DNA from: Cypionkella aquatica
GTDB lineage: Bacteria; Pseudomonadota; Alphaproteobacteria; Rhodobacterales; Rhodobacteraceae
Length of the DNA: 64,000 nucleotides
Direction of reading: 5' to 3'
Assembly: GCF_030161095.1 (NCBI RefSeq)
Contig: NZ_BSPP01000002.1
Span: forward strand, 124,001-188,000
In this document: one piece after another, positions 1 to 64,000 of the stretch
Layout of the letters: every line of letters begins with the position of its first letter
How positions within the stretch are numbered: position 1 is the first letter of the stretch
Made by a program: the position numbers and the translations under genes
The notes under the pieces: generated by a model
The model's database searches: none
The model's input: only the letters and a program-made list of their open reading frames with translations
What the model was told of the DNA's origin: nothing

Positions 1-377
1 GTGAATTGCACCAGAGCGGTGGCGATCATGCCGCGCACACCTGCGTTGGGTTTCAACTCGGTGATGTCGGATTTGGCGGCTTCGCCTGCGGGCGCGCCTG
101 CCAGATCGGTGAGGGCGTAGCCACCTTCATTTGCGGTGATCAGAAAGAACAGGCCGTCGGATTTGCGGATGCCAAGGCCCTTATTCGCCCAAGCTTCCAG
201 CACGGCGGCTGCGGTCGGATCGCCGCTGGCGCCCAAGGCGTCGATCACCGGGGCAATGGTCTGACGCGAGGCTTTTTCCACCAAAGCGGCGTTGGCGGTG
301 AGGATTTCAGCGGCGGTTTCGGCGCGCAGCGGGGCGGCGCACAGCAGCGCGAGAAGGCAGGCCAGCAGGATGCGCAT
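1..377 (-). CDS. urtB: Urea ABC transporter permease UrtB (N-terminal part, runs off window)
   Basis: This is the beginning of a minus-strand gene whose 3' end lies outside the window. The ATG at 377 opens a clear signal peptide (MRILLACLLALLCAAPLRA), and the frame stays open to base 1. UrtB of this group carries a long periplasmic-type N-terminal extension before its membrane permease domain, and only that extension is visible here. It starts 67 bases downstream of urtA on the same strand, the usual urtA-urtB order, so the identification rests on the signal peptide, the extension and the neighbour. The expected role is the inner-membrane channel for urea uptake under nitrogen limitation. No permease segment can be checked within the window. 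Confidence 0.8.
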   Translation of the reverse strand, partial: MRILLACLLALLCAAPLRAETAAEILTANAALVEKASRQTIAPVIDALGASGDPTAAAVLEAWANKGLGIRKSDGLFFLITANEGGYALTDLAGAPAGEAAKSDITELKPNAGVRGMIATALVQF

Positions 378-444
378 GAGGATTCCGGGCGTGGGGAGGA
401 GGGGAGGGGCCAATGGCCCCTCCGCATGTTTCAGTTGGGCGGTG

Positions 445-1731
445 TCAGTAGTTCGACTTCATCTGCACGCAGGTTTTGGTGTCTTTGTTATACATGCCGC
501 ATTTCAGGTCTTTCCAATCGGCTTCCAGCACTGCCGACTCTGGAAGGAAATCGGTCCATGCGTCGCCCGGAACCGGTTCGGTCTGGGAGATGATGTCGAA
601 CTGGCCATCGGCGCGAATCTCGCCGATCAGCACAGGTTTGGTGAGGTGGTGGTTCGGCAGCATTTCGGCGACGGTGCCGGTCAGGTTGGGGAATTTCTGA
701 CCGATCATCGCGTCGGATACTGCGTCGACGGCGGTGGTGCCGGCGGCTGTCACCGCGTTCACCCACATGTTGAAGCCGATATAGTGGGCTTCCATCGGGT
801 CATTGGTCGGGCGTTTGGTGTCTTTGATATAGGCGTGCCACTGCTCGATAAAGGCTTTGTTTTCTGGGGTATCGGCGGACATGAAGTAGTTCCAAGCCGC
901 CAAATGGCCGACGAGGTTCGAGGTATCAAGGCCCGCCAGTTCTTCTTCACCGACCGAGAAGGCGCAGACGGGGAGTTTGTCAGCGGTCACACCAGCGGCG
1001 GCGAGCTCTTTGTAAAAGCCGATGTTGGCATCGCCGTTGATGGTGGAAATCACGCCGACCTTTTTGCCGTCAGCACCCAAGGCCACCACGTCACCGACGA
1101 TTTTCGACCAGTCGGAATGGCCGAACGGGGTGTAGTTGACGAAGATGTCCTCTTTCGGGATGCCTTTCGAGATCAGATAGGCTTCCAGAATGTTGTTGGT
1201 GGTGCGCGGGTAGACATAGTCAGTGCCCAGCAGGGCGAATTTCTTCACGCCGAGTTCTTCAAGGTAGTAGTCCACCGCCGGGATGGCTTGCTGGTTCGGG
1301 GCCGCCCCGGTGTAGAACACGTTTTTGGAGGATTCTTCGCCCTCGTACTGCACGGGGTAGAACAGCAGGCCGTTGAGTTCTTCGATCACTGGCAGCACGG
1401 ATTTGCGGGAAACGGAAGTCCAGCAGCCGAACATCACGTCAACCTTGGAAACCGTCAGCAGCTCGCGGGCCTTTTCGGCGAACAGCGGCCAATCCGAGGC
1501 CGGATCGACGACGACGGCTTCCAATTGTTTGCCGAGCAGACCGCCCTTGGCGTTTTGCGCCTCGATCAGCATCAGCATGGTGTCTTTCAGCGTGGTTTCC
1601 GAAATCGCCATCGTGCCCGACAACGAGTGCAGAACGCCAATCTTGATGGTTTCGCCGGCGGCAAAGGCAATGCGCGGCAGGGCAAGCGAGGCGATGCCGG
1701 AAGCCAAGAGCGCGCGTCTGGTCAGTTTCAT
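445..1731 (-). CDS. urtA: Urea ABC transporter substrate-binding protein UrtA
   Basis: This 428-residue periplasmic binding protein belongs to the branched-chain amino acid/amide family (Peripla_BP_5 fold). The ATG at 1731 is chosen because it directly starts a twin-arginine-like signal (MKLTRRALLASG..., cleavage near AFA-AG) and follows a purine-rich AGGGGACA ribosome site. The mature start IKIGVLHSLSG, followed by a methionine/threonine-rich stretch, is typical of urea/amide binders, as is the internal TDYVYPRTTN region that contacts ligand in UrtA. It delivers urea to the UrtBC permease. It is the first gene of a minus-strand operon continuing into urtB and is probably nitrogen-controlled, though no NtrC site could be assigned with confidence. 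Confidence 0.92.
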   Translation of the reverse strand: MKLTRRALLASGIASLALPRIAFAAGETIKIGVLHSLSGTMAISETTLKDTMLMLIEAQNAKGGLLGKQLEAVVVDPASDWPLFAEKARELLTVSKVDVMFGCWTSVSRKSVLPVIEELNGLLFYPVQYEGEESSKNVFYTGAAPNQQAIPAVDYYLEELGVKKFALLGTDYVYPRTTNNILEAYLISKGIPKEDIFVNYTPFGHSDWSKIVGDVVALGADGKKVGVISTINGDANIGFYKELAAAGVTADKLPVCAFSVGEEELAGLDTSNLVGHLAAWNYFMSADTPENKAFIEQWHAYIKDTKRPTNDPMEAHYIGFNMWVNAVTAAGTTAVDAVSDAMIGQKFPNLTGTVAEMLPNHHLTKPVLIGEIRADGQFDIISQTEPVPGDAWTDFLPESAVLEADWKDLKCGMYNKDTKTCVQMKSNY

Positions 1732-2126
1732 TTTATGTCCCCTGTTGGGCCCACTCTGGCGCTTCCATTCAAGGGAAGAACGACCGTGATGAGAGGGCAG
1801 CTTTTGTTGCAAACCTGCGGTGTCGGACCGTTGAAAACCAATCGCTACCGCACAGCCTTCGCCCGGGCAGACCCAAGCAGATGCAGCAAAGGCTGGGGGG
1901 CGGTTTGCGGCAACGGTCTTGCGCGGGATTCCGCTCGCAAATGCAGCATGGCGAAAGGTTTGCCGGAATTATGGGCGACATGCTGCGGTGCAGCGTAGAA
2001 AATGGGCGGAGTCGGCGGCATTTCCCGACGCAACTTCGGGGGAAACCGACAAAAGGCGTCGCAGGGCATGGTGGCTTTGGCCGTAGGCTCTGATTATGCT
2101 GGCTGTGGCAGGATAGAGGGATTTGC
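1732..2126. promoter_or_regulatory. Divergent intergenic region between urtA and a serine hydrolase gene
   Basis: About 395 bases without a credible gene separate two divergent transcription units, so promoters for both must lie here. Visible structure is limited: GCAGCATG (1943-1950) and CATGCTGC (1979-1986) form a perfect 8-bp inverted repeat, and a small GCTGC/GCAGC dyad sits at 1982-1994. No convincing sigma-54 or NtrC site was found by eye, although nitrogen control of urtA would be expected. Confidence 0.45.
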
Positions 2127-3242
2127 ATGTCGGTTCAGGGTTTAACGACGGCGGAATTTGCGCCATTGCGGGCGGCGTTTGAGGATTGCTTTGCGCTGGG
2201 GCAGCATGGCGGCTCGGTCTCGGTGGTGCATCGCGGGGCTTTGGTGGCCGAGCTGTGGGGTGGCTTTGCGGATGCGGCGGCCACGCGGCCTTGGCAGCAA
2301 GATACATTGGTCAATGTGTGGTCTTGCACCAAGGGGATTGCCTCGGTGGCGATGGCGATGTTGGTGGATCGGGGATTGATTGACTATGATCAGCCAATGG
2401 CGCGCTATTGGCCGGAATTTGCGGCGGGCGGCAAGGGCGATCTGACGGTCGGCGAATGTCTGTCGCATCAGGGCGGTGTTGACGGGCTTTCGGTGACGAT
2501 GGATCTAGCCGGGCTATATGCAGGCGCGCCCTATGCCGAGGCTTTGGCAGCGATGGCGCCTTTGTGGCCGCCGCGCAGTCTGTCGGTCTATCATGCGATT
2601 TCTTTGGGGAGTCTGGTGGCGGAACCATTGCGTCGGATCACCGGTCAGAGTTTTGGCGCATTTTTGGCCGCAGAAATTGCCGGGCCGTTGGGGGCAGATA
2701 TGTTTGTTGGCCTGCCCGAGGCTGAAGAACCTAGGGTGGCCGAGATTATCGAGGGTCGCGGGGCGGCGGATGGGATTGCTGCGGTGTTGGCGGGGCCGCA
2801 TCCGCAGGCATGGCAAAATCCGGCGATCCGACCCGTGGAGCCGAACACCCGCACTTGGCGGGCGGCTGAGATTCCGGGGGCGAACGGGCAGGCGACGGCA
2901 AAGGCTTTGGCGCTGATTTATGGCGATGTTGTCTCGGGGGCGTCCAAGTTGCTGTCGGCGCAGGCTTTGGCCGAGGCGACCAAGGTGCGGTTTGACGGTG
3001 TGGATGCGGCGCATGGTGGGCCTGCTGCCTACGGGGCGGGGTTTGGTCTGTTGCAGCAAGGCGCGCGGGCAGGCAGTTTTGGCCACTCGGGCTGGGGCGG
3101 CAGTTTTGGCTTTGCTGATCCGGGGGCGGGCTTTGGCATGGGGTATACAACCAACCAGATGCTTGGCTTTGATGATGATATCGACCCGCGCCGCAAGCGG
3201 CTTGTCGATTGCGTTTATGCCGTGCTTGATGGGCTGAACTAG
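2127..3242 (+). CDS. Serine hydrolase, beta-lactamase class C / family VIII esterase type
   Basis: This 371-residue protein has the beta-lactamase-like transpeptidase fold. The nucleophile motif S-x-x-K is visible as SCTK at residues 66-69, a Tyr at about 155 (SLSVYHA) fits the second catalytic motif, and HSGWGG near residue 316 occupies the KTG-like third position. There is no signal peptide, so a cytoplasmic esterase or amidase is likelier than a penicillin-interacting enzyme. It starts an apparent operon: nine bases separate it from the P1 peptidase gene, with HAD phosphatase and SorC regulator genes following. Substrate is unknown. The pairing with a peptidase suggests hydrolysis of small amides, esters or peptides. 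Confidence 0.8.
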   Translation: MSVQGLTTAEFAPLRAAFEDCFALGQHGGSVSVVHRGALVAELWGGFADAAATRPWQQDTLVNVWSCTKGIASVAMAMLVDRGLIDYDQPMARYWPEFAAGGKGDLTVGECLSHQGGVDGLSVTMDLAGLYAGAPYAEALAAMAPLWPPRSLSVYHAISLGSLVAEPLRRITGQSFGAFLAAEIAGPLGADMFVGLPEAEEPRVAEIIEGRGAADGIAAVLAGPHPQAWQNPAIRPVEPNTRTWRAAEIPGANGQATAKALALIYGDVVSGASKLLSAQALAEATKVRFDGVDAAHGGPAAYGAGFGLLQQGARAGSFGHSGWGGSFGFADPGAGFGMGYTTNQMLGFDDDIDPRRKRLVDCVYAVLDGLN

Positions 3243-3251
3243 GAGGATGCG

Positions 3252-4325
3252 ATGCACAAACCCCGCGCCCGCGCGCTTGGTCTGCCATTCCCGGGGACGC
3301 CCGGCCCGTTGAACGCGATTACTGATGTCGCCGGGGTTGCGGTGGGGTTCACCACTTTGACCGATCCGGCCTTGCGGATGCGGACGGGGGTGACGGCCAT
3401 TCGTCCGCGCGACGACAAAGGTGTGCCGGTGCCGGTTTGGGCCGGGCATTACGCGCTGAATGGCAATGGCGAGATGACGGGCACGCATTGGATTGATGAT
3501 GCGGGCTATATGATCGGGCCGGTTTGCATCACCAATACGCATGGTGTGGGTGCGGTGCATCACGGCGTCACCCGCTGGATGATCGAGCATTATGGCGAAT
3601 TCTTTCAAGCAGACCACGGCTGGGCAATGCCTGTGGTGGCCGAAACCTATGACGGCGTGTTGAACGATATCAATGCGTTGCATGTGACGCCTGATCATGC
3701 GGTGGCGGCTTTGCTGGCGGCGAAGTCCGGCGCGCTGGCAGAAGGGTCCATCGGTGGCGGCAATGGCATGATTGCCTATCAGTTCAAGGCAGGAACGGGG
3801 ACGGCTTCGCGCGTGTTCGAGATTGGCGGGCAGCGCTATACCATGGGCTGTCTGGTGCAGGCCAACCACGGACGGCGACCGGATTTTCAGGTGTTGGGCC
3901 GTGCTGTGGGGGCGGCGATGCCGGAAGGGGTGTTTGACCGGGGCTTGCCCGAAAAGGAAATGGGCTCGATCATAGTGGTGTTGATCACGGATGCGCCACT
4001 GTCGGGGCTGTCGCTGCGGCAGGTTGCCAAGCGGGCGGCTTTGGGGATCGGGCGCGGTGGCACGCCGGGGGGTAATTCGTCGGGCGATATTTTTCTGGCG
4101 CTGTCGGTGGCCAATCCGGGGCCGATGCCGCAGCGGGCGGGGGCGGTGGTGATCAAGACCGAGATCAATGGCGAGTTGATTGATCCATTGTATCTGGCGG
4201 CGGTGCAGGCGGTCGAGGAATCGGTGGTGAATGCGATTGTCGCAGGCGAGGACGTGGCGACGGTGAAGCCCGCCGGGCAGATGGTGCCGGGAATTGACAC
4301 CGCAAGATTGGCCGCGCTGTTTTGA
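3252..4325 (+). CDS. P1 family peptidase (DmpA/S58 type aminopeptidase)
   Basis: This 357-residue protein belongs to the self-processing N-terminal nucleophile hydrolases related to Ochrobactrum D-aminopeptidase DmpA. The early block (GTPGPLNAITDVAGVAVG) and TNTHGVGAVHHG near residue 95 are family signatures. The region GNSSGDIF at residues 274-281 contains the Ser that becomes the new N-terminal nucleophile after internal cleavage. Members release N-terminal D- or L-residues or cleave beta-peptides. An AGGAGG-like site precedes the ATG. The gene lies between a serine hydrolase and a HAD phosphatase whose ATG overlaps its stop by one base, so translational coupling is likely. The exact substrate cannot be told from sequence. 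Confidence 0.85.
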   Translation: MHKPRARALGLPFPGTPGPLNAITDVAGVAVGFTTLTDPALRMRTGVTAIRPRDDKGVPVPVWAGHYALNGNGEMTGTHWIDDAGYMIGPVCITNTHGVGAVHHGVTRWMIEHYGEFFQADHGWAMPVVAETYDGVLNDINALHVTPDHAVAALLAAKSGALAEGSIGGGNGMIAYQFKAGTGTASRVFEIGGQRYTMGCLVQANHGRRPDFQVLGRAVGAAMPEGVFDRGLPEKEMGSIIVVLITDAPLSGLSLRQVAKRAALGIGRGGTPGGNSSGDIFLALSVANPGPMPQRAGAVVIKTEINGELIDPLYLAAVQAVEESVVNAIVAGEDVATVKPAGQMVPGIDTARLAALF

Positions 4326-4993
4326 TGTTTGATCTGGTGATCTTTGATTGCGACGGGGTGCTGATCGATTCAGAGATCATCTCGGCGCAGATGCTGATTG
4401 ATGCTTTGGCCGCGCGTGGGGTGCAGATTGATCTGGCCTATGTGGCGCGGAACTTTCTGGGGCGCAGCTATCCCACGGTCATGAACACCATCCGCGAAGA
4501 GTTCCACCTGACGCTGCCCGCCGATTTTGAAGCCGATTATCGCGCCAAGTTGCTGGAGCGGTTCGAGCGTGATCTGAAGGTGATGCCAGGGGTCGCCGAG
4601 GTGATCGCCAAGATGCGGGTGCCGTATTGTGTGGCGACTTCCTCTAGCCCGATGCGGGCGGCGAAATCGCTGGATCTGGTGGGGCTTGGGCATCTGGCGG
4701 GGCCGCATTTGTTCACCTCGACTTTGGTGGCACGCGGCAAACCTGCGCCAGATCTGTTCTTGTATGCGGCGGCAAAGATGGGGGTCGCGCCTGCGCGCTG
4801 TCTGGTGATCGAGGACAGTTTGACCGGGATCAGGGCAGGCTTGGCTGCGGGCATGCAGGTGTGGCGGTTCACCGGCGGCAGTCATTTGCGCGGGCGCGAT
4901 CTGGACGAGCCTGACGATGCCCGCCCGCATATGAGGTTTGCATCCTTTGACGGTTTCTACGACATTGCGCCCGAATTGAAGAGTCCGAATTGA
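4325..4993 (+). CDS. HAD-IA family hydrolase (sugar-phosphate phosphatase-like)
   Basis: This 222-residue phosphatase is of the haloacid dehalogenase superfamily. Motif I is FDCDGVLIDSE at the very N-terminus, motif II includes ATSSS near residue 100, a conserved Lys follows (GKPAPDLF), and motif IV is IEDSLTGI. The helical cap between motifs I and II is typical of the beta-phosphoglucomutase/phosphatase subgroup. The ATG at 4325 overlaps the preceding stop codon. A TTG three bases earlier is possible but less likely. Lying directly before the polyol-operon regulator, it may dephosphorylate a sugar or polyol phosphate that would otherwise accumulate. That link is inference from position only. 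Confidence 0.82.
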   Translation: MFDLVIFDCDGVLIDSEIISAQMLIDALAARGVQIDLAYVARNFLGRSYPTVMNTIREEFHLTLPADFEADYRAKLLERFERDLKVMPGVAEVIAKMRVPYCVATSSSPMRAAKSLDLVGLGHLAGPHLFTSTLVARGKPAPDLFLYAAAKMGVAPARCLVIEDSLTGIRAGLAAGMQVWRFTGGSHLRGRDLDEPDDARPHMRFASFDGFYDIAPELKSPN

Positions 4994-5012
4994 AGAGCGC
5001 GAATTGAAGGTG
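4971..5012 (+). repeat. Three tandem 14-bp repeats across the HAD gene stop codon
   Basis: Three head-to-tail 14-mers at 4971-4984, 4985-4998 and 4999-5012 share the core GAATTGAAG. The stop codon of the HAD gene falls inside the second copy, so unit loss or gain changes the C-terminus. The third copy supplies the AAGG that precedes the regulator ATG at 5018. Confidence 0.8.
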
Positions 5013-5017
5013 CAGTC

Positions 5018-5974
5018 ATGATCCGCAACGATCCCGAGCCGACGCTGAATGATGATGCCGCGCGGGCGGGCTGGCTGTATTATGTCGGCGGGTTGACGCA
5101 GGATCAGATCGCGACGGAATTGGGGGTCAGCCGTCAGCGGGCGCAGCGTCTGGTCAGCCGGGCGATGGCCGAAGGCTTGATCCATGTGCGGCTGAATCAC
5201 CGCATCGGCAATTGTCTTGATCTGGAAACCCGGCTGACGGAACGCTTTGATCTGCTGCGTTGCCGGGTGGCACCCAGCCTTGGCGCAGGCGGTGATCCTG
5301 TTCATTCAATCGCGCCCAGTGCCGCGACCGAGCTGGAGCGATTCCTGCGGATGCCAGAGCCGCAGGTGATCGCCTTTGGCACTGGCCGGGCATTGCGGGC
5401 GATGGCAGAGCTGTTCAACCCGACCGAAGCCGGGCATCACCGAATCGTCTCATTGATCGGCAACATCGCGCCGGATGGCTCGGCGACATTATATGACGTC
5501 ATTCGCCGCGTCGCAGAAAAACTGGTGGCGCCATATTACCCGATGCCGGTGCCGGTTATCTCGGACACTGCCGAAGAGCGCGCCTTTTATCATCACCTGC
5601 GCCCAGTGCAGGCGGTGGTGGCTTTGGTCGAGCAGGCCGATGTGACCTTTGTGGGTGTGGGGCAAATGAGCGACGATGCGCCCTTGTTGGTGGATGGCTT
5701 TGTCAGCCGCGAAGAAATGGCGCGTTTTCAACGCAAAGGGGCGGCGGGCGAGATTGCAAGCTGGGTCTATGACGACAATGGCCAGTATATCAAATCGGAC
5801 CGCGATGCGATGGTTGGGGCCTTGCGGATAGAGCCGGGGCGGGTGCAGCCGGTGATTGGTGTGGCGGGCGGGCATGGCAAAACCCGTGCCATTCGGGCGG
5901 CTTTGCTTGGCAAGATTCTGAACGGTCTTGTGACGGATGAGCGCACTGCTGCTGAAATTTTAGGCATGGATTAG
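5018..5974 (+). CDS. smoC: SorC/DeoR-type sugar-binding transcriptional regulator of the polyol operon
   Basis: This 318-residue regulator has an N-terminal helix-turn-helix at about residues 26-49 (LTQDQIATELGVSRQRAQRL) followed by a SorC-type sugar-phosphate-isomerase-like effector domain (FGTGRALRAMAELF..., FVGVGQMSDDAPLL). It lies immediately upstream of smoE and reads in the same direction, the place taken by the regulator in the Rhodobacter polyol locus, so smoC is a reasonable name. Effectors are probably polyols, ketohexoses or their phosphates. The 114-bp region downstream holds an inverted repeat that could be its operator. An AAGG sequence supports the ATG at 5018. Whether it activates or represses cannot be read from the sequence. 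Confidence 0.85.
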   Translation: MIRNDPEPTLNDDAARAGWLYYVGGLTQDQIATELGVSRQRAQRLVSRAMAEGLIHVRLNHRIGNCLDLETRLTERFDLLRCRVAPSLGAGGDPVHSIAPSAATELERFLRMPEPQVIAFGTGRALRAMAELFNPTEAGHHRIVSLIGNIAPDGSATLYDVIRRVAEKLVAPYYPMPVPVISDTAEERAFYHHLRPVQAVVALVEQADVTFVGVGQMSDDAPLLVDGFVSREEMARFQRKGAAGEIASWVYDDNGQYIKSDRDAMVGALRIEPGRVQPVIGVAGGHGKTRAIRAALLGKILNGLVTDERTAAEILGMD

Positions 5975-6011
5975 GCTGTCTGCCTTCGCAGGTGCAGCAT
6001 AAAGAAAATGC

Positions 6012-6065
6012 TTGACGTATCACGCCATTGTGTGAGCAATTACTCAGTAAGCGATGAAATGCTCA
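6012..6065 (+). promoter_or_regulatory. Candidate smo operon promoter and operator dyad
   Basis: A TTGACG -35-like element lies at 6012-6017. TGAGCAATT (6033-6041) and AAATGCTCA (6057-6065) form an inverted repeat with one mismatch whose half-sites are 24 bases apart. A smaller dyad TGAG/CTCA flanks the first arm at 6033-6046. The dyad sits between regulator stop and smoE start, as expected for a SorC-family operator. The -10 element is not obvious. Confidence 0.45.
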
Positions 6066-6088
6066 ATCGCTGATCTGGGAGGATACCA

Positions 6089-7399
6089 ATGAACATGACG
6101 CTTCGCGCGCTGCTTGGCGCGACGGCTCTGCTTACCCTTGCGGGTCTTGCATCGGCCGAAACCACGATCACTGTCGCAACCGTGAACAACGGCGACATGG
6201 TCCGTATGCAAGGGCTGATGGACGATTTCTACGCCAAGAACCCCGACATCAAAGTTGAGTGGGTTACGCTGGAAGAAAACGTTCTGCGCCAGAACGTGAC
6301 CACCGACATCGCAACTGGTGGCGGCCAATACGACGTGATGACCATCGGCACTTATGAAGTTCCGATCTGGGGCAAGCAAGGTTGGCTCGCCAGCCTGAAC
6401 GATCTGCCCGCTGAATATGATGCCGCCGACATTCTGCCCGCAATCGCTGGCGGTCTGACGGTTGACGGCAACCTGTTGGCCGCACCGTTCTACGGCGAGT
6501 CGTCGATGGTGATGTATCGCAAAGACCTGATGGAAGCCGCTGGCCTGACCATGCCAGACGCGCCGACCTGGACTGACATCGAAGCTGCAGCCAAGGCGAT
6601 GACCAACCGTGACGCCGAAATCAACGGCATCTGCCTGCGCGGCAAAGCTGGTTGGGGCGAGAACATGGCGTTCCTGACCGCGATGTCGAACTCGTTCGGC
6701 GCGCGTTGGTTTGATGAAAACTGGGTTGCCCAGTTCGATCAGCCTGAATGGAAAGCCACGCTCGATTTCTACCTGAACCTGATGACCAACTACGGTCCCG
6801 CAGGCGCATCGAACAACGGCTTCAACGAAAACCTGACCCTGTTCCAACAAGGCAAGTGCGGCATGTGGATCGACGCCACCGTTGCGGCGTCGTTCGTGAC
6901 CGGCAAAGACAGCACCGTCGCTGACAAGGTTGGTTTCGCTCTGGCACCGGATAACGGTCTGGGCAAGCGCGGCAACTGGCTGTGGGCTTGGTCTTTGGCG
7001 ATCCCGTCGTCTTCGCAAAAACAAGACGCTGCCAAGGCGTTCATCAACTGGGCGACCAACAAAGACTATCTGGCTTTGGTTGCGTCGAAAGAAGGCTGGG
7101 CCAACGTTCCTCCGGGCACGCGCACCTCGCTTTACGCAAACCCGGAATACCAGAAGGTGTCGTTCGCCAAGATGACCCTGGACAGCATCAACTCGGCTGA
7201 CCCGACCAAACCGACCGTCAAGCCGGTGCCTTATGTTGGTGTGCAGTTCGTCGCTATCCCGGAATTTGCGGGCATGGCAACCAGCGTGGGTGAGTTGTTC
7301 TCGGCAGCTTTGGCTGGCCAGAAGACCGCTGACGAGGCTTTGGCCGAAGCACAAGCGCTGGTGGTCGATGAGATGGCATCTGCGGGCTACACCAAGTAA
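6089..7399 (+). CDS. smoE: Polyol (sorbitol/mannitol) ABC transporter substrate-binding protein SmoE
   Basis: This 436-residue extracellular solute-binding protein of family 1 (MalE-like) has a signal peptide ending near ASA-ET at residues 21-24. The mature part begins TTITVATVNNGDM and continues with the family block GQYDVMTIGTYEVP near residue 90. It captures hexitols in the periplasm and hands them to SmoF/SmoG. A GGGAGG ribosome site lies 7-8 bases before the ATG. Two strong stem-loops follow the stop, which would favour accumulation of the binding protein over the permeases. The whole gene set downstream (two permeases, ATPase, SDR, mannitol dehydrogenase) matches the R. sphaeroides smo locus in order. 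Confidence 0.93.
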   Translation: MNMTLRALLGATALLTLAGLASAETTITVATVNNGDMVRMQGLMDDFYAKNPDIKVEWVTLEENVLRQNVTTDIATGGGQYDVMTIGTYEVPIWGKQGWLASLNDLPAEYDAADILPAIAGGLTVDGNLLAAPFYGESSMVMYRKDLMEAAGLTMPDAPTWTDIEAAAKAMTNRDAEINGICLRGKAGWGENMAFLTAMSNSFGARWFDENWVAQFDQPEWKATLDFYLNLMTNYGPAGASNNGFNENLTLFQQGKCGMWIDATVAASFVTGKDSTVADKVGFALAPDNGLGKRGNWLWAWSLAIPSSSQKQDAAKAFINWATNKDYLALVASKEGWANVPPGTRTSLYANPEYQKVSFAKMTLDSINSADPTKPTVKPVPYVGVQFVAIPEFAGMATSVGELFSAALAGQKTADEALAEAQALVVDEMASAGYTK

Positions 7400-7421
7400 C
7401 CGCTGACGACCAAGTTGCTAC

Positions 7422-7487
7422 CGAAGGCCGCTCCTCCTCGGCTGGCCTTCGCCACCTTCCCCGCGATCTCCCAAGGCGCGGGGAAGG
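7422..7487 (+). terminator. Two intercistronic stem-loops between smoE and smoF
   Basis: CGAAGGCC (7422-7429) pairs with GGCCTTCG (7444-7451). Further on, CCTTCCCCGCG (7455-7465) pairs perfectly with CGCGGGGAAGG (7477-7487) around an 11-base loop. There is no T tract, so partial termination or 3'-end protection of smoE mRNA fits better than full termination. The 204-base gap contains no gene. Confidence 0.7.
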
Positions 7488-7603
7488 GTTTCCAGACAAC
7501 AGGGAAAGATTGGTCGCACAAGACTGGCCGCCAACCGATTGTTGATCTTGGCTTGCCCCTTCACTTCAGACTTCCGTTCCCGTCATTGCTTCGGAGAATC
7601 CTC

Positions 7604-8476
7604 ATGGCGACGCAATCTTCCCGCGCCACTGCACGACTTATGCTCGCGCCCTCTGTCATCATGCTGTTCGTCTGGATGATTGTGCCGCTGGCAATGACGA
7701 TCTGGTTTTCGTTCCGCATCTATCGGCTGCTGTCGCCGGATCGGACAGGCTGGGCGGGCATCCGCAACTACACATGGTTCTTCAACTCGCCGGATTTCTG
7801 GCTGGGGATCAGCAACACCCTGCTGCTGGTTGGCGGTGTGCTGGCGATCACCATCATCTTCGGTGTGCTGATTGCCTTGTTGATTGATCAGCCGGTCTGG
7901 GGGCAGGGTCCGCTGCGGATTTTGGTGATCTCGCCATTTTTCGTGATGCCGCCGGTGGCTGCCTCGATCTGGAAAAACCTGTTCATGCATCCTCAAAACG
8001 GCCTGCTGGCATCCGCCGCACAGGGGCTGGGGATGGAGCCGATTTTGTTCCTGCAATCCTATCCGCTGGGGTCGATCATCTTTATCACCTCGTGGGAATG
8101 GCTGCCGTTTGCGACGCTGATCCTGCTGACCGCGCTGCAATCCTTGTCATCCGAGCAGCTTGAGGCCGCCGAGATGGATGGCGCATCTGCCCTAAGCCGG
8201 TTCCGTTTCATCACCCTGCCGCATATGACCCGCGCCATCACCGTGGTGATCCTGATACAGACGATCTTCCTGCTGAGCATCTTCGGCGAGATTTTCACCA
8301 CCACCCAAGGTGGGCCGGGATCGGCCTCTACCACGCTGCCCTACATGATCTACAAGCAAGCCCTGATCGCCAAGGATATTGGCCGAGCGGCTGCCGGGGG
8401 CATCATCGCGGTGATCCTTGCCAACATCGTCGCCGTCTTCCTCATGCGCAGCATGGGCAAGCATCTAGACACCTGA
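7604..8476 (+). CDS. smoF: Polyol ABC transporter permease SmoF
   Basis: This 290-residue inner-membrane permease is of the MalF-like carbohydrate type with about six membrane segments. The start at 7604 is preferred over longer in-frame reading because it has a GGAGA site and begins a plausible cytoplasmic tail before the first segment (MLAPSVIMLFVWMIVPLAM). The EAA loop that contacts the ATPase is visible as EQLEAAEMDGASALSRFRFITLP near residue 185. It forms the membrane channel with SmoG. Twenty bases separate it from smoG. Confidence 0.92.
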   Translation: MATQSSRATARLMLAPSVIMLFVWMIVPLAMTIWFSFRIYRLLSPDRTGWAGIRNYTWFFNSPDFWLGISNTLLLVGGVLAITIIFGVLIALLIDQPVWGQGPLRILVISPFFVMPPVAASIWKNLFMHPQNGLLASAAQGLGMEPILFLQSYPLGSIIFITSWEWLPFATLILLTALQSLSSEQLEAAEMDGASALSRFRFITLPHMTRAITVVILIQTIFLLSIFGEIFTTTQGGPGSASTTLPYMIYKQALIAKDIGRAAAGGIIAVILANIVAVFLMRSMGKHLDT

Positions 8477-8495
8477 TAGTTCGGAGAACACCATT

Positions 8496-9326
8496 ATGGC
8501 CCGCGCAGTTACACCCCGCCGCAAGCTGTTCTTCACGCTCGCCGCCTGGACCGTCGCCCTGCTTATCTTCTTTCCTGTGTTTTGGACGATACTGACCAGC
8601 TTCAAGACCGAGGCCAGTGCCGTGGCCACGCCGCCGCAACTGTTCACAGCCGACTGGACATTGCAGAATTACAGCGATGTCTGGGCGCGCTCGGATTACC
8701 CACGTTTCTTTCTGAACTCGGTGATCATCTCGATCGGCTCGACCTTGCTGGGGCTGATGATCGCCATTCCGGCGGCATGGTCGATGGCCTTTGTTCCGGG
8801 CAAAAAGACCAAAGATCTGCTGATGTGGATGCTGTCGACCAAGATGATGCCTGCGGCGGCAGTGTTGATCCCGATGTATCTGATCTTTCAGAAAACCGGG
8901 TTGTTTGACACTCGCATCGGATTGGTGCTGGCGCTGATGCTGATGAACCTGCCGGTGATCATCTGGATGCTGTACACCTATTTCAAGGAAATCCCCGGTG
9001 AGATCCTTGAGGCCGCCCGGATGGATGGGGCCAGCCTGAAGAACGAGGTCCTGTATATTCTGACGCCGATGGCGGTGCCGGGGATCGCGTCAACCATGCT
9101 GCTGAACATCATTCTGGCGTGGAATGAGGCGTTCTGGACCATCACGCTGACCACGGTAAACGCGGCCCCGCTGTCGGCCTTTATCGCCAGCTTTTCGGCA
9201 CCGCAGGGGCTGTTCTACGCCAAGCTTTCGGCGGCTTCGACAATGGCCATCGCGCCAATTCTGATCATGGGCTGGTTTGGCCAGAAACAACTCGTCCGCG
9301 GGCTGACCTTCGGCGCGGTGAAGTGA
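8496..9326 (+). CDS. smoG: Polyol ABC transporter permease SmoG
   Basis: This 276-residue MalG-like permease is the second half of the polyol channel. It has an N-terminal membrane segment ([19 protein letters not shown]) and about five further ones. The EAA motif is [17 protein letters not shown] at roughly residues 170-186. A CGGAGA site precedes the ATG. It is followed after seven bases by the ATPase gene smoK. Confidence 0.92.
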
Positions 9327-9333
9327 GGATATC

Positions 9334-10335
9334 ATGGGTAAAATCGTTCTAAAACAAGTCCGCAAATCCTTTGGCGATGTGCATGTGATCCCGTCCGTCG
9401 ATCTGACGATTGAGAATGGCGAATTTGTGGTGTTCGTTGGCCCCTCGGGCTGCGGCAAATCCACCTTGCTGCGCTTGATCGCAGGGTTGGAGGATACCTC
9501 TTCGGGCACCATCGAGATTGACGGCAAGGATGCGACGATGCTGCCGCCCGCCAAGCGTGGGCTGGCGATGGTGTTCCAATCCTACGCTTTGTATCCGCAT
9601 ATGACGGTGCGCAAGAACATCATGTTCCCGCTGAAAATGGCCGGGATGGACCCAGAAGCCGCGACCAAGAAAGCCGATGCTGCGGCCAAGGTGCTGAACC
9701 TGACCAATTACATGGAGCGTAAGCCGGGCCAGCTTTCCGGTGGTCAGCGCCAGCGCGTTGCCATTGGCCGCGCGATTGTGCGCGAACCTGCAGCGTTTCT
9801 GTTTGACGAGCCCTTGTCGAACTTGGATGCGGCGTTGCGCGGCAATATGCGGCTTGAGATCACCGAACTGCACCAGACGCTGAAAACCACGATGATCTAC
9901 GTGACGCATGATCAGGTCGAAGCCATGACCATGGCTGACAAGATCGTGGTGCTGCAGGCGGGCAATATCGAGCAAGTCGGCTCGCCGCTGGAACTCTACA
10001 ACCACCCGGCCAATGCGTTTGTTGCGGGCTTTATCGGCTCGCCCCGGATGAACCTGCTGGAAGGTGCGGATGCGGCAGCCGTTGGTGCCAAGACCATCGG
10101 CGTGCGGCCTGAACACCTAGAGATTTCGACCACGGCGGGGCAGTGGAAGGGTACGGTTGCGGTGGCGGAATTGCTGGGTTCGGATACGTTCCTGCATGTG
10201 AATGTCGAAGGCCACGGCACGATGACGGTGCGCGGCGGCGGTGATGTCAATCTGCGCCACGGCGATACGGTTTATCTGACGCCGCAGGCGGGCAAAACCC
10301 ACCGCTTTGGCCAAGACGGCAAGGCTTTGGTATGA
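9334..10335 (+). CDS. smoK: Polyol ABC transporter ATP-binding protein SmoK
   Basis: This 333-residue ATPase is of the MalK/UgpC type. Walker A is GPSGCGKS at residues 36-43, the Q-loop [13 protein letters not shown] follows, the signature [14 protein letters not shown] begins near 132, and Walker B with D-loop is [12 protein letters not shown] near 155. A C-terminal TOBE/OB regulatory domain ([12 protein letters not shown] onward) completes the MalK architecture. It energises SmoF/SmoG. Its stop overlaps the smoS start as ATGA, indicating translational coupling. Confidence 0.95.
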
Positions 10336-11102
10336 GACTGGCAGGCAAAACCGCTTTGATCACAGGCTCGGCCCGTGGGATAGGGTTGGAGTTTGCACGC
10401 GCCTATATCGCCGAGGGGGCCAAAGTTGCCTTGGCGGATATCAACGCGGATGCCGTCGCCAAAGCTGCCGAAGCCTTGGGGCCGCAGGCGATTGGGGTGG
10501 TGTTGGATGTAACGCAGCAGGTCTCGATTGATGCGGGGTTTGCAGAGGCCATCGCGCGCTTGGGTGGGTTGGATATTCTGGTGAATAACGCGGCTTTGTT
10601 TTCAGCCGCGCCGATTGCCGAGATTTCCCGCGCTGATTATGAACGTCTGTTCGCAGTCAATGTCTCTGGCACGCTCTTTTGTATGCAGGCGGCGGCGCGT
10701 CACATGATTGCTGCTGGAAAAGGTGGCAAAATCATCAATATGGCCAGCCAAGCGGGCCGCCGTGGCGAAGGATTGGTCGCGATATATTGTGCCACTAAAG
10801 CGGCAGTGATCAGCCTGACTCAAAGTGCCGGGCTGGGCTTGATCGCGCATAACATCAACGTCAACGCGATCGCGCCGGGTGTGGTGGATGGCGAACATTG
10901 GGATGGCGTCGATGCCTTCTTCGCCAAATATGAGAACAAGCAGCCCGGGCAGAAAAAGCGCGAAGTGGGTGCGGCTGTGCCGTATGGCCGGATGGGCACC
11001 GCTGCCGATTTGACCGGAATGGCGGTTTTTCTTGCGACCCCCGAGGCTGATTACATCGTCGCGCAATGCTTCGGCGTTGACGGCGGCAACTGGATGGCAT
11101 GA
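10332..11102 (+). CDS. smoS: Sorbitol (L-iditol/galactitol) dehydrogenase, SDR family
   Basis: This 256-residue NAD-dependent short-chain dehydrogenase oxidises sorbitol to fructose. The cofactor loop TGSARGIG lies near residues 11-18, NNAA near 88, and the catalytic Ser/Tyr/Lys set appears as NMASQAGRR followed by YCATK. The central and C-terminal regions closely match what I recall of the R. sphaeroides enzyme ([31 protein letters not shown]). It overlaps both neighbours by four bases (ATGA), so the ATPase, SmoS and MtlK are probably translated together. Confidence 0.93.
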
Positions 11103-12544
11103 ACATGAACGCATCTTCACAAACAGCAAAACTGCCCGCCTATGACCGCAGCAAGCTGACCCCCGGCATTGTGCATATCGGTCTGGGCAACTTTCACCGC
11201 GCGCATATGGCGGTGTATCTGGATGATCTGTTCGCTCTGGGTCTGGCGCATGATTGGGCTATCTTGGGCGCTGGCGTGCGCGAGGGTGATGCCCGGATGC
11301 GCGACGCGATGTTGGCGCAGGATTGCCTGTCGTCGATCATCGAATTGGACCCGAAAGGCAAATCTGCCCGTCGCATCGGCGCGATGATTGGCTTTATCGA
11401 GGTTCAGCCGGACAACGCCACTTTGATTGCGGCGATGGCCAAGCCCGAGATCCGCATCGTGTCACTGACCGTCACCGAAGGCGGCTATTTCATCGACCCC
11501 GCGACGGGCGCATTTGATCCGACCGCGCCCGATATTGCTGCCGATGCCGCCAATCCGCATCGCACAGCTTTCGGGGCGATCATTGCAGCGCTGAAGGCGC
11601 GGCGCGCGGCGGGTATTGCACCCTTTACAGTGATGTCTTGCGACAATCTTCCCGGCAATGGCCATGTGGCGCAGGCCGCCGTGGTTGGCCTTGCGCGGCT
11701 GTCTGATCCGGCCTTGGCCGATTGGATCGACGCCACTGTGGCTTTCCCAAATGGTATGGTCGACCGGATCACCCCCGCGACCGGCCCGCGCGAGCGCAGT
11801 ATGGCCGCCGCTTTCGGCCTTGGTGATGACCCCGTGCCGGTGACCTGCGAGCCGTTCCGCCAGTGGGTGGTCGAGGATAACTTCCCCGCTGGCCGCCCCC
11901 CCTTGGAGCGCGTCGGCGTGACGTTTTCCAACGATGTGCATGCCTATGAGGCGATGAAAATTCGCATCCTGAACGGCGGCCATGCCACCATCGCGTATCC
12001 CGGCGGGTTGCTGGACATCGAATATGTACACGAGGCGATGGCGCATCCGCTGATCCTTGGCTTTTTGAACAAGCTGGAAACTACCGAGATCATTCCGACG
12101 GTGGCGCCGGTGCCGAACACCAATCTGGTGGATTACTACGCTAAGATCGTCGAGCGGTTCTCGAACCCCGAAGTGGCAGATACCGAGCGGCGGCTATGCC
12201 TTGATGGCTCAAACCGGCAGCCGAAATTCATCGTGCCGCCGTTGCGCGATCGGTTGGCGGCGGGGCAGTCTTGCGATGGTCTGGCGCTGGTGTCGGCGCT
12301 GTGGTGCCGCTATTGCAACGGCTTGTCCGACAAAGGCACGGCGATTGAGCCGAACGATCCGAATTGGGATGCGTTGCAGGCCACCGCCAAGCTGGCGCAG
12401 AAAAATCCGCAGGCTTGGTTGGATCAGCGCACCATCTATGGCGATCTGGCCGACAATCCGGTGTTCCAGACCGCATTTGCCACCCAGCTTGCCCGCGTGC
12501 GCGATGAAGGCTGCGAGGCGGCGCTGCGCGCTTACATCGGCTGA
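11099..12544 (+). CDS. mtlK: Mannitol 2-dehydrogenase
   Basis: This 481-residue polyol-specific long-chain dehydrogenase converts mannitol to fructose with NAD. The N-terminal cofactor domain starts GIVHIGLGNFHRAHM. The catalytic K-x4-N-x2-H motif is visible as KIRILNGGH near residue 285, followed by the alpha-helical C-terminal domain. Length agrees with the R. sphaeroides enzyme. It is the last gene of the smo operon here: a strong hairpin follows, and the xylulokinase and fructokinase genes known from R. sphaeroides are not directly downstream. Confidence 0.93.
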   Translation: MNMNASSQTAKLPAYDRSKLTPGIVHIGLGNFHRAHMAVYLDDLFALGLAHDWAILGAGVREGDARMRDAMLAQDCLSSIIELDPKGKSARRIGAMIGFIEVQPDNATLIAAMAKPEIRIVSLTVTEGGYFIDPATGAFDPTAPDIAADAANPHRTAFGAIIAALKARRAAGIAPFTVMSCDNLPGNGHVAQAAVVGLARLSDPALADWIDATVAFPNGMVDRITPATGPRERSMAAAFGLGDDPVPVTCEPFRQWVVEDNFPAGRPPLERVGVTFSNDVHAYEAMKIRILNGGHATIAYPGGLLDIEYVHEAMAHPLILGFLNKLETTEIIPTVAPVPNTNLVDYYAKIVERFSNPEVADTERRLCLDGSNRQPKFIVPPLRDRLAAGQSCDGLALVSALWCRYCNGLSDKGTAIEPNDPNWDALQATAKLAQKNPQAWLDQRTIYGDLADNPVFQTAFATQLARVRDEGCEAALRAYIG

Positions 12545-12566
12545 TCCCGTATTGAACAGCTGATGT

Positions 12567-12600
12567 GCAGCCGCGCAGACTTCCCCGGACGCGCGGCTGC
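12567..12600 (+). terminator. Hairpin after mtlK
   Basis: GCAGCCGCGC (12567-12576) pairs perfectly with GCGCGGCTGC (12591-12600) around a 14-base loop, 23 bases after the mtlK stop. The downstream tract is pyrimidine-rich rather than a pure T run. It is the probable end of the polyol operon. Confidence 0.65.
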
Positions 12601-12662
12601 CCTTATCTCTGTCTTAACAAAAAGCATCGCGGGATCATCCGGCAGTGCTTCAGGAGACAGAT

Positions 12663-13688
12663 ATGACGTATGAATTGGGCCTTGATACCTTTGGCGACGT
12701 GACGGTTGATGCCAATGGCCAGCAAAAACCGATGGATCAGGTAATCCGCGATGTGGTTGAAGAGGCCGTGGTTGCCGATCAGGCAGGCGTGCATTTCATT
12801 GGCCTTGGCGAGCATCACCGTCCCGATTTCGCAATCTCGGCGCCCGAGGTCATCTTGGCTGCGATTGCCGGGCGCACCAGCAAAATCCATCTTGGGACGG
12901 CTGTCACAGTATTGTCGTCGGATGATCCGATCCGGGTGTTTCAACGCTTTTCGACGCTGAATGCGATCTCAAACGGCCGGGCCGAGGTGATTTTGGGCCG
13001 GGGCAGCTTTACCGAAAGCTATCCGTTGTTCGGCTATGCGATGGATGATTACAAGCTGTTGTTCGAGGAAAAGCTGGATATCTTCGCCAAACTGGTGCGC
13101 GAACCCAGTTTGACTTGGTCTGGGCAAACCCGGACTGCGTTGAACAATCAGATCGTCTATCCGCCAACCGCAAAGCCGCTGACCACTTGGGTCGGCGTGG
13201 GCGGTTCCCCGGAATCTGTGGTGCGGGTAGTGCGGCAGGATTTGCAACTGATGCTGGCGATCATTGGCGGCGATCCGCGGCGGTTTTTGCCTTATATCGA
13301 CCTTTATCATCGGGCGGTGGATCAGCTGGGTAGAACCGTCCGACCGATTGGGATTCACTCGCCGGGCTTTGTGGCCGAGACGGATGAGGCCGCTCAGGAA
13401 GCGCTTTGGCCGCATTACCAGACCATGTTTGGTCGTTTGGGGCGCGAACGTGGTTGGCCGCCGACAACCAAAGAACGGTTCTTGGAAGAGGTGCATCATG
13501 GCTCGCTTTATGTAGGCTCGCCGGAAACCGTGGCGAAAAAGATTGCGGGCGCGATGCGGGATCTGAAAATCCAACGCTTTGACATGAAATACGCCACCGG
13601 GCCGCAACCGCATGATCAGTTGCTGAAATGCATCCAGCTTTATGGCGAGAAAGTTATCCCAATGGTGCACGATCTGCTGGCTGCCTAG
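12663..13688 (+). CDS. LLM class flavin-dependent oxidoreductase
   Basis: This 341-residue luciferase-like monooxygenase is related to the group typified by Agrobacterium Atu2307. The N-terminal MTYELGLDTFGD and the block GLGEHHRPDFAISAPEV are characteristic, and the TIM-barrel architecture with the RAEVILGRGSF strand is preserved. The ATG at 12663 follows AGGAGACAG. It uses reduced flavin supplied by a partner, and its substrate is unknown. It is flanked by terminators on both sides and so appears to be a single-gene transcript unrelated to the polyol operon. Confidence 0.85.
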   Translation: MTYELGLDTFGDVTVDANGQQKPMDQVIRDVVEEAVVADQAGVHFIGLGEHHRPDFAISAPEVILAAIAGRTSKIHLGTAVTVLSSDDPIRVFQRFSTLNAISNGRAEVILGRGSFTESYPLFGYAMDDYKLLFEEKLDIFAKLVREPSLTWSGQTRTALNNQIVYPPTAKPLTTWVGVGGSPESVVRVVRQDLQLMLAIIGGDPRRFLPYIDLYHRAVDQLGRTVRPIGIHSPGFVAETDEAAQEALWPHYQTMFGRLGRERGWPPTTKERFLEEVHHGSLYVGSPETVAKKIAGAMRDLKIQRFDMKYATGPQPHDQLLKCIQLYGEKVIPMVHDLLAA

Positions 13689-13725
13689 TCGTCCAGCTAG
13701 TCGTCCAGCAAGATTATAGCGCGAG

Positions 13726-13757
13726 AAAGCGGCGGCAGCACATCTTGCCGCCGCTTT
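13726..13757 (+). terminator. Hairpin after the LLM oxidoreductase gene
   Basis: AAAGCGGCGGCA (13726-13737) pairs perfectly with TGCCGCCGCTTT (13746-13757) across an 8-base loop. A 12-bp tandem duplication (TAGTCGTCCAGC twice, 13686-13709) lies just upstream and begins with the stop codon itself. The remaining stretch to 13996 holds nothing recognisable apart from the presumed promoter of the next gene. Confidence 0.75.
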
Positions 13758-13996
13758 GCTACCCGGCGAGGTCCGTCGCGGAAGCCATCGCAATGCCCAG
13801 ATTTATGCGTAAGTTCACCGCAATATGCGCGCAACTTTAAGTTTAGACCGTCGGCGCTGGCGTGCCTGCGTCGCCCGTTTTGGCGATTCGATTACGGGTT
13901 TCTTAAGCATTTGAGGGTCTGATCAGGTTTGGCGGATTCACGCCGCGTCGTTTTGCGTTGGGTTGAATAGGTCGGCGTTTGGGCCGGAGGGTTGCG

Positions 13997-14665
13997 ATGA
14001 TTGTGCCATGTATACTGGCAATTTCTGGATTGGTCGGGCTGGTTTCGGCAATTGCCCTGCCGGGTTTGCAAGATTGGGTCATGCTGGCGGGGCCGGTTCT
14101 ACTGGCAAGCCTGTGGCTGCTGCAGCGCGCGCACGCGCGACGTGGCGTGGCACAGCGCGATTTAGAACACGGACGCAATACCCATTCTGCGCAAGATGCA
14201 AAACCAACCCGTCGAAGGCTGTTTGGGCGCCCAAAACCCAAGTTATTTGCGGGCCCGCAATCCAAACAGAAATATGTGGTGATTGACGGTTCCAATGTGA
14301 TGCATTGGAAGGATGGCGTGCCGCAGATTGAGGCGGTGCAGGCGGTGGTCGACAGGCTGCGGTTTGCAGGTTATGCGCCCGGCGTGGTGTTCGATGCCAA
14401 CGCGGGTTACAAGCTGGCGGGGAAGTATCGGCACGATTACGCCCTCGGCAAACTATTGGGATTGCCCGCTGATCAGGTCATGGTCGTCGACAAAGGCACC
14501 CCGGCCGATCCGGTTATTCTTGCCTCGGCCAAGGCGTTGGGCGCGCGGATTGTCAGCAATGATCGCTTCCGCGACTGGCGCACCGCACATCCCGAGGTGG
14601 CCGCCCCCGGCCATGTGATCGCGGGCGGGTATCGAGATGGACAGCTTTGGCTGGATATGGCCTAA
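13997..14665 (+). CDS. Membrane-anchored NYN/Zc3h12a-type ribonuclease domain protein
   Basis: This 222-residue protein has two N-terminal hydrophobic segments (residues 3-22 and 27-43), a basic linker, and a PIN-like nuclease domain from about residue 92 to the end. The acidic residues expected at the metal site are visible in YVVIDGSNVMHW (D97), VVFDANAGY and SNDRFRDW. This matches the RNase_Zc3h12a/NYN family. The ATG at 13997 has an AGGG site. A TTG 18 bases upstream is possible. The expected activity is Mg-dependent endoribonuclease, here tethered to the inner membrane. RNA targets are unknown. Confidence 0.75.
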   Translation: MIVPCILAISGLVGLVSAIALPGLQDWVMLAGPVLLASLWLLQRAHARRGVAQRDLEHGRNTHSAQDAKPTRRRLFGRPKPKLFAGPQSKQKYVVIDGSNVMHWKDGVPQIEAVQAVVDRLRFAGYAPGVVFDANAGYKLAGKYRHDYALGKLLGLPADQVMVVDKGTPADPVILASAKALGARIVSNDRFRDWRTAHPEVAAPGHVIAGGYRDGQLWLDMA

Positions 14666-14784
14666 AACGTCAGCAGCTTTCTGGCCACCCCTGCCAGCCG
14701 CTGTGCGCGCGGGCGTTGCAGCGATTGCATTTCCGCCCCCCTCGGACTATCTGACGATAGACCGATGTTACCGCAGGACACGCG

Positions 14785-15699
14785 ATGAACTGGATTTCCA
14801 ACTACGTCCGCCCGAAGATCAACTCGTTGTTTTCGCGCCGCGAGGTGCCCGAGAACCTTTGGACGAAATGCCCGGAATGTGGAACCATGCTGTTTCACCG
14901 CGAACTTGCGGCGAATTTGAACGTTTGCACCTCGTGCGAGCATCATATGGCGATCAGCCCGCGTGATCGGTTTACCGGGCTGTTCGATGTCGGCGTGTTT
15001 GTCGAAGTGAAAGTGCCGGAGCCTGTCGTTGATCCCCTGCAATTCCGCGATCAGAAAAAATACCCGGATCGTCTGAAAACGGCGCAGAAGGCGACGGGCG
15101 AGCGCGAGGCGATGTTGGTTGCCGAAGGTGAGGTTGGCCGCACGCCGATCATCGCTGTGGCGCAGGATTTCAGCTTCATGGCAGGCTCGATGGGGATGTA
15201 TGTCGGCAATGCCATCATCGCCGCGGCGCAGCGCGCGGTGGCAACCAAACGACCGTTGGTGCTGTTCTCGGCGGCCGGGGGCGCTCGCATGCAGGAAGGC
15301 ATCCTGAGCCTGATGCAGATGCCGCGCACGACCGTTGCGGTGCAGATGCTGAAAGAGGCGGGTCTGCCCTACATCGTGGTTTTGACGCATCCGACCACCG
15401 GCGGCGTAACGGCGTCTTATGCGATGCTGGGCGATGTGCAGATTGCCGAACCCAATGCGCTGATCTGTTTCGCAGGGCCGCGGGTTATTGAACAAACGAT
15501 CCGCGAAAAGCTGCCCGAAGGTTTCCAGCGCGCGGAATATCTGCTCGACCATGGTATGCTGGACCGCGTGACGCATCGCAAAGCCCTGCGCGAAGAGTTG
15601 GTGACGATCTTGCGCATGCTGATGCGGCAAAGTCCGGCAGTGAAGGGCGATCTGCCGCCCCCGGGCGAGATCGCCGAGGCAGCCGAGGCCAAAGCGTGA
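14785..15699 (+). CDS. accD: Acetyl-CoA carboxylase carboxyltransferase subunit beta
   Basis: This 304-residue subunit carries the N-terminal zinc ribbon (C29, C32, C48, C51) that distinguishes AccD, followed by the crotonase-like carboxyltransferase fold with [15 protein letters not shown] near residue 170 and [14 protein letters not shown]. With AccA it transfers carboxyl from biotin to acetyl-CoA, giving malonyl-CoA for fatty acid synthesis. It overlaps folC by four bases (GTGA), the accD-folC pairing common in proteobacteria. Confidence 0.97.
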
Positions 15700-16961
15700 G
15701 CTCTGACGCCGTTCTGGAGCGGATGATGTCGTTGCATCCCAAGGTGATCGACCTTGTGATGGATCGGGTTGAACGGCTGTTGGCCGCTTTGGGCAACCCC
15801 GAACGCCGCGTGCCGCCAGTGATCCACATTGCCGGGACCAATGGCAAAGGCAGCACTCAGGCGATGATCCGCGCCGGGCTTGAGGCGGGCGGCAGTCTGG
15901 TGCATGCCTATACCTCGCCGCATCTGGCGCGGTTTCATGAGCGGATCCGGCTTGCGGGTGAGCTGATCTCGGAACAAGCGCTGACCGATTTGCTGGACGA
16001 ATGTGTGATCGCAAACGGCCCGGATGAAATCACGTTTTTTGAGATTACCACCTGCGCGGCGTTCCTCGCGTTCAGCCGCGTGCACGCGGATTATACCTTG
16101 CTGGAGGTTGGTCTTGGCGGGCGGCTTGATGCGACCAATGTGGTGGCAAACCCGGTGTTGACGGTGATCACACCGGTGTCGATCGACCATCAGCAATATC
16201 TGGGCGAAACCTTGGCCGAGATTGCGGGCGAAAAGGCCGGGATTATCAAGCGCGGCGTGCCTTGCGTTATTGGCCCGCAAGATGGCGCCGGGATGGCGGT
16301 GATCGAAGCTCGGGCGGCGCGGCTGGGCAGCCCGGTGTTGGCCTTTGGTCAGCAATGGAGCGCTTGGGAAGAACGCGGGCGGCTGGTTTATCAGGACGAA
16401 AATGGCCTTCTTGATCTTCCATTGCCGAACCTGCCGGGGCCGTTTCAGATCCAGAATGCGGGCGCTGCGATTGCGGCTTTGCGGGCGTTGGGCAAGGATG
16501 CGGCGGCGTGCGAGGCGGCGGTGACCAAAGCCTTCTGGCCCGCGCGGATGCAGCGGCTGCGGGTCGGGCCACTGGTCGAGTCTGCGCCGGGCGTGGAATT
16601 GTGGCTGGATGGCGGGCACAACCCGGCTGGCGGGGCTGCCGTGGCGGCCACTTTGGCGCGGATGCCAGAACGCGAAACCCATTTGATCTGCGGCATGCTG
16701 AACACAAAAGATGTGCGCGGCTATATGGCACCGCTGGCGTCTCAGGTGACCCGTCTGCATGCTGTGTCTATCCCGGGTGAAAAGAACACATTGCCGGCTG
16801 AAGAAACCCGCGATGCTGCGGCTGCGGTGGGCATGGATGCGGTGGTCGCCGCTTCGGTTGCGCAGGCTTTGGCCGCAATCGCAGCGGCCTCGCCTCATGC
16901 GCGGGTGCTGATTTGTGGCTCGTTGTATCTGGCGGGCGGCGTTCTGCGCGAGAACAGCTAG
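15696..16961 (+). CDS. folC: Bifunctional dihydrofolate synthase / folylpolyglutamate synthase
   Basis: This 421-residue Mur-ligase-type enzyme adds glutamate to dihydropteroate and then to folate. The ATP loop is GTNGKGS at residues 47-53. The folate-family stretch [14 protein letters not shown] and the Mur-ligase central block [15 protein letters not shown] follow, and DGGHNPAG marks the C-terminal domain. GTG is the start, embedded in the accD stop. The gene converges with tetR and their stop codons share the same CTAG. Confidence 0.95.
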
Positions 16962-17581
16962 GTTTTCGCCCCATAGCGCGCCATGAACATCGACACCGCC
17001 CCCTCAATCACGCGGGTGGTGTCGGCTTTGGTGCAGCAGGGCTGCGGCGTGAAGATCACCCTATCCTGAATATCCACTTTGCAAAGCTGCGCGAATTGGG
17101 CGGCGGCAAAGGGAATGTCGTCGATCACCAATTCGCCGCGTTCAGTCGCGCAGCGCAGGGCTTCAGCGATCCGGTCTTTCACCAGTTTCGGCCCCGAGTG
17201 GTAGAATTCGTGCGCGACGGCGGGAAAATTCTCTGATTCTGCGACGGCAATGCGGAAGATGCGCTGACCGAAATCCGACAGCATAAAAGCGGTGATCCGC
17301 TGCGCCGCCACGCGCAAAACCACGTCAATCGGCGCATCGCGGTCAATGTCGGATTCGGCATCGGCGGCTTGACGGCGACATTCGGCGCTGGCGATTTCAA
17401 GGAAAAGCAGGCGTTTATCGGGGAAATAGGCGTAAAGCGTGGCTTTCGACACCCCAGCTTCGCGCGCGATATCATCAACAGAGGCGCGCTCGAACCCGTC
17501 GCGCATGAACACGATGCGCGCGCCTTCCAGCACTTGATCGAACTTGCGACCTTTGACGATCAGTTGCGGCTTGGCAGTCAT
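16958..17581 (-). CDS. TetR family transcriptional regulator
   Basis: This 207-residue regulator has an N-terminal helix-turn-helix at residues 34-55 (SVDDIAREAGVSKATLYAYF) and a TetR_C-type ligand domain (SDFGQRIFRIAVAESENFP...). It is the second gene of a minus-strand pair behind a tiny secreted-protein gene, and the region upstream of that gene holds three copies of a TGAAC-N6-GTTCA palindrome, so autoregulation is likely. The ligand is unknown; such proteins usually control efflux or envelope functions. Confidence 0.88.
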   Translation of the reverse strand: MTAKPQLIVKGRKFDQVLEGARIVFMRDGFERASVDDIAREAGVSKATLYAYFPDKRLLFLEIASAECRRQAADAESDIDRDAPIDVVLRVAAQRITAFMLSDFGQRIFRIAVAESENFPAVAHEFYHSGPKLVKDRIAEALRCATERGELVIDDIPFAAAQFAQLCKVDIQDRVIFTPQPCCTKADTTRVIEGAVSMFMARYGAKT

Positions 17582-17637
17582 GCTGTCCCCCTTGGCGCTA
17601 GTCTACAGCGGCCAAAGGGGGGCGGGCAAGCGGTTGG

Positions 17638-17790
17638 TCACTTGTTGGGCTGGATGGCATTTTGCGCCGAGATCGTGGTGGTGCTGGGCGGGAAGGTCAG
17701 GTCGGGCAGATTGACGTTCATCGAGAAGGCAGAGGCTTGGGTGGCGGCGGCAAGCGAAAGCAACAGGGCAGCAGCAAAGCGGGTCATCAT
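17638..17790 (-). CDS. Small secreted protein of 50 residues, upstream of tetR
   Basis: This short minus-strand reading frame starts at the ATG at 17790 (a second ATG follows directly) and has an AGGAA site. Residues 1-21 form a clean signal peptide (MMTRFAAALLLSLAAATQASA), leaving a mature peptide of about 29 residues rich in Pro, Thr and Asn. It ends 56 bases before the tetR start and shares its promoter region. No family is recognised. The signal peptide, ribosome site and operator placement make it a probable real gene rather than chance. Confidence 0.6.
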   Translation of the reverse strand: MMTRFAAALLLSLAAATQASAFSMNVNLPDLTFPPSTTTISAQNAIQPNK

Positions 17791-17804
17791 GGGTTCCTTT
17801 GTTT

Positions 17805-17879
17805 TGAACTGAACGGTTCAGATATGTAAATGAACCGATTCGTTCAGTTTGGCAAGAGTATTTTGAACTGTTGAGTTCA
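17805..17879 (-). promoter_or_regulatory. Triple palindromic operator, TGAAC-N6-GTTCA
   Basis: Three 16-bp sites with the same arms occur at 17805-17820, 17831-17846 and 17864-17879. The third has perfect 6-bp arms TGAACT/AGTTCA, and the first contains the perfect 13-mer CTGAACGGTTCAG. They lie directly upstream of the small secreted-protein/tetR pair and are the obvious candidates for TetR binding. Confidence 0.75.
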
Positions 17880-17920
17880 GATTCAGTTTTGGACTTGGCA
17901 ATCCTTGAGGTTTGCGCATA

Positions 17921-17937
17921 TTTAGAATGATTCCAGA
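17921..17937 (+). promoter_or_regulatory. Irr-box / iron control element upstream of mbfA
   Basis: TTTAGAA-TGA-TTCCAGA matches the rhizobial iron control element TTTAGAA-N3-TTCTAAA at 12 of 14 fixed positions. It lies 11 bases upstream of the mbfA ATG, next to its GAGG site. In rhizobia and Agrobacterium, Irr represses mbfA through such a box under low iron. Confidence 0.65.
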
Positions 17938-17948
17938 TTGAGGTGAGC

Positions 17949-18926
17949 ATGGGCATTGGCATTTCAAACCGCAGGCGCTTTTCGGATTTGACGGAACAAG
18001 AGGTGTTGGCGCTGGCGATTTCCTCGGAAGAGGATGACGCGCGGATTTATCGCAGTTATGCGCATGGGTTGCGGGTGGATTATCCGGGTTCTGCCGCGGT
18101 TTTCGATGAGATGGCAGCTGAGGAGGACGGCCACCGTCAGATGCTGATTGATTTGCATGTGGTGCGGTTTGGCTCGGTTATCCCATTGATCCGGCGCGAA
18201 CATGTGGCGGGGTTCTTTGCGCGGCGTCCGGTTTGGTTGACTGAAAACCTGGGGCTGGAGCGAATCCGCGACGAGGCCCGCGCGATGGAGGCGGGGGCGG
18301 CGTCGTTTTATGCGCGGGCGGCGGCGCGGACATCTGATGCGGCGACGCGGAAATTGCTGGGGGATTTGGCGGCTGCAGAGGCGGGGCATGAAAAACATGC
18401 CGATCATTTGGGCGCGGAGTTGGTTGGACCGCAGGTGCGCGCGGGTGAGGATAAGGTGGCCAAGCGGCAGTTTATCCTGACTTGGGTGCAGCCGGGGTTG
18501 GCGGGGTTGATGGATGGGTCGGTTTCCACCCTTGCGCCGATCTTTGCGACGGCTTTTGCGACCCAGAATACCTGGACGACGTTTCTGGTGGGCTTGGCGG
18601 CCAGCTTGGGGGCGGGGATCTCGATGGGGTTCACCGAGGCCGCGCATGATGATGGGGTGCTTTCGGGGCGGGGTTCTCCGTTCAAGCGGGGGTTGGCCTC
18701 GGGGGTGATGACCGCGGTGGGGGGGCTCGGCCATGCTTTGCCCTATCTGATCCCGGATTTCTGGACGGCGACCACGATCGCGATGGTGGTGGTGTTCGTG
18801 GAATTGTGGGCGATTGCGTGGATTCAGAACAAGTTCATGGAAACGCCGTTTTTGCGGGCGGCCTTGCAGGTGGTTGTGGGCGGCGCTTTGGTATTTGCCA
18901 CCGGGGTGCTGATTGGGGGCGGTTGA
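17949..18926 (+). CDS. mbfA: Membrane-bound ferritin A (ferritin-like domain fused to VIT1 transporter), iron exporter
   Basis: This 325-residue two-domain protein has an N-terminal rubrerythrin/ferritin-like four-helix region (about residues 8-150) with di-iron candidates in SSEEDDARIY, AAEEDGHRQM and AEAGHEKHADH. A C-terminal VIT1/CCC1 membrane domain follows (GLMDGSVSTLAPIFATAF..., about five segments). MbfA exports iron and protects against iron and peroxide stress in Bradyrhizobium and Agrobacterium. GAGG five bases before 17949 favours this ATG over the upstream GTG. The Irr-like box next to the start fits iron-dependent derepression. The stop is followed by a palindrome array. Confidence 0.88.
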   Translation: MGIGISNRRRFSDLTEQEVLALAISSEEDDARIYRSYAHGLRVDYPGSAAVFDEMAAEEDGHRQMLIDLHVVRFGSVIPLIRREHVAGFFARRPVWLTENLGLERIRDEARAMEAGAASFYARAAARTSDAATRKLLGDLAAAEAGHEKHADHLGAELVGPQVRAGEDKVAKRQFILTWVQPGLAGLMDGSVSTLAPIFATAFATQNTWTTFLVGLAASLGAGISMGFTEAAHDDGVLSGRGSPFKRGLASGVMTAVGGLGHALPYLIPDFWTATTIAMVVVFVELWAIAWIQNKFMETPFLRAALQVVVGGALVFATGVLIGGG

Positions 18927-18930
18927 GGGT

Positions 18931-19086
18931 CTGTCCCCGCGGGGACAGGTTTGAAATCTGTCCCCGCGGGGACAGGCGTATAGATTTGTCCCCACGGGGA
19001 CGGGCGTTTAGATTTGTCCCCACGGGGACGGGCGTTTAGATTTGTCCCCACGGGGACGGGGGCTAATTCTGTCCCCGCGGGGACAG
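18931..19086. repeat. Six-unit tandem array of GTCCCC-GGGGAC palindromes
   Basis: Six copies of the core GTCCCC(G/A)CGGGGAC begin at 18933, 18960, 18988, 19016, 19044 and 19071, a period of 27-28 bases. Units 1, 2 and 6 are perfect 18-bp palindromes, CTGTCCCCGCGGGGACAG. Units 3-5 have a central A that breaks the dyad, and the spacer after units 3 and 4 is identical. The rest of the gap to 19222 is AT-rich and holds the promoter of the next gene. The array is clearly built by unit duplication. Its function is unknown. Confidence 0.92.
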
Positions 19087-19222
19087 AATATATTGCTTTC
19101 AAATCAAATGGATATGCCGGAAATTTTCAAAAATTAACGATTTGTTCAGAGTTTTCAGCCTCAACCTGCTGGCCGCACCATCTGGGCTTGTGCTGGGCGG
19201 GCGCGCGTGAAACTCTGACCCC

Positions 19223-20149
19223 ATGCTTGCGATCCTGTTGAAAACTCTGCCGTTCTTTGCGGTGATTGGCCTTGGCTACGGCGCGGGGCGGCTGCGGTTT
19301 TTCAGCGCCGAGGCCACGGCTTATCTGACGAAATTTGTGTTCTACTTTGCGCTGTCGGCGATGCTGTTTGGCTTTGCCGCCAATCTGGACCTGAGCGACG
19401 TGTTCTCATGGGCGTTTGTCTGGGCGTATTTTCTGGCCTCGGGCCTTGTGTGGGCTATCGTGGCGGGGGTGGCGCTGCTGCGCGGCGCGAAGCCCGAAGT
19501 CGCGGTGTTTGAGGCGCATACCGGCATCATCGGCAATGTCGGTTTTCTGGGTATCCCGATGCTGACGCTGCTTTTGGGGCGCGCGGCGGTGGGGCCGGTG
19601 CTGTTGGTGCTGGCGGTGGATTTGTTGGTGTTCACCTCCGTTCTGACGCTGGTTGTGGTGGGCCTGCGCGAGGGGCGGATGTCATGGGGCATCTTTCAGG
19701 TGCTGGGCGTTGGCCTGCTGAAAAACCCGATGATCGTTTCGGTGGTGTTGGGAATGGCTTGGGGGGCGACCGGATGGGCGCTGCCGGTGCCAGTGAACGA
19801 ATTCATGACCATGCTCGGGGCTGCGGCGACACCCTGCGCGCTGTTTGCGATTGGCGCGAGCCTTGCCGGGCGCAGTGCAGAGCGGCTGGAGGTGGCGGCT
19901 TGGCTGAGTTTTGCCAAGCTGGTGCTGCATCCCGCGGCAGTGGCGTTGGCCGCGCTGGTGATTTTCCCGGTGGAGCGTTATGCGGCGGGTGTGATGGTGG
20001 CGGCGGCCTCTTTGCCTGTGGCGGGAAATGTGTTCATTCTGGCGCAGCATTTCGGGGTGGCGCCGCAGCGGGTATCGACCGCTATCCTGATCTCGACCGC
20101 CGCATCGGTGCTGAGTGTGACGGCGGTGATTGCGTTTGTGACGGGCTGA
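19223..20149 (+). CDS. AEC family transporter (auxin efflux carrier type)
   Basis: This 308-residue integral membrane protein has about ten hydrophobic segments in two inverted halves. The family pattern is visible as GRLRFFSAEATAYLTKFVFYFALSA, then HTGIIGNVGFLGIP near residue 100, and the second-half TPCALFAIGASL. AEC proteins move organic anions such as malonate or malate, or other small carboxylates. Substrate cannot be told. The gene stands alone, with the palindrome array upstream and fghA 39 bases downstream. Confidence 0.88.
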   Translation: MLAILLKTLPFFAVIGLGYGAGRLRFFSAEATAYLTKFVFYFALSAMLFGFAANLDLSDVFSWAFVWAYFLASGLVWAIVAGVALLRGAKPEVAVFEAHTGIIGNVGFLGIPMLTLLLGRAAVGPVLLVLAVDLLVFTSVLTLVVVGLREGRMSWGIFQVLGVGLLKNPMIVSVVLGMAWGATGWALPVPVNEFMTMLGAAATPCALFAIGASLAGRSAERLEVAAWLSFAKLVLHPAAVALAALVIFPVERYAAGVMVAAASLPVAGNVFILAQHFGVAPQRVSTAILISTAASVLSVTAVIAFVTG

Positions 20150-20188
20150 ACGGCCTGCGAAAATAAGATGGGCTAAAGGGGCAAGACG

Positions 20189-21019
20189 ATGAAAACCATT
20201 TCCGAAAACCGGGCGTTTGGCGGCGTGCAAGGCGTGTATAGCCATGCTTCGGACGCCACCGGAACCGATATGACCTTTGGGCTGTTTTTGCCTGCCGAGG
20301 CCGAAGAAGGTCTGGTGCCGGTGCTGTGGTATCTGTCAGGGCTGACCTGCACGCATGAAAATGCCATGGTGAAGGCGGGCGCGCAAAGGTGGGCGGCAGA
20401 GGTCGGCATCGCGCTGATCTTCCCCGATACCAGCCCGCGCGGCGAAGATGTGCCGAATGACGCGGCCTATGATTTGGGGCAGGGCGCGGGGTTCTATGTG
20501 AACGCAACGCAAAGCCCGTGGGACAAGAATTTCCGCATGTGGGATTATGTGACGGAAGAGCTGCCGCGCGAATTGTTCAAGGCGTTTCCGATTGCCGAAG
20601 CGGCGCAGTCGATTTCGGGCCACTCGATGGGCGGGCATGGGGCGCTGACCATCGCGATGAGCTTTCCGGGGCGGTTCCGGTCGGTATCGGCCTTTGCGCC
20701 GATCTGCAATCCGACGGCAAGTGATTGGGGCCGCAAGCAATTTGCAGCCTATCTGGGGCCAGATGAGGCAAGTTGGGCCGCGCATGACGCAACGCTGTTG
20801 ATGAAAAAGCGCGGCTTTGATGGTCCGATGCTGATTGATCAGGGCACCAGCGATCAATTTCTTGATCTGTTGAAGCCCGAAGCTTTGGCGGGCGCGATGG
20901 CAGAGCGGCGTCAGGGCGGCAGTTTTCGGATGCAGAAGGGCTATGATCACAGCTATTTCTTCGTCAGCACGTTCATGGAAGAGCATGTGGCGTTTCACGC
21001 GGGGGCGCTTAATGCGTAA
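20189..21019 (+). CDS. fghA: S-formylglutathione hydrolase
   Basis: This 276-residue esterase-D type alpha/beta hydrolase performs the last step of glutathione-dependent formaldehyde oxidation, releasing formate. The nucleophile elbow SGHSMGGHG places Ser146, GTSDQFLD supplies the Asp and YDHSYFF the His. The N-terminal YLSGLTCTHEN block is diagnostic for FghA. Start 20189 is an ATG preceded by a weak purine-rich stretch (AAGGGGCAAG). The glutathione-dependent formaldehyde dehydrogenase gene that often precedes it is not here. The next gene overlaps its end by eight bases. Confidence 0.95.
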   Translation: MKTISENRAFGGVQGVYSHASDATGTDMTFGLFLPAEAEEGLVPVLWYLSGLTCTHENAMVKAGAQRWAAEVGIALIFPDTSPRGEDVPNDAAYDLGQGAGFYVNATQSPWDKNFRMWDYVTEELPRELFKAFPIAEAAQSISGHSMGGHGALTIAMSFPGRFRSVSAFAPICNPTASDWGRKQFAAYLGPDEASWAAHDATLLMKKRGFDGPMLIDQGTSDQFLDLLKPEALAGAMAERRQGGSFRMQKGYDHSYFFVSTFMEEHVAFHAGALNA

Positions 21020-21494
21020 ACTTGCACTGGTATTGGCTTGTTTGGCAGGCCCGGTAGGTTTGGCAGGGCCGGTCTGGGCTGGTGCTGCCGAAGATCAGGT
21101 GTTGGCGGCGGTCAATCAGGCGCGTGCAAGCGCGGGCTGTAGCGCGCTGACCACGAACACCAAGCTGGAGACAGCGGCACGGGGGCATGCGCGGGCGATG
21201 GCCGAGCAGAATTTCTTCGGCCATGCCAGCAAGAATGGCGGCAAATTCTCGGGGCGGATCAAGGCGCAGGGCTATCGCTATAGCAAGGTCGCGGAAAACA
21301 TCGGCGCGGGGCAATCCTCGGCCGCCGGGATCATGAAGGATTGGCTGGGCAGTGCGGGGCATCGCAAGAATATTCTGGATTGCGCGCTGACCGAAACCGG
21401 AATTGCGGTGGTCTATCAGCCGGATGACAAGCCCTTGAAGGGCCAGAGTTATGCGATGAAATATTACTGGGTTCAGGTGTTCGCGCGACCATGA
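21012..21494 (+). CDS. CAP (SCP/PR1-like) domain secreted protein
   Basis: This 160-residue protein has a signal peptide of about 24 residues ([13 protein letters not shown]...AGPVWAGA) followed by one CAP domain. Typical features are [16 protein letters not shown], the His in [35 protein letters not shown] and a C-terminal YYWVQVFA. The ATG at 21012 lies within the fghA stop region and is chosen because it starts the signal peptide. Bacterial CAP proteins are extracytoplasmic and mostly of unknown activity. Confidence 0.88.
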
Positions 21495-21504
21495 GCGTGT
21501 TGGA

Positions 21505-21957
21505 ATGAGTGGTCGGATTTTCATTGATGCCGATGCCTGCCCGGTGAAAGCCGAGGCAGAGCGGGTGGCCACGCGGCATCAGATGCGGATGATTCTGGTG
21601 TCGAATGGCGGTATCCGGCCAAGCGCCAATCCGCTGGTGGAAAGCGTGTTTGTCGCGGCTGGCCCGGATGAGGCCGATAAATGGATCGCCGAGGCTTGCG
21701 GTGTCGGCGATGTGGTGGTGACCGGGGATATTCCGCTGGCCGCGAAATGCGTGGCGGCGGGGGCGAAAGTGGTCAAGCACAATGGCGAGGAATTGACCGG
21801 GGCGAACATCGGCAATGTGCTGGCGACGCGGGATCTGATGCAGGATTTGCGCAGCGCTGATCCGTTTCGGCAGGGCGGTGGGCGGCCTTTCTCGAAGGCG
21901 GATCGCAGTCGGTTTCTGGAAGTTTTAGAGCGGGTTGTGCGGCAAGCGAAGCTGTGA
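21505..21957 (+). CDS. YaiI/YqxD family protein (DUF188)
   Basis: This 150-residue protein is of the widespread YaiI/YqxD family, whose fold is PIN/NYN-related. The N-terminus [18 protein letters not shown] and the block [22 protein letters not shown] are family hallmarks, with acidic residues (D at 7, 9 and about 75) placed as in PIN nucleases. The C-terminus [17 protein letters not shown] is also characteristic. Biochemical function is not established. It lies ten bases downstream of the CAP gene, probably co-transcribed. Confidence 0.9.
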
Positions 21958-22005
21958 TGTCGCGGCTGCGATAGATTTGCCCGGTGCCTTGCGCAAATTT
22001 AAGGC

Positions 22006-22971
22006 ATGTCTGATACGTCGAAAAAACCCAATACCGGCATCTTCTTTGCGCTTGGCGGCGGGATCGTGCTTTCGGTCAATGATCTGGCGATCAAGGCGTT
22101 GTCGGGGACTTATGCGCTGCATCAGGTGATCTTGTTGCGTGCGATCATCAGTCTGGCAATTGTGCTGGGGGTGATCTGGGTGTCGGGCGGTGGCTTTCGG
22201 CAGTTGCTGACCAAGCGGCCGCTGGATCATCTGTTCCGGGTCTGCATCGTGATGTGCTCGAATGTGACCTATTTTGTCGGGCTGTCGCTGATGCCGTTGG
22301 CGGATGCGGTGGCGACGGCGTTTGTGGCGCCTTTGTTTGTCACGCTGATGTCGGCGTTGATTTTGCGCGAGCAGGTCGGGCCAAGGCGCTGGGCGGCTGT
22401 GGCGGTGGGGATGTTGGGCGTGGTGATCATGACGCGGCCGGGGGCGGGGATCATCCAGCCTGCGGCGATTCTGGTGCTGATCTCGGCGTTTTGCTATGCC
22501 TCAAGCCATATGATGACGCGGAGGATGCGTGGCACCGAAAGCGCTATGACGTTGAATTTCTTTGTGCAAATCGGCTTTATCATCGTCAGCCTCAGCTTTG
22601 GTTTTATTGGCGGCGATGGCCATTTGGCGCAAGCGCCGGGCAGCACATGGGAGTTCCTGTTCCGCCCATGGCACACGCCGCCGATGGCGGATTGGTGGGC
22701 GTTTCTGGCGACGGGCGTTGCGGTGGGCGTTGGCGGTTTGATGATGTCGCAGGCCTATCGGACCACCGAAGCAGCACTGGTGGCACCGTTTGAATATATC
22801 GGCATGCCGATGGCGATTTTCTGGGGGGTGGTGGTGTTTGGCACCGTGCCCGACCATATCGCTTGGGTGGGGATTGCGTTGATCTGCGGTGCGGGGCTTT
22901 ATACCCTGTGGCGTGAGACGGTGCGCAAGAAGAAGGATCTGGATGTTGCAGCCCCAAGCGGTGATATTTGA
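22006..22971 (+). CDS. DMT superfamily (EamA) transporter
   Basis: This 321-residue inner-membrane protein has ten predicted hydrophobic segments in two EamA repeats, the first from about residue 10 to 145 and the second from about 155 to 305. Typical pieces include LADAVATAFVAPLFVTLMSALILREQ and, in the second half, EAALVAPFEYIGMPMAIFWG. Members export amino acids, nucleosides or other small metabolites. The substrate is undetermined. Its 3' end overlaps the following HAD gene by 29 bases. Confidence 0.88.
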   Translation: MSDTSKKPNTGIFFALGGGIVLSVNDLAIKALSGTYALHQVILLRAIISLAIVLGVIWVSGGGFRQLLTKRPLDHLFRVCIVMCSNVTYFVGLSLMPLADAVATAFVAPLFVTLMSALILREQVGPRRWAAVAVGMLGVVIMTRPGAGIIQPAAILVLISAFCYASSHMMTRRMRGTESAMTLNFFVQIGFIIVSLSFGFIGGDGHLAQAPGSTWEFLFRPWHTPPMADWWAFLATGVAVGVGGLMMSQAYRTTEAALVAPFEYIGMPMAIFWGVVVFGTVPDHIAWVGIALICGAGLYTLWRETVRKKKDLDVAAPSGDI

Positions 22972-23569
22972 CATTGGCAATGTGCTGACGCGCTGGCAGC
23001 CCGAGGCGTTTTATGACCGGGCGATTGGTGCCGAGCGCAGGCAGGCGTTGTTCGCGGCGGTCGATCTGCATGGGATGAACGACCGCGTCGATGAAGGCGC
23101 TTTGTTCCGCGAGACGATCTATGAATGGGCCGACCGCCACCCGGATTGGGCCGACGAAATCCGCATGTGGTATGATCGCTGGATCGAGCTTGCCTCGCCC
23201 CGCATCGAGGGCAGCATTGCCTTGCAGCGGGCCTTGCGCGCCAAGGGAATTCCGGTGTTTGCGTTGACCAATTTTGGCCGCTATTCGTTTCAAGAAGCCC
23301 TGCCAAAGATGGATTTTCTGGCCGATTTCGACCGTCATTATGTTTCGGGTGAAATGGGCGTGATCAAGCCTGATCCGCTGATTTATCAGATGGTTGAGGA
23401 GGATTGCGGCATCGCGCCGCAGGATTTGTTGTTCACCGATGACAAACCCGAAAATATAGTTGCGGCGGCGCGGCGCGGGTGGCGCACGCATCAATTTGAA
23501 AGCTGGCAAGGCTGGGCGGGCCGTTTGGTCGCCGAGGGCTTGCTGACCAAAACAGAGGCAGGGTTATGA
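22943..23569 (+). CDS. HAD family hydrolase (HAD-IA, YihX-like)
   Basis: This 208-residue haloacid dehalogenase superfamily phosphatase has nucleophile motif VIFDIGNVLTRW (D10). The Thr/Ser motif is LTNFGRYSF, the Lys is in GVIKPDPLIYQ, and the metal-binding acidic motif is FTDDKPENI. The DIGNV form of motif I is shared with YihX-type alpha-glucose-1-phosphatases and epoxide-hydrolase N-terminal phosphatases. The start at 22943 (MLQPQAVIFD) lies inside the transporter gene. The stop overlaps the next start as ATGA. Confidence 0.85.
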   Translation: MLQPQAVIFDIGNVLTRWQPEAFYDRAIGAERRQALFAAVDLHGMNDRVDEGALFRETIYEWADRHPDWADEIRMWYDRWIELASPRIEGSIALQRALRAKGIPVFALTNFGRYSFQEALPKMDFLADFDRHYVSGEMGVIKPDPLIYQMVEEDCGIAPQDLLFTDDKPENIVAAARRGWRTHQFESWQGWAGRLVAEGLLTKTEAGL

Positions 23570-24483
23570 GCATTGAAATCGTTGGGCCAGAGGCCGAAGC
23601 CTTGCTGTCGTGGCAGGGTCTGTGCGCGGCGATCGAGGCTGGACACCGGCTGCCAAAGGCCAAGATCAGCGACCTTTTGCTGCTGCGCGGGTCGGATACG
23701 ATGCTGGATCGTGCGGCTTGGATCGACGGTCTGGGTGCGCTGGTGAAAGTCGCCAATGTGGTGCCGGGCAATGCTGCGCGTGGTCTGCCCAGCATCCACG
23801 GCGCAGTCAATCTGTTCAACGATACCACCGGCGCGTTGGAGGCATTGGTTGATTTCCACCTTGTGACCAAGTGGAAAACCGCTGGCGACAGCCTGCTGTC
23901 AGCCAGCAAACTGGCGCGCAAAGACAGCCGCAATATCCTGCTGATTGGTGCCGGAACGGTGGCGCGATCAATGGTCGAGGCTTATTCTTCGCTGTTCCCC
24001 GATGCGCGGTTCAGCATCTGGAACCGTTCGCCCGCCGGGGCAGAAGCGATGGCTGCGGCTGACCCAAGGGTTACGGCGGTCAGCGATCTGGAGGCAGCGG
24101 TGCGCGGCGCGGATGTGATCTGTTCGGCCACGATGAGCAAAGCGCCGCTGATAAAAGGCGCATGGCTGCAACCGGGTCAGCATATCGACCTGATCGGCGC
24201 ATATACCCCGGCGATGCGCGAGGCCGACGATGCGGTGATGCAGCGCGCGTCGGTATTCGTCGATGCGCGGGCGACGACGATCCACCATATTGGCGAGTTG
24301 ATCGACCCGATTGCCAATGGGACCATCACCGAGGCCGATGTGAAGGCCGACTTTTACGACATCGCGCAGGGGCTTTATACCCGGCGCAGCGATGATGAAA
24401 TCACCGTCGCCAAGAACGGTGGCGGCGCGCATCTGGATCTGATGACCTCGGCCTATATTCTGGACTGCTGGCGGCAGCGCTGA
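23566..24483 (+). CDS. Ornithine cyclodeaminase / mu-crystallin family protein
   Basis: This 305-residue protein has the OCD fold, with a Rossmann motif ILLIGAGTVARSM at about residues 125-137 and the substrate-side block near KVANVVPGNAARGLPSIHGAVNLF. Family members act as ornithine cyclodeaminase, alanine dehydrogenase, or 1-pyrroline-2-carboxylate/ketimine reductase. The sequence alone does not decide among them. It is translationally coupled to the preceding HAD gene and converges on the anti-sigma gene 12 bases away. Confidence 0.85.
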   Translation: MSIEIVGPEAEALLSWQGLCAAIEAGHRLPKAKISDLLLLRGSDTMLDRAAWIDGLGALVKVANVVPGNAARGLPSIHGAVNLFNDTTGALEALVDFHLVTKWKTAGDSLLSASKLARKDSRNILLIGAGTVARSMVEAYSSLFPDARFSIWNRSPAGAEAMAAADPRVTAVSDLEAAVRGADVICSATMSKAPLIKGAWLQPGQHIDLIGAYTPAMREADDAVMQRASVFVDARATTIHHIGELIDPIANGTITEADVKADFYDIAQGLYTRRSDDEITVAKNGGGAHLDLMTSAYILDCWRQR

Positions 24484-24495
24484 CGCGGCCCCGCC

Positions 24496-25236
24496 CTAAG
24501 TGCCAGTTTGAAGGGCGGCAAGCCCCTTGGCAAGGATGACCCCGGTTGGCCGCCCGGTCGGCGAGCCGCCTTCGGGTTCCAGTGTGATTTCATACAATTG
24601 GCCCGCGATAGGGCGCGGCAGCGCGGGCGGGTGCAGGCCCTCGGTGCTGGCCGTCTGCAACAGGCCCAAGGACACTGGCCCCATCTCGGCCGAGGGCAGG
24701 GTCCAGACTTGCATCTGACGGCCAGCGGGCACGGAGACGGCATTGACGAAGCGGATGCGGGCGTTTTCGCTGCCAAAATCCTCGACTATGGCTGTTGCCG
24801 CACCTTTGTCATCCATCAGCACGGCGATCACCACAGGCTCGGCTGTGAACCAATTGCCGCCAAAAACCGTGCCGATGCACAAAGCGACCGAGGCGACCAA
24901 GCCCAGCTGCAACCAGCGACGCGGCGCGGTTTGCAGGTTGGCGGGCTGCGGTGTTTGCGGCGGCAGGGACGGCGGAATATTTGGCGCGGGGGCGGCGTCT
25001 TGGCGGCCAAGCTGTGCCGCAATGCCATCCCAAAGCCGCGCGGCACCCGGCACGACCGCGGCGGTCATGTCGAGCGGCAGCAGCCTGTCGCGGGCGCGGG
25101 TGACGGCTGCGCGCCAAGCAGTGTCATCGGCCAATGCCTGTTCCAGATCGGCCAAAGCCGTTTCATCCAACAGGCCAAGCACATAAGCATCGGCGCGGGT
25201 GTCTAAATCTTGGTTCATGACAGAATCCTGATTCAT
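24496..25236 (-). CDS. Anti-sigma factor, RskA/ChrR-like membrane type
   Basis: This 246-residue single-pass membrane protein has an N-terminal anti-sigma helix bundle (residues 10-80), a Pro-rich linker, a membrane segment at about 108-127 and an extracytoplasmic RskA-type beta domain (GRQMQVWTLPSAEMGPVSLG; YEITLEPEGGSPTGRPTGVI). It holds the partner ECF sigma inactive at the membrane. The ATG at 25236 overlaps the sigma stop as ATGA. A second start candidate lies six codons later because the N-terminus contains a duplicated MNQD. Confidence 0.88.
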   Translation of the reverse strand: MNQDSVMNQDLDTRADAYVLGLLDETALADLEQALADDTAWRAAVTRARDRLLPLDMTAAVVPGAARLWDGIAAQLGRQDAAPAPNIPPSLPPQTPQPANLQTAPRRWLQLGLVASVALCIGTVFGGNWFTAEPVVIAVLMDDKGAATAIVEDFGSENARIRFVNAVSVPAGRQMQVWTLPSAEMGPVSLGLLQTASTEGLHPPALPRPIAGQLYEITLEPEGGSPTGRPTGVILAKGLAALQTGT

Positions 25237-25814
25237 GACAGGCACCCCCGCAGTGCATCCAAGCCTCGGCGGATCCAGGATTTGCAGGTGCCCAGCGGCA
25301 CCGATTGCAGCGCGGCAATCTCGCCGTGGCTATAGCCGCCGATATAGGCCAACAGGATCGCATGCCGGGTTGGCGGCTCTAGCACCGCCAAACAGTCTTT
25401 CAGCGCCACTTTGTCGCCAAGCCTGTCCCAACCCGCGCCAACCGACTGCAAGCGCGCGTCTTGCATCGCGGTCAGATCGTCGGGGGCCAGCGTGGAAAGC
25501 CGCTTGCCGTCGCGCAGGATATTCAGGCAGCGGTTGCGCAGCACGGCAAAGATCCAAGCGCGCGGCGCGCCTTCCCCCGCGCGAAACTGCTGCGCCTTGC
25601 GCCAGATTTGCACCAAGGCATCCTGCACGGCTTCTTCGGCCAGATCACGGCGGTGCAACATGCGCTGCGCAATGCCCAGCATCCGCCCGCCTTCCTGATC
25701 CAGAATAAGCCGCAGCGCTGCCTGATCGCCAGCGGCACAGCCAGCAAGCGCCGCCGTCAGATCATCTGTGGCGTGATCATCGGCATCTGGCCGGGGGGCC
25801 GGGGATAGAGTCAT
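25233..25814 (-). CDS. ECF RNA polymerase sigma factor (SigK-like)
   Basis: This 193-residue ECF sigma factor has region 2 at about residues 30-95 (RRDLAEEAVQDALVQIWRKAQQF), including the RAWIFAVLRNRCLNILRD segment, and region 4 with a helix-turn-helix at about 150-185 (GGYSHGEIAALQSVPLGTCKSWIRRGL). The ATG at 25814 has a perfect AGGAGG site. It is co-transcribed with the anti-sigma gene that follows. The DUF4394 gene reading divergently beyond the shared intergenic region is a plausible regulon member. Confidence 0.93.
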   Translation of the reverse strand: MTLSPAPRPDADDHATDDLTAALAGCAAGDQAALRLILDQEGGRMLGIAQRMLHRRDLAEEAVQDALVQIWRKAQQFRAGEGAPRAWIFAVLRNRCLNILRDGKRLSTLAPDDLTAMQDARLQSVGAGWDRLGDKVALKDCLAVLEPPTRHAILLAYIGGYSHGEIAALQSVPLGTCKSWIRRGLDALRGCLS

Positions 25815-25966
25815 ACACGGTCCTCCTTGCAGCCCAAGCGATTGGCCCCCGGCTGCGCGCAAAGGGGGCATTGGCTTGCATCGTTGCACGGCGAGGTGGT
25901 TATGGTCCAGTTCCTGCATTGTTTTTCTGGCTCCGCTGCTTGTCTTAATGACACGCTGCAGGGGCA

Positions 25967-26010
25967 TTTGGATGCAAAGCGAAATAAAATTCAGCGGGGC
26001 TGCATCCAAA
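25967..26010. repeat. Perfect 10-bp inverted repeat between sigma and DUF4394 genes
   Basis: TTTGGATGCA (25967-25976) and TGCATCCAAA (26001-26010) are exact inverted copies with a 24-base AT-richer centre. The dyad ends 68 bases before the DUF4394 ATG and could be a regulator site or promoter-proximal hairpin. The 264-base gap (25815-26078) contains no gene. Confidence 0.6.
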
Positions 26011-26078
26011 GCGGGGGGCTGGCGTGTCTTTGGGTCAAGGATGGCATGATGCCAGTCCAGCACTGGAAGGACCTTACG

Positions 26079-26867
26079 ATGAACACGTCTCGCACAGCTC
26101 TTTACGCAGGCATGGCTTTTGGCCTTTCCGCAACCGTCGCATTTGCGGCCCCGGTTGTGGGTTTGGTCGGAGGCAGCACGCTGGTGATGTTTGACACCGA
26201 TACACCGGCCAAAGTGTCAATGGTTGAGGTCAGCGGCGCGGGGCCGTTGGTTGGTCTTGATCTGCGCCCGTCAAACAAAACGCTGGTCGGGGTCACGGCG
26301 GATGGCAAGGTTGTCACCATTGATCCGGCAACCGGGGCTGCCACGGCATTGTCGACGCTGAGCACGCCGCTGCCGATGGCGGACACGCCGGTTGTGGTCG
26401 ATTTCAACCCGATGGCGGATAAACTGCGGCTGATGACGGGCACCACCAATCACCGCGTCAATGTGGACACCGGAGAAGTCACCGTCGATGGCAGCCTTGC
26501 CTATGAGGCCGCCGATATGCATGCCGGTGAAGCCCCGATGATCGCCGCTGCCGCTTACACCAACGCCTACGGCAAGCCCGAAGCGACCGCGATGTATGAC
26601 ATCGACACCAAGATCGGCGCGCTTATTCGCCAGACCAAACCAAACGACGGCACTTTGGCGGCAGTGGGCAAGCTGGGCATCACGATGGATGACACCACTC
26701 CGGCGTTTGATATCCAAACCGCGGCGGATGGCACCAACACCGCTTGGTTGATCGCTGCCAGCACACTCTACACCGTCAATCTTGAAACTGGGGCTGCCAC
26801 CGAAGTCGGCAAACTGGAAGGCATCGAGGGCGATCTGACCGATTTCACCGTGATGCCAGCGATGTAA
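26079..26867 (+). CDS. Exported DUF4394 domain protein
   Basis: This 262-residue protein has a signal peptide (residues 1-23, ending AFA-AP) and a single DUF4394 beta-propeller-like domain. Diagnostic pieces are LDLRPSNKTLVGVTADGKVVTIDPATG, VDFNPMADKLRLMT and YTVNLETGAATEVGKLEG. These repeats resemble blades seen in secreted surface proteins, and the function is unknown. The ATG at 26079 follows a GGA-containing site. It is divergent from an ECF sigma/anti-sigma pair, which often controls such a neighbour, and is closed by a good terminator. Confidence 0.85.
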   Translation: MNTSRTALYAGMAFGLSATVAFAAPVVGLVGGSTLVMFDTDTPAKVSMVEVSGAGPLVGLDLRPSNKTLVGVTADGKVVTIDPATGAATALSTLSTPLPMADTPVVVDFNPMADKLRLMTGTTNHRVNVDTGEVTVDGSLAYEAADMHAGEAPMIAAAAYTNAYGKPEATAMYDIDTKIGALIRQTKPNDGTLAAVGKLGITMDDTTPAFDIQTAADGTNTAWLIAASTLYTVNLETGAATEVGKLEGIEGDLTDFTVMPAM

Positions 26868-26876
26868 TCCCAATAG

Positions 26877-26909
26877 GCCCCGGTGCGGACGCCGTGCCGG
26901 GGCTTTCTT
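26877..26909 (+). terminator. Rho-independent terminator after the DUF4394 gene
   Basis: GCCCCGG (26877-26883) pairs with CCGGGGC (26897-26903), followed by TTTCTT at 26904-26909. It is the last host feature before the island's left junction. Confidence 0.82.
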
Positions 26910-26989
26910 GCAGCTTTGGTTGTGCTGCAATGAGGCGGTTAAGCCAGTGCCTGCCGCGCGCTGTATGATGATGATATGTCGGGAAAAAT

Positions 26990-27007
26990 TTGGTCGGAGC
27001 GAGAGGA
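26990..27007. repeat. Left attachment site (partial tRNA-Pro 3' end)
   Basis: This 18-bp direct repeat is identical to 42523-42540. It holds only the last nucleotides of the tRNA, in the same orientation as the intact gene, and it diverges immediately on both sides. Confidence 0.9.
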
Positions 27008-27022
27008 ACATAACCCGGTTTC

Positions 27023-27101
27023 ACTCAACCTTTTGATCTAACTCAACCTATTGACTACAAGCACTTTATAGTAAAATCAGTGTTCCGGTCGACTGTTCCG
27101 G
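27023..27101. repeat. Repeats inside the left island end (candidate recombinase arm sites)
   Basis: ACTCAACCTTTTGA (27023-27036) and ACTCAACCTATTGA (27041-27054) are near-identical direct repeats 18 bases apart. TGTTCCGG occurs at 27081-27088 and 27094-27101 and again near the right end at 42465-42472, with the variant TGCTCCGG at 42439-42446. Repeats shared by both ends are typical of integrase or excisionase arm binding. A weak promoter (TTGACT 27051, TAAAAT 27072) overlaps this region. Confidence 0.5.
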
Positions 27102-27136
27102 GCATGTGTCTCGGAGGGTGATCTTTGGAGAGTATT

Positions 27137-28960
27137 ATGGGCCACATTTCTCATCTGAGCAAGCGCGGTTCCGTCTACTATGCGCGCATTGATGTGCCAG
27201 AAGACCTCGTGACGGTCCTCAAAACACAGACGAGGAAGCTGTCGCTCAAAACTAAGGATCTGGGGCAGGCAAAGCTCAGACTATGGCCTGTGATTGCCGA
27301 GTGGCAACGCGAGTTCGACGATTTGCGCACCCGTCGGGCCTTGGTCGACGCGGACCGCGAACACGCCGTTTGGGATCATCACAAAGCAGTTTTGGAGCGT
27401 GATGAAGTTGAGCGGTCGCAGATGCCAGGAGAAGCAGGAATCGAAGCCATGAGAGCTGATTTGCTGGGGCGCGTGGAAAGGGGCGAGTTCAAGGGGATCG
27501 ACCCACTGTCCATCTTGGAGGCGACAATCGAATTGCAGGTTGCTCAGAGGGCCGGGGAGCTATCTACTACGGCTCGCACTGTCAAATTGACTGAGATGCG
27601 AAAGCACCTTGCGAAGGGCGAAACTGCGCTGATCGCACATGAAGTCGATGAATATCTGCGCGTGAATCGCTTGTTTGTGGAGCCTTCAACCCCTGACTGG
27701 GTGAGCCTCGCTCGGCGCATGATGCGTGCGGAGATCGACGCCTTGGAGCGCACGCTGGAGCGCGACCAAGGCGACTTCTCAGGGCTCCCCCGTGATGTGC
27801 TTGTGAAGCCACCAACTCTTGAACGACGAGCTACGGCTGAAATTGCTGTCGTTGGAGAAAGCATTGCTGAGGCAGTGAAAGCGTTTAAGAAGGAAAATCC
27901 GAGGAACGTCTCTAAAAGCCGAATGAACGAGTCATGTCGCGACATTGGCATCTTTATTGAGACGGTCGGCCCCGGGTTTCCTGTGGCGAAAATCAATAAA
28001 AAGCATGTTCGCGAGTGGAAGGCGCTTTTGATGAAGTATCCAGTGCGTGCGACAGAGGTTGTAGCGTTTCGCGGGATGAGCATTAGCCAGATCGTTATGG
28101 CGAATGATGAGCTAAAGCGGCAGGTGTTGTCCGACAGGACTGTGAATCGCTATCTGTCGAGCCTCTCTGCGTTCTGTTCATGGGCCGAGGTAAACGGCTA
28201 CATTCCGGCAAATCCCTGCACGGGTATGGCCTTGCCGAAGGAACGTCGAGCCACGACGTTGCCCTTCACGAGCGAACAGATGAACATCCTGTTCACATCG
28301 CCGTTGTTCGCAGGAGCACAGAGCGAGACCGAGTGGCGATTAATCTCACGGCCCGGAGATGTGTTGATCCGCGATCACCGCTTTTGGGTGCCGCTTATAA
28401 TGCTTTTCTCCGGTGCGAGGCCCGGAGAGATTGGTCAGTTCGCTGTCAGCGACTTGCGCCAACAGCAGGGGCAGTGGTTTATGCACATCACCATTGAGGG
28501 CGAAACCCACAGCGAGGGGAAGTCGGTCAAAACGCAAGGTTCAATGCGGGTAATCCCCATACATCCTGAACTAGTGCGCCTTGGGTTGCTCAAATACCAT
28601 GCCGAGCGTGTTGAAGCTGGAGACAAGCAACTTTTTCCTGGCGCAAAAAGGAATGAGCGAGGTCAGATGATGGCAGATTTCTCGCGTGAGTTTGGCAAGT
28701 ATCTGGCGCGCATTGGCCTGAAGTAAGCACCTGGCCTCAAGCTTTATTCCTTCCGGCATGGTGCCGCAGATGCTTTGCGAAGGGCAGGTTATTTGGACAA
28801 TCAGTTCGGCTTCATTCTGGGTCACACAGAACAATCCATGACTGGCCGCTACGGCATCATGCCACAGGGTATGCTGGAGCAGCGCGTAGAACTGGTAAAT
28901 GCGATTGCCTATCCGGGTCTCTTCCTCGATCATCTGGTGCCGTCTCTAAATGGAGGGTGA
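27137..28960 (+). pseudogene. Tyrosine recombinase/integrase interrupted by an in-frame TAA
   Basis: This site-specific integrase has an N-terminal DUF6538-like segment (GHISHLSKRGSVYYARIDVPEDL), a SAM-like core-binding region (about residues 235-385) and a catalytic domain with the first Arg in FSGARPGEIGQF (about residue 427). A TAA at 28724-28726 cuts it after GLK, yet the same frame continues uninterrupted to 28960 with the missing catalytic parts: LYSFRHGAAD (Arg-His), LGHT and the terminal Tyr in TGRYGIM. Without these, strand cleavage is impossible. The start at ATG 27137 follows GGAG. The full-length frame would be about 607 residues. A sequencing error at the stop cannot be excluded. 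Confidence 0.85.
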
Positions 28961-29034
28961 GCTGTCCAGAAGTCGCCGGAATTCTTAGGCAGGTGACGAT
29001 GTGTATATGGTGTTAGACTGCGTCGCGCTAAAGT

Positions 29035-30138
29035 TCAGATGTTCAGTTCTTCCTCAGACACAGTCATCAGCAGCTGCACCAAGCCCGTGTTGACGTAGTA
29101 GTTGTTTTTGCCTGCGCGGTGCTTCTCGACAAAGCCGTGTTCGGCCAACGTGTCGAGGTATCGGGCTGCGGTCTGGCGGGCGACTGTCAGATCGTTCAGG
29201 ACGTAGTCGATCCGTGTGTAGGGGTGGCGGAAGAGGTTGTTCAGCAGTTCCTGGCTGTAGAGCTTCGGCAACTCGGCGCGCATCCGGTGCTTGGCGGCGC
29301 GCATCTGATCGCCGATACCCTCGACCAGCCGTAGGGTCGTAGCCGCTGTTTCGGCCACGCCATCGAGCATGAAGATAACCCAGTCTTCCCACGCGCCGTC
29401 GTCACGGACTGCTTGAAGGAGCCGGTAATAGTCAGCCTTGTGCCGCGTAATGTGCCGCGACAGGTAGAGCACCGGAATATCCAGCAGGCCTGTCCGGGTC
29501 AGGTAGAGCACGTTCAGGATGCGGCCGATCCGGCCGTTGCCGTCCGGAAATGGGTGAATGCTCTCGAACTGATGGTGGATCAGTGCCATCTTGATCAGCG
29601 GATCCAGGCTGGACATCTCATCGTCGTTGATGAACCGCTCCAGCGCCGTCATCAGCGCCACGATCTCGTTCGGGTCCTGCGGCGGCACGAAGACGACCTC
29701 TCCGCTGCGTTCGTTCTTCAGCGCGGTGCCGGGGGTTGCGCGGAAGCCGTCGCTGCGGTCTTTCAGCAGCCTGAACATGTCGATCAAGGTCGAGTTCGGG
29801 ATCAGACCGCCAGTCTCTTGCAACCTGCTGTGACCGAGGCGCAGCGCGTCGCGATAGCGTGCAACCTCTTTGGCAGCCGGGGACGGGGGCTCGTCGGGAA
29901 ACACATCGGCCTGGAACAGCTCATCCTGGGTGGTGACAATGTTCTCGACCTCGGATGACGCCTTCGCCTCCTGAAGCGCCAGCGTGTCGATCAGGATGCC
30001 TTGGTTCGGGATCGTCTTAGCGTGGCCTTTGAGGTCTGCCAGTGCTCGGGACGCCCGGTTGAGCGCTTTCAGCACGGCCACTGTTTCCAGTGTCACATCA
30101 GGCGGCATGGTCGGCAGCTTGTATGTCGGTTTTAACAT
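29035..30138 (-). CDS. Fic domain AMP-transferase, class II, with C-terminal winged helix
   Basis: This 367-residue protein has the Fic core motif HPFPDGNGRIGR at residues 195-206 with catalytic His195. An N-terminal Fic_N region carries the autoinhibitory helix motif (S/T)-x3-E-(G/N), visible as SSEVEN at 61-66, which makes it class II. A winged helix follows at the C-terminus (QTAARYLDTLAEHGFVEKHRAGKNNYYVN). It would transfer AMP to a hydroxyl on a target protein when inhibition is relieved. The ATG at 30138 is chosen over a longer frame because the family start MLKPTYKLP fits. Role in the island (toxin, defence or regulation) is unknown. Confidence 0.88.
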   Translation of the reverse strand: MLKPTYKLPTMPPDVTLETVAVLKALNRASRALADLKGHAKTIPNQGILIDTLALQEAKASSEVENIVTTQDELFQADVFPDEPPSPAAKEVARYRDALRLGHSRLQETGGLIPNSTLIDMFRLLKDRSDGFRATPGTALKNERSGEVVFVPPQDPNEIVALMTALERFINDDEMSSLDPLIKMALIHHQFESIHPFPDGNGRIGRILNVLYLTRTGLLDIPVLYLSRHITRHKADYYRLLQAVRDDGAWEDWVIFMLDGVAETAATTLRLVEGIGDQMRAAKHRMRAELPKLYSQELLNNLFRHPYTRIDYVLNDLTVARQTAARYLDTLAEHGFVEKHRAGKNNYYVNTGLVQLLMTVSEEELNI

Positions 30139-30444
30139 GTTGCACTCGACGTGTTCGAAAATCTGGATTTTTCTAACATGACACAGTGAACATGTTCGCG
30201 AAAGGGCTGTTTGGATAACATGAAGGTCTGGCTCGGCGGGCCCATAACCTCCTGTCAACCAAAATGGTCTTTTTAGTTTTTCTTGCTCTGACAAATAGCC
30301 CGTCACCGACTAGCATTTCCTCATCTTTTGCTGAATTGCGGGGGTTGGTTGACACGGACGAACGCAATTTAGTTACGGTGTCAACCAGTTGGATCATAAA
30401 CGAACTGGTTTGTTGCGATAGCGCGGTGACGAATATGGATATGG
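30139..30444. promoter_or_regulatory. Repeat-rich intergenic region upstream of the Fic gene
   Basis: No credible gene is seen in these 306 bases. The palindrome GAACATGTTC lies at 30188-30197, and AACATGTT at 30134-30141 straddles the Fic start, so an AACATGTT-type operator controlling fic is plausible. Farther on, TGGTTGACAC (30346-30355) and GTGTCAACCA (30378-30387) form a perfect 10-bp inverted repeat. A third TGTCAACCA lies at 30253-30261, and AACCAGTT/AACTGGTT pairs at 30383-30410. Confidence 0.5.
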
Positions 30445-30657
30445 TTATGGTGTTGCTCTTGTTTTCACCTCCCAGTCCCTTCCGCGGAGCCTTCTCTGGT
30501 GATCCAACGCGCCCCGGAGCGCCTGCACAACTTCAAGGCTTGGTGGCGGCACGCTATCAAAGCAAATCACCCTAAGGAACTCGACCCAGCCTTCCTCTGC
30601 CTTGGTGAGCGAGCCATCTTGCGGCGCTACGAAGCCTTCGAACATCTTGCGTGTCAT
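30445..30657 (-). CDS. Small hypothetical protein coupled to an HTH regulator
   Basis: This 70-residue protein is of unknown family, mixed charge, with no signal or membrane segment. Its ATG overlaps the stop of the upstream HTH gene by four bases, which argues that it is translated. Two-gene HTH/small-protein modules of this size are common on islands as regulators or toxin-antitoxin-like pairs, but no toxin motif is visible here. Confidence 0.5.
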   Translation of the reverse strand: MTRKMFEGFVAPQDGSLTKAEEGWVEFLRVICFDSVPPPSLEVVQALRGALDHQRRLRGRDWEVKTRATP

Positions 30658-31052
30658 TTGCCGAAAATCCCGCGCAGTGCTGTGCGGGACCGGGCGGTGA
30701 CAAGCGGATCACTGTCTTCGGTGGCGCTGCGGATTTCCTCGATCCAAGCCCGTTCGTTCGCGCTGATCGGCGTTCCCATAATCTCGACGATCGCAGTTGC
30801 AGCGGTGTCACCGACAGCCTGACCGAGTGCAAGCCGCAGAAGGCGTGCCGGGTCGCAGTCCAGTGCAAGCGCGAGGGCCGGAACACGGTCGAGTGGCAGC
30901 TTGGTGCTGCCAGAGCGCAGCATCGAGAGAACGTTTGCATTCAGAAACCCGGCCTCATGCGCGATCTCGGCCTGAGTCTTGGGCTTCAACTCGAGGATGC
31001 GCACCTGGAGGAACTTCGCGAGCGCGGTGTCTTTGTGCGGTTTGATGGTCAT
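30654..31052 (-). CDS. Helix-turn-helix DNA-binding protein (XRE-like)
   Basis: This 132-residue protein has an N-terminal helix-turn-helix at about residues 25-60 (KTQAEIAHEAGFLNANVLSMLRSG followed by KLPLDRVPALALALDCD), the pattern of Cro/CI-type regulators, and a charged C-terminal half without a known domain. AGGACGAG precedes the ATG. It reads away from a symmetrical promoter region with a candidate operator, consistent with autorepression. It is translationally coupled to the small protein gene downstream. Confidence 0.78.
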   Translation of the reverse strand: MTIKPHKDTALAKFLQVRILELKPKTQAEIAHEAGFLNANVLSMLRSGSTKLPLDRVPALALALDCDPARLLRLALGQAVGDTAATAIVEIMGTPISANERAWIEEIRSATEDSDPLVTARSRTALRGIFGK

Positions 31053-31081
31053 GATCTCGTCCTGTTATCAATTTTCATGAC

Positions 31082-31137
31082 CTATTTATAGCGGTGGATG
31101 CGGTGACATGACCGCCGTAAACATCTGTTATAAATAG
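31082..31137. promoter_or_regulatory. Divergent promoter with mirrored -10 boxes and central dyad
   Basis: CTATTTATA (31082-31090) and TATAAATAG (31129-31137) are exact inverted copies that give a TATAAAT-type -10 element on each strand. Between them GCGGT (31100-31104) and ACCGC (31111-31115) form a dyad around GACATG. The arrangement fits one operator controlling the HTH gene on the minus strand and a small plus-strand frame. Confidence 0.6.
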
Positions 31138-31147
31138 AAAATACTGT

Positions 31148-31408
31148 ATGCCGAGCAGCTGGATGAAGTCAGAGGTTGTGTCAGAAGTTGAACTCCAACT
31201 CGTCCCTTTCGCTGTCGTTATCGGCGCAGCTGCTGAGGTTATCATCGTGAAGCAAGCAACCGAGAACTCGATGCCAAGACCGGGACCCGTGGCGTCAAAG
31301 GCCACGAAGCCAGAAGAGATCACTCTGCCCACACCTGAATATGCGGACATGAAAAGTCCTGTAGTTGCAGTGGATGAAATTGAGGAACTCGAGCTGAAAG
31401 CTGCCTAA
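31148..31408 (+). CDS. Small hypothetical protein, possibly leaderless
   Basis: This 86-residue frame starts 11 bases after the plus-strand TATAAATAG box, with no ribosome site, so a leaderless or nearly leaderless mRNA would be needed. It is followed 22 bases later by a strong terminator in the right place. The sequence shows a hydrophobic stretch (LQLVPFAVVIGAAAEVIIV) and an acidic C-terminus. No family is recognised. Support is positional only. Confidence 0.4.
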   Translation: MPSSWMKSEVVSEVELQLVPFAVVIGAAAEVIIVKQATENSMPRPGPVASKATKPEEITLPTPEYADMKSPVVAVDEIEELELKAA

Positions 31409-31429
31409 ACTCGATCTTCGCAGCATGAC

Positions 31430-31462
31430 AAAAGCTCGCCGGTTCAGATCCGGCAAGCTTTT
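31430..31462. terminator. Bidirectional-looking terminator
   Basis: AAAAGCTCGCCGG (31430-31442) pairs with CCGGCAAGCTTTT (31450-31462) with one mismatch and a 7-base loop. T-rich sequence lies on the plus-strand exit. It isolates the HTH module from the nuclease operon. The remaining bases to 31609 hold the presumed operon promoter and an ATCAAGC/GCTTGAT dyad (31517-31539). Confidence 0.75.
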
Positions 31463-31609
31463 AATTTCAATACTTTCACGAGTCCTGTTTGCCATCACCC
31501 GAACGCGAAAAGACAGATCAAGCACCGATAGCGCTTGATTTTGGGCAGCGCGCTGCGAATAATCAATCAGAGCGGCACGCTCGGTGTAGTGACTCGCCCG
31601 ATTTGATAA

Positions 31610-32881
31610 ATGGTGTTTCACAGTTTGGCTTTCCGCTTCATCCATACCGCTGATTTGCATCTAGACTCGCCCTTGGTCTCGCTCGCGCTGCGCAATGCTG
31701 ATCTTGCTGATCAGGTGGGTGTGGCAAGCCGTTCGGCATTGACCAGGATTGTCGACCTGTGTCTGGCCGAGGCCGTTGATGCGCTGCTGATTGCGGGTGA
31801 TCTTTGGGATGGCGGGCTGAGTTCGGCCAAAACTCCACGGTTTCTGAAGCAGGAATTGCTGCGGTTGGACGAGGCGGGCATTCGCTGTTTTATCATCCGG
31901 GGCAATCACGATGCGATCTCAAAGGTCACGCGCGAGCTTGATCCGCCTAGCGGGGCGCGGGTGTTTGGGCCGAAGGCCAAGACCGAAACGTTCGAGGCAG
32001 GCGGCCATCTGATCGCGGTGCATGGCGTCAGCTTTGCCGAGCCTGTGGCACCAGGCAGCCTGTTGCCACTGTATCCTGTGGCGATGGCGGGGGCGTTTAA
32101 CATCGGCATGATGCACAGCAGCCTGAACGGCAGCGTCGGGCATGATGTCTATGCGCCGTGCAGCGTCGCTGATCTGGACGCGCATGGGTATGATTATTGG
32201 GCGCTTGGCCATATTCATCGCAGATCAGAGCATTGTGGCCGTGCAACTGTGGTGATGCCCGGTATCCCGCAGGGCCGTGATATTGGTGAGGCTGGGACTT
32301 GTTCGGTGACGCTAGTGACGGTGGATGATGCGGGCGCTGTGGTGACTGAACAGTGCAGTGTTGCGGCGCTGCGGTTTGATCGGCTGCGCATTGATCTGGC
32401 AGATATGTCTGACTGGGCTGAGGTGATTGAGGCATTGGATGCCGCATTGCGTGACATCGCGCATGTAACACGCCACGAGGCGTATCTGGTGCTGCGCCCG
32501 ATGCTGATGGGGGTGACGCCGCTTGCGTGGCGGATTGCCCGTGATCTGGACCGCTTGACAGAGGAAGCCCATACCATCGCGGCCTCGGTTGGGGGGATCT
32601 GGATCGACAAGTTGGAGAATGGCACCACCTCGCAGGGGGCCGGGATCACCAGTCAGTTGCCTATCGATCTGGTCGGGATCGTTATGGCTGATCTGCCAAA
32701 TGATCCGGCACTTCTGGCGGCCTTGGCCGAAGCTGCGCGCGTGTTGATGCACGATTTGCCGCCCGAGTTACGCGATCTCTTGGGCGATGATGCCGCCGCT
32801 GTTGCCGCCGCGAGTGGTTTGCTGTTGGCGGAGGGCAGTGTGCAGATCGTCGCCCGGCTTGGCGCGGGTGAGGTTGCCTGA
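31610..32881 (+). CDS. Mre11/SbcD-like DNA repair metallophosphoesterase (YhaO-like)
   Basis: This 423-residue calcineurin-like phosphoesterase has all nuclease motifs: D15 and H17 (HTADLHLD), GDLWD at 63-67, GNHD at 98-101, H169 and GHIH at 200-203. A C-terminal capping/partner-binding part follows. It resembles the YhaO branch of the SbcD/Mre11 family, whose members pair with a Rad50-like ATPase. That partner is the next gene, whose ATG overlaps this stop by one base. Predicted activity is Mn-dependent exo/endonuclease on DNA ends. No clear ribosome site precedes 31610; a TTG at 31625 is an alternative. This is the first gene of a three-gene operon on the island. Confidence 0.88.
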   Translation: MVFHSLAFRFIHTADLHLDSPLVSLALRNADLADQVGVASRSALTRIVDLCLAEAVDALLIAGDLWDGGLSSAKTPRFLKQELLRLDEAGIRCFIIRGNHDAISKVTRELDPPSGARVFGPKAKTETFEAGGHLIAVHGVSFAEPVAPGSLLPLYPVAMAGAFNIGMMHSSLNGSVGHDVYAPCSVADLDAHGYDYWALGHIHRRSEHCGRATVVMPGIPQGRDIGEAGTCSVTLVTVDDAGAVVTEQCSVAALRFDRLRIDLADMSDWAEVIEALDAALRDIAHVTRHEAYLVLRPMLMGVTPLAWRIARDLDRLTEEAHTIAASVGGIWIDKLENGTTSQGAGITSQLPIDLVGIVMADLPNDPALLAALAEAARVLMHDLPPELRDLLGDDAAAVAAASGLLLAEGSVQIVARLGAGEVA

Positions 32882-35800
32882 TGCGTTTGGAAGGTTTGGA
32901 TCTGACCCGTTATGGCCGCTTTACCGAGGCAAAGCTGGCGTTTCCCGCACCTGCCCCCGGTGGCGCTGATCTGCATGTGATCTTTGGCCCGAACGAGGCC
33001 GGCAAATCGACGCTGTTCTCGGCTTGGCTGGATTTCCTTTACGGTATCCCGCTGCGTAGCCGTTACGACTTCAAACATGCCGGGCCCACGATGCGGATCG
33101 GCGCACAGATCAGCCATGCCGGGGGTGTGCTGGATCTGGCGCGGCAAAAGCGCACCGGCTCCAGTTTGCTGGATGCGCATGAGGCTGTGGTTCCCGATAC
33201 TTTGTTGCAATCGGCGTTGGGCGGGCTTTCGCGCGAAGGCTATATGGCGATGTTTTCGCTGGATGATGACACGCTTGAAAAGGGCGGCGAGGGTATTCTT
33301 GCCAGCCGCGGCGATCTGGGCGAGATGCTGTTTTCGGCCAGCGCCGGGCTTGCCGGACTTGGCCCGCAGCTTGCGGCAATCCGGGCCGAGTTAGACGGCT
33401 TTCACCGCGCCGGGGGCCGCAAGGGCGTGGTGTATGAGGCAAAGACCCGGCTGGCCGAGTTGGATCGCCAGCGGCGCGCGCTGGATACCTCGGCTGCGAC
33501 CTATCAGCGCTTGGGGCGCGAAGTGGTTGTGGCCGAGCGGGATTGGACCACTGCACGCGATGCCGAAGCGGCAATCAGCCAGGCCCTGCGCGATCTGCAA
33601 GATGCGCTGGCCGTGTTGCCGTTGCGCGACCGTCTGGCGCGGCTAGAGGCCGATCATGCCCCGCTTGCGCATTTGCCTGACGCTGCTGATGCGGTGGTGC
33701 AGAACCATCAGGCGCTGGATGAGGCCCGCAACGCATTGGCCAGCCGGATCGCTGACCGTGCCGCGCGGATCGAGACATTGGCTGCCCGCAGCGCCGCGTT
33801 GACGCCAGACGCCGCGATCTTGGGCGTGCGGGATGCAATCTTGTCGGCTGATGCGCTGCGTTCGGCGCATGACACCGCCGTGCAGGATTTGCCGCGGCGT
33901 CGCGATGAGGCGGCAAGCGTCGAGACGGCGTTGCGCGAAACGCTTGTGCGTTTGGGTCGGCCGGGTGCTGCTGTTGAGCCGCTGTTGCTTGACCCGGTGC
34001 GGCTTAGCGCGTTGCGTGGCTTGCTGGCCGAACGCTCGGGCGTCGTCACCGCTGTTGAGCGTGCGAGGGGCGAGGCCGCGAATGCCAAGGCCAAACTGGA
34101 AGCTGCGCAAACCCGTCTTGGTGATCCTGGCACACCCGAGGATCTTGCGGGTTTGCAGGCGTTGCTGACGCGGTTTCGCACGGCAGATCCAAGTGGTGTT
34201 TTGCGTATGGCGTTGCGTGACCGAGACGCCTGCGCGGCGCAGATGCAAGCGGCGCTACAAACGCTTGTGCCGTGGCAGGATGAAGCCGATGCGCTGGCTG
34301 CGTTGGCGGTTCCAGCCAGTTGGCAGGTTGAGGCATGGGTTGCTGATGCGGAACGCACACGCCAAGCGGTGACGGATACCGAGCGCGCGCTGCAACAGGC
34401 GCAATCAGCCCATGCCAGTGCCGAGGCGTTGGCAGGGCAGGCGGCTGAGGTAGCAGCGGGAGTCACTTTAGCTGAGGCGGCTGCGGCGCGCAGCCAGCGC
34501 GAAGCCCACTGGGCCGCCCACCGCGCTGATTTGAAGTCTGCAAGTGCCGATGCCTTTGAAGCAGCACTGCGGCAGGATGATCAGATTGCTGCACTTTTGG
34601 CCGACACGATGGCGCGGGCGCGGTTGGGCGCGGCAGATGCCACGCGGCGCGTCGAGCTGGCGGCGGCGGTGTCTGCGGCGCAAGATCAGTTGGCGCAGGC
34701 CTACGCTGCACGCGATGCGCTTACCGCGACGCTTGACGCCACCTGTGCCGCGCTTGGTTTGCCGGGGGCCGCGTTGGCAGACTTGCGCCGCTGGCTTGAT
34801 CTGCGGATTGCAGCGCTGGGTGTGCGCGCGGCGCTGCGGCAGGCCGAGGATACTCTGGCCCGCGCTGAGGCAGATTTGCGGGCTGCCACATCGGCGTTGC
34901 AGGCCACACTTGGGCTTGCCCCCGATCACGGCGGTTTTGATGCGCTTTGGGCGAGTGCCACCGCACGGCTGGACGCCTCCGACAAGCACCGCGATGCGCG
35001 CCGACAACTTTCCGAATTGCAGGCTGATCTGCAAGACCGCGCAAAAGATCACGCCACCGCAGAGGCCAATGCAACGGCATGGCTGGCCGCGTGGCAGACC
35101 GCCTGTGCCAGCACTTCGCTTGCAGGGCTGCCCGCTGACAGCGCAGGCTTGGGCAATATGCTTGATCTTCTGGATGCGTTGGGGCGCGATGCAGCGCTGC
35201 TCGCCGGATTGTCGGACCGCATTGGCAAGATGGAGCAGAACCGCGCAGGCTTTCGCGATGCAGTGGCGCTGATCCTGTCGGCGATCCAACTGCCGCCTGA
35301 AACACCTTGGGTGGAACTGCCTGCGCGTCTGCGCCAGGCCGAAGATGCCAGCACAAAGCTGGTCGAACTGTCGCGCAATCTGGCCGATGATCGTGACGCG
35401 CAGGGGCAAGATCAGCGGCAGGCTGAAGCCAATGCCCTGGCGTTAAGCGCATTGGGCGCGGCCGTTGGCTGGGCAGAAGGTGGTGGCAGCCTTGGCAGCC
35501 ATGTCGCGGATTGCCAGCGCGCAGCGCGGTTGCGACATGATGTTATCGGCCTGCGCGCTGATCTTGCCAACCGTCCAGAGCCCACCGAGGGCTTGGATAT
35601 CAACGCCTTGACAGCACAAGAGGCTGCGACACAGGCAGCGTTGGAGTTGCGGCACAGCGAAACGCAGGCCGCTTTCGCCCTCCTACTTGAAGCAAAGCGT
35701 CAACTAAGCGCGGTGGGCGGCGATGATGCCGTGGCGCGCCTTGAAGCTGAACGTGCCAATCTGCTGAACGCACTGCGCGACGGCGCGCAGGCGCATCTGG

Positions 35801-36270
35801 CCCGCCGCTTTGGTCTGATCGCGGTGGAGCAAGGCCTGTGCCGCTACCGCGACAGCCACCGCAGCGCCATGCTTGATCGCGCCTCGGCGGCGTTTTACAG
35901 CTTAAGCCGGGGCGCTTATACTGGCCTTGCGGCCCAACCCGATGGCGCAACCGAGGTGCTGGTGGCTTTGTCTGCTGCGGGTGGTGGGAAACTGGCCGCC
36001 GATCTGTCAAAGGGCACGCGGTTTCAACTTTACCTCGCGCTGCGGATCGCGGGATATCACGAGTTGGCGCAAAGTCGCCCCACCGTGCCGTTCATCGCCG
36101 ATGACATCATGGAAACCTTTGATGACGACCGGGCCGCTGCGGCCTTCACTTTGCTGGCCGAGATGTCGCGCTCGGGACAGGTGATTTACCTCACCCACCA
36201 CCGCCACCTCTGCGATATCGCCCGCGCTGCTTGTCCCGACGTGCGGGTGACTGATTTGCAAGCCCTCTGA
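32881..36270 (+). CDS. Rad50/SbcC-like AAA ATPase with long coiled coil (YhaN-like)
   Basis: This 1129-residue SMC-like ATPase has Walker A GPNEAGKST at residues 36-44. Long Ala/Glu/Arg-rich coiled coils from about 170 to 1000 follow, then a C-terminal signature-like segment (LSKGTRFQLYLALRIAGYHE near 1042) and Walker B with D-loop (FIADDIMETFDDDRAA near 1073), and a switch His in YLTHHRHL. This is the YhaN arrangement, in which the ATPase ends embrace DNA and gate the YhaO/Mre11 nuclease. It is translationally coupled to the nuclease gene and 22 bases from the helicase gene, so the three products probably act together. The zinc-hook Cys-x2-Cys of classic Rad50 is not evident. Confidence 0.88.
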   Translation: MRLEGLDLTRYGRFTEAKLAFPAPAPGGADLHVIFGPNEAGKSTLFSAWLDFLYGIPLRSRYDFKHAGPTMRIGAQISHAGGVLDLARQKRTGSSLLDAHEAVVPDTLLQSALGGLSREGYMAMFSLDDDTLEKGGEGILASRGDLGEMLFSASAGLAGLGPQLAAIRAELDGFHRAGGRKGVVYEAKTRLAELDRQRRALDTSAATYQRLGREVVVAERDWTTARDAEAAISQALRDLQDALAVLPLRDRLARLEADHAPLAHLPDAADAVVQNHQALDEARNALASRIADRAARIETLAARSAALTPDAAILGVRDAILSADALRSAHDTAVQDLPRRRDEAASVETALRETLVRLGRPGAAVEPLLLDPVRLSALRGLLAERSGVVTAVERARGEAANAKAKLEAAQTRLGDPGTPEDLAGLQALLTRFRTADPSGVLRMALRDRDACAAQMQAALQTLVPWQDEADALAALAVPASWQVEAWVADAERTRQAVTDTERALQQAQSAHASAEALAGQAAEVAAGVTLAEAAAARSQREAHWAAHRADLKSASADAFEAALRQDDQIAALLADTMARARLGAADATRRVELAAAVSAAQDQLAQAYAARDALTATLDATCAALGLPGAALADLRRWLDLRIAALGVRAALRQAEDTLARAEADLRAATSALQATLGLAPDHGGFDALWASATARLDASDKHRDARRQLSELQADLQDRAKDHATAEANATAWLAAWQTACASTSLAGLPADSAGLGNMLDLLDALGRDAALLAGLSDRIGKMEQNRAGFRDAVALILSAIQLPPETPWVELPARLRQAEDASTKLVELSRNLADDRDAQGQDQRQAEANALALSALGAAVGWAEGGGSLGSHVADCQRAARLRHDVIGLRADLANRPEPTEGLDINALTAQEAATQAALELRHSETQAAFALLLEAKRQLSAVGGDDAVARLEAERANLLNALRDGAQAHLARRFGLIAVEQGLCRYRDSHRSAMLDRASAAFYSLSRGAYTGLAAQPDGATEVLVALSAAGGGKLAADLSKGTRFQLYLALRIAGYHELAQSRPTVPFIADDIMETFDDDRAAAAFTLLAEMSRSGQVIYLTHHRHLCDIARAACPDVRVTDLQAL

Positions 36271-36292
36271 TTTGCGTTGAACTGGAGCCGAA

Positions 36293-39200
36293 ATGTCCAC
36301 CGATGTGACCGATGCCACCAAAGCCGAACAACAGCTTGCGGAGCCCAAGCCGCTGGTCGTCCTAAAGGCGGTTTTGGCGGGCAAGGTGAACTTTGCGTCC
36401 GCGCAAAACGGCGTTTCGGTGCTTCGCAGTTTGCGGCTGGTGAATGAGGGGACGGCGGCGGCGGTCAATGTGACGCTAAGGTTAACGGCCACGCCTGCGA
36501 TTCTGCGCGATAAATCCTGGCGGATCGACCGGATCGCACCGGGGACGGGGATTGATCTGGTCGATCTCGAAACGCCGCTGGACACTGCAATTTTGGGCGG
36601 GCTGGATGAGGCCGAAATCGGCCAAATCAGTTTTCAAATCAGCATTGACGGTCAGGTGACCGATCAAATTCAGCATCGTATTGAACTCCTTGCCCGCGAT
36701 GAATGGGGCGGCTTGGCCGAGATGGATAACATCCTAGCGGCCTTCGTCTCGCCCAACCAGTCGGCGGTGGCGCGACTGTTGAAAGAGGCATCGCGGTTGT
36801 TAGAGGCGGCAGGGCATTCAGGGTCACTCGAAGGCTATCAGTCAGGTGATCCTATGCGGGTCTGGATGATCGCAGGCGCGATCTGGTCGGCGGCGACCGG
36901 GCTGGGGCTGACCTATGCCGTGCCGCCTGCCTCGTTTGAACGGATGGGCCAAAAGGTGCGCGACCCCGAACGGATCGTGGCCGAGGGTCTTGCCACCTGT
37001 TTGGACAGCACCTTGTTGCTGGCTGCGGCGTTCGAGGCGGCGGGGCTGAACACCGCGATCTTGTTTTCGCACGGCCACGCTTGGGTGGGTGTCTGGCTGG
37101 TAGCCCGCGATTTTGGGCGGCTGGTGGAGCCCGATGTGGTTGCAGTGCGCAAAGCGGCAGCTGCACGAGATTTCGTGCCGCTGGAAACCACGCTTTTGAC
37201 CAAACGCCCTAGCACGGGGTTTGAGGCTGCCGTTGATGCGGGCCGGGACCGGCTGTCTGAGGCGCGCGAGACCGAGTTCATTCAGGTCGTCGATATCAAC
37301 CGCGCGCGGGCGGCGCGGATTCGCCCGTTGGCAAGCCACCATGTGGCGCAAGAGGCGAGTAATAATGATGAAGCTGTGGCCGCTGCTGCCCTGCCACGCC
37401 CACTTGATTTGGGCCGTCTGCCCGGCGAGTTGATCGAAATTGCGCCCACCACCGCTTTGGGTCGGATTGAGCGCTGGCAGCGCAAGTTGCTGGATCTGTC
37501 ATTGGCAAACCGCTTGCTGAACTTCAAGGATACCAAGCTGGCGATCCCGATGATTTGCCCGGATGTTTCCGGGCTGGAAGACCAGCTTGCCGATGGCGCG
37601 GTGTTTAGGTTGCTGGCGCTGAAGGATGAACATGCGGTGTCTGGCCGCGATTTGGCCGCTGAGGAAGCGCGTCAGATTGAAGCCGGGTTGGCGCGCGATG
37701 CGATGGCGCGGGGGCAGGTTGCCGTGCCGCTGACCAGCCGCGACATGATCAACCGTCTGACCGAGCTTTACCGCAAGGCGCGCAGCGATGCCGCTGAGGG
37801 TGGCACCAATACCCTGTTTCTGGCGGTAGGTTTTCTGCGCTGGAAACGCACTGACAGCGACCCGCGCCATTACCGCGCGCCGTTGCTCTTGCTGCCTGTC
37901 AAGCTGGAGCGTCGCTCCGCGCAATCAGAGTTCCGGCTATCGCAGCTTGAAGATGAGGTGCGCATCAACGCCACATTGCTTGAATTTCTGAAGCGCGATT
38001 TTGAATTGCGGATGCCCGAGTTGGAATGTGAATTGCCGCGCGATGCCAGTGGTTTGGACATTCCGCGCATTTTGCAGATTTTACGCCATAAAGTCCGGGA
38101 TGTGGCTGGGTTTGAGGTGCTGGAGGATTGCGCACTTTCGACCTTTTCGTTTGCGAAATATCTGATGTGGAAAGATCTTGTCGACCGCACCGACAACTTG
38201 CGCGAAAGCCGCTTGGTGCGGCATCTGGTAGACAGCCCGACCGAAAGTTTTGCAGGCAGCACCGGGGTGATGCCACAGCCTGCCGACATTGACCGCAAAC
38301 ATGCGCCGGCCGATCTGCTGGCACCTCTGCCCGCCGACAGCTCGCAACTCGCGGCGGTGATGGCGGCAGCGCAGCAGCGCGATTATGTGCTGATCGGGCC
38401 GCCCGGCACCGGCAAAAGCCAGACGATCACCAACATCATTGCGGATCAGCTGGGCCGGGGCCGCACCGTGCTGTTCGTGGCCGAGAAGGCCGCCGCATTG
38501 GATGTGGTGCATCGGAGGCTAGAGCGGCATGGATTGGGCACGGCGGTGTTAGAGCTGCACTCGAACAAAGCTGACCGCAAGGCGGTTTTGACGCAACTTG
38601 GCCGTTCGTGGGATCGCGCCAGCACGCAGGGGGCTGCGGATTGGGTGCGCGTCACCGATGATCTGCGGGTGACGCGTGATCAGTTGAACGGTTATGTCGC
38701 GGCGCTGCATTCACCCGGAACGCAGGGCTTCAGCGTTTATCAGGCGATTGGGCGGGTGGCGAAGCGGCCTGCGATGTTATCTTTGGCGTTCCCGAATAAG
38801 GATTGCCACGATCAGGATACTTGGCTGCGACTGCGCGCTCTGGCTGCGGAACTGGGTCAGCGGCATCGGATTGTGGCTGATCTGAGCACGGGTGGTCCGC
38901 TGGCGCTGGTGGCTCCGGGGGAGTGGTCATTTGGCTGGCAGGATGCGTTTCTTGCGGCGGCACGTCGTCTGCGGGTCACGCTGCACGAAACGCAAGAAGC
39001 ACGGCTCGGGTTGGCGCAGCAGTTGGGATATCCCGCCGCAGTTGTCGGTTTGGCTGATGTTGTGGCGGCATTGGGCAAAGTGCCTGCCGCCCGTTTGGGC
39101 CACCCTGCGGTATCAGAGATTGCTTTGAACGCGGCCCCGGCGTTGCGCGCAGAACTGGCACCATTTGCCGAAGCTTTGCGGGCCTGCCGTGATCAACGGC

Positions 39201-42193
39201 AGGCCTTGGCTGCCAGTTATACGGATGATGTGATCGCCGATATGCCTTTGGAAGCGCTGGATATTCAATGGCGCGAGGCGCAAACCAAGATGTGGCCCCT
39301 GGCCGGCATGGCGAAGACCAAGCTGCAAAAACTGCTGCAATCCTATGCGCACGGCGGCACCGCTGATCCGGTTACGGATATTGCCGCGCTTAAACGGTTG
39401 CTGCGGGCGCAGGCGCTGATCGTCAAGTCCACGCTGTCTGCATTGCCCGGTTTTGCAGGCGAACGCACGGATATAGGTGCCATGTCTGCTGCGCTGGAAG
39501 AGGCCGACGGTTTTGCCCGGCTTGAAGCAACACTGACAGACGCAGGCCTGCCGCGCGCCCGGTTGATGGACCAGCGCGCAAATCTAATGCAGCGTGATGG
39601 TGGCACATTTGAGCCGCTGTTGCGCCGTCTGGTTGCCGCAGAGACCGCGCTCGCCGCCGATGTTTCGGGGTTCACGGCTGCAGGGGGGGATGCAAACGTC
39701 AGCGCTGATCAGTTGATGCCGCACCTTTTGGCCATCGAAGCGTTGCAGGCGCGGCTGCCCGATTGGATGAAATGGTTGGCGACGCGCGGGCAGGCAGCGG
39801 CACTGGGGTTGCAGCCGATCATCGACGCGCTTCAAGCAGGCGCGGAGATCGGCGCGGCAGAGGCTGCGTTTGAAAGCGCCTATATGGCGTGGTGGCTGCG
39901 CCTTGCTATGGATGCCGCGCCGATGTTGCGCAGTTTTGCGCATTGGGAACACGATGCGTTAATCCTGCGGTTCCGCGCGTTGGACGATGCGATGACCGGG
40001 ATGGCTTCGGCGGAAGTGATGCGGCGGCTTGGCAATGATCTGCCGACGCGCGATTCCGTGCCGCGCAATTCCGAACTCGGCATCCTTCGGCATCAACTTG
40101 GGCTGCAACGCCCGACAGCAGCCATCAGGGGTCTGATCAGCCAGATGCCGACAACCTTCGGCAAACTCGCTCCTTGTGTGCTGATGTCGCCTTTGTCGGT
40201 TGCGCAATATCTGCCTGCGGGCCAGGCGCAGTTTGATCTGGTGATCTTCGACGAGGCTTCACAGATTTCCACGTGGGATGCGATTGGCGCGATTGCGCGC
40301 GGCAAGCAGGCGATCATCGTCGGTGATCCGCGTCAATTGCCGCCGACCAATTTCTTTGGCCGCAGCGATGATGGTGCCGACGGCGATGACCTTGCAGAAT
40401 ACGAAAAGGATATGCCCTCGATCTTGGATGAAGTCTCGGCCTCCGGTGTGCCGACGCAACTGCTGAACTGGCACTACCGCAGCCGGGATGAGGCCTTGAT
40501 CGCGTTTTCCAACCATTTTTACTATGGCGGCAGCCTTGTCACCTTCCCGTCGCCAGATGCCTCGGGCAATGCGGTCGAGCTGCACAAGATCGCTGGCACC
40601 TATATGCGCGGCACCGGGCGCACCAACCCTGATGAGGCCCGTGCCATCGTGCAGATGATCCGCAAGCGGCTGGACGATTGGCTGAAACTGCCGGAAAAAG
40701 ATCGCCCGACGCTGGGGGTGATCACCTTTAACGCGCAGCAGCAAAGCCTGATCCTTGATCTTCTGGATGCCGAACGCCAAGCCAATCCGGCGCTGGAATG
40801 GTTCTTTTCAGATGATCGTGAGGAGCCGTTGATCGTGAAGAACCTTGAGAATATCCAAGGTGATGAGCGCGATGTGATGCTGTTCTCGATCACCTTCGGG
40901 CCGGATGGTGCGGGTAAGCTCGCGATGAATTTCGGCGCGCTGAATGGGGACGGTGGTGAGAAACGCTTGAATGTTGCTGTGACGCGGGCGCGGGCAGAGT
41001 TGCATGTGTTTGCCTCGATTACCGCAGATCAGATTGACCTGACGAGGACAGGCGCGCGTGGGGTCAAAGATCTTAAAGCCTTCCTCGATTTCGCAGCACG
41101 CGGCGCGATTGCGCTATCGGCACAAGACAAAGGCTCTGTGGGCCCGGTTGAATCGCCGTTTGAAGAGGCGGTGTTGGCTGCCCTTACCGCGAAGGGATGG
41201 GAGTTGCACAGCCAGATCGGCGTTTCCGGTTTCCGCATTGACCTTGGCGTGCGGCATCCCGACCATGCTGGAACCTGGCTTGTGGGCGTGGAATGCGATG
41301 GCGCACGCTATCACAGCTCTGCAACCGCGCGCGACCGTGATCGGATCAGGCAAGCCGTTCTGGAAGGTCTTGGTTGGTCGATCTTGCGCATTTGGTCCAC
41401 CGACTGGTTCCGCAACCCTGTGGCGACGGCTGATCGGGTGGATGTGCTGCTGCGTGAGGTGTTGGAGAGGGATCGCCAGCGCAGACTGGCAGTGGTCGAA
41501 GTCGAAGTGACCGAAGCTGACAGCTTAGGCGACGCTGCACAGATCACGCCTGATCTGCGGCTCGACGACATCGCCACTGAAACGCCGACCGCACCTATGG
41601 AGTCCAAACCAATTTTGCCGTCTATGCCGGTGACAGTCTGCATGCCTGAGTCGGCCGCTGCAGTTCAGTTTGCGTCGGTTGATCTACCTGTCGCTCAGCC
41701 TGAGATGGAGCCGCTGAGCCAGCATACGCTACAGCCAGACAACTTTTTCGACGAGGGCTATTCCGCGACGCTGGCGGCGCTGGTGCTCAAACTGGTCCAG
41801 ACGCAAGGTGCCATGACAGAGGCGGCCTTGGCACGCAGCGTCGCCCAGTTGCATGGTTGGCAGCGCACGGGTGGCCGCATTCAGGCAAGGGTAGCGACGT
41901 TCCATAGGTTACTCGACCAGCAGGATGAAAATGGCACGGTATTCTTCTGGCCAAAGGGCGGTGTCGTGCCGCGCGTTCCCTTCGCCGGGCTTGGAGGGCG
42001 AAGTCTTAGAGAGGTGTCCCGGACCGAAATCGCCTGGATGGAAGACCGGCACACGGCGCGTATTTCGGCGTCAGTTGATCCAGTTTTGGAACTATCACGG
42101 CTGCTGGGAATCGCGAGGCTGAGCCAAGACGCGCGCAGCTATATTGATGACTGTAGATATTGGAGGACCGAAGGTTGCGCCACCCTGACATGA
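36293..42193 (+). CDS. DUF4011-SF1 helicase-Vsr-like nuclease-DUF3320 protein (Hhe-like)
   Basis: This is a very large protein of 1966 residues. From the N-terminus: an Ig/adhesin-like beta region (20-125); a transglutaminase-like segment (about 225-290) with Cys in TCLDST and His in HGHAWVGVW; DUF4011 from about 385 (WQRKLLDLSLANRLLNF); and Walker A GPPGTGKSQT near 703. The helicase blocks continue with Walker B VIFDEASQIS near 1317, GDPRQLPPT near 1343, ENIQGDERDVM near 1519 and NVAVTRAR near 1559. A Vsr/PD-(D/E)xK-like nuclease lies at 1620-1705 (FRIDLGV, GVECDGARYH, ILRIWSTDWF), and a DUF3320-like winged domain at 1815-1900. DUF4011-helicase-Vsr proteins have been reported as anti-phage genes (Hhe). 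It is the last gene of the operon. Confidence 0.88.
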   Translation: MSTDVTDATKAEQQLAEPKPLVVLKAVLAGKVNFASAQNGVSVLRSLRLVNEGTAAAVNVTLRLTATPAILRDKSWRIDRIAPGTGIDLVDLETPLDTAILGGLDEAEIGQISFQISIDGQVTDQIQHRIELLARDEWGGLAEMDNILAAFVSPNQSAVARLLKEASRLLEAAGHSGSLEGYQSGDPMRVWMIAGAIWSAATGLGLTYAVPPASFERMGQKVRDPERIVAEGLATCLDSTLLLAAAFEAAGLNTAILFSHGHAWVGVWLVARDFGRLVEPDVVAVRKAAAARDFVPLETTLLTKRPSTGFEAAVDAGRDRLSEARETEFIQVVDINRARAARIRPLASHHVAQEASNNDEAVAAAALPRPLDLGRLPGELIEIAPTTALGRIERWQRKLLDLSLANRLLNFKDTKLAIPMICPDVSGLEDQLADGAVFRLLALKDEHAVSGRDLAAEEARQIEAGLARDAMARGQVAVPLTSRDMINRLTELYRKARSDAAEGGTNTLFLAVGFLRWKRTDSDPRHYRAPLLLLPVKLERRSAQSEFRLSQLEDEVRINATLLEFLKRDFELRMPELECELPRDASGLDIPRILQILRHKVRDVAGFEVLEDCALSTFSFAKYLMWKDLVDRTDNLRESRLVRHLVDSPTESFAGSTGVMPQPADIDRKHAPADLLAPLPADSSQLAAVMAAAQQRDYVLIGPPGTGKSQTITNIIADQLGRGRTVLFVAEKAAALDVVHRRLERHGLGTAVLELHSNKADRKAVLTQLGRSWDRASTQGAADWVRVTDDLRVTRDQLNGYVAALHSPGTQGFSVYQAIGRVAKRPAMLSLAFPNKDCHDQDTWLRLRALAAELGQRHRIVADLSTGGPLALVAPGEWSFGWQDAFLAAARRLRVTLHETQEARLGLAQQLGYPAAVVGLADVVAALGKVPAARLGHPAVSEIALNAAPALRAELAPFAEALRACRDQRQALAASYTDDVIADMPLEALDIQWREAQTKMWPLAGMAKTKLQKLLQSYAHGGTADPVTDIAALKRLLRAQALIVKSTLSALPGFAGERTDIGAMSAALEEADGFARLEATLTDAGLPRARLMDQRANLMQRDGGTFEPLLRRLVAAETALAADVSGFTAAGGDANVSADQLMPHLLAIEALQARLPDWMKWLATRGQAAALGLQPIIDALQAGAEIGAAEAAFESAYMAWWLRLAMDAAPMLRSFAHWEHDALILRFRALDDAMTGMASAEVMRRLGNDLPTRDSVPRNSELGILRHQLGLQRPTAAIRGLISQMPTTFGKLAPCVLMSPLSVAQYLPAGQAQFDLVIFDEASQISTWDAIGAIARGKQAIIVGDPRQLPPTNFFGRSDDGADGDDLAEYEKDMPSILDEVSASGVPTQLLNWHYRSRDEALIAFSNHFYYGGSLVTFPSPDASGNAVELHKIAGTYMRGTGRTNPDEARAIVQMIRKRLDDWLKLPEKDRPTLGVITFNAQQQSLILDLLDAERQANPALEWFFSDDREEPLIVKNLENIQGDERDVMLFSITFGPDGAGKLAMNFGALNGDGGEKRLNVAVTRARAELHVFASITADQIDLTRTGARGVKDLKAFLDFAARGAIALSAQDKGSVGPVESPFEEAVLAALTAKGWELHSQIGVSGFRIDLGVRHPDHAGTWLVGVECDGARYHSSATARDRDRIRQAVLEGLGWSILRIWSTDWFRNPVATADRVDVLLREVLERDRQRRLAVVEVEVTEADSLGDAAQITPDLRLDDIATETPTAPMESKPILPSMPVTVCMPESAAAVQFASVDLPVAQPEMEPLSQHTLQPDNFFDEGYSATLAALVLKLVQTQGAMTEAALARSVAQLHGWQRTGGRIQARVATFHRLLDQQDENGTVFFWPKGGVVPRVPFAGLGGRSLREVSRTEIAWMEDRHTARISASVDPVLELSRLLGIARLSQDARSYIDDCRYWRTEGCATLT

Positions 42194-42522
42194 AGGCGGC
42201 GTTGCTGTTGTGGTATCTACCACCGGTCGCCTCAGCGTCTTATCTTTGCGCGCTTGGAGGAGGTCCGTTGTGTCAGCCCAAAGCCCCTGGATCGTGGTCA
42301 TTGGTCGTTCGAAAACAATGGTCAGCGGATGGTCGATGTGAACTCACTGAAGGCGCGATGGAGAAAATCCAGAGCGAAAGTATCATTAGTCCGAATAGCG
42401 ACTCCAAAAAGGTGCTTCTTCATTTACGGGCATAGCACTGCTCCGGGCCTATGGGCAGAAAAAGTGTTCCGGGGGCAATCAGGTTGTATTTTCAAGGCAT
42501 TGATTTTTCGGGATTTTTTGAA
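42194..42522. other. Right end of the island without a gene
   Basis: About 330 bases between the helicase stop and the right attachment site hold no supported gene. Reading frames here lack ribosome sites, and one runs through the tRNA. TGCTCCGG (42439-42446) and TGTTCCGG (42465-42472) repeat a motif of the left end. The last 40 bases are T-rich. Confidence 0.6.
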
Positions 42523-42540
42523 TTGGTCGGAGCGAGAGGA
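42523..42540. repeat. Right attachment site within tRNA-Pro
   Basis: This 18-bp repeat is identical to 26990-27007 and covers CCA, the discriminator base, the 3' acceptor strand and the start of the T arm of the tRNA on the minus strand. One base at 42523 lies outside the tRNA. Confidence 0.9.
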
Positions 42541-42600
42541 TTCGAACCTCCGACCCCCTGCTCCCGAAGCAGGTGCGCTACCAGACTGCGCTACGCTCCG
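42524..42600 (-). tRNA. tRNA-Pro(CGG)
   Basis: This 77-nt tRNA on the minus strand has an acceptor stem CGGAGCG/CGCTCCG, discriminator A and encoded CCA. The anticodon arm is CCTGC-TTCGGGA-GCAGG, giving anticodon CGG for codon CCG. The T arm GGAGG-TTCGAAT-CCTCT is standard. It serves as the island's integration target and remains intact. Confidence 0.97.
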
Positions 42601-42656
42601 ACCGTGGCGCGGGGTTAAACCGTTGCGGGACAGTTTGCAATAGGGCGGTGCAGGAT

Positions 42657-43673
42657 TTATGCGTCGCCTTCGCTGCCCGACAGACCTTCAACTTTGTCGC
42701 GCAGGCGGCGGCGGTCAAACAGGCGCAGCCACAGACCGATGCGGGGGAAAGCCCCGAAATCAAAGCGCGAGCGGGTCTCTAGCACTGGTCGGTTGATCGA
42801 GACCGAGGGCTTATCCTCGCGCAGCACGATATAGAAGCCAGCCGCGATGATCACGCCGGTGCCAACGGCCGTCCAGAAATCGACCTCTTCACCGAAGATC
42901 AGATAGCCATAGGCCAAAGCCCAGATAATCTGGCTGTAATGCATGGGCGCGACAATGATCGCAGGCGCGCGACGGTAGGCGGCGATGGTCAAAAACCCGC
43001 CCAGCAGACTGAACAGGGCCATCGTGCCCATCAGGCCCAAATGGCCAATTGGAACAGGCACATAGACAAACGGCAATGCCACAGCCATCACCACAAAGTT
43101 CGCCACCATCGGGTAGAGCATCAAAACAGCCGAGCGTTCTTCGCTGCCGATCTTGCGCACGATCACCGAGGACAGCGCGCCCAGAATCGCGGCCGCCAAG
43201 GCCGAAAGATGGCCAAGGCTAAGCGGTTCTTGCCCCGGTCGCAGCACGATCATCACGCCGATCAGGCCCATCAAAACCGCCATACCCCGATGCAAACCGA
43301 TCTTTTCGCCCAGCATCGGGATCGCCAGCAGCGTAATCACCAAAGGCATGGCGAAGAAAATCGCATAGCATTGCGCCAGCGGTAACACCGAGAACGCATA
43401 GAACCCGGTCAGCCCATTCAGCACGGTAGAGGTGGTGCGCAGCGCCGACCAATACGGATGGCGCGGGATCAGGTTGCCATCTGTCCGATCGCTCATCAGC
43501 ATGATCGAGATCAGCGGAAAGCTGAGCAGACCCGAGAAAAAGATCAGTTGAAACGCGCTGTAATGCGCGCCCAGCAGTTTCACCAGCACGTCATGCGTGG
43601 CGTAAACGCCGAAAGCTGCCAGCGACAAAAGCGCGCCGCGCAGGTTCGATTGGGCAAGAGGCATGGCGGGCAT
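42657..43673 (-). CDS. DMT superfamily (EamA) transporter
   Basis: This inner-membrane protein of about 338 residues has ten hydrophobic segments in two EamA repeats. The first begins RGALLSLAAFGVYATHDVLVKLL and includes LPLAQCYAIFFAMPLVITLLAIPMLGE. The second ends YGYLIFGEEVDFWTAVGTGVIIAAGFYIVLRE. A basic cytoplasmic tail follows. It resembles RhaT/EamA exporters and the substrate is unknown. The start is uncertain: ATG at 43673 is used, with 43664 or a TTG at 43736 possible. It directly follows the tRNA on the host side of the island. Confidence 0.82.
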   Translation of the reverse strand: MPAMPLAQSNLRGALLSLAAFGVYATHDVLVKLLGAHYSAFQLIFFSGLLSFPLISIMLMSDRTDGNLIPRHPYWSALRTTSTVLNGLTGFYAFSVLPLAQCYAIFFAMPLVITLLAIPMLGEKIGLHRGMAVLMGLIGVMIVLRPGQEPLSLGHLSALAAAILGALSSVIVRKIGSEERSAVLMLYPMVANFVVMAVALPFVYVPVPIGHLGLMGTMALFSLLGGFLTIAAYRRAPAIIVAPMHYSQIIWALAYGYLIFGEEVDFWTAVGTGVIIAAGFYIVLREDKPSVSINRPVLETRSRFDFGAFPRIGLWLRLFDRRRLRDKVEGLSGSEGDA

Positions 43674-43852
43674 CCGGGCAAGGTCGAGGGGGTTGCGGCT
43701 GCGCACAGATGTCCTGCGTTGCGGCGGATAATTCAAGAGGCAAGCGCGATGCGGCGCAATTTTGCATCATTTTTCGGCAGCTTAGCTCGGTTGCGGCGCC
43801 CGCCCGCTTTGGCCGCAAAGTCTGTGGCGAAACCGCGTCGCCCAAGGGCCAT

Positions 43853-43884
43853 TCTGGCCTTGGAAGTCATCCCCCAAGGCCAGA
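43853..43884 (-). terminator. Hairpin downstream of leuB
   Basis: TCTGGCCTTGG (43853-43863) and CCAAGGCCAGA (43874-43884) are perfect 11-bp arms around a 10-base loop, about 20 bases after the leuB stop on the minus strand. No T run follows. Confidence 0.65.
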
Positions 43885-43903
43885 GAGTTTGAGCGTGACC
43901 AGA

Positions 43904-45010
43904 TTACTGACTGGCTTCCATCGCGGCAATGATCGCATCGCCCATCTGCGTCGTCGACACTGGCGAGCCGCCTTCTGGCCCCATCAGATCGGCCGTGCGC
44001 ACGCCGTCCGCCAGCACTTTTTCGACCGCTTTTTCGACGCGCGTGGCCTCCGCCCCCATGTTGAACGAATAGCGCAGCGCCATTGCGAACGACAAGATAC
44101 AGGCGATCGGGTTGGCTTTGCCCATGCCGGTGATGTCGGGGGCAGAGCCGTGCACGGGCTCGTAAAGGGCTTTCGGGCGGCCATTGGCCATCGGCAGCCC
44201 AAGGCTGGCCGAGGGCAGCATGCCCAAAGACCCGGTCAGCATCGCGGCCATATCCGACAGCACATCGCCGAACAGGTTGTCGGTTACGATCACGTCGAAC
44301 TGCTTGGGCCAACGGCAGAGCTGCATCGCGCCATTGTCGGCATACATATGCGTCAGCGCCACGTCGGGGTATTCCTTGTCGTGGATTTCCTGCACAACTT
44401 CGCGCCACAGGATGCCGGATTCCATCACATTGGCCTTCTCCATCGAGCAGACCTTGTTGTTGCGTTTGCGGGCCAACTCGAACGCCGATCGCGCAACGCG
44501 GGCGATTTCCGATTCGGTGTAGCGCTGGGTGTTGATGCCCACACGCTCGTTGCCCTCAACGAAAATGCCGCGCGGTTCGCCGAAATAGACGCCGCTGGTC
44601 AATTCGCGCACGATGACGATATCAAGCCCCGCGACCACATCGCGTTTCAGGCTGGAGAAATCGGCAAGCGCGTCAAAGCACTGGGCCGGGCGCAGGTTAG
44701 AGAACAAGTCCATCTCTTTGCGCAGACGCAGCAAGCCCCGCTCGGGCTTTACGGAAAAATCGAGCGTGTCGTATTTCGGGCCGCCGACTGCACCCAGCAG
44801 CACCGCGTCCGCTTCTTGCGCGCGGGCCATGGTTTCATCGGTCAACGGCGTGCCGTGGGCATCGTAGGAACAGCCGCCGACCAGACCTTCGGACACGTCA
44901 AAGCTGACGATGCCTTTGGTGTCGAACCAGCTGATCAGTTTCTTGACCTCGGCCATGACTTCGGGGCCGATGCCGTCGCCGGCGAGGATAAGCAGGGAAG
45001 GATTGGCCAT
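43904..45010 (-). CDS. leuB: 3-Isopropylmalate dehydrogenase
   Basis: This 368-residue NAD-dependent beta-decarboxylating dehydrogenase of leucine synthesis is full length. Diagnostic features are the N-terminal [11 protein letters not shown], substrate residues in [24 protein letters not shown], the metal-binding [14 protein letters not shown], and the NAD site [17 protein letters not shown]. Leucine genes on this strand are leuC-leuD, two accessory genes, then leuB. A terminator behind leuD suggests leuB has its own promoter. Confidence 0.97.
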
Positions 45011-45092
45011 GTTCGGCTCCGTCGTTGAAGGGTTGCCGATGGCCTAGCCAATGGGGGGGGCAGGGTCAAGGTTCAGCGCCCGGAAATGGCCG

Positions 45093-46247
45093 TTAAGGCA
45101 GCAGATCCAGCCAAACCGGATGGTGGCGCGAGGCCGTGGCAAGGCTGGCAGCGCCCGGATCGCTGTCAGGCGGCCATTCCACCCCAGCGGCTGAGACGCG
45201 CATATCTTTCGACGGCAAGATCACTTCGACCCGCAGGCCGCCAATTTTCGGATAAAGGGCGGTATCCAGCGCCGGATCGCCGGTCTGCCCGGGGTCATGT
45301 CGCATCGAAGTGCTGCGGGGTTTCGGGTCTTGCAGCGCGGCATGATGCAACAAAGCGGCAATCGCATCTTTGCGGCCCGCGCCATCGGCGGGATCAAGGT
45401 TGCTTTGGCCAAGGATCACAAACGGCGGTTTCGGCGGTTTGAACGGCAAATCACCCGCCAGCAGGTGCAGCCAGAACGCCGATTCGTCATGGTTGCGCCG
45501 CCCGTTGCGGTCTTCTGGCCCATCAAAGATCGGCGGGCTGGCGTAATAGGCCAGCAACCGCAGGCTTTCGCCGTTGGGCAGCAGGATCGGCACTTCGTAA
45601 GCGCCGGTGGTGGACAGCAGTTGCGTGCGGGGCGTGTCGGGGGGCATCAATGTGCCGGGCAGATCGCCCCACAGAAACCCACTGAAATCGCGGATGTTTT
45701 TGTCATCTATCGGCAGTTTTGACAGCACGGCCATGCCGCCCTCACCCACCCAACGACCATAGCCTTGGGCATCGCGCGGCTCGCCAAATATGCCGTTGCC
45801 ATCAAGGTCCAACCCGGTCGCAACCCCGGTGTTCGGGCGCAGTGGCATGCGGTAGGGGTAGGGCACCCCGGCCTCTGCCAGACGGCTTTCCAGCGCGGCC
45901 AAAGTCTTGCCCTGCAGATCATAGTCGATGCCGGTCAGCAGCAGCACATCGGCATCCAGATCGGCAATCACCTGCACCGCCGCCATCTGCGCCGGATTGT
46001 CACCACGTCGCAAAGATTGCAGCGCCAAACCGGGACCTTTTGCCCAAAAGTCGATGTTATAGGTGGCAATGCGCAGAGTGGGGCGCAGATCAGCGCAAGC
46101 GGGCCACGCCCAAAGCCAGATCAGGCCGAGGCATACTGCTTGCCATCGGCGCCAAGCATGTTGGCGGCGCGGGTTTCGGTGATCATGTCGGCGATGCGAC
46201 TCATCGCAATGCCGCGCATGAACAGGCTGGCGGGTAGGAAGGCCCAT
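45093..46247 (-). CDS. Endonuclease/exonuclease/phosphatase family protein, exported
   Basis: This DNase I-like fold protein has TLRIATYNIDFWAKG with the first Asn, a second block VLLLTGIDYDLQGKTLAALESRL, VILGQSNLDPADG (Asp/Asn pair) and a closing SRHHPVWLDL (Asp-His motif in degenerate form). A signal-peptide-like stretch (AVCLGLIWLWAWPACA) precedes the domain, so the protein is probably exported. The only standard start in frame is ATG at 46247, which makes a 127-base overlap with the upstream gene and an odd charged leader. A non-standard start nearer 46140 is possible. Function is unknown. Confidence 0.75.
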   Translation of the reverse strand: MGLPTRQPVHARHCDESHRRHDHRNPRRQHAWRRWQAVCLGLIWLWAWPACADLRPTLRIATYNIDFWAKGPGLALQSLRRGDNPAQMAAVQVIADLDADVLLLTGIDYDLQGKTLAALESRLAEAGVPYPYRMPLRPNTGVATGLDLDGNGIFGEPRDAQGYGRWVGEGGMAVLSKLPIDDKNIRDFSGFLWGDLPGTLMPPDTPRTQLLSTTGAYEVPILLPNGESLRLLAYYASPPIFDGPEDRNGRRNHDESAFWLHLLAGDLPFKPPKPPFVILGQSNLDPADGAGRKDAIAALLHHAALQDPKPRSTSMRHDPGQTGDPALDTALYPKIGGLRVEVILPSKDMRVSAAGVEWPPDSDPGAASLATASRHHPVWLDLLP

Positions 46248-47059
46248 GCCGTCATCGTCCAGATCAAGGTTTGTGGCGAGGTCAGCGTCAGCGGTTCAAA
46301 CCCCGTCGACCCGATCTTCACCACGGCTGGAATCAAGAATGGCAGCAAAAACCCTAATGCAATGTTAATGCGTGCATCGCGGGTAAGCCGGGTGACAACA
46401 TCCGCGCCCGCTGTCGGATCGAAGGTCGGCAGATTGACCCAGACGTTGAACGCCCGCCCCCGCGACGGCCAGCGGCCCGCTTTCAAGATCACCACATAAA
46501 CGGACAGCGAAATCAAAGAGATAAGATAAGCCATTCCGGCAGCGGTGCGCACATCGGCGATCTGCTGAGCGGTTGCATCATTGGCAACCATCAGCGTCGC
46601 CAACCGCACCGGGCTATAGGGGAAATCCATCGAAATCCCGATCAGCGTGCCGACGGCATCGGTAAAATCGGTCAGGGTCGAGGGCATGGACTTGCCGCGC
46701 GCGATCATCGACAGCGACACAACTGTGGCCAGCAGCATCAGAAAACGCACCCGGTTGAAGGGCGGGGCGTCGCGGAATTCGACAAGGCTGGGGTAGGTGG
46801 CGTTGTATTCCACAAAGGTCAAAAGGCCGATGAACAGCGCCACAAGCGCCACCATCTGTTTTGCATCTGCTGTTGCGTCGACCAAAAGCACAGAGGGCGT
46901 GGCGACCAGCACCATCACCAAAACCATGCGAACGATCGCGCCTGTTAGCCGCGAAAACACTGCCCTGCCACCCTTCAATCGGCCCTGTTTCGTGTTTTGC
47001 CACGCCAAGGTTCCGAAGATATCCCGCACTTTAAGGCGGGTTGCCTCAATATTGCCCAA
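46121..47059 (-). CDS. Hypothetical multi-pass membrane protein
   Basis: This 312-residue protein has about six hydrophobic segments (for example IVRMVLVMVLVATPSVLLVDA, QMVALVALFIGLLTFVEYNA, FLMLLATVVSLSMIA, MAYLISLISLSVYVVIL, INIALGFLLPFLIPAVV and LIWTMTAWAFLPASLFMRG). No catalytic motif is recognised. TTG at 47059 is preferred because GAAGG lies just upstream and the longer frame runs back through the leuD terminator. It sits between leuD and the endonuclease-like gene, which it overlaps. A shared envelope function is possible but unproven. Confidence 0.7.
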   Translation of the reverse strand: MGNIEATRLKVRDIFGTLAWQNTKQGRLKGGRAVFSRLTGAIVRMVLVMVLVATPSVLLVDATADAKQMVALVALFIGLLTFVEYNATYPSLVEFRDAPPFNRVRFLMLLATVVSLSMIARGKSMPSTLTDFTDAVGTLIGISMDFPYSPVRLATLMVANDATAQQIADVRTAAGMAYLISLISLSVYVVILKAGRWPSRGRAFNVWVNLPTFDPTAGADVVTRLTRDARINIALGFLLPFLIPAVVKIGSTGFEPLTLTSPQTLIWTMTAWAFLPASLFMRGIAMSRIADMITETRAANMLGADGKQYASA

Positions 47060-47167
47060 TTCTTGCCTTCTTTCGGTCTGCACGGCAACAGTTGGCTTAA
47101 CGATCAGTAATATCTGTGGCGATTCCGTGTTCAAGGTGTTGCAGGATTGAATCAAACTGGCGGTAAC

Positions 47168-47192
47168 AAAAAGGCCGCCCCAAGGGGCGGCC
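47168..47192 (-). terminator. Rho-independent terminator of leuCD
   Basis: On the minus strand GGCCGCCCC pairs with GGGGCGGCC across a 2-base spacer (47173-47192), followed by a run of five T. It lies 25 bases after the leuD stop. Confidence 0.92.
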
Positions 47193-47216
47193 CTAGATGT
47201 AGTGGTTTGTGGCGCT

Positions 47217-47822
47217 TTAGGCCCAAGGGTGCAGCACAGCATTCTTTTTCTCAAAAGAATCAATGGCCGAGGCTTTTTCTAAAGTCAGGCCAATATCGTC
47301 CAGTCCATTGATCAGGCAGTGCTTGCGGTGGCCGTCCACCTCGAAGCCAAAGCTTTGACCGTCGGAGGTGGTGACGGTTTGGGCCACCAGATCAACGGTC
47401 TGCCGCGCATTGGCACCCTTTTTCGCATCGGCCATCAGCACATCGACAACCTCTTGCGGCATCACGATCGGCAGGATGCCGTTCTTGAAGCAGTTGTTGT
47501 AGAAAATGTCGGCGAAAGAGGTGCTGATCACGCAACGGATGCCGAAATCGAGCAAAGCCCAAGGCGCATGTTCGCGCGACGAACCACACCCGAAGTTGTC
47601 GCCTGCCACGATGATCTCGGCCTTGCGGTAGGCGGGCTGGTTCAGCACGAAACCTTCGATCTCTGTCCCGTCAAGATTATAGCGCATCTCGTCGAACAGG
47701 TTCACGCCAAGACCCGAACGCTTGATGGTCTTTAGAAACTGCTTGGGGATGATCATATCGGTGTCGATATTGACCAAGGGCATAGGTGCTGCAATGCCGG
47801 TGAGGGTGGTGAATTTATCCAT
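47217..47822 (-). CDS. leuD: 3-Isopropylmalate dehydratase small subunit
   Basis: This 201-residue swivel-domain subunit completes isopropylmalate isomerase with LeuC. Family signatures are [22 protein letters not shown] at the N-terminus, [17 protein letters not shown] near residue 75 and [13 protein letters not shown]. It is 12 bases from leuC and closed by a strong terminator. Confidence 0.97.
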
Positions 47823-47834
47823 CTTTACAGCTCC

Positions 47835-49253
47835 TTAAACCGTCTCTGCCATCAACTCGCGCACATCGGTCAGATGACCGGTGATTGCGGCGGCGGCGGC
47901 CATGCCCGGCGACAGCAGGTGGGTGCGGCCCCCGCGACCCTGACGGCCTTCAAAGTTGCGGTTAGAGGTGGCAGCGCAACGCTCGCCCGGTGCCAATTGG
48001 TCCGGGTTCATCGCCAAGCACATCGAGCAGCCCGCCAGACGCCATTCAAAGCCAGCGTCAATGAAGATCTGCGCCAGACCTTCTTCTTCGGCTTGCGCGC
48101 GCACAAGGCCAGAGCCGGGAACGACCATCGCGCGGATGCCGTCTTTCTTCTTCTTGCCCTTGAGGATCGCGGCTGCAGCGCGCAGGTCTTCAATCCGGCC
48201 ATTGGTGCAAGAACCAATGAACACGGTGTCGATCTTGATATCGCTCAGCTTTTGGCCGGGGACGAGGCCCATATAGTCCAACGCGCGCTGCACAGCTTCG
48301 ACCTTGCCGCCAGTGAAATCAGACGGCGAGGGCACGACTGCGGTGATCGGCAGCACGTCTTCGGGGCTGGTGCCCCAAGTGACGAGCGGCGCAATGTCTT
48401 CGCCTTTGATCGTCACAACCTTGTCGAAATGCGCGCCTTCGTCGGTGAACAGCGTCTTCCAATAGGTCACAGCAGCTTCCCATGCGGCGCCTTTCGGTGC
48501 GTGCGGGCGGCCCATGCAATAGGCGAAGGTTTTCTCATCGGGTGCGATCAGGCCAGCGCGGGCGCCGCCCTCAATCGCCATGTTGCAGACGGTCATGCGG
48601 CCTTCCATCGACAATTCGCGGATGGCTTGGCCACAATATTCAATGACATAGCCGGTGCCGCCAGCGGTTCCGGTTTCGCCGATCACTGCCATGGTGATGT
48701 CTTTGGCGGTAACGCCCGGGCGCAGTGAGCCGGTGATTTCAACTTTGAAATTCAGGCCCTTGCGCTGGATCAGCGTCTGGGTGGCCAAAACGTGCTCGAC
48801 TTCCGAGGTGCCGATGCCATGCGCCAAAGAGCCGAATGCCCCGTGGGTGGCGGTGTGGCTGTCACCGCACACCACGGTCATGCCGGGCAGGGTCCAGCCC
48901 TGTTCGGGGCCAACGATATGCACGATGCCTTGGCGGACATCCGAGACCGGATAGTAATGGATGCCGAAATCTTTGGCGTTCTGATCCAAGGCCTGCACCT
49001 GGATGCGGCTGTCTTCGGTCATCGTCGCGGCATTGGCCCGGTCCAGCGTGGTGGGCACGTTATGATCCGGCACGGCGATGGTTTTTTCGGGTGCGCGTAC
49101 TTTGCGACCCGTCATCCGCAGGCCTTCAAAGGCTTGCGGGCTGGTCACTTCATGCACCAGATGGCGGTCGATATACAAAAGGCAGGTGCCGTCTTCGGCT
49201 TGGTGAACGACGTGATCGTCCCAGATTTTGTCGTAAAGCGTGCGAGCGGTCAT
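47835..49253 (-). CDS. leuC: 3-Isopropylmalate dehydratase large subunit
   Basis: This 472-residue aconitase-family subunit carries the 4Fe-4S cluster. The cluster cysteines are in [13 protein letters not shown] and [14 protein letters not shown], and the active-site stretch [28 protein letters not shown] is intact. It isomerises 2-isopropylmalate to 3-isopropylmalate in leucine synthesis. The ATG at 49253 ([16 protein letters not shown]) is the family's standard start, so the longer upstream frame is rejected. Confidence 0.97.
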
Positions 49254-49548
49254 GGCTGGCTCATCCTCGGAATTTGGAAAGGGGATTGGCGTGAGGCGGG
49301 GCATGAAGCCCTGAAAACCGATCAGACGTGCGCAAGAATGGCGCGGGTGGCCCCGTAAAACCGCCACGGCAGGCGGTCATGGTCGGCGATGTCAAAAAAC
49401 CGGATCATGCGGGGGATATACGCCTTTGCCGCTTTGCAGGCAAGGGTCGAGGCAGGGTCATCTAAAGCGCTATGGCAAAATGCGCGCTGCTGGCGCGGGC
49501 ATCCGGGGGCGGGTTCGCCCCCGATGCAGATTTAGGCTTCGAGGCGCA
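49254..49548. promoter_or_regulatory. leuC upstream region
   Basis: These 295 bases must hold the leuCD promoter. A 28-codon minus-strand frame (49322-49408) lacks a ribosome site and has few Leu codons, so it is not a classic leader peptide. A GGGGGCG/CGCCCCC hairpin at about 49505-49525 may end the upstream DUF3563 transcript. Confidence 0.4.
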
Positions 49549-49689
49549 TCAGAACTGCGCGAAACGTCCGCGTTCGATTTCGCGCTCGCGGCATTCCAGG
49601 TCATAGATGCTGACAGCGCCGTTGAGATATTCAAGCTCTGCCTCGTCGCGCGTTTTGCGGCGCGGCAGCAGTTTAAGGAACTTGGTCAT
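49549..49689 (-). CDS. Small DUF3563-like protein
   Basis: This 46-residue protein has a basic N-terminus (MTKFLKLLPRRKTRDEAE) and the conserved core YLNGAVSIYDLECREREIERGRF, matching the short DUF3563 family of alpha- and betaproteobacteria. GGAGT precedes the ATG at an eight-base spacing. Function is unknown; it is probably helical and cytoplasmic. It stands as a single gene between leuC and rsfS, and the roughly 270 bases upstream show only its likely promoter. Confidence 0.78.
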   Translation of the reverse strand: MTKFLKLLPRRKTRDEAELEYLNGAVSIYDLECREREIERGRFAQF

Positions 49690-49956
49690 GGTGTTTACTC
49701 CGTTGTTCCCTCCCTGCTGACAATATGCTGCGTTGCAGCGTAGATGTGTAGGTATGCAATAAGTATTGCTGGCATGCAGTGGGCGCATGGCTTTCTGCGC
49801 GTTTTTTAGTCGGGCCTGCTGTCCAAGAGGCAGATCCAAGCCCTTGCGAAGCAGCGATTGGCAGGGTAGACGCGCGCCTTCGCCTGCCGTTGAGATTGTT
49901 GCCTTGCAATGATAGGCTGGAATCAATCTTGCGCCGGGCCCGCATCGGCCCGCTAA

Positions 49957-50379
49957 TTGGAGGACGTTGTCCTGTCACATTCTGATCCTGCCACCGGATT
50001 GCCGGTTGGCCCACGCGCTGCCCGCGCCTCTGATGACTATACCGCCGAAGATATGCTGGCCGCCGTGCTGGCCTCGGTTGACGATGATAAAGCTGAAGAG
50101 ATCGTGCAGATTGATCTGCGTGGGCGCTCGGATGTGGCCGATTATATGGTGATCTGCTCGGGCCGCTCCTCCCGGCAAGTGGCCTCGATCTCCGAAAAAT
50201 TGGCGGATCGGCTGAAAGAGCAGTTCCACCTTTCGGCGCGGATGGAAGGCAAAGAGACCGGCGATTGGGTGCTGATTGATGCGGGCGATGTGATCGTCCA
50301 TGTCTTCCGGCCCGAAGTGCGTGAGTTCTATGATCTTGAAAAGATGTGGCTTCCGGGAAGCGCGCATCGCGGGGCGTAA
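49957..50379 (+). CDS. rsfS: Ribosome silencing factor
   Basis: This RsfS/Iojap protein of about 140 residues binds ribosomal protein L14 and blocks subunit joining during starvation. The core DDKAEEIVQIDLRGRSDVADYMVICSGRSSRQV and GDWVLIDAGDVIVHVFRPEVREFYDLEKMW are unmistakable. The start is uncertain: no ATG precedes the domain. TTG at 49957 overlaps its own GGAGGA, while CTG at 49972 would be correctly spaced from it. It is followed after three bases by rlmH, the usual pairing. Confidence 0.92.
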   Translation: MEDVVLSHSDPATGLPVGPRAARASDDYTAEDMLAAVLASVDDDKAEEIVQIDLRGRSDVADYMVICSGRSSRQVASISEKLADRLKEQFHLSARMEGKETGDWVLIDAGDVIVHVFRPEVREFYDLEKMWLPGSAHRGA

Positions 50380-50382
50380 GGC

Positions 50383-50853
50383 TTGCGGCTGCATGTCTGT
50401 GCGGTCGGTCGGCTGCGGGCTGGGCCTGAACGCGATCTGGTCGATGACTACTACACGCGGCTGGATCGCACCGGGCGGGCGCTAAGCCTTGGCCCGGTGA
50501 GCGAGCTTGAGGTTGAAGACAAGAAAAACCTTGGCATGGCCGCAGAGGCGGTTTTGCTGGAGCGCGCCATTCCTGCGGGGGCGCTGATTGCGACGTTGGA
50601 TGAACGCGGGCGCGTTTTATCGTCGCCGGAATTTGCTGAGATGCTGGCAGGCTGGCGCGATGGCGGGCGGCAGGATGTGGCCTTTGTGATCGGCGGCGCC
50701 GATGGGATTGACCCAGCCTTGCGCGCGAAGGCGGGCTTTAGCCTCAGCTTTGGGCGCATGGTCTGGCCGCATATGCTGGTGCGGGTGATGCTGGCGGAGC
50801 AATTGTATCGGGCGGCAACGATTCTGGGCGGCGGCCCGTATCACCGGGCGTAA
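50383..50853 (+). CDS. rlmH: 23S rRNA (pseudouridine1915-N3)-methyltransferase
   Basis: This 156-residue SPOUT-fold methyltransferase is complete. FVIGGADGIDPALRAKA forms the knotted SAM-binding loop, and the C-terminal LAEQLYRAATILGGGPYHRA is the family signature. It methylates pseudouridine 1915 in helix 69 of 23S rRNA. The start is TTG at 50383, three bases after rsfS. Confidence 0.95.
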   Translation: MRLHVCAVGRLRAGPERDLVDDYYTRLDRTGRALSLGPVSELEVEDKKNLGMAAEAVLLERAIPAGALIATLDERGRVLSSPEFAEMLAGWRDGGRQDVAFVIGGADGIDPALRAKAGFSLSFGRMVWPHMLVRVMLAEQLYRAATILGGGPYHRA

Positions 50854-50855
50854 GC

Positions 50856-50874
50856 GAATTCCGGCGCGGAATTC
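50856..50874 (+). terminator. Terminator after rlmH
   Basis: GAATTCCG pairs with CGGAATTC around a 3-base loop, and a T6 run at 50881-50889 follows within a second AT-rich dyad (CGATTTTTT/AAAAAATCG). Confidence 0.7.
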
Positions 50875-50973
50875 GGCACGATTTTTTCTAAAAAAATCGA
50901 CCCGCGTGGGGCAGGCGTTGCTCTGACAGAATCAGGGCGCTAGAAGCATCTGACGCATTGGAAAGGCTCTGAC

Positions 50974-52500
50974 ATGTCCCGCAAACCTGTTGTTCTGTGC
51001 ATTCTGGATGGTTGGGGGATCAATGCCGATCCGACCTCTAGCGCGCCTGCGCAAGCCAATGTGCCGAACTTCAACCGGATCTGGGCGACGTGTCCGCACT
51101 CTACCTTGATCACCTATGGTCCGGATGTGGGGCTGCCGACCGGGCAGATGGGCAACTCGGAAGTGGGCCATACCAATATCGGCGCGGGGCGGGTGGTGGC
51201 GATGGATCTGGGCGCGATTGATCTGGCGGTGGAGGATGGCAGCTTTGCCACCAATCCTTCGCTGTTGGAATTTGTGGCCAAGCTGAAGGCGAGCGGGGGC
51301 ACCGCGCATTTGATGGGCATGGTGTCGGATGGCGGGGTGCATGGCCATATCACCCATGTGATCGCGGCGTGTCGGGTGATCACGGCGATGGGTATTCCTG
51401 TGGCGCTGCATGCGATCACCGATGGGCGGGATGTGTCGCCTTCGTCGGCTGCGGAATTCATTGACGTGCTGATGGTGCAGCTGCCGAGCGGCGCGAAAGT
51501 GGCCACGGTGATCGGGCGCTATTGGGCGATGGACCGCGACAATCGGTGGGAGCGGGTGCAGCGCGCTTATGATGCGATGGTGATGGCCAATGGCGAACAT
51601 GCCGAGACGCCCGCGCAGGCCGTCGCGCAATCCTACGCCAAGGGCGAGATGGATGAATTTATCGCCCCCACGGTGATCGGAGATTATCAGGGCGCAATTG
51701 ACGGCGACGGGGTGTTTTGCCTGAATTTCCGCTCGGATCGTTCGCGGGAAATTTTAGGCGCACTGGCGGCACCCGGTTTTGCGGGCTTTGCCACCGGGGA
51801 TCGGCCGGAATGGGCGGCGATGCTGGGCATGGTGGAATACTCCACCGACCACAATGAGTATATGGCCACGGCTTACCCAAAGCGCAGCATTTCCAATACT
51901 TTGGGCGAGTGGGTGGCCAAGCAGGGGCTGACGCAGTTCCGGCTGGCGGAAACCGAGAAATACCCGCATGTGACGTTTTTCTTGAATGGTGGGCGTGAGG
52001 TGCCGTTTGAAGGCGAGGACCGCGCGATGCCGAAATCGCCGAAGGTTGCGACCTATGATTTGCAGCCGGAGATGTCGTCGGTTGAAGTTGCCGATAACCT
52101 CGTGATGGCGATTGAGAAGGGCTATGATTTGATCGTGGTGAACTTTGCCAACCCGGATATGGTGGGCCATACCGGCAGCCTGACGGCGGCGATCAAGGCG
52201 TGTGAGGCGGTGGATATCGGTCTGGGTCGCGCGCTGGTGGCGTTGCAGGCCAAAGGCGGCGCGATGATTGTCACCGCCGATCATGGCAATTGCGAGCTGA
52301 TGATTGATCCAGTGACCGGCGGGCCGCACACCTCGCACACGGTCAATCCGGTGCCGGTGGTGCTGGTTGGCGGGCCAGCGGGCGCGGTTTTGCGCGATGG
52401 GGGCCGCTTGGGTGATCTTGCGCCGACAATTCTGGCGCTGATGGGGCTGCCGCAGCCGCCCGAGATGACCGGGCGTGATCTGATGCAGACCGGGATTTAA
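50974..52500 (+). CDS. gpmI: 2,3-Bisphosphoglycerate-independent phosphoglycerate mutase
   Basis: This 508-residue Mn-dependent glycolytic mutase belongs to the alkaline phosphatase superfamily. The catalytic Ser lies in TGQMGNSEVGHTNIGAGR near residue 60, DGRDVSP and RYWAMDRDNRW are substrate-site blocks, and the metal sites include NFANPDMVGHTG and TADHGNCE. Length is standard. It heads a run with the envC-like gene (six bases apart) and ctpA. Confidence 0.97.
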   Translation: MSRKPVVLCILDGWGINADPTSSAPAQANVPNFNRIWATCPHSTLITYGPDVGLPTGQMGNSEVGHTNIGAGRVVAMDLGAIDLAVEDGSFATNPSLLEFVAKLKASGGTAHLMGMVSDGGVHGHITHVIAACRVITAMGIPVALHAITDGRDVSPSSAAEFIDVLMVQLPSGAKVATVIGRYWAMDRDNRWERVQRAYDAMVMANGEHAETPAQAVAQSYAKGEMDEFIAPTVIGDYQGAIDGDGVFCLNFRSDRSREILGALAAPGFAGFATGDRPEWAAMLGMVEYSTDHNEYMATAYPKRSISNTLGEWVAKQGLTQFRLAETEKYPHVTFFLNGGREVPFEGEDRAMPKSPKVATYDLQPEMSSVEVADNLVMAIEKGYDLIVVNFANPDMVGHTGSLTAAIKACEAVDIGLGRALVALQAKGGAMIVTADHGNCELMIDPVTGGPHTSHTVNPVPVVLVGGPAGAVLRDGGRLGDLAPTILALMGLPQPPEMTGRDLMQTGI

Positions 52501-52506
52501 CGCGGC

Positions 52507-53622
52507 ATGATCCGCAAAACTGCCATTGCTTTGATGCTGACCACCTCTGTGGCGTGGGGCGGCGTGGCGGAAGATGCGGCAGAGGCCAGCGCGCAGTTGC
52601 AACAAGCGGTAGCGGCGCTGCAAGAGGCCGAGGGCGCGAAGGATCGTGTCGCGGCGCTGACGCAGACGATCAAGGCCTATGAAGAGGGGCTGGCGGCATT
52701 GCGTGAAGCCCTGCGGCAGGCCGAGCTGCGCGAAACCGCGCTGACCTTGCAATTTCAGGCAAAACGCGACCGCATTGCCCAGCTTTTGGGGGTGCTTGCG
52801 CGCATTGATGCAGAACCGGGGCCACTGCTTTTGTTGCACCCGACCGGGCCTTTGGGCACGGTGCGTTCGGGCATGATGCTGGCCGATGTGACGCCAGCGC
52901 TACAAGCCGAAGTCAATGATTTGAAAGGGCAATTGCAAGAACTGTCCGATCTGCGCAGCCTGCAGAAAGCCGCGGGCGAAACTTTGGGGCAGGGTCTGCA
53001 GGCGGCACAAACTGCGCGGTCCGAGCTGAGCCAAGCCATGTCAGACCGGACCAAATTGCCCAAACGCTTTACCGAAGACCCCGAGGTGCTGAAGGGCCTA
53101 TTGGAATCTGCGGATACGCTGGAATCCTTCGCGGCGGGCCTTGCCTTGGACGATACCGGCAATGCCAGCTTTGCCGATCAACAGGGCAAACTCGATCTGC
53201 CCGCGCTGGGCACGCTGCTGTTGAAACCGAATGAAACCGATGTGCGCGGTGTCACCCGCCCCGGCATGACGCTTGCCACCCGGCCGGGTGCATTGGTGAC
53301 AAGCCCTTGGGCTGCGACCATCCGCTATCGCGGACCTTTGCTCGACTACGGAAACGTGATGATCATAGAGCCCGGCGGCGGCTATCTTATGGTTCTGGGC
53401 GGCTTGGATCAGGTGTATGGCGAAGTGGGCGAAGTGATCGCAAAGGGTGCTGCGCTGGGTTTGATGGGCGGCGGGGCGCAGGCAAGCGGTGATCTTTTGG
53501 CACCGGCTAAAGAAGGCAGTGGCGGACGCGAGACGGAAACGCTTTACATAGAGTTGAGGCAAGGCGCTGCGCCAGTGGACCCGATGGCGTGGTTCGCGGC
53601 AACAGCCAAAGCAGAGGAATAG
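52507..53622 (+). CDS. Murein hydrolase activator, EnvC family (degenerate LytM)
   Basis: This 371-residue exported protein has a short signal peptide, a long coiled-coil region (residues 25-220) and a C-terminal LytM/M23-like domain (RPGALVTSPWAATIRYRGPLLDYGNVMIIEPGGGYLMVLGG...). The His-x3-Asp and His-x-His zinc ligands of active LytM enzymes are missing, as in E. coli EnvC, so it should activate amidases at the septum rather than cut peptidoglycan itself. It lies between gpmI and ctpA, a conserved alphaproteobacterial arrangement. Confidence 0.87.
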   Translation: MIRKTAIALMLTTSVAWGGVAEDAAEASAQLQQAVAALQEAEGAKDRVAALTQTIKAYEEGLAALREALRQAELRETALTLQFQAKRDRIAQLLGVLARIDAEPGPLLLLHPTGPLGTVRSGMMLADVTPALQAEVNDLKGQLQELSDLRSLQKAAGETLGQGLQAAQTARSELSQAMSDRTKLPKRFTEDPEVLKGLLESADTLESFAAGLALDDTGNASFADQQGKLDLPALGTLLLKPNETDVRGVTRPGMTLATRPGALVTSPWAATIRYRGPLLDYGNVMIIEPGGGYLMVLGGLDQVYGEVGEVIAKGAALGLMGGGAQASGDLLAPAKEGSGGRETETLYIELRQGAAPVDPMAWFAATAKAEE

Positions 53623-53631
53623 GACGAGCCG

Positions 53632-54978
53632 ATGAAGAAGATGATTATCGCGGCGCTGTGCGGCTCGATTGCGGGCGGTGTGCTGACGACGCAGGTGGCT
53701 GGCCCGCTGATCGCGCAGGACGCGGCGAAGAACGCGAGCGTCTATGAACAGCTTGATCTGTTTGGCGATGTGTTTGAACGCATCCGCGCGCAATATGTCG
53801 AGGATGTCGACAGCAAAAAGCTGGTTGAAGCCGCGATCAACGGCATGCTGACCTCGCTTGACCCCCATTCCAGCTATATGGACGCCAAGGCGTTCGAGGA
53901 CATGAACACCCAGACGCGCGGCGAGTTCGGCGGTCTGGGCATCGAAGTGACGATGGAAGAGGGCTATATCAAAGTTGTCTCGCCAATGGATGGCACGCCT
54001 GCCGATAAGGCTGGCATCAAGCCCGGCGACTTCATCACAACGGTTGATGGTGAGAACGTGCAGGGGCTGACCCTGGACGCTGCCGTTGACAAGATGCGCG
54101 GGCCGATTGGCTCTGAAATCGTGATCTCGGTGGTGCGCGAAGGTGTGGCCGAGCCGTTCGATGTCTCAATCATCCGCGACACGATCAAAGTCGCTGCGGT
54201 AAAGTCGCGCTTGGTTGGCAATATCGGCGTGATGCGGGTGTCGTCGTTCAACGACCAAACCTATCCGGGTATTCAGGATGGCATTAAGAAGCTGACCGAA
54301 GAAGCTGGCGGTAAGGATAAAATCGCAGGCTATGTGATTGATTTGCGGAACAATCCCGGAGGCTTGCTGAAACAGGCGATCCTGACCTCGGACGCGTTTT
54401 TGAATGAGGGTGAAATCGTCTCGACCCGTGGGCGACTTGCGGAAGACAGCTCGCGTGAAAATGCGACGCCGGGCGATCTGGCCGATGGCAAGCCGATCGT
54501 GGTGCTGATCAATGGCGGCTCGGCCTCGGCCTCTGAAATCGTTGCTGGCGCTTTGCAAGACCACCGCCGCGCGATTGTGGTCGGCACCAAAAGCTTCGGC
54601 AAAGGTTCGGTGCAGACGCTGATCCCGCTGAAAGGCGACGGCGCGATGCGCTTGACGACGGCGCGGTATTACACGCCGTCGGGCCGCTCGATCCAGTCTT
54701 TGGGGGTGATGCCTGATATCGTGGTCAACCAGCCGGTGGTCGATCCGACCGCAGAGGGCACCGAGGCCAAGGCTGCAGAGGATCAGACCAAACAGCGCAC
54801 CGAAGCCTCGTTGCGGGGGGCGATCAGCAATGACTCGATGAGCGATGACGAGAAAAAGCAGCTGGAAGATGAGCGCGCCCGCACCGAAGAAGCAGCCAAG
54901 CTGCGCGATGAAGATTATCAGCTGGCCTATGCGGTGGATATTTTGCGCGGCTTGAACGCCGTGGCCCCGACGCCCTAA
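53632..54978 (+). CDS. ctpA: Carboxy-terminal processing peptidase, S41 family
   Basis: This 448-residue periplasmic protease has a signal peptide or anchor (residues 1-28), a PDZ domain at about 85-170 (GGLGIEVTMEEGYIKVVSPM, KAGIKPGDFITTVDGE), and a tail-specific protease domain with the nucleophile Ser in NGGSASASEIVAGAL and the base Lys in GTKSFGKGSVQT. A charged tail follows. CtpA trims C-termini of envelope proteins and often works with an LytM/EnvC-type partner, here encoded just upstream. Confidence 0.93.
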   Translation: MKKMIIAALCGSIAGGVLTTQVAGPLIAQDAAKNASVYEQLDLFGDVFERIRAQYVEDVDSKKLVEAAINGMLTSLDPHSSYMDAKAFEDMNTQTRGEFGGLGIEVTMEEGYIKVVSPMDGTPADKAGIKPGDFITTVDGENVQGLTLDAAVDKMRGPIGSEIVISVVREGVAEPFDVSIIRDTIKVAAVKSRLVGNIGVMRVSSFNDQTYPGIQDGIKKLTEEAGGKDKIAGYVIDLRNNPGGLLKQAILTSDAFLNEGEIVSTRGRLAEDSSRENATPGDLADGKPIVVLINGGSASASEIVAGALQDHRRAIVVGTKSFGKGSVQTLIPLKGDGAMRLTTARYYTPSGRSIQSLGVMPDIVVNQPVVDPTAEGTEAKAAEDQTKQRTEASLRGAISNDSMSDDEKKQLEDERARTEEAAKLRDEDYQLAYAVDILRGLNAVAPTP

Positions 54979-55000
54979 GCTGAGAATCCTGTAACCCCTT

Positions 55001-55034
55001 GCCGCGCCATGACTTTACACAGTCTTGGCGCGGC
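55001..55034 (+). terminator. Terminator between ctpA and rppH
   Basis: GCCGCGCCA (55001-55009) pairs with TGGCGCGGC (55026-55034), extended by an inner GACT/AGTC stem and a 6-base loop, then TGCTTTT. Confidence 0.8.
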
Positions 55035-55054
55035 TGCTTTTGCCCGAGGCCACG

Positions 55055-55537
55055 ATGCGCATTGATCCCGAAAGCCTGCCCTACCGTCCTTGCGTTGGCG
55101 TTGTTCTGATCAATGCCGCAGGGCTGATCTTTGCGGGTCAGCGGTTGGACAACCCGGTGCCCGCCTGGCAGATGCCGCAGGGTGGCATAGATGAGGGCGA
55201 AAAGCCGCGTGCTGCGGCCCTGCGTGAACTGTGGGAAGAAACCGGCGTCACTGCCGATCTGGTTGAATTTGTGGCCAAGACCGATGATTGGGTGACGTAT
55301 GATCTGCCACCCGAATTGCTGGGCCGCGTCTGGGGCGGCAAATATCGTGGCCAGCGGCAGAAGTGGTTTTTGTTCCGTTTTCTGGGGCAGGATGCGCAGG
55401 TCAATATCGCGTCCGATCACCCCGAGTTTTCAAAATGGCGCTGGATTGGCGCGGATGAAATGGTCGCCTCTATCGTGCCGTTCAAGCGTGCTGTTTATGA
55501 GGAAGTCGTCACCAGTTTTCGCCCGCATCTGGCTTAG
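55055..55537 (+). CDS. rppH: RNA pyrophosphohydrolase
   Basis: This 160-residue Nudix hydrolase is of the RppH/IalA type. The Nudix box G-x5-E-x7-REUxEExGU is complete in [23 protein letters not shown]. The N-terminal [11 protein letters not shown] and [10 protein letters not shown] blocks match the family. It converts 5'-triphosphate RNA to monophosphate, opening mRNA to RNase E. The ATG at 55055 ([15 protein letters not shown]) gives the usual N-terminus. An upstream start would lie inside the terminator. Confidence 0.93.
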
Positions 55538-55632
55538 CGGCTTTGCGCGTCGGATCTTGCCCGCCGCCTTGCGTTGACTCAGCGCAAGCGTAGGGTGAAA
55601 CTCAGCCTCCAACGGAATCAGGACAAACCCAC

Positions 55633-58600
55633 TTGCGCTTTACCAAGCTGCGGCTGAATGGCTTCAAAAGCTTTGTGGACCCGACCGATCTGGTCATCCA
55701 CGACGGGCTGACCGGCGTGGTTGGCCCGAATGGCTGCGGCAAATCCAATCTGCTGGAGGCGATGCGCTGGGTGATGGGCGAAAACCGCCCCTCGGCGATG
55801 CGCGGCGGCGGGATGGAGGATGTGATCTTCAACGGGGCCGCCACCCGGGGGGCGCGGCATTTCGCCGAAGTGGCCTTGGTGATGGACAACACCGACCGCC
55901 TCGCGCCTTCGGGCTTCAACGACGCCGATATGATCGAAATCACCCGGCGGATCACCCGTGATGCGGGCTCTGCCTACAAGCTGAACACCAAAGATGTGCG
56001 CGCCCGCGATGTGCAGATGCTGTTCGCCGATGCTTCGACGGGATCGCATTCCCCGGCTTTGGTGCGGCAGGGGCAGATTTCCGAACTGATCAACGCCAAG
56101 CCAAAGGCCCGGCGGCGGATTTTGGAAGAAGCGGCCGGGATTTCAGGACTTTACGCGCGCAGGCATGAAGCAGAGCTAAAGCTGTCCGGGGCTGAAACCA
56201 ATCTTTTGCGCGTCGACGATGTGTTGGAATCGATGGCGCAGCAGTTGTCGCAACTGACAAGGCAGGCCAAACAAGCCGCCCGCTATCGTGAAATCGGCGA
56301 GGAACTGCGCCGCGCCGAGGGTCAACTGTTGTATCGCCGCTGGCGCGAGGCCGAAATTGCCCGCGCCGAGGCTGACACGCTTCTGCGCCAACGCTTAACC
56401 TTGGCCGCGCAGGCCGACGCCGCCGCCCGCCTTGCCGCAAAACAGCGCGAGACCGCCGAGGATGCGCTGCCGCCGTTGCGCCAAGAGGAGGCCATTGCGG
56501 CGGCGATCCTGCAGCGCCTGATGGTACAGCGCGATCAATTGGGCGAACAGGAAACCCGCGCCCGCGCGATGATCGAAACCCTGCGTGGTCGCATCGTTGA
56601 ACTTGACCGCGATGCAGAGCGGGAAGCCAGCCTGAACCGCGATGCGGGCGAGGTGATCGGGCGGCTTGAATGGGAAATCGAGCAGCTTTTGCGCGCCAAT
56701 GAAGGCCATGAAGATCGCCTGATCGAGGCTTCTGACATCGCGCGCGAAGCCTCTGCCGTGCTGACTGACCGCGAAGGCGTGCTGTCGCAAGCCACCGAAG
56801 ATGCCGCGCGCCTTGCTGCCCGCCACCAATCCGTGCAGCGCATGCTGGCCGATACAAAAGCTGCCGTGCACAAGGCCGAAACTGAGGCTGCGCGTGCGGT
56901 TGAAGCGGTGCGTGCTGCGGAATCCGCTCTGGTTTCTGCCGCCGAAGCATTTGAAGCCGCAGAGGAATCACAGATTTCCGCCGCAGAGTCTGCCGAAGCC
57001 GCTGAAGAGGTGCTGCTTGCCGCCGAAGATGCCCGCGCCGAGGTGCAATCCCGCGAAGCCGAGGCGCGCGCGGCCCGGTCCGAAGCCGAAGGCGAGGCCA
57101 GTGCCCTGCGCGCCGAGGTCGCAGCGCTGACCCGTCTGGTGCAGCGCGAGGCGCAGGCTGGCCATCAATTGCTTGATCTTTTGGTGGTCGAACCGGGGCT
57201 TGAAAAGGCGATCGGGGCCGCCTTGGCCGACGATCTGCGCGCGCCGGAAGTGGCTGCGGAAAAGCCCTCTGGTTGGGTCATGCTGCCCGATTACGCAACA
57301 CCGCAAAGCTTGCCAACCGGGGCCGTGCCGTTGTCACACCATGTGCGGGCCCCCGGCGTTCTGGCCCGCCGCATGGGACAAATCGGCCTGATTTCCCGCG
57401 CCGATGGCCCGCGCCTGCAAGGCGATCTGCAACCCGGACAGCGTTTGGTCAGCCGCGAAGGCGATCTGTGGCGCTGGGATGGCTTTCGCGCAGGGGCCGA
57501 AGATGCGCCCTCTGCCGCGGCTTTGCGCCTGCAACAATTGAACCGCCTAACCGCGCTGAAACGCGATCTTGAAGAGGTTGCGGCCCGCGCTGCCGGGGCT
57601 TCGCAGGCGCATGCTTTGCTGCAATCCCGGCTGGCCGAACTGGCCAGCGCCGATCAACGCGCCCGTGATGCCCGCCGCGCCGCCGATACCCGCGTGTCAG
57701 AAGCCAACCGTCTGGCCGCGCGGGCCGAGGCCGATAAATCTATTGCGGGCGGTAAGTTAGACGCGGCACGTCTGTCCGTGGAACGCTATGAAAGCGACGC
57801 TTCAGAGGCCCGCGAGCGTTTGGATGCCGCAGTCGCCGCTGAAGAAGACCTGCCCGATCTGGACGCCGCCCGCGAAAGTGTCGAGGCCGCAAAGCTGGCC
57901 GTAGAAGCCGCCCGCATCACGATGATGGCGCGGCGTTCGGCGCATGATGAGTTGCGCCGCGAGGGTGATGCGCGGCTGAAACGGCGTCAGGAAGCGGTCA
58001 AGGAATTGTCGGGCTGGAAGCATCGGCTTGAAACCGCAGCCAAGCGCATCGCCGAACTTGCCGCCCGCCGCGCCGAGACGCAGGAAGAATTGCTGGAAGC
58101 CTCTGCCGCGCCGGAAGAAATCGCGATCAAGCGTGAAGAACTTAGCGATGCGATCACCGAATCCGAGGCCCGCCGCGCTGTCGCCGCCGATGCGCTTTCC
58201 GTGGCCGAAGCCGCCCTGCGCACCGCCCGCGACACCGAACACGAGGGCGAGCGTCTGTCGGGTGACGCCCGTGAGGCCCGCGCCCGCGCCGAGGCCCGCA
58301 CCGACGCCGCCCGCGAAACCGTGGCATTGGCCGCCGAGCGTATCGCCGAAGAACAGGGCGCCACCCCCGATCAACTTTTGGACACGTTGAAAGTCGATCC
58401 CGATAAAATGCCGGATGCTGAAAGCCTTGATGCCGATGTGCAGCGCCTGAAGCGTCAACGCGAGGCTTTGGGCGCGGTCAATCTGCGTGCCGAAGACGAT
58501 GCGAAATCGGTTTCCGACGAATATGACGCGCTTGCGCAAGAGAAAATTGATCTGGAAGAGGCGATCAAAAAGCTGCGCTCTGGCATCGCGGGCCTGAACC

Positions 58601-59088
58601 GCGAGGGGCGCGAACGCCTGCTGACCGCGTTTGAACAGGTTAACGCCAACTTTGCCACTTTGTTCACCCATCTGTTCAACGGCGGCGAGGCGCGGCTGGT
58701 TTTGGTTGAATCCGATGATCCGCTGGAAGCCGGGCTAGAGATCATGTGCCAACCGCCCGGCAAAAAGCTGGCGACACTTTCGCTGCTGTCAGGGGGCGAG
58801 CAAACTCTGACAGCACTCGCGCTGATCTTCGGCGTTTTCCTTGCCAATCCTGCACCGATTTGCGTGTTGGACGAGGTTGATGCGCCTTTGGACGATGCCA
58901 ACGTCACCCGTTTCTGCGATCTGCTGGATGAGATGACGCGCCGCACCGAAACCCGTTTCCTGATCATCACCCACCATGCGGTGACGATGGCGCGGATGGA
59001 TCGATTGTTCGGTGTTACCATGGCGGAACAAGGCGTTAGCCAGCTGGTCTCGGTCGATCTGAAACGCGCCGAGGCTTTGGTCGCGTGA
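55633..59088 (+). CDS. smc: Chromosome segregation protein SMC
   Basis: This 1151-residue SMC ATPase has Walker A GPNGCGKS at residues 31-38, two coiled-coil arms (about 165-485 and 640-945), and a hinge between them (about 510-620, LLDLLVVEPGLEKAIGAAL). At the C-terminus lie the ABC signature LLSGGEQTLTALALIF and Walker B PICVLDEVDAPLDDANV. It compacts and segregates DNA with ScpA/ScpB. The start is TTG, which gives the family N-terminus MRFTKLRLNGFKSF. Confidence 0.97.
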   Translation: MRFTKLRLNGFKSFVDPTDLVIHDGLTGVVGPNGCGKSNLLEAMRWVMGENRPSAMRGGGMEDVIFNGAATRGARHFAEVALVMDNTDRLAPSGFNDADMIEITRRITRDAGSAYKLNTKDVRARDVQMLFADASTGSHSPALVRQGQISELINAKPKARRRILEEAAGISGLYARRHEAELKLSGAETNLLRVDDVLESMAQQLSQLTRQAKQAARYREIGEELRRAEGQLLYRRWREAEIARAEADTLLRQRLTLAAQADAAARLAAKQRETAEDALPPLRQEEAIAAAILQRLMVQRDQLGEQETRARAMIETLRGRIVELDRDAEREASLNRDAGEVIGRLEWEIEQLLRANEGHEDRLIEASDIAREASAVLTDREGVLSQATEDAARLAARHQSVQRMLADTKAAVHKAETEAARAVEAVRAAESALVSAAEAFEAAEESQISAAESAEAAEEVLLAAEDARAEVQSREAEARAARSEAEGEASALRAEVAALTRLVQREAQAGHQLLDLLVVEPGLEKAIGAALADDLRAPEVAAEKPSGWVMLPDYATPQSLPTGAVPLSHHVRAPGVLARRMGQIGLISRADGPRLQGDLQPGQRLVSREGDLWRWDGFRAGAEDAPSAAALRLQQLNRLTALKRDLEEVAARAAGASQAHALLQSRLAELASADQRARDARRAADTRVSEANRLAARAEADKSIAGGKLDAARLSVERYESDASEARERLDAAVAAEEDLPDLDAARESVEAAKLAVEAARITMMARRSAHDELRREGDARLKRRQEAVKELSGWKHRLETAAKRIAELAARRAETQEELLEASAAPEEIAIKREELSDAITESEARRAVAADALSVAEAALRTARDTEHEGERLSGDAREARARAEARTDAARETVALAAERIAEEQGATPDQLLDTLKVDPDKMPDAESLDADVQRLKRQREALGAVNLRAEDDAKSVSDEYDALAQEKIDLEEAIKKLRSGIAGLNREGRERLLTAFEQVNANFATLFTHLFNGGEARLVLVESDDPLEAGLEIMCQPPGKKLATLSLLSGGEQTLTALALIFGVFLANPAPICVLDEVDAPLDDANVTRFCDLLDEMTRRTETRFLIITHHAVTMARMDRLFGVTMAEQGVSQLVSVDLKRAEALVA

Positions 59089-59429
59089 TGGAAGAAGCCC
59101 TGCGCGCGGCTGGTTTCACCGGCATTGAGGTGGTGGATGACGTGATCTACGCGCGCAGCAACCCGGCTTTGCCAGAGTTCACTGTGCGGGAAATCGACAA
59201 TATCTGGCAGCTGGCACAAACTTGGCCGCTGCGCGCAAGCGACCCACAGATCGCCGCTTGGAACGCCCTGCATCCTGAGGCGCCGATGGATATTTACCAA
59301 GGTGAAACCCGGATCACCCAGCGCGCCACGCTTGCGACATTGCCGCTTTGGGCAGAGTTAACCGCGAAAATGGTGGCACAATGCGTCACTTGGCGGCGGG
59401 TGACGCGGCAGCGGGATGAGGGTATGTGA
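59088..59429 (+). CDS. Hypothetical protein downstream of smc
   Basis: This 113-residue protein of no recognised family is acidic to neutral, with no signal peptide or membrane segment. Its ATG shares one base with the smc stop (TGATG), so it is translationally coupled to smc. The sequence has two Trp-rich patches (IDNIWQLAQTWPL, LPLWAEL). A role related to SMC is suggested only by position. Confidence 0.7.
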   Translation: MEEALRAAGFTGIEVVDDVIYARSNPALPEFTVREIDNIWQLAQTWPLRASDPQIAAWNALHPEAPMDIYQGETRITQRATLATLPLWAELTAKMVAQCVTWRRVTRQRDEGM

Positions 59430-59440
59430 CGCCAAAAATG

Positions 59441-59977
59441 TTAACGAAGCACCTGCAAACGGTCGTTTAAACCAACTTCGCCATCCACCTCGATGGAGCA
59501 CAAAATCCCGCGCAACCGCAGTTCTGGCGCGCGCCGCACCCAGTCATAGGCATCGCGACCATAGCGCACCTTCCACTTCGCGCAGGAGTCGTTCCAGACA
59601 TCCGACACCCGCAGCACCGCCGTCCCGGCCTGTATCAGCGTGCCGACCGGAAGATTGGCCACCGACATCTCTAAATCCGCCACAATAGGATCGCCGGGAT
59701 GCGGCTGGCCGCGATCTTGCCACACCAGATCCAACACCCGGCTTTGCAGAATTGAAACCTGAATCCGCGGATCTGGGCTGCCATCGGGCAATTTCATCCA
59801 CGGCGTGGTGGTCCAACGCTCGCCCGGAATCCCGCCTGATTTGCTCATGCTGATCCGATCGGGGAAGGCGCGTTGGCCGATGCCGGGCCGCAAACACAGC
59901 CCGCGAATCGGTGCATCGGTTTTGGGGGCGGCCAAAATACCCGGCAGCGCCGCATCCAATTCGGCCAAAGTGATCAT
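59441..59977 (-). CDS. MOSC domain-containing protein
   Basis: This protein of about 178 residues has a MOSC-type fold. GGIPGERWTTTPWMKLPDG, SVANLPVGTLIQAGTAVLRVSD and NDSCAKWKVRYGRDAYDWV correspond to the family's beta-barrel core and conserved Cys. MOSC proteins handle molybdenum-cofactor-bound or sulphur-carrying substrates. ATG at 59977 has a GGCGGG stretch upstream. An earlier ATG at 60037 is possible. It converges with the smc operon. Confidence 0.78.
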   Translation of the reverse strand: MITLAELDAALPGILAAPKTDAPIRGLCLRPGIGQRAFPDRISMSKSGGIPGERWTTTPWMKLPDGSPDPRIQVSILQSRVLDLVWQDRGQPHPGDPIVADLEMSVANLPVGTLIQAGTAVLRVSDVWNDSCAKWKVRYGRDAYDWVRRAPELRLRGILCSIEVDGEVGLNDRLQVLR

Positions 59978-60148
59978 CGCAAGCCCGCCTTTTTCTAAGT
60001 CTGCCCCCAACGATAGACCAGTTTTCGGCATGCTCATCGGTCGTTTGCGACATTTTCGCCACTCCGGCCTGTGCTTTTTCAGTGGCGACCCAAGCCTGTC
60101 ACAAAATTAAGCAGTTAACAGGCAAACTTGCCGGTGATGGAGGCACAA

Positions 60149-60499
60149 ATGCTTGAATTCTTACCGCAAGATATCCGAGACGGGCTCGACGCCGCGCGCA
60201 AGCGTGAAACGACGCGCAAATCGCGGCTGCGGGTGCAGGTGGGCGAAGCGGTCTTTCCGGTGACCCGGTTCTGGAATGGCGGCTTTTCTCTGGACGCGGC
60301 GCTGACGCCGCATCTGCGCGGTCTGGTCGATGTTTATGACGGGGCGCGCCATATCTTCCAGTGTCTGATCGTGGCTTCCTCGGTTGAGAACGGCGATTTG
60401 GTCTGCGAATTCAAGCGGCTGACGCTGGTATCGGACCGCGCCGCGCTGGATTATGAACGGGACGAAAACGCACCCGTGGCGCTGTTGCCACGGGCTTAG
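60149..60499 (+). CDS. Hypothetical protein, possibly PilZ-like
   Basis: This 116-residue cytoplasmic protein begins at ATG 60149, after a perfect GGAGG at a five-base spacing. A basic patch (RKRETTRKSRLRVQVG) followed by a beta-rich stretch ending FWNGGFSLD recalls the RxxxR and (D/N)xSxxG pattern of PilZ c-di-GMP receptors, but the second motif is degenerate. The call is therefore tentative. It converges with patB ten bases away. Confidence 0.6.
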   Translation: MLEFLPQDIRDGLDAARKRETTRKSRLRVQVGEAVFPVTRFWNGGFSLDAALTPHLRGLVDVYDGARHIFQCLIVASSVENGDLVCEFKRLTLVSDRAALDYERDENAPVALLPRA

Positions 60500-60509
60500 T
60501 TACACAAAC

Positions 60510-61679
60510 TTATTGCAGATCGGCAAAAGCCATTTGCAGACGTTTGACGGCCTCGACCACGACGGCGCGGGGCGTTGCAAGGTTAAAGCGCAGATAGGAC
60601 TCGCCGCCTGCACCAAATGGCGTGCCATAATTTGTGGCGATCCGTGCGCCTTTTTGCACCCGGTCAATGAATTCGGCAGCGGGCATGCCGGTTGCGGCAA
60701 AATCTACCCAAGCCAGATAGGTGGCTTCCAGCGGCATGGATTTCAAACCTGGGATCTGCGCGATCCCTTCGTTGAAAATCTGCGCATTGCCTTGCAAATA
60801 GCTGCAAAGCTCGTCCACCCAAGCAGCTCCCTCGGGCGAATAGGCCGCAGCCGCCATGAACAATCCGAAAGAGTTCGGCGACACCCCCATTGCATTGATC
60901 CGTTGCGCAAATGTCGCGCGCAATTTTGGATCTGCGATGATGACATTGCCAGAATGTGCGCCTGCAATGTTGAATGTCTTGGTAGTGGCCGTCATCATGA
61001 CCAAACGTTCACTTATATCGGGCAAGGTCGCCATCACGGTATGCTTCTGGCCGGGCATTACCAAATCATGGTGAATTTCATCCGAGACCAACAACAGGTT
61101 GTGGCGCTTGCAGAAATCAGCCACGCCCTGCAATTCTTCAACCGACCAAACCCGGCCCCCCGGATTATGCGGCGAGCATAGGATCAGCATGGTCTCATTG
61201 CCGGTCATCTGGGCATCCCAAGCGTCGAAATCCATTTCGTAACGCCCGTTCACATTGGCAAGCTTGCACTCCACCACCTGCCGGTCCGCTGCTTTGATCA
61301 CCCGCGCGAAAGCATGATAAATTGGCGTGAACAGCACAACGCCGTCGCCAGGTTTGGTAAAAGCGTCAATGCACATCGCCGTGCCGTTGACCAAACCATG
61401 GGTGGTGAAAATCTGATCACGCTCGACCGTCCAGCCGTGACGTGTCTGCATCCACCAACGGATCGCATCCAGATAGCCAGCATCATCGCCGTAATAGCCA
61501 TAGACGCCATGCGCCAGCATGCCTTCAAGCGCGCGCTGGACGCAGGCCGGCGGCGCGAAATCCATGTCAGCCACCCACATCGCAATGCCGTCATCCGCCG
61601 GCACGCCGTAGATCGCCTCCATCGAATCCCACTTGACGGAATGTGTTCCAAAGCGATTGATCGGCGTGTTGAAGCTCAT
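60510..61679 (-). CDS. patB: PatB/MalY family C-S lyase (aminotransferase class I/II)
   Basis: This 389-residue fold-type I PLP enzyme is of the MalY/PatB group. The N-terminal FGTHSVKWDSMEAIYG and MWVADMDFAPP are diagnostic for this group, as is the glycine-tyrosine stretch HGVYGYYGDD. PLP contacts include SPHNPGGRVW, DEIHHDLV and the Schiff-base Lys in TTKTFNIAG. Expected chemistry is beta-elimination of cystathionine or cysteine conjugates. Its promoter lies in an AT-rich dyad region shared with the divergent def genes. Confidence 0.9.
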   Translation of the reverse strand: MSFNTPINRFGTHSVKWDSMEAIYGVPADDGIAMWVADMDFAPPACVQRALEGMLAHGVYGYYGDDAGYLDAIRWWMQTRHGWTVERDQIFTTHGLVNGTAMCIDAFTKPGDGVVLFTPIYHAFARVIKAADRQVVECKLANVNGRYEMDFDAWDAQMTGNETMLILCSPHNPGGRVWSVEELQGVADFCKRHNLLLVSDEIHHDLVMPGQKHTVMATLPDISERLVMMTATTKTFNIAGAHSGNVIIADPKLRATFAQRINAMGVSPNSFGLFMAAAAYSPEGAAWVDELCSYLQGNAQIFNEGIAQIPGLKSMPLEATYLAWVDFAATGMPAAEFIDRVQKGARIATNYGTPFGAGGESYLRFNLATPRAVVVEAVKRLQMAFADLQ

Positions 61680-61696
61680 GATTGTCCTGCTGGCTG

Positions 61697-61783
61697 TTGG
61701 TATTTGGTTCTGATTATATTAAGTAAAACAGAAAATCTTACCTAATATAATAAAAATATCAGCACGTAGTTCCAAAATACCAA
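61697..61783. promoter_or_regulatory. Nested inverted repeats between patB and def
   Basis: An inner dyad joins ATTATATTAaGTAA (61713-61726) and TTACcTAATATAAT (61738-61751), 13 of 14 positions pairing. An outer pair TTGGTATTTGG (61697-61707) and CCAAAATACCAA (61772-61783) surrounds it. The AT-rich block stands out from the GC-rich surroundings and sits between divergent genes, so it is a candidate regulator site plus promoters. Confidence 0.6.
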
Positions 61784-61885
61784 CGATACTTGGAAATCCG
61801 TCCCTGAGGTGGCGTAGCGTCGAGAATTTCACCGAAATCTCAGCTCCCTCTTGCACGATTTGCCCCCACGCCGTAAATCCCAAAC

Positions 61886-62410
61886 ATGATCCGCGATATC
61901 CTAATCCATCCCGATCCGCGTTTGAAAAAGCCCTGCGAGCCTGTCGCAGAGGTGACGGCTGAGATTTTGACTCTGGCGTCAGACATGCTGGAAACCATGT
62001 ATGATGCGCCCGGAATTGGTCTGGCTGCGCCGCAGATTGGCGTTATGAAGCGGATCATCGTGATGGATTGTATCAAAGATGGCCCGCCCGAGCCGATGGT
62101 TCTGCTAAATCCCAAGGTGCTGTGGTCATCCGAAGATCTTGCGACCTACGAAGAGGGGTGTCTGTCAATTCCCGACCAATATGCCGAGGTAAAGCGGCCA
62201 AGTGGCGTGAAAGTTGTTTGGATGGACACCGAAGGTCTCGCGCAGGAACGCATGTTTGAGGGCCTTTGGGCGACCTGTGTGCAGCACGAGATCGACCATC
62301 TGGATGGCAAATTGTTCATTGATTATCTTGGGCCGCTGAAGCGGCAGATGATAACCCGCAAGATGGAAAAGCTGAAACGCGAACGGGCACGATCAGGCGC
62401 AGATTACTGA
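61886..62410 (+). CDS. def: Peptide deformylase (first copy)
   Basis: This 174-residue metalloprotease removes the N-formyl group from nascent proteins. All three motifs are intact: GIGLAAPQ (43-50), EGCLS with metal ligand Cys92, and HEIDH (H134, E135, H138). The C-terminal extension (RKMEKLKRERARSG) is usual for the main housekeeping form. Its stop shares one base with the start of the second copy at 62410. Confidence 0.95.
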   Translation: MIRDILIHPDPRLKKPCEPVAEVTAEILTLASDMLETMYDAPGIGLAAPQIGVMKRIIVMDCIKDGPPEPMVLLNPKVLWSSEDLATYEEGCLSIPDQYAEVKRPSGVKVVWMDTEGLAQERMFEGLWATCVQHEIDHLDGKLFIDYLGPLKRQMITRKMEKLKRERARSGADY

Positions 62411-62892
62411 TGGCGGTTCTGCCGATCCTGCGCTGGCCGGATTCACGGTTAACAACTGTTTGTTCAGAAATCACCGGTGATGCGCGTGCGCTGGCCGCCG
62501 ATCTGCTGGAAACGATGTATGATGCGCCGGGACGCGGCTTGGCAGCGCCTCAGGTTGGCGTGACGCAGCGGATTTTCGTGATGGATTGCACGTGGAAAGA
62601 GGGCATTTATGCGCCGCGCGTGCTGATCAACCCGGAGATCCTTTGGAAGTCGGAAGAGACCGCTGCAGGCCCCGAAGGCTGTCTGTCTTTGCCCGGAATA
62701 GTAACCGAAATTACCCGTGCGAAATCGGTGCACATGCGCTGGCTGGATCTGTCCGGGAAGATTTGTGAAGAAATGTTCACTGGCTTTGCTGCGATCTGTG
62801 CGCAACACGAATTTGACCACTTGAACGGTGTGCTGACGCTGGATCACCTTGATCCGACCGCCCGCGCGACAGCGGAAAGTGCCCTTGCATGA
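62410..62892 (+). CDS. Peptide deformylase (second copy)
   Basis: This 160-residue paralogue keeps every catalytic motif: GRGLAAPQ (41-48), EGCLS with Cys91, and HEFDH (H133, E134, H137). The C-terminal basic tail of the first copy is absent. It should be an active deformylase. It overlaps the neighbours on both sides (one base with the first copy, four with the third), indicating coupled translation of the whole run. Confidence 0.92.
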   Translation: MAVLPILRWPDSRLTTVCSEITGDARALAADLLETMYDAPGRGLAAPQVGVTQRIFVMDCTWKEGIYAPRVLINPEILWKSEETAAGPEGCLSLPGIVTEITRAKSVHMRWLDLSGKICEEMFTGFAAICAQHEFDHLNGVLTLDHLDPTARATAESALA

Positions 62893-63392
62893 CCATCAGA
62901 CTTTGCCTGCCCTACCCGCATCCCTGCCTTAGAACGCCAGCGGCTTCGGTGCCCGAAATCACCGATGAAGTACGGGCAATCTGGGCGGATATGGTCGATA
63001 CGATGGATGCGATGCCGGGCTACGGGCTGGCGGCTGTGCAGATCGGCGTGCCGTTGCGACTGGCTGTTGTCGATTGCTCTGATCAGCGCGGGCAGGCGAT
63101 TTTGATGGCCAACCCAGAGGTTTTGCATGCCTCGGGACAGTTCCGCGAGCATGAAGAGGCATCGCCAAATCTGCCCGGTGTTTTTGCGGTGATCAGCCGT
63201 CCGCGCGCCGTGACCGTGCGGTTTTTGAACGCGCACAACCAAGTCGAGGAACGCGATTTTGTGAACCTTTGGGCAACGTCGGTGCAGCACCAGATCGACC
63301 ATCTGGCAGGCAAGATGTTCTTCGATCATTTGTCGGCAACCAAGCGCAAAATGCTGATCGCGCGCGCCGAAAAATTGCGGAAACGGCAATGA
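62889..63392 (+). CDS. Peptide deformylase-like protein with altered active site (third copy)
   Basis: This 167-residue deformylase-fold protein is collinear with the two upstream genes, but motif 2 reads EASPN instead of EGCLS (Ser92 in place of the metal-binding Cys) and motif 3 reads HQIDH instead of HExDH (Gln135 in place of the catalytic Glu). Motif 1 is GYGLAAVQ. Known deformylase chemistry needs both residues, so it is probably inactive as a deformylase or has another role. The frame is intact and coupled by ATGA to fmt. Confidence 0.88.
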
Positions 63393-64000
63393 AAATCATC
63401 TTCATGGGCACGCCCGATTTTTCGGTTTCTGTGCTGCGCGCACTGACCCAACATCATGAAATCGTTTCGGTTTACTGCCAACCTCCCCGTCCAGCAGGGC
63501 GCGGAAAAGTAGACCGGAAAAGCCCGGTTCAACTTTGCGCCGAAGCGCTTGATCTGCCCGTGCATCACCCGGTATCGCTGCGTTCAACGGACGCACAGCA
63601 GGCCTTCGCGGCGCATCGCGCTGATCTCGCCGTGGTCGTGGCTTATGGGCTGATCCTGCCGCAAGCCGTGCTGGATATGCCGCGTCTGGGCTGCCTGAAC
63701 ATCCACGCATCACTGCTGCCGCGGTGGCGCGGGGCGGCGCCAATTCAGCGTGCGATTATGGCGGGCGACGCTGAAACTGGCATCTGTATCATGCAGATGG
63801 AGGCCGGGCTTGATACTGGCCCGGTGCTCGCCCGTAGCGCCACCAAGATTGGCGCGGAAGAGACGACGGGCGAGTTGCACGACAGACTTTCCGCTATTGG
63901 CAGCGCGCTGATTTGTGAAACGATTGCGAAGCTGCCACTGGCCGCGACCCCGCAAGCAGAGCAGGGCGTCAGCTATGCCGCCAAAATCGACAAGGCCGAG
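63389..64000 (+). CDS. fmt: Methionyl-tRNA formyltransferase (N-terminal part, runs off window)
   Basis: The first 204 residues of Fmt are present. [13 protein letters not shown], the substrate loop [11 protein letters not shown], the formyl-folate site [16 protein letters not shown], and [11 protein letters not shown] are all present. It formylates initiator Met-tRNA, the modification that the adjacent deformylases later remove. Its ATG overlaps the third deformylase-like gene by four bases. The C-terminal tRNA-binding domain lies outside the window. Confidence 0.95.

Follow-up and report, generated by a model that had tools for sequence, protein, structure and literature searches.

We found that an Mre11/Rad50-like gene pair lies directly upstream of a gene for a full-length member of the anti-phage family ProA on an island of Cypionkella aquatica, and that such a pair recurs near long-form ProA genes in other genomes and on plasmids. 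The window, by which we mean the whole stretch of DNA analysed, is 64,000 nt long (GCF_030161095.1, NZ_BSPP01000002.1 positions 124,001-188,000, forward strand). The helicase of this operon is already catalogued as the anti-phage protein ProA, and what is new is the pair that accompanies it. We tentatively favour, with a confidence that stops a little short of even, the explanation that this is an island-borne anti-phage operon in which ProA is the effector and the pair is a facultative Mre11-Rad50-like (MR) module for sensing and processing DNA ends, recruited several times. In what follows, P0001, P0002 and P0003 are the Mre11-like, Rad50-like and ProA proteins of the window, and L and G numbers denote loci and genomes, respectively.

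Three intact proteins encoded by the operon

The first gene (31610-32881, + strand) encodes a 423-aa Mre11/SbcD-like metallophosphoesterase with intact catalytic motifs, the second (32881-36270, +) a 1129-aa Rad50/YhaN-like ATPase with intact Walker A and Walker B motifs, and the third (36293-42193, +) the 1966-aa ProA. The first two genes overlap by 1 base, and a 22-base gap precedes the ProA gene. The open frames bear out the earlier note, which had placed three real and intact genes here with this spacing, and Pfam recovers the domain composition that it had claimed: Metallophos in P0001, AAA_27 in P0002, and DUF4011, parts of an SF1 helicase, MTES_1575 and DUF3320 in P0003. For the Mre11-like gene the start at 31610 is uncertain, since conservation among relatives sets in some residues downstream.

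The alignment of P0001 shows D15, H17, D64, D67, N99, H100, H169, H201 and H203 kept in 58-61 of 61 relatives, and its metal motifs are thus intact, as had been proposed. Its PDB sequence relatives are Mre11 or SbcD entries, and it scores 55.6 bits against the SbcD model TIGR00619, below the cut-off of 77.65. In P0002, G36, N38, E39, G41, K42 and D1074/D1075 are kept in all 65 relatives and T44 in 62 of them. This protein passes the YhaN-type model PF13514 (AAA_27) in its N-terminal part with 217.3 bits against a cut-off of 22, and has no PDB sequence relative at E <= 0.01. Canonical Rad50/SbcC has a CXXC zinc hook, whereas P0002 lacks it; among its 65 aligned rows the hook is present in two (L017 and L158). 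Together, the two proteins carry the phosphoesterase and Walker A/B motifs of Mre11-Rad50/SbcCD. No PADLOC or NCBIfam defence-family model fits the pair convincingly. When four pair proteins were tested in NCBIfam, no partner model matched beyond the SbcD/Mre11/Rad50 families, and none resembling a ProB or ProC. The NCBIfam accessions neighbouring that of ProA were rejected as its partners: NF058532 is an unrelated enzyme and NF058534 is HyoA.

P0003 is a member of the ProA family: it matches NCBIfam NF058533 over the full profile (1-1903 of 1903, residues 33-1942) with 2058.5 bits against a cut-off of 1500. The anti-phage label of ProA is that of NCBI's family name. The earlier note had likened the helicase to Hhe (NF042953; PADLOC Hhe); membership of that family is rejected, as the score is 770.1 bits against a cut-off of 2000 with the best stretch at 1152-1745. 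The PADLOC model PDC-S37, which is given without a cut-off, matches with 1139.6 bits (profile 9-1528 of 1550) and covers residues 391-1953 only. Phages were rejected as carriers of ProA (1 record).

Pfam places DUF4011 at 37484-37990 (residues 398-566), the second half of the SF1 helicase, AAA_11/AAA_12, at 40220-41014 (residues 1310-1574), the MTES_1575 Vsr-like nuclease at 41159-41440 (residues 1623-1716) and DUF3320 at 41738-41884 (residues 1816-1864), all on the + strand. DUF3320 overlaps a winged helix-turn-helix according to the accessible part of PMC3710099. The helicase Walker A motif GPPGTGKS (38396-38419, +, residues 702-709) is invariant (82/82), as are K708 and D1320/E1321; E1667 and D1669 are kept in 81/82 and D1650 in 78/82. 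Judging by conservation among relatives, the residues singled out beforehand for mutation (H100, ATPase K42 and nuclease D1650) had been correctly assigned.

The earlier domain account of this protein omitted the N-terminal ~390 residues ahead of DUF4011, where the best Pfam match reaches only E 0.068. An AlphaFold model of residues 24-390, built from 41 sequences, has a mean pLDDT of 90.7 and predicts a beta-sandwich (36362-36691, +, residues 24-133) followed by an alpha/beta core (36698-37327, +, residues 136-345); modelled alone, the core reaches a mean pLDDT of 96.1. In the model C236 stands at the start of a helix and H262 at the start of a strand. Of 83 aligned rows, 82 have both residues and one has a gap there, and D or E is found at 281 in 81. 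A Foldseek search of the PDB with residues 24-390 returned mostly transglutaminases 2/3 and factor XIII, and also beta-galactosidases and others, all as weak matches (E 1e-3 or worse). The core alone matched PNGase, 3kd4 (a putative protease), Rad4/XPC, 3isr (a putative cysteine protease), LapG and menin, together with axonemal chains and some unrelated or unrecognised proteins, at E 3.9e-3 or worse. Several of the top matches of the core have what we take to be transglutaminase-superfamily folds. As neither search gave a match below E 1e-3, we describe the core as probably transglutaminase-like. Its conserved Cys-His-acid set suggests an active enzyme and, with it, a possible second activity.

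Island position and recurrence of the pair

The operon forms the end of an inserted segment, at most 18 kb long, that adjoins a tRNA-Pro(CGG) gene (42524-42600, - strand) at its 3' end, the end which faces the operon. The insertion is evident from the empty site in three of five congeners examined (L237, L238 and L241), where the match to the window runs to 24481-24483, 53-145 bases follow, and the sequence continues from 42523 on. Of the other two, L239 has the right part of the island (31569 onward) at 93%, where its contig ends, and L240 matches only right of the insertion site. The earlier note was therefore right to place the operon near an island boundary, which we find at 42522/42523. 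The segment missing from the three congeners (24484-42522) holds sigma/anti-sigma, DUF4394, tyrosine-recombinase-like and SoFic genes and the ProA operon. Because no direct repeat of the tRNA 3' end occurs within the window at up to 3 mismatches, the left border of the island is known only approximately, and 24484 is the edge of the stretch common to the congeners. The DUF6538/tyrosine-recombinase-like protein encoded at 27125-28726 (+), whose XerC/XerD matches of 28-30 bits are under the cut-offs, is possibly the island's integrase. Among 15 genomes of the genus, ProA is found over its cut-off in 2 and a P0002-like Rad50 in 5.

The insertion also contains a SoFic-type Fic adenylyltransferase gene (29035-30306, -; 387 bits in PADLOC, and 381 against the NCBI cut-off of 550), a possible second defence gene. 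Elsewhere in the window, a cluster of palindromic TGTCCCC-GGGGACA-type repeats (families D1 and D2, spaced 27-28 bases) lies outside the insertion at 18905-19086. A predicted tRNA-Pro(TGG) at 14177-14273 (-), with its anticodon at position 41, is longer than usual at 97 bases. Repeated segments ~80% alike (D3 and D4) at 61973-63329 are presumably tandem peptide deformylase paralogues.

For the comparison of loci we took the best 80 of 442 ProA relatives, of which 79 loci were fetched, a sample that leans to the window's kin; 16 plasmid regions of our choice among 463 plasmid records with a match; and samples of 394 family genomes and 387 class genomes. Gene calls were simple longest-frame picks. 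Over all sources, long-form ProA loci flanked by 4 kb or more on each side have a pair in 26 of 74 cases, partial remains in 2 and none in 46, counting the Mre11 stub of L210 as none; in L067, one of the 26, the pair is 3.6 kb off. Dropped from this count were the window itself (L001) and L192, L258 and L259 (duplicates of L019, L037 and L038), and the truncated L249 was scored as 'other'. In the genome samples a pair lies near 9 of 17 long-form ProA genes, or 8 of 16 without the window. It is found in G000 (the window), G018, G318, G170, G221, G250, G626, G754 and G784; ProA stands without a nearby pair in G134, G023, G211, G107, G416, G522, G432 and G641. L249 and L253, with no usable flanks, were excluded from the 17. 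In six of the 17, four with a pair and two without, one flank is shorter than 4 kb, and the figure for those with both flanks of at least 4 kb is 5 of 11. If the P0002-type pair alone is counted, it adjoins ProA in 3 of the 11 family genomes whose ProA passes the cut-off, a figure that is too low because other Mre11/Rad50 families are uncounted in it.

As a control, other DUF4011 helicases have a pair nearby in 0 of 14 cases with both flanks and in 0 of 23 with any flank, a small group to which L249 does not belong. Three of the 14 (L254-L256), and L200, whose flanks are incomplete, pass the NCBI ProA cut-off, but the long-form HMM scores them as another subfamily. Against 0/14, Fisher's test gives p 0.008 for 26/74, 0.009 for 5/11 and 0.020 without the window, and p 0.046 if L254-L256 are moved to the ProA side; these values are uncorrected for kinship, and loci of one clade are not independent. 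From the density of pairs (66 in 394 genomes, with 4 Mb per genome assumed), ~0.0008 pairs would be expected per 20 kb. The Mre11/Rad50-like pair thus recurs near long-form ProA, with a small control and modest significance.

Four arrangements of pair and ProA were found. The pair is upstream on the same strand in the window, L002-L005, L057, L205, L247 and L248; upstream on the opposite strand in L029, L043, L062, L202 and L257, and in L027, where a 342-aa frame intervenes; downstream on the same strand in L184, L031, L207-L209, L212 and L250; and downstream on the opposite strand in L019, L038 and L261. Among the window's kin, the window-type pair is upstream on the same strand in L002-L005, L008, L010, L013, L015, L017 and L018. 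The Rad50 gene of L008 and the Mre11 gene of L010 are each in two pieces, and contig ends cut the pair in L006 and L014. The same type of pair occurs in other lineages or places (L019, L029, L043, L057 and L062) and in plasmid regions L205 (upstream) and L202 (divergent). Other Mre11/Rad50-like pairs adjoin ProA in L031 and L038, lie beyond one frame in L027, and stand at the distance given above in L067. A second operon type, ProA-Mre11 (374 aa)-Rad50-like (877 aa), is carried by plasmids L207, L208, L209 and L212, and recurs in L211 and L213 with its Rad50-like gene broken beside IS21 genes. Plasmid regions L201, L203, L204, L206, L214, L215 and L216 have no pair, and L210 has an Mre11 stub only. 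On CP015322, CP080523 and CP017947, looked at for Rad50 only, Rad50 relatives are close to ProA by their coordinates. We also observed that rhizobial plasmids L205, L211, L212 and L213 have ThiF, multiubiquitin, E2 or Mov34/MPN genes ~8 kb or less from ProA (4 of the 16 plasmid regions opened).

A P0002-type HMM gives 826-1318 bits for complete genes of its kind, 585 for L205 and 29-54 for L027, L031, L038 and L207, and the Rad50-like protein of L038 matches LmuB and SbcC-type models. Judged by sequence, at least three Rad50 subfamilies occur beside ProA. On a tree of 106 ProA proteins, 81 of them labelled, parsimony requires a minimum of 14 switches between having and lacking the pair, with gains and losses pooled, and a minimum of 16 changes of arrangement; L050, L058 and L215, and rows under the length or score limits, were dropped from the tree in addition to those named above.

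Loose coupling and its explanations

The coupling between the pair and ProA is loose. A P0002-like Rad50 is present in 66 of 394 family genomes. In 57 regions around P0002-like matches, ProA is beside the pair in 2; in the remaining 55 the pair is without ProA, and no constant third partner was seen there. Regions opened from P. yeei, Thioclava and Klebsiella plasmids (one each: L201, L203 and L206) have ProA without a pair. In the ProA tree, the pair-less L007/L016, L009/L020/L024, L011 and L021 are nested within the operon clade, and in the Rad50 tree the stand-alone pairs L141-L144 are nested within the ProA-linked clade. Decay is also separate. In L012 a fused remnant (9093-10139), made of an Mre11-like start and a Rad50-like end, directly precedes ProA. 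In L285 (7761-16466; congener G403) the operon is on another contig, and the pair is open at ~85% identity while ProA is rearranged. From the pair that is mostly without ProA, the ProA that is often without the pair, and this separate decay, we conclude that neither requires the other. The earlier note had made its link between pair and helicase depend on their adjacency not being rare. The answer is mixed: adjacency is not rare, with 26/74 loci and 9/17 genome-sample ProA genes, but the pair also stands alone and ProA is often without it.

Within the operon clade (10 loci), identities of ProA and Rad50 correlate at r 0.97, a value reached by 0 of 2000 permutations. The two genes appear to have been inherited together in this clade, and joint inheritance alone would be expected to give such a correlation.

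Two further observations concern related helicases. In L186 (2503-12649) the gene after a close relative of the L019 pair, in the same orientation, encodes a 1754-aa protein other than ProA that combines an SF1 helicase, an MTES_1575 nuclease and a GreA/GreB-like C-terminus. The pair may therefore assist a broader range of helicase-nucleases. A family of shorter DUF4011 helicases (L262-L272 and L278; ~1550-1690 aa), which score under the ProA cut-off, is found repeatedly in related genomes, where the pair is lacking; its match to the ProA profile begins near position 330-360.

We propose that ProA is the effector of the operon and that the MR module is an accessory which would improve or redirect it, not an obligatory subunit. 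Mre11-Rad50 recognises DNA ends and processes them by endonucleolytic cutting (PMC12977600 and PMC10586767, in the parts open to us). From this and from the biochemistry of helicase-nucleases, an economical scheme would have the pair prepare DNA ends as starting points for degradation by ProA. The hookless YhaN-type Rad50 would bind the DNA of an invading or replicating phage at its ends, or at ends that are blocked or branched, and the metal-dependent Mre11 would nick or resect the bound ends. ProA would then load on the exposed strand, its SF1 motor would translocate, and its Vsr-like nuclease would degrade the DNA. The N-terminal transglutaminase-like domain may add a regulatory or second effector activity. 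Recruitment of the module to ProA would have happened several times and would have drawn on different Rad50 subfamilies. We infer a complex of the three proteins, this order of action and an anti-phage role for the pair.

A different explanation has a substantial, if lesser, chance of being correct: two independent modules may share islands, so that ProA would be a complete single-gene defence, the pair a separate repair or defence locus, and the operon a result of island assembly. The frequency of each without the other, their separate decay in L012 and L285, the modest contrast between ProA and other helicases (p 0.009-0.046) and the want of an NCBIfam partner model for the four pair proteins all speak for it. 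However, it sits less well with the 0/14 of the control helicases, and with the overlaps and short gaps beside ProA in several arrangements and Rad50 subfamilies. Also against it is the cluster count over 81 loci, in which the Mre11 cluster occurs at 20 and the Rad50 cluster at 17, and the next cluster at 7.

We consider two other readings improbable. In one, MR and the helicase-nuclease would sense and process phage ends, ATP-driven translocation would activate the transglutaminase-like cysteine enzyme, and host or phage proteins would be cleaved or cross-linked, so that infection is stopped. If true, an end-resection machine would be coupled to a protease or crosslinker, and we know of no such combination. 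In the other, the pair would protect the host as an antidote-like or tolerance module that repairs chromosomal breaks made by the ProA nuclease. Mre11-Rad50 complexes do process broken ends in repair (PMC12977600, accessible part), and the optional presence of the pair could fit a tolerance module; but G134, G023 and G107 have ProA and no P0002-like match genome-wide, and L285 retains its pair despite a broken ProA.

That the pair is an ordinary host double-strand-break repair locus (an SbcCD/YhaON orthologue), in the island by chance, is the least likely of all: the SbcD/Mre11 catalytic motifs are present as it would have them, but the pair is patchy in the family and the genus (66/394 and 5/15), is part of inserted DNA that three of the five congeners examined lack, scores under the SbcD cut-off and has relatives on plasmids.

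An MR module that assists ProA, as we favour, yields a testable hypothesis for ProA, namely that DNA ends are its trigger or substrate; the literature searched offered no mechanism for ProA. A ready comparison is provided by natural loci in which ProA has the pair, lacks it, or has pairs of different Rad50 families.

Comparison with known systems

In the literature searched, with preprint servers and most subscription journals outside its scope, we found no description of the three-gene composition, nor, in the texts as far as they were accessible, of the composition of ProA or Prometheus systems. A 'Prometheus' system is listed by users of DefenseFinder in the accessible portions of PMC12629846, PMC12390725 and PMC13356809, and from its name ProA is perhaps this system. 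The window protein is the same as ProA in being a full-length member of NF058533; the difference is the Mre11/Rad50 partner, for which no partner model was matched in NCBIfam. Hhe has DUF4011, an SF1 helicase and a Vsr-like nuclease in common with P0003, and differs by the score and best stretch given above. In the available part of PMC10250203 a DUF4011 gene serves as a conserved flanking gene for a defence hotspot in P. aeruginosa.

Giant HEPN-transglutaminase-SF1 helicase-Vsr-type REase-wHTH proteins were described in 2013 and predicted to act in defence (PMC3710099, accessible part). Like ProA, they combine a transglutaminase-like domain, an SF1 helicase, an MTES_1575 REase and a DUF3320 wHTH in one chain. 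They have HEPN, whereas the window ProA has no HEPN match in Pfam, and that part of the paper mentions no Mre11/Rad50 pair.

Lamassu resembles the window pair in having a Rad50-like coiled-coil ATPase, LmuB, as its likely defence sensor (PMC10586767, accessible part), and Rad50-like neighbours of ProA in L038, L027 and L067 match LmuB models. The window pair differs in that an Mre11-like protein is present and LmuA and LmuC are absent; P0001-P0003 gave no Lmu match in PADLOC at E <= 1e-3, and we do not count the operon as a Lamassu system.

In its working the operon may resemble end-resection systems. In archaea the genes for Mre11, Rad50, HerA and NurA share an operon, and eukaryotic MRN/MRX acts with Dna2 (PMC12977600, in its accessible part). 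In both, MR is encoded with, or acts before, a helicase and a nuclease that extend end processing, and by analogy the window operon would work in a similar way. This is a likeness of working and not of membership: P0001-P0003 have no HerA or NurA match in Pfam, the SF1 motor and Vsr-like nuclease are fused in ProA, and the operon is patchy and found on islands and plasmids. Should the link prove functional, the kind of partnership between Mre11-Rad50 and a helicase-nuclease by which archaea and eukaryotes resect DNA ends would have been assembled repeatedly in bacteria for defence.
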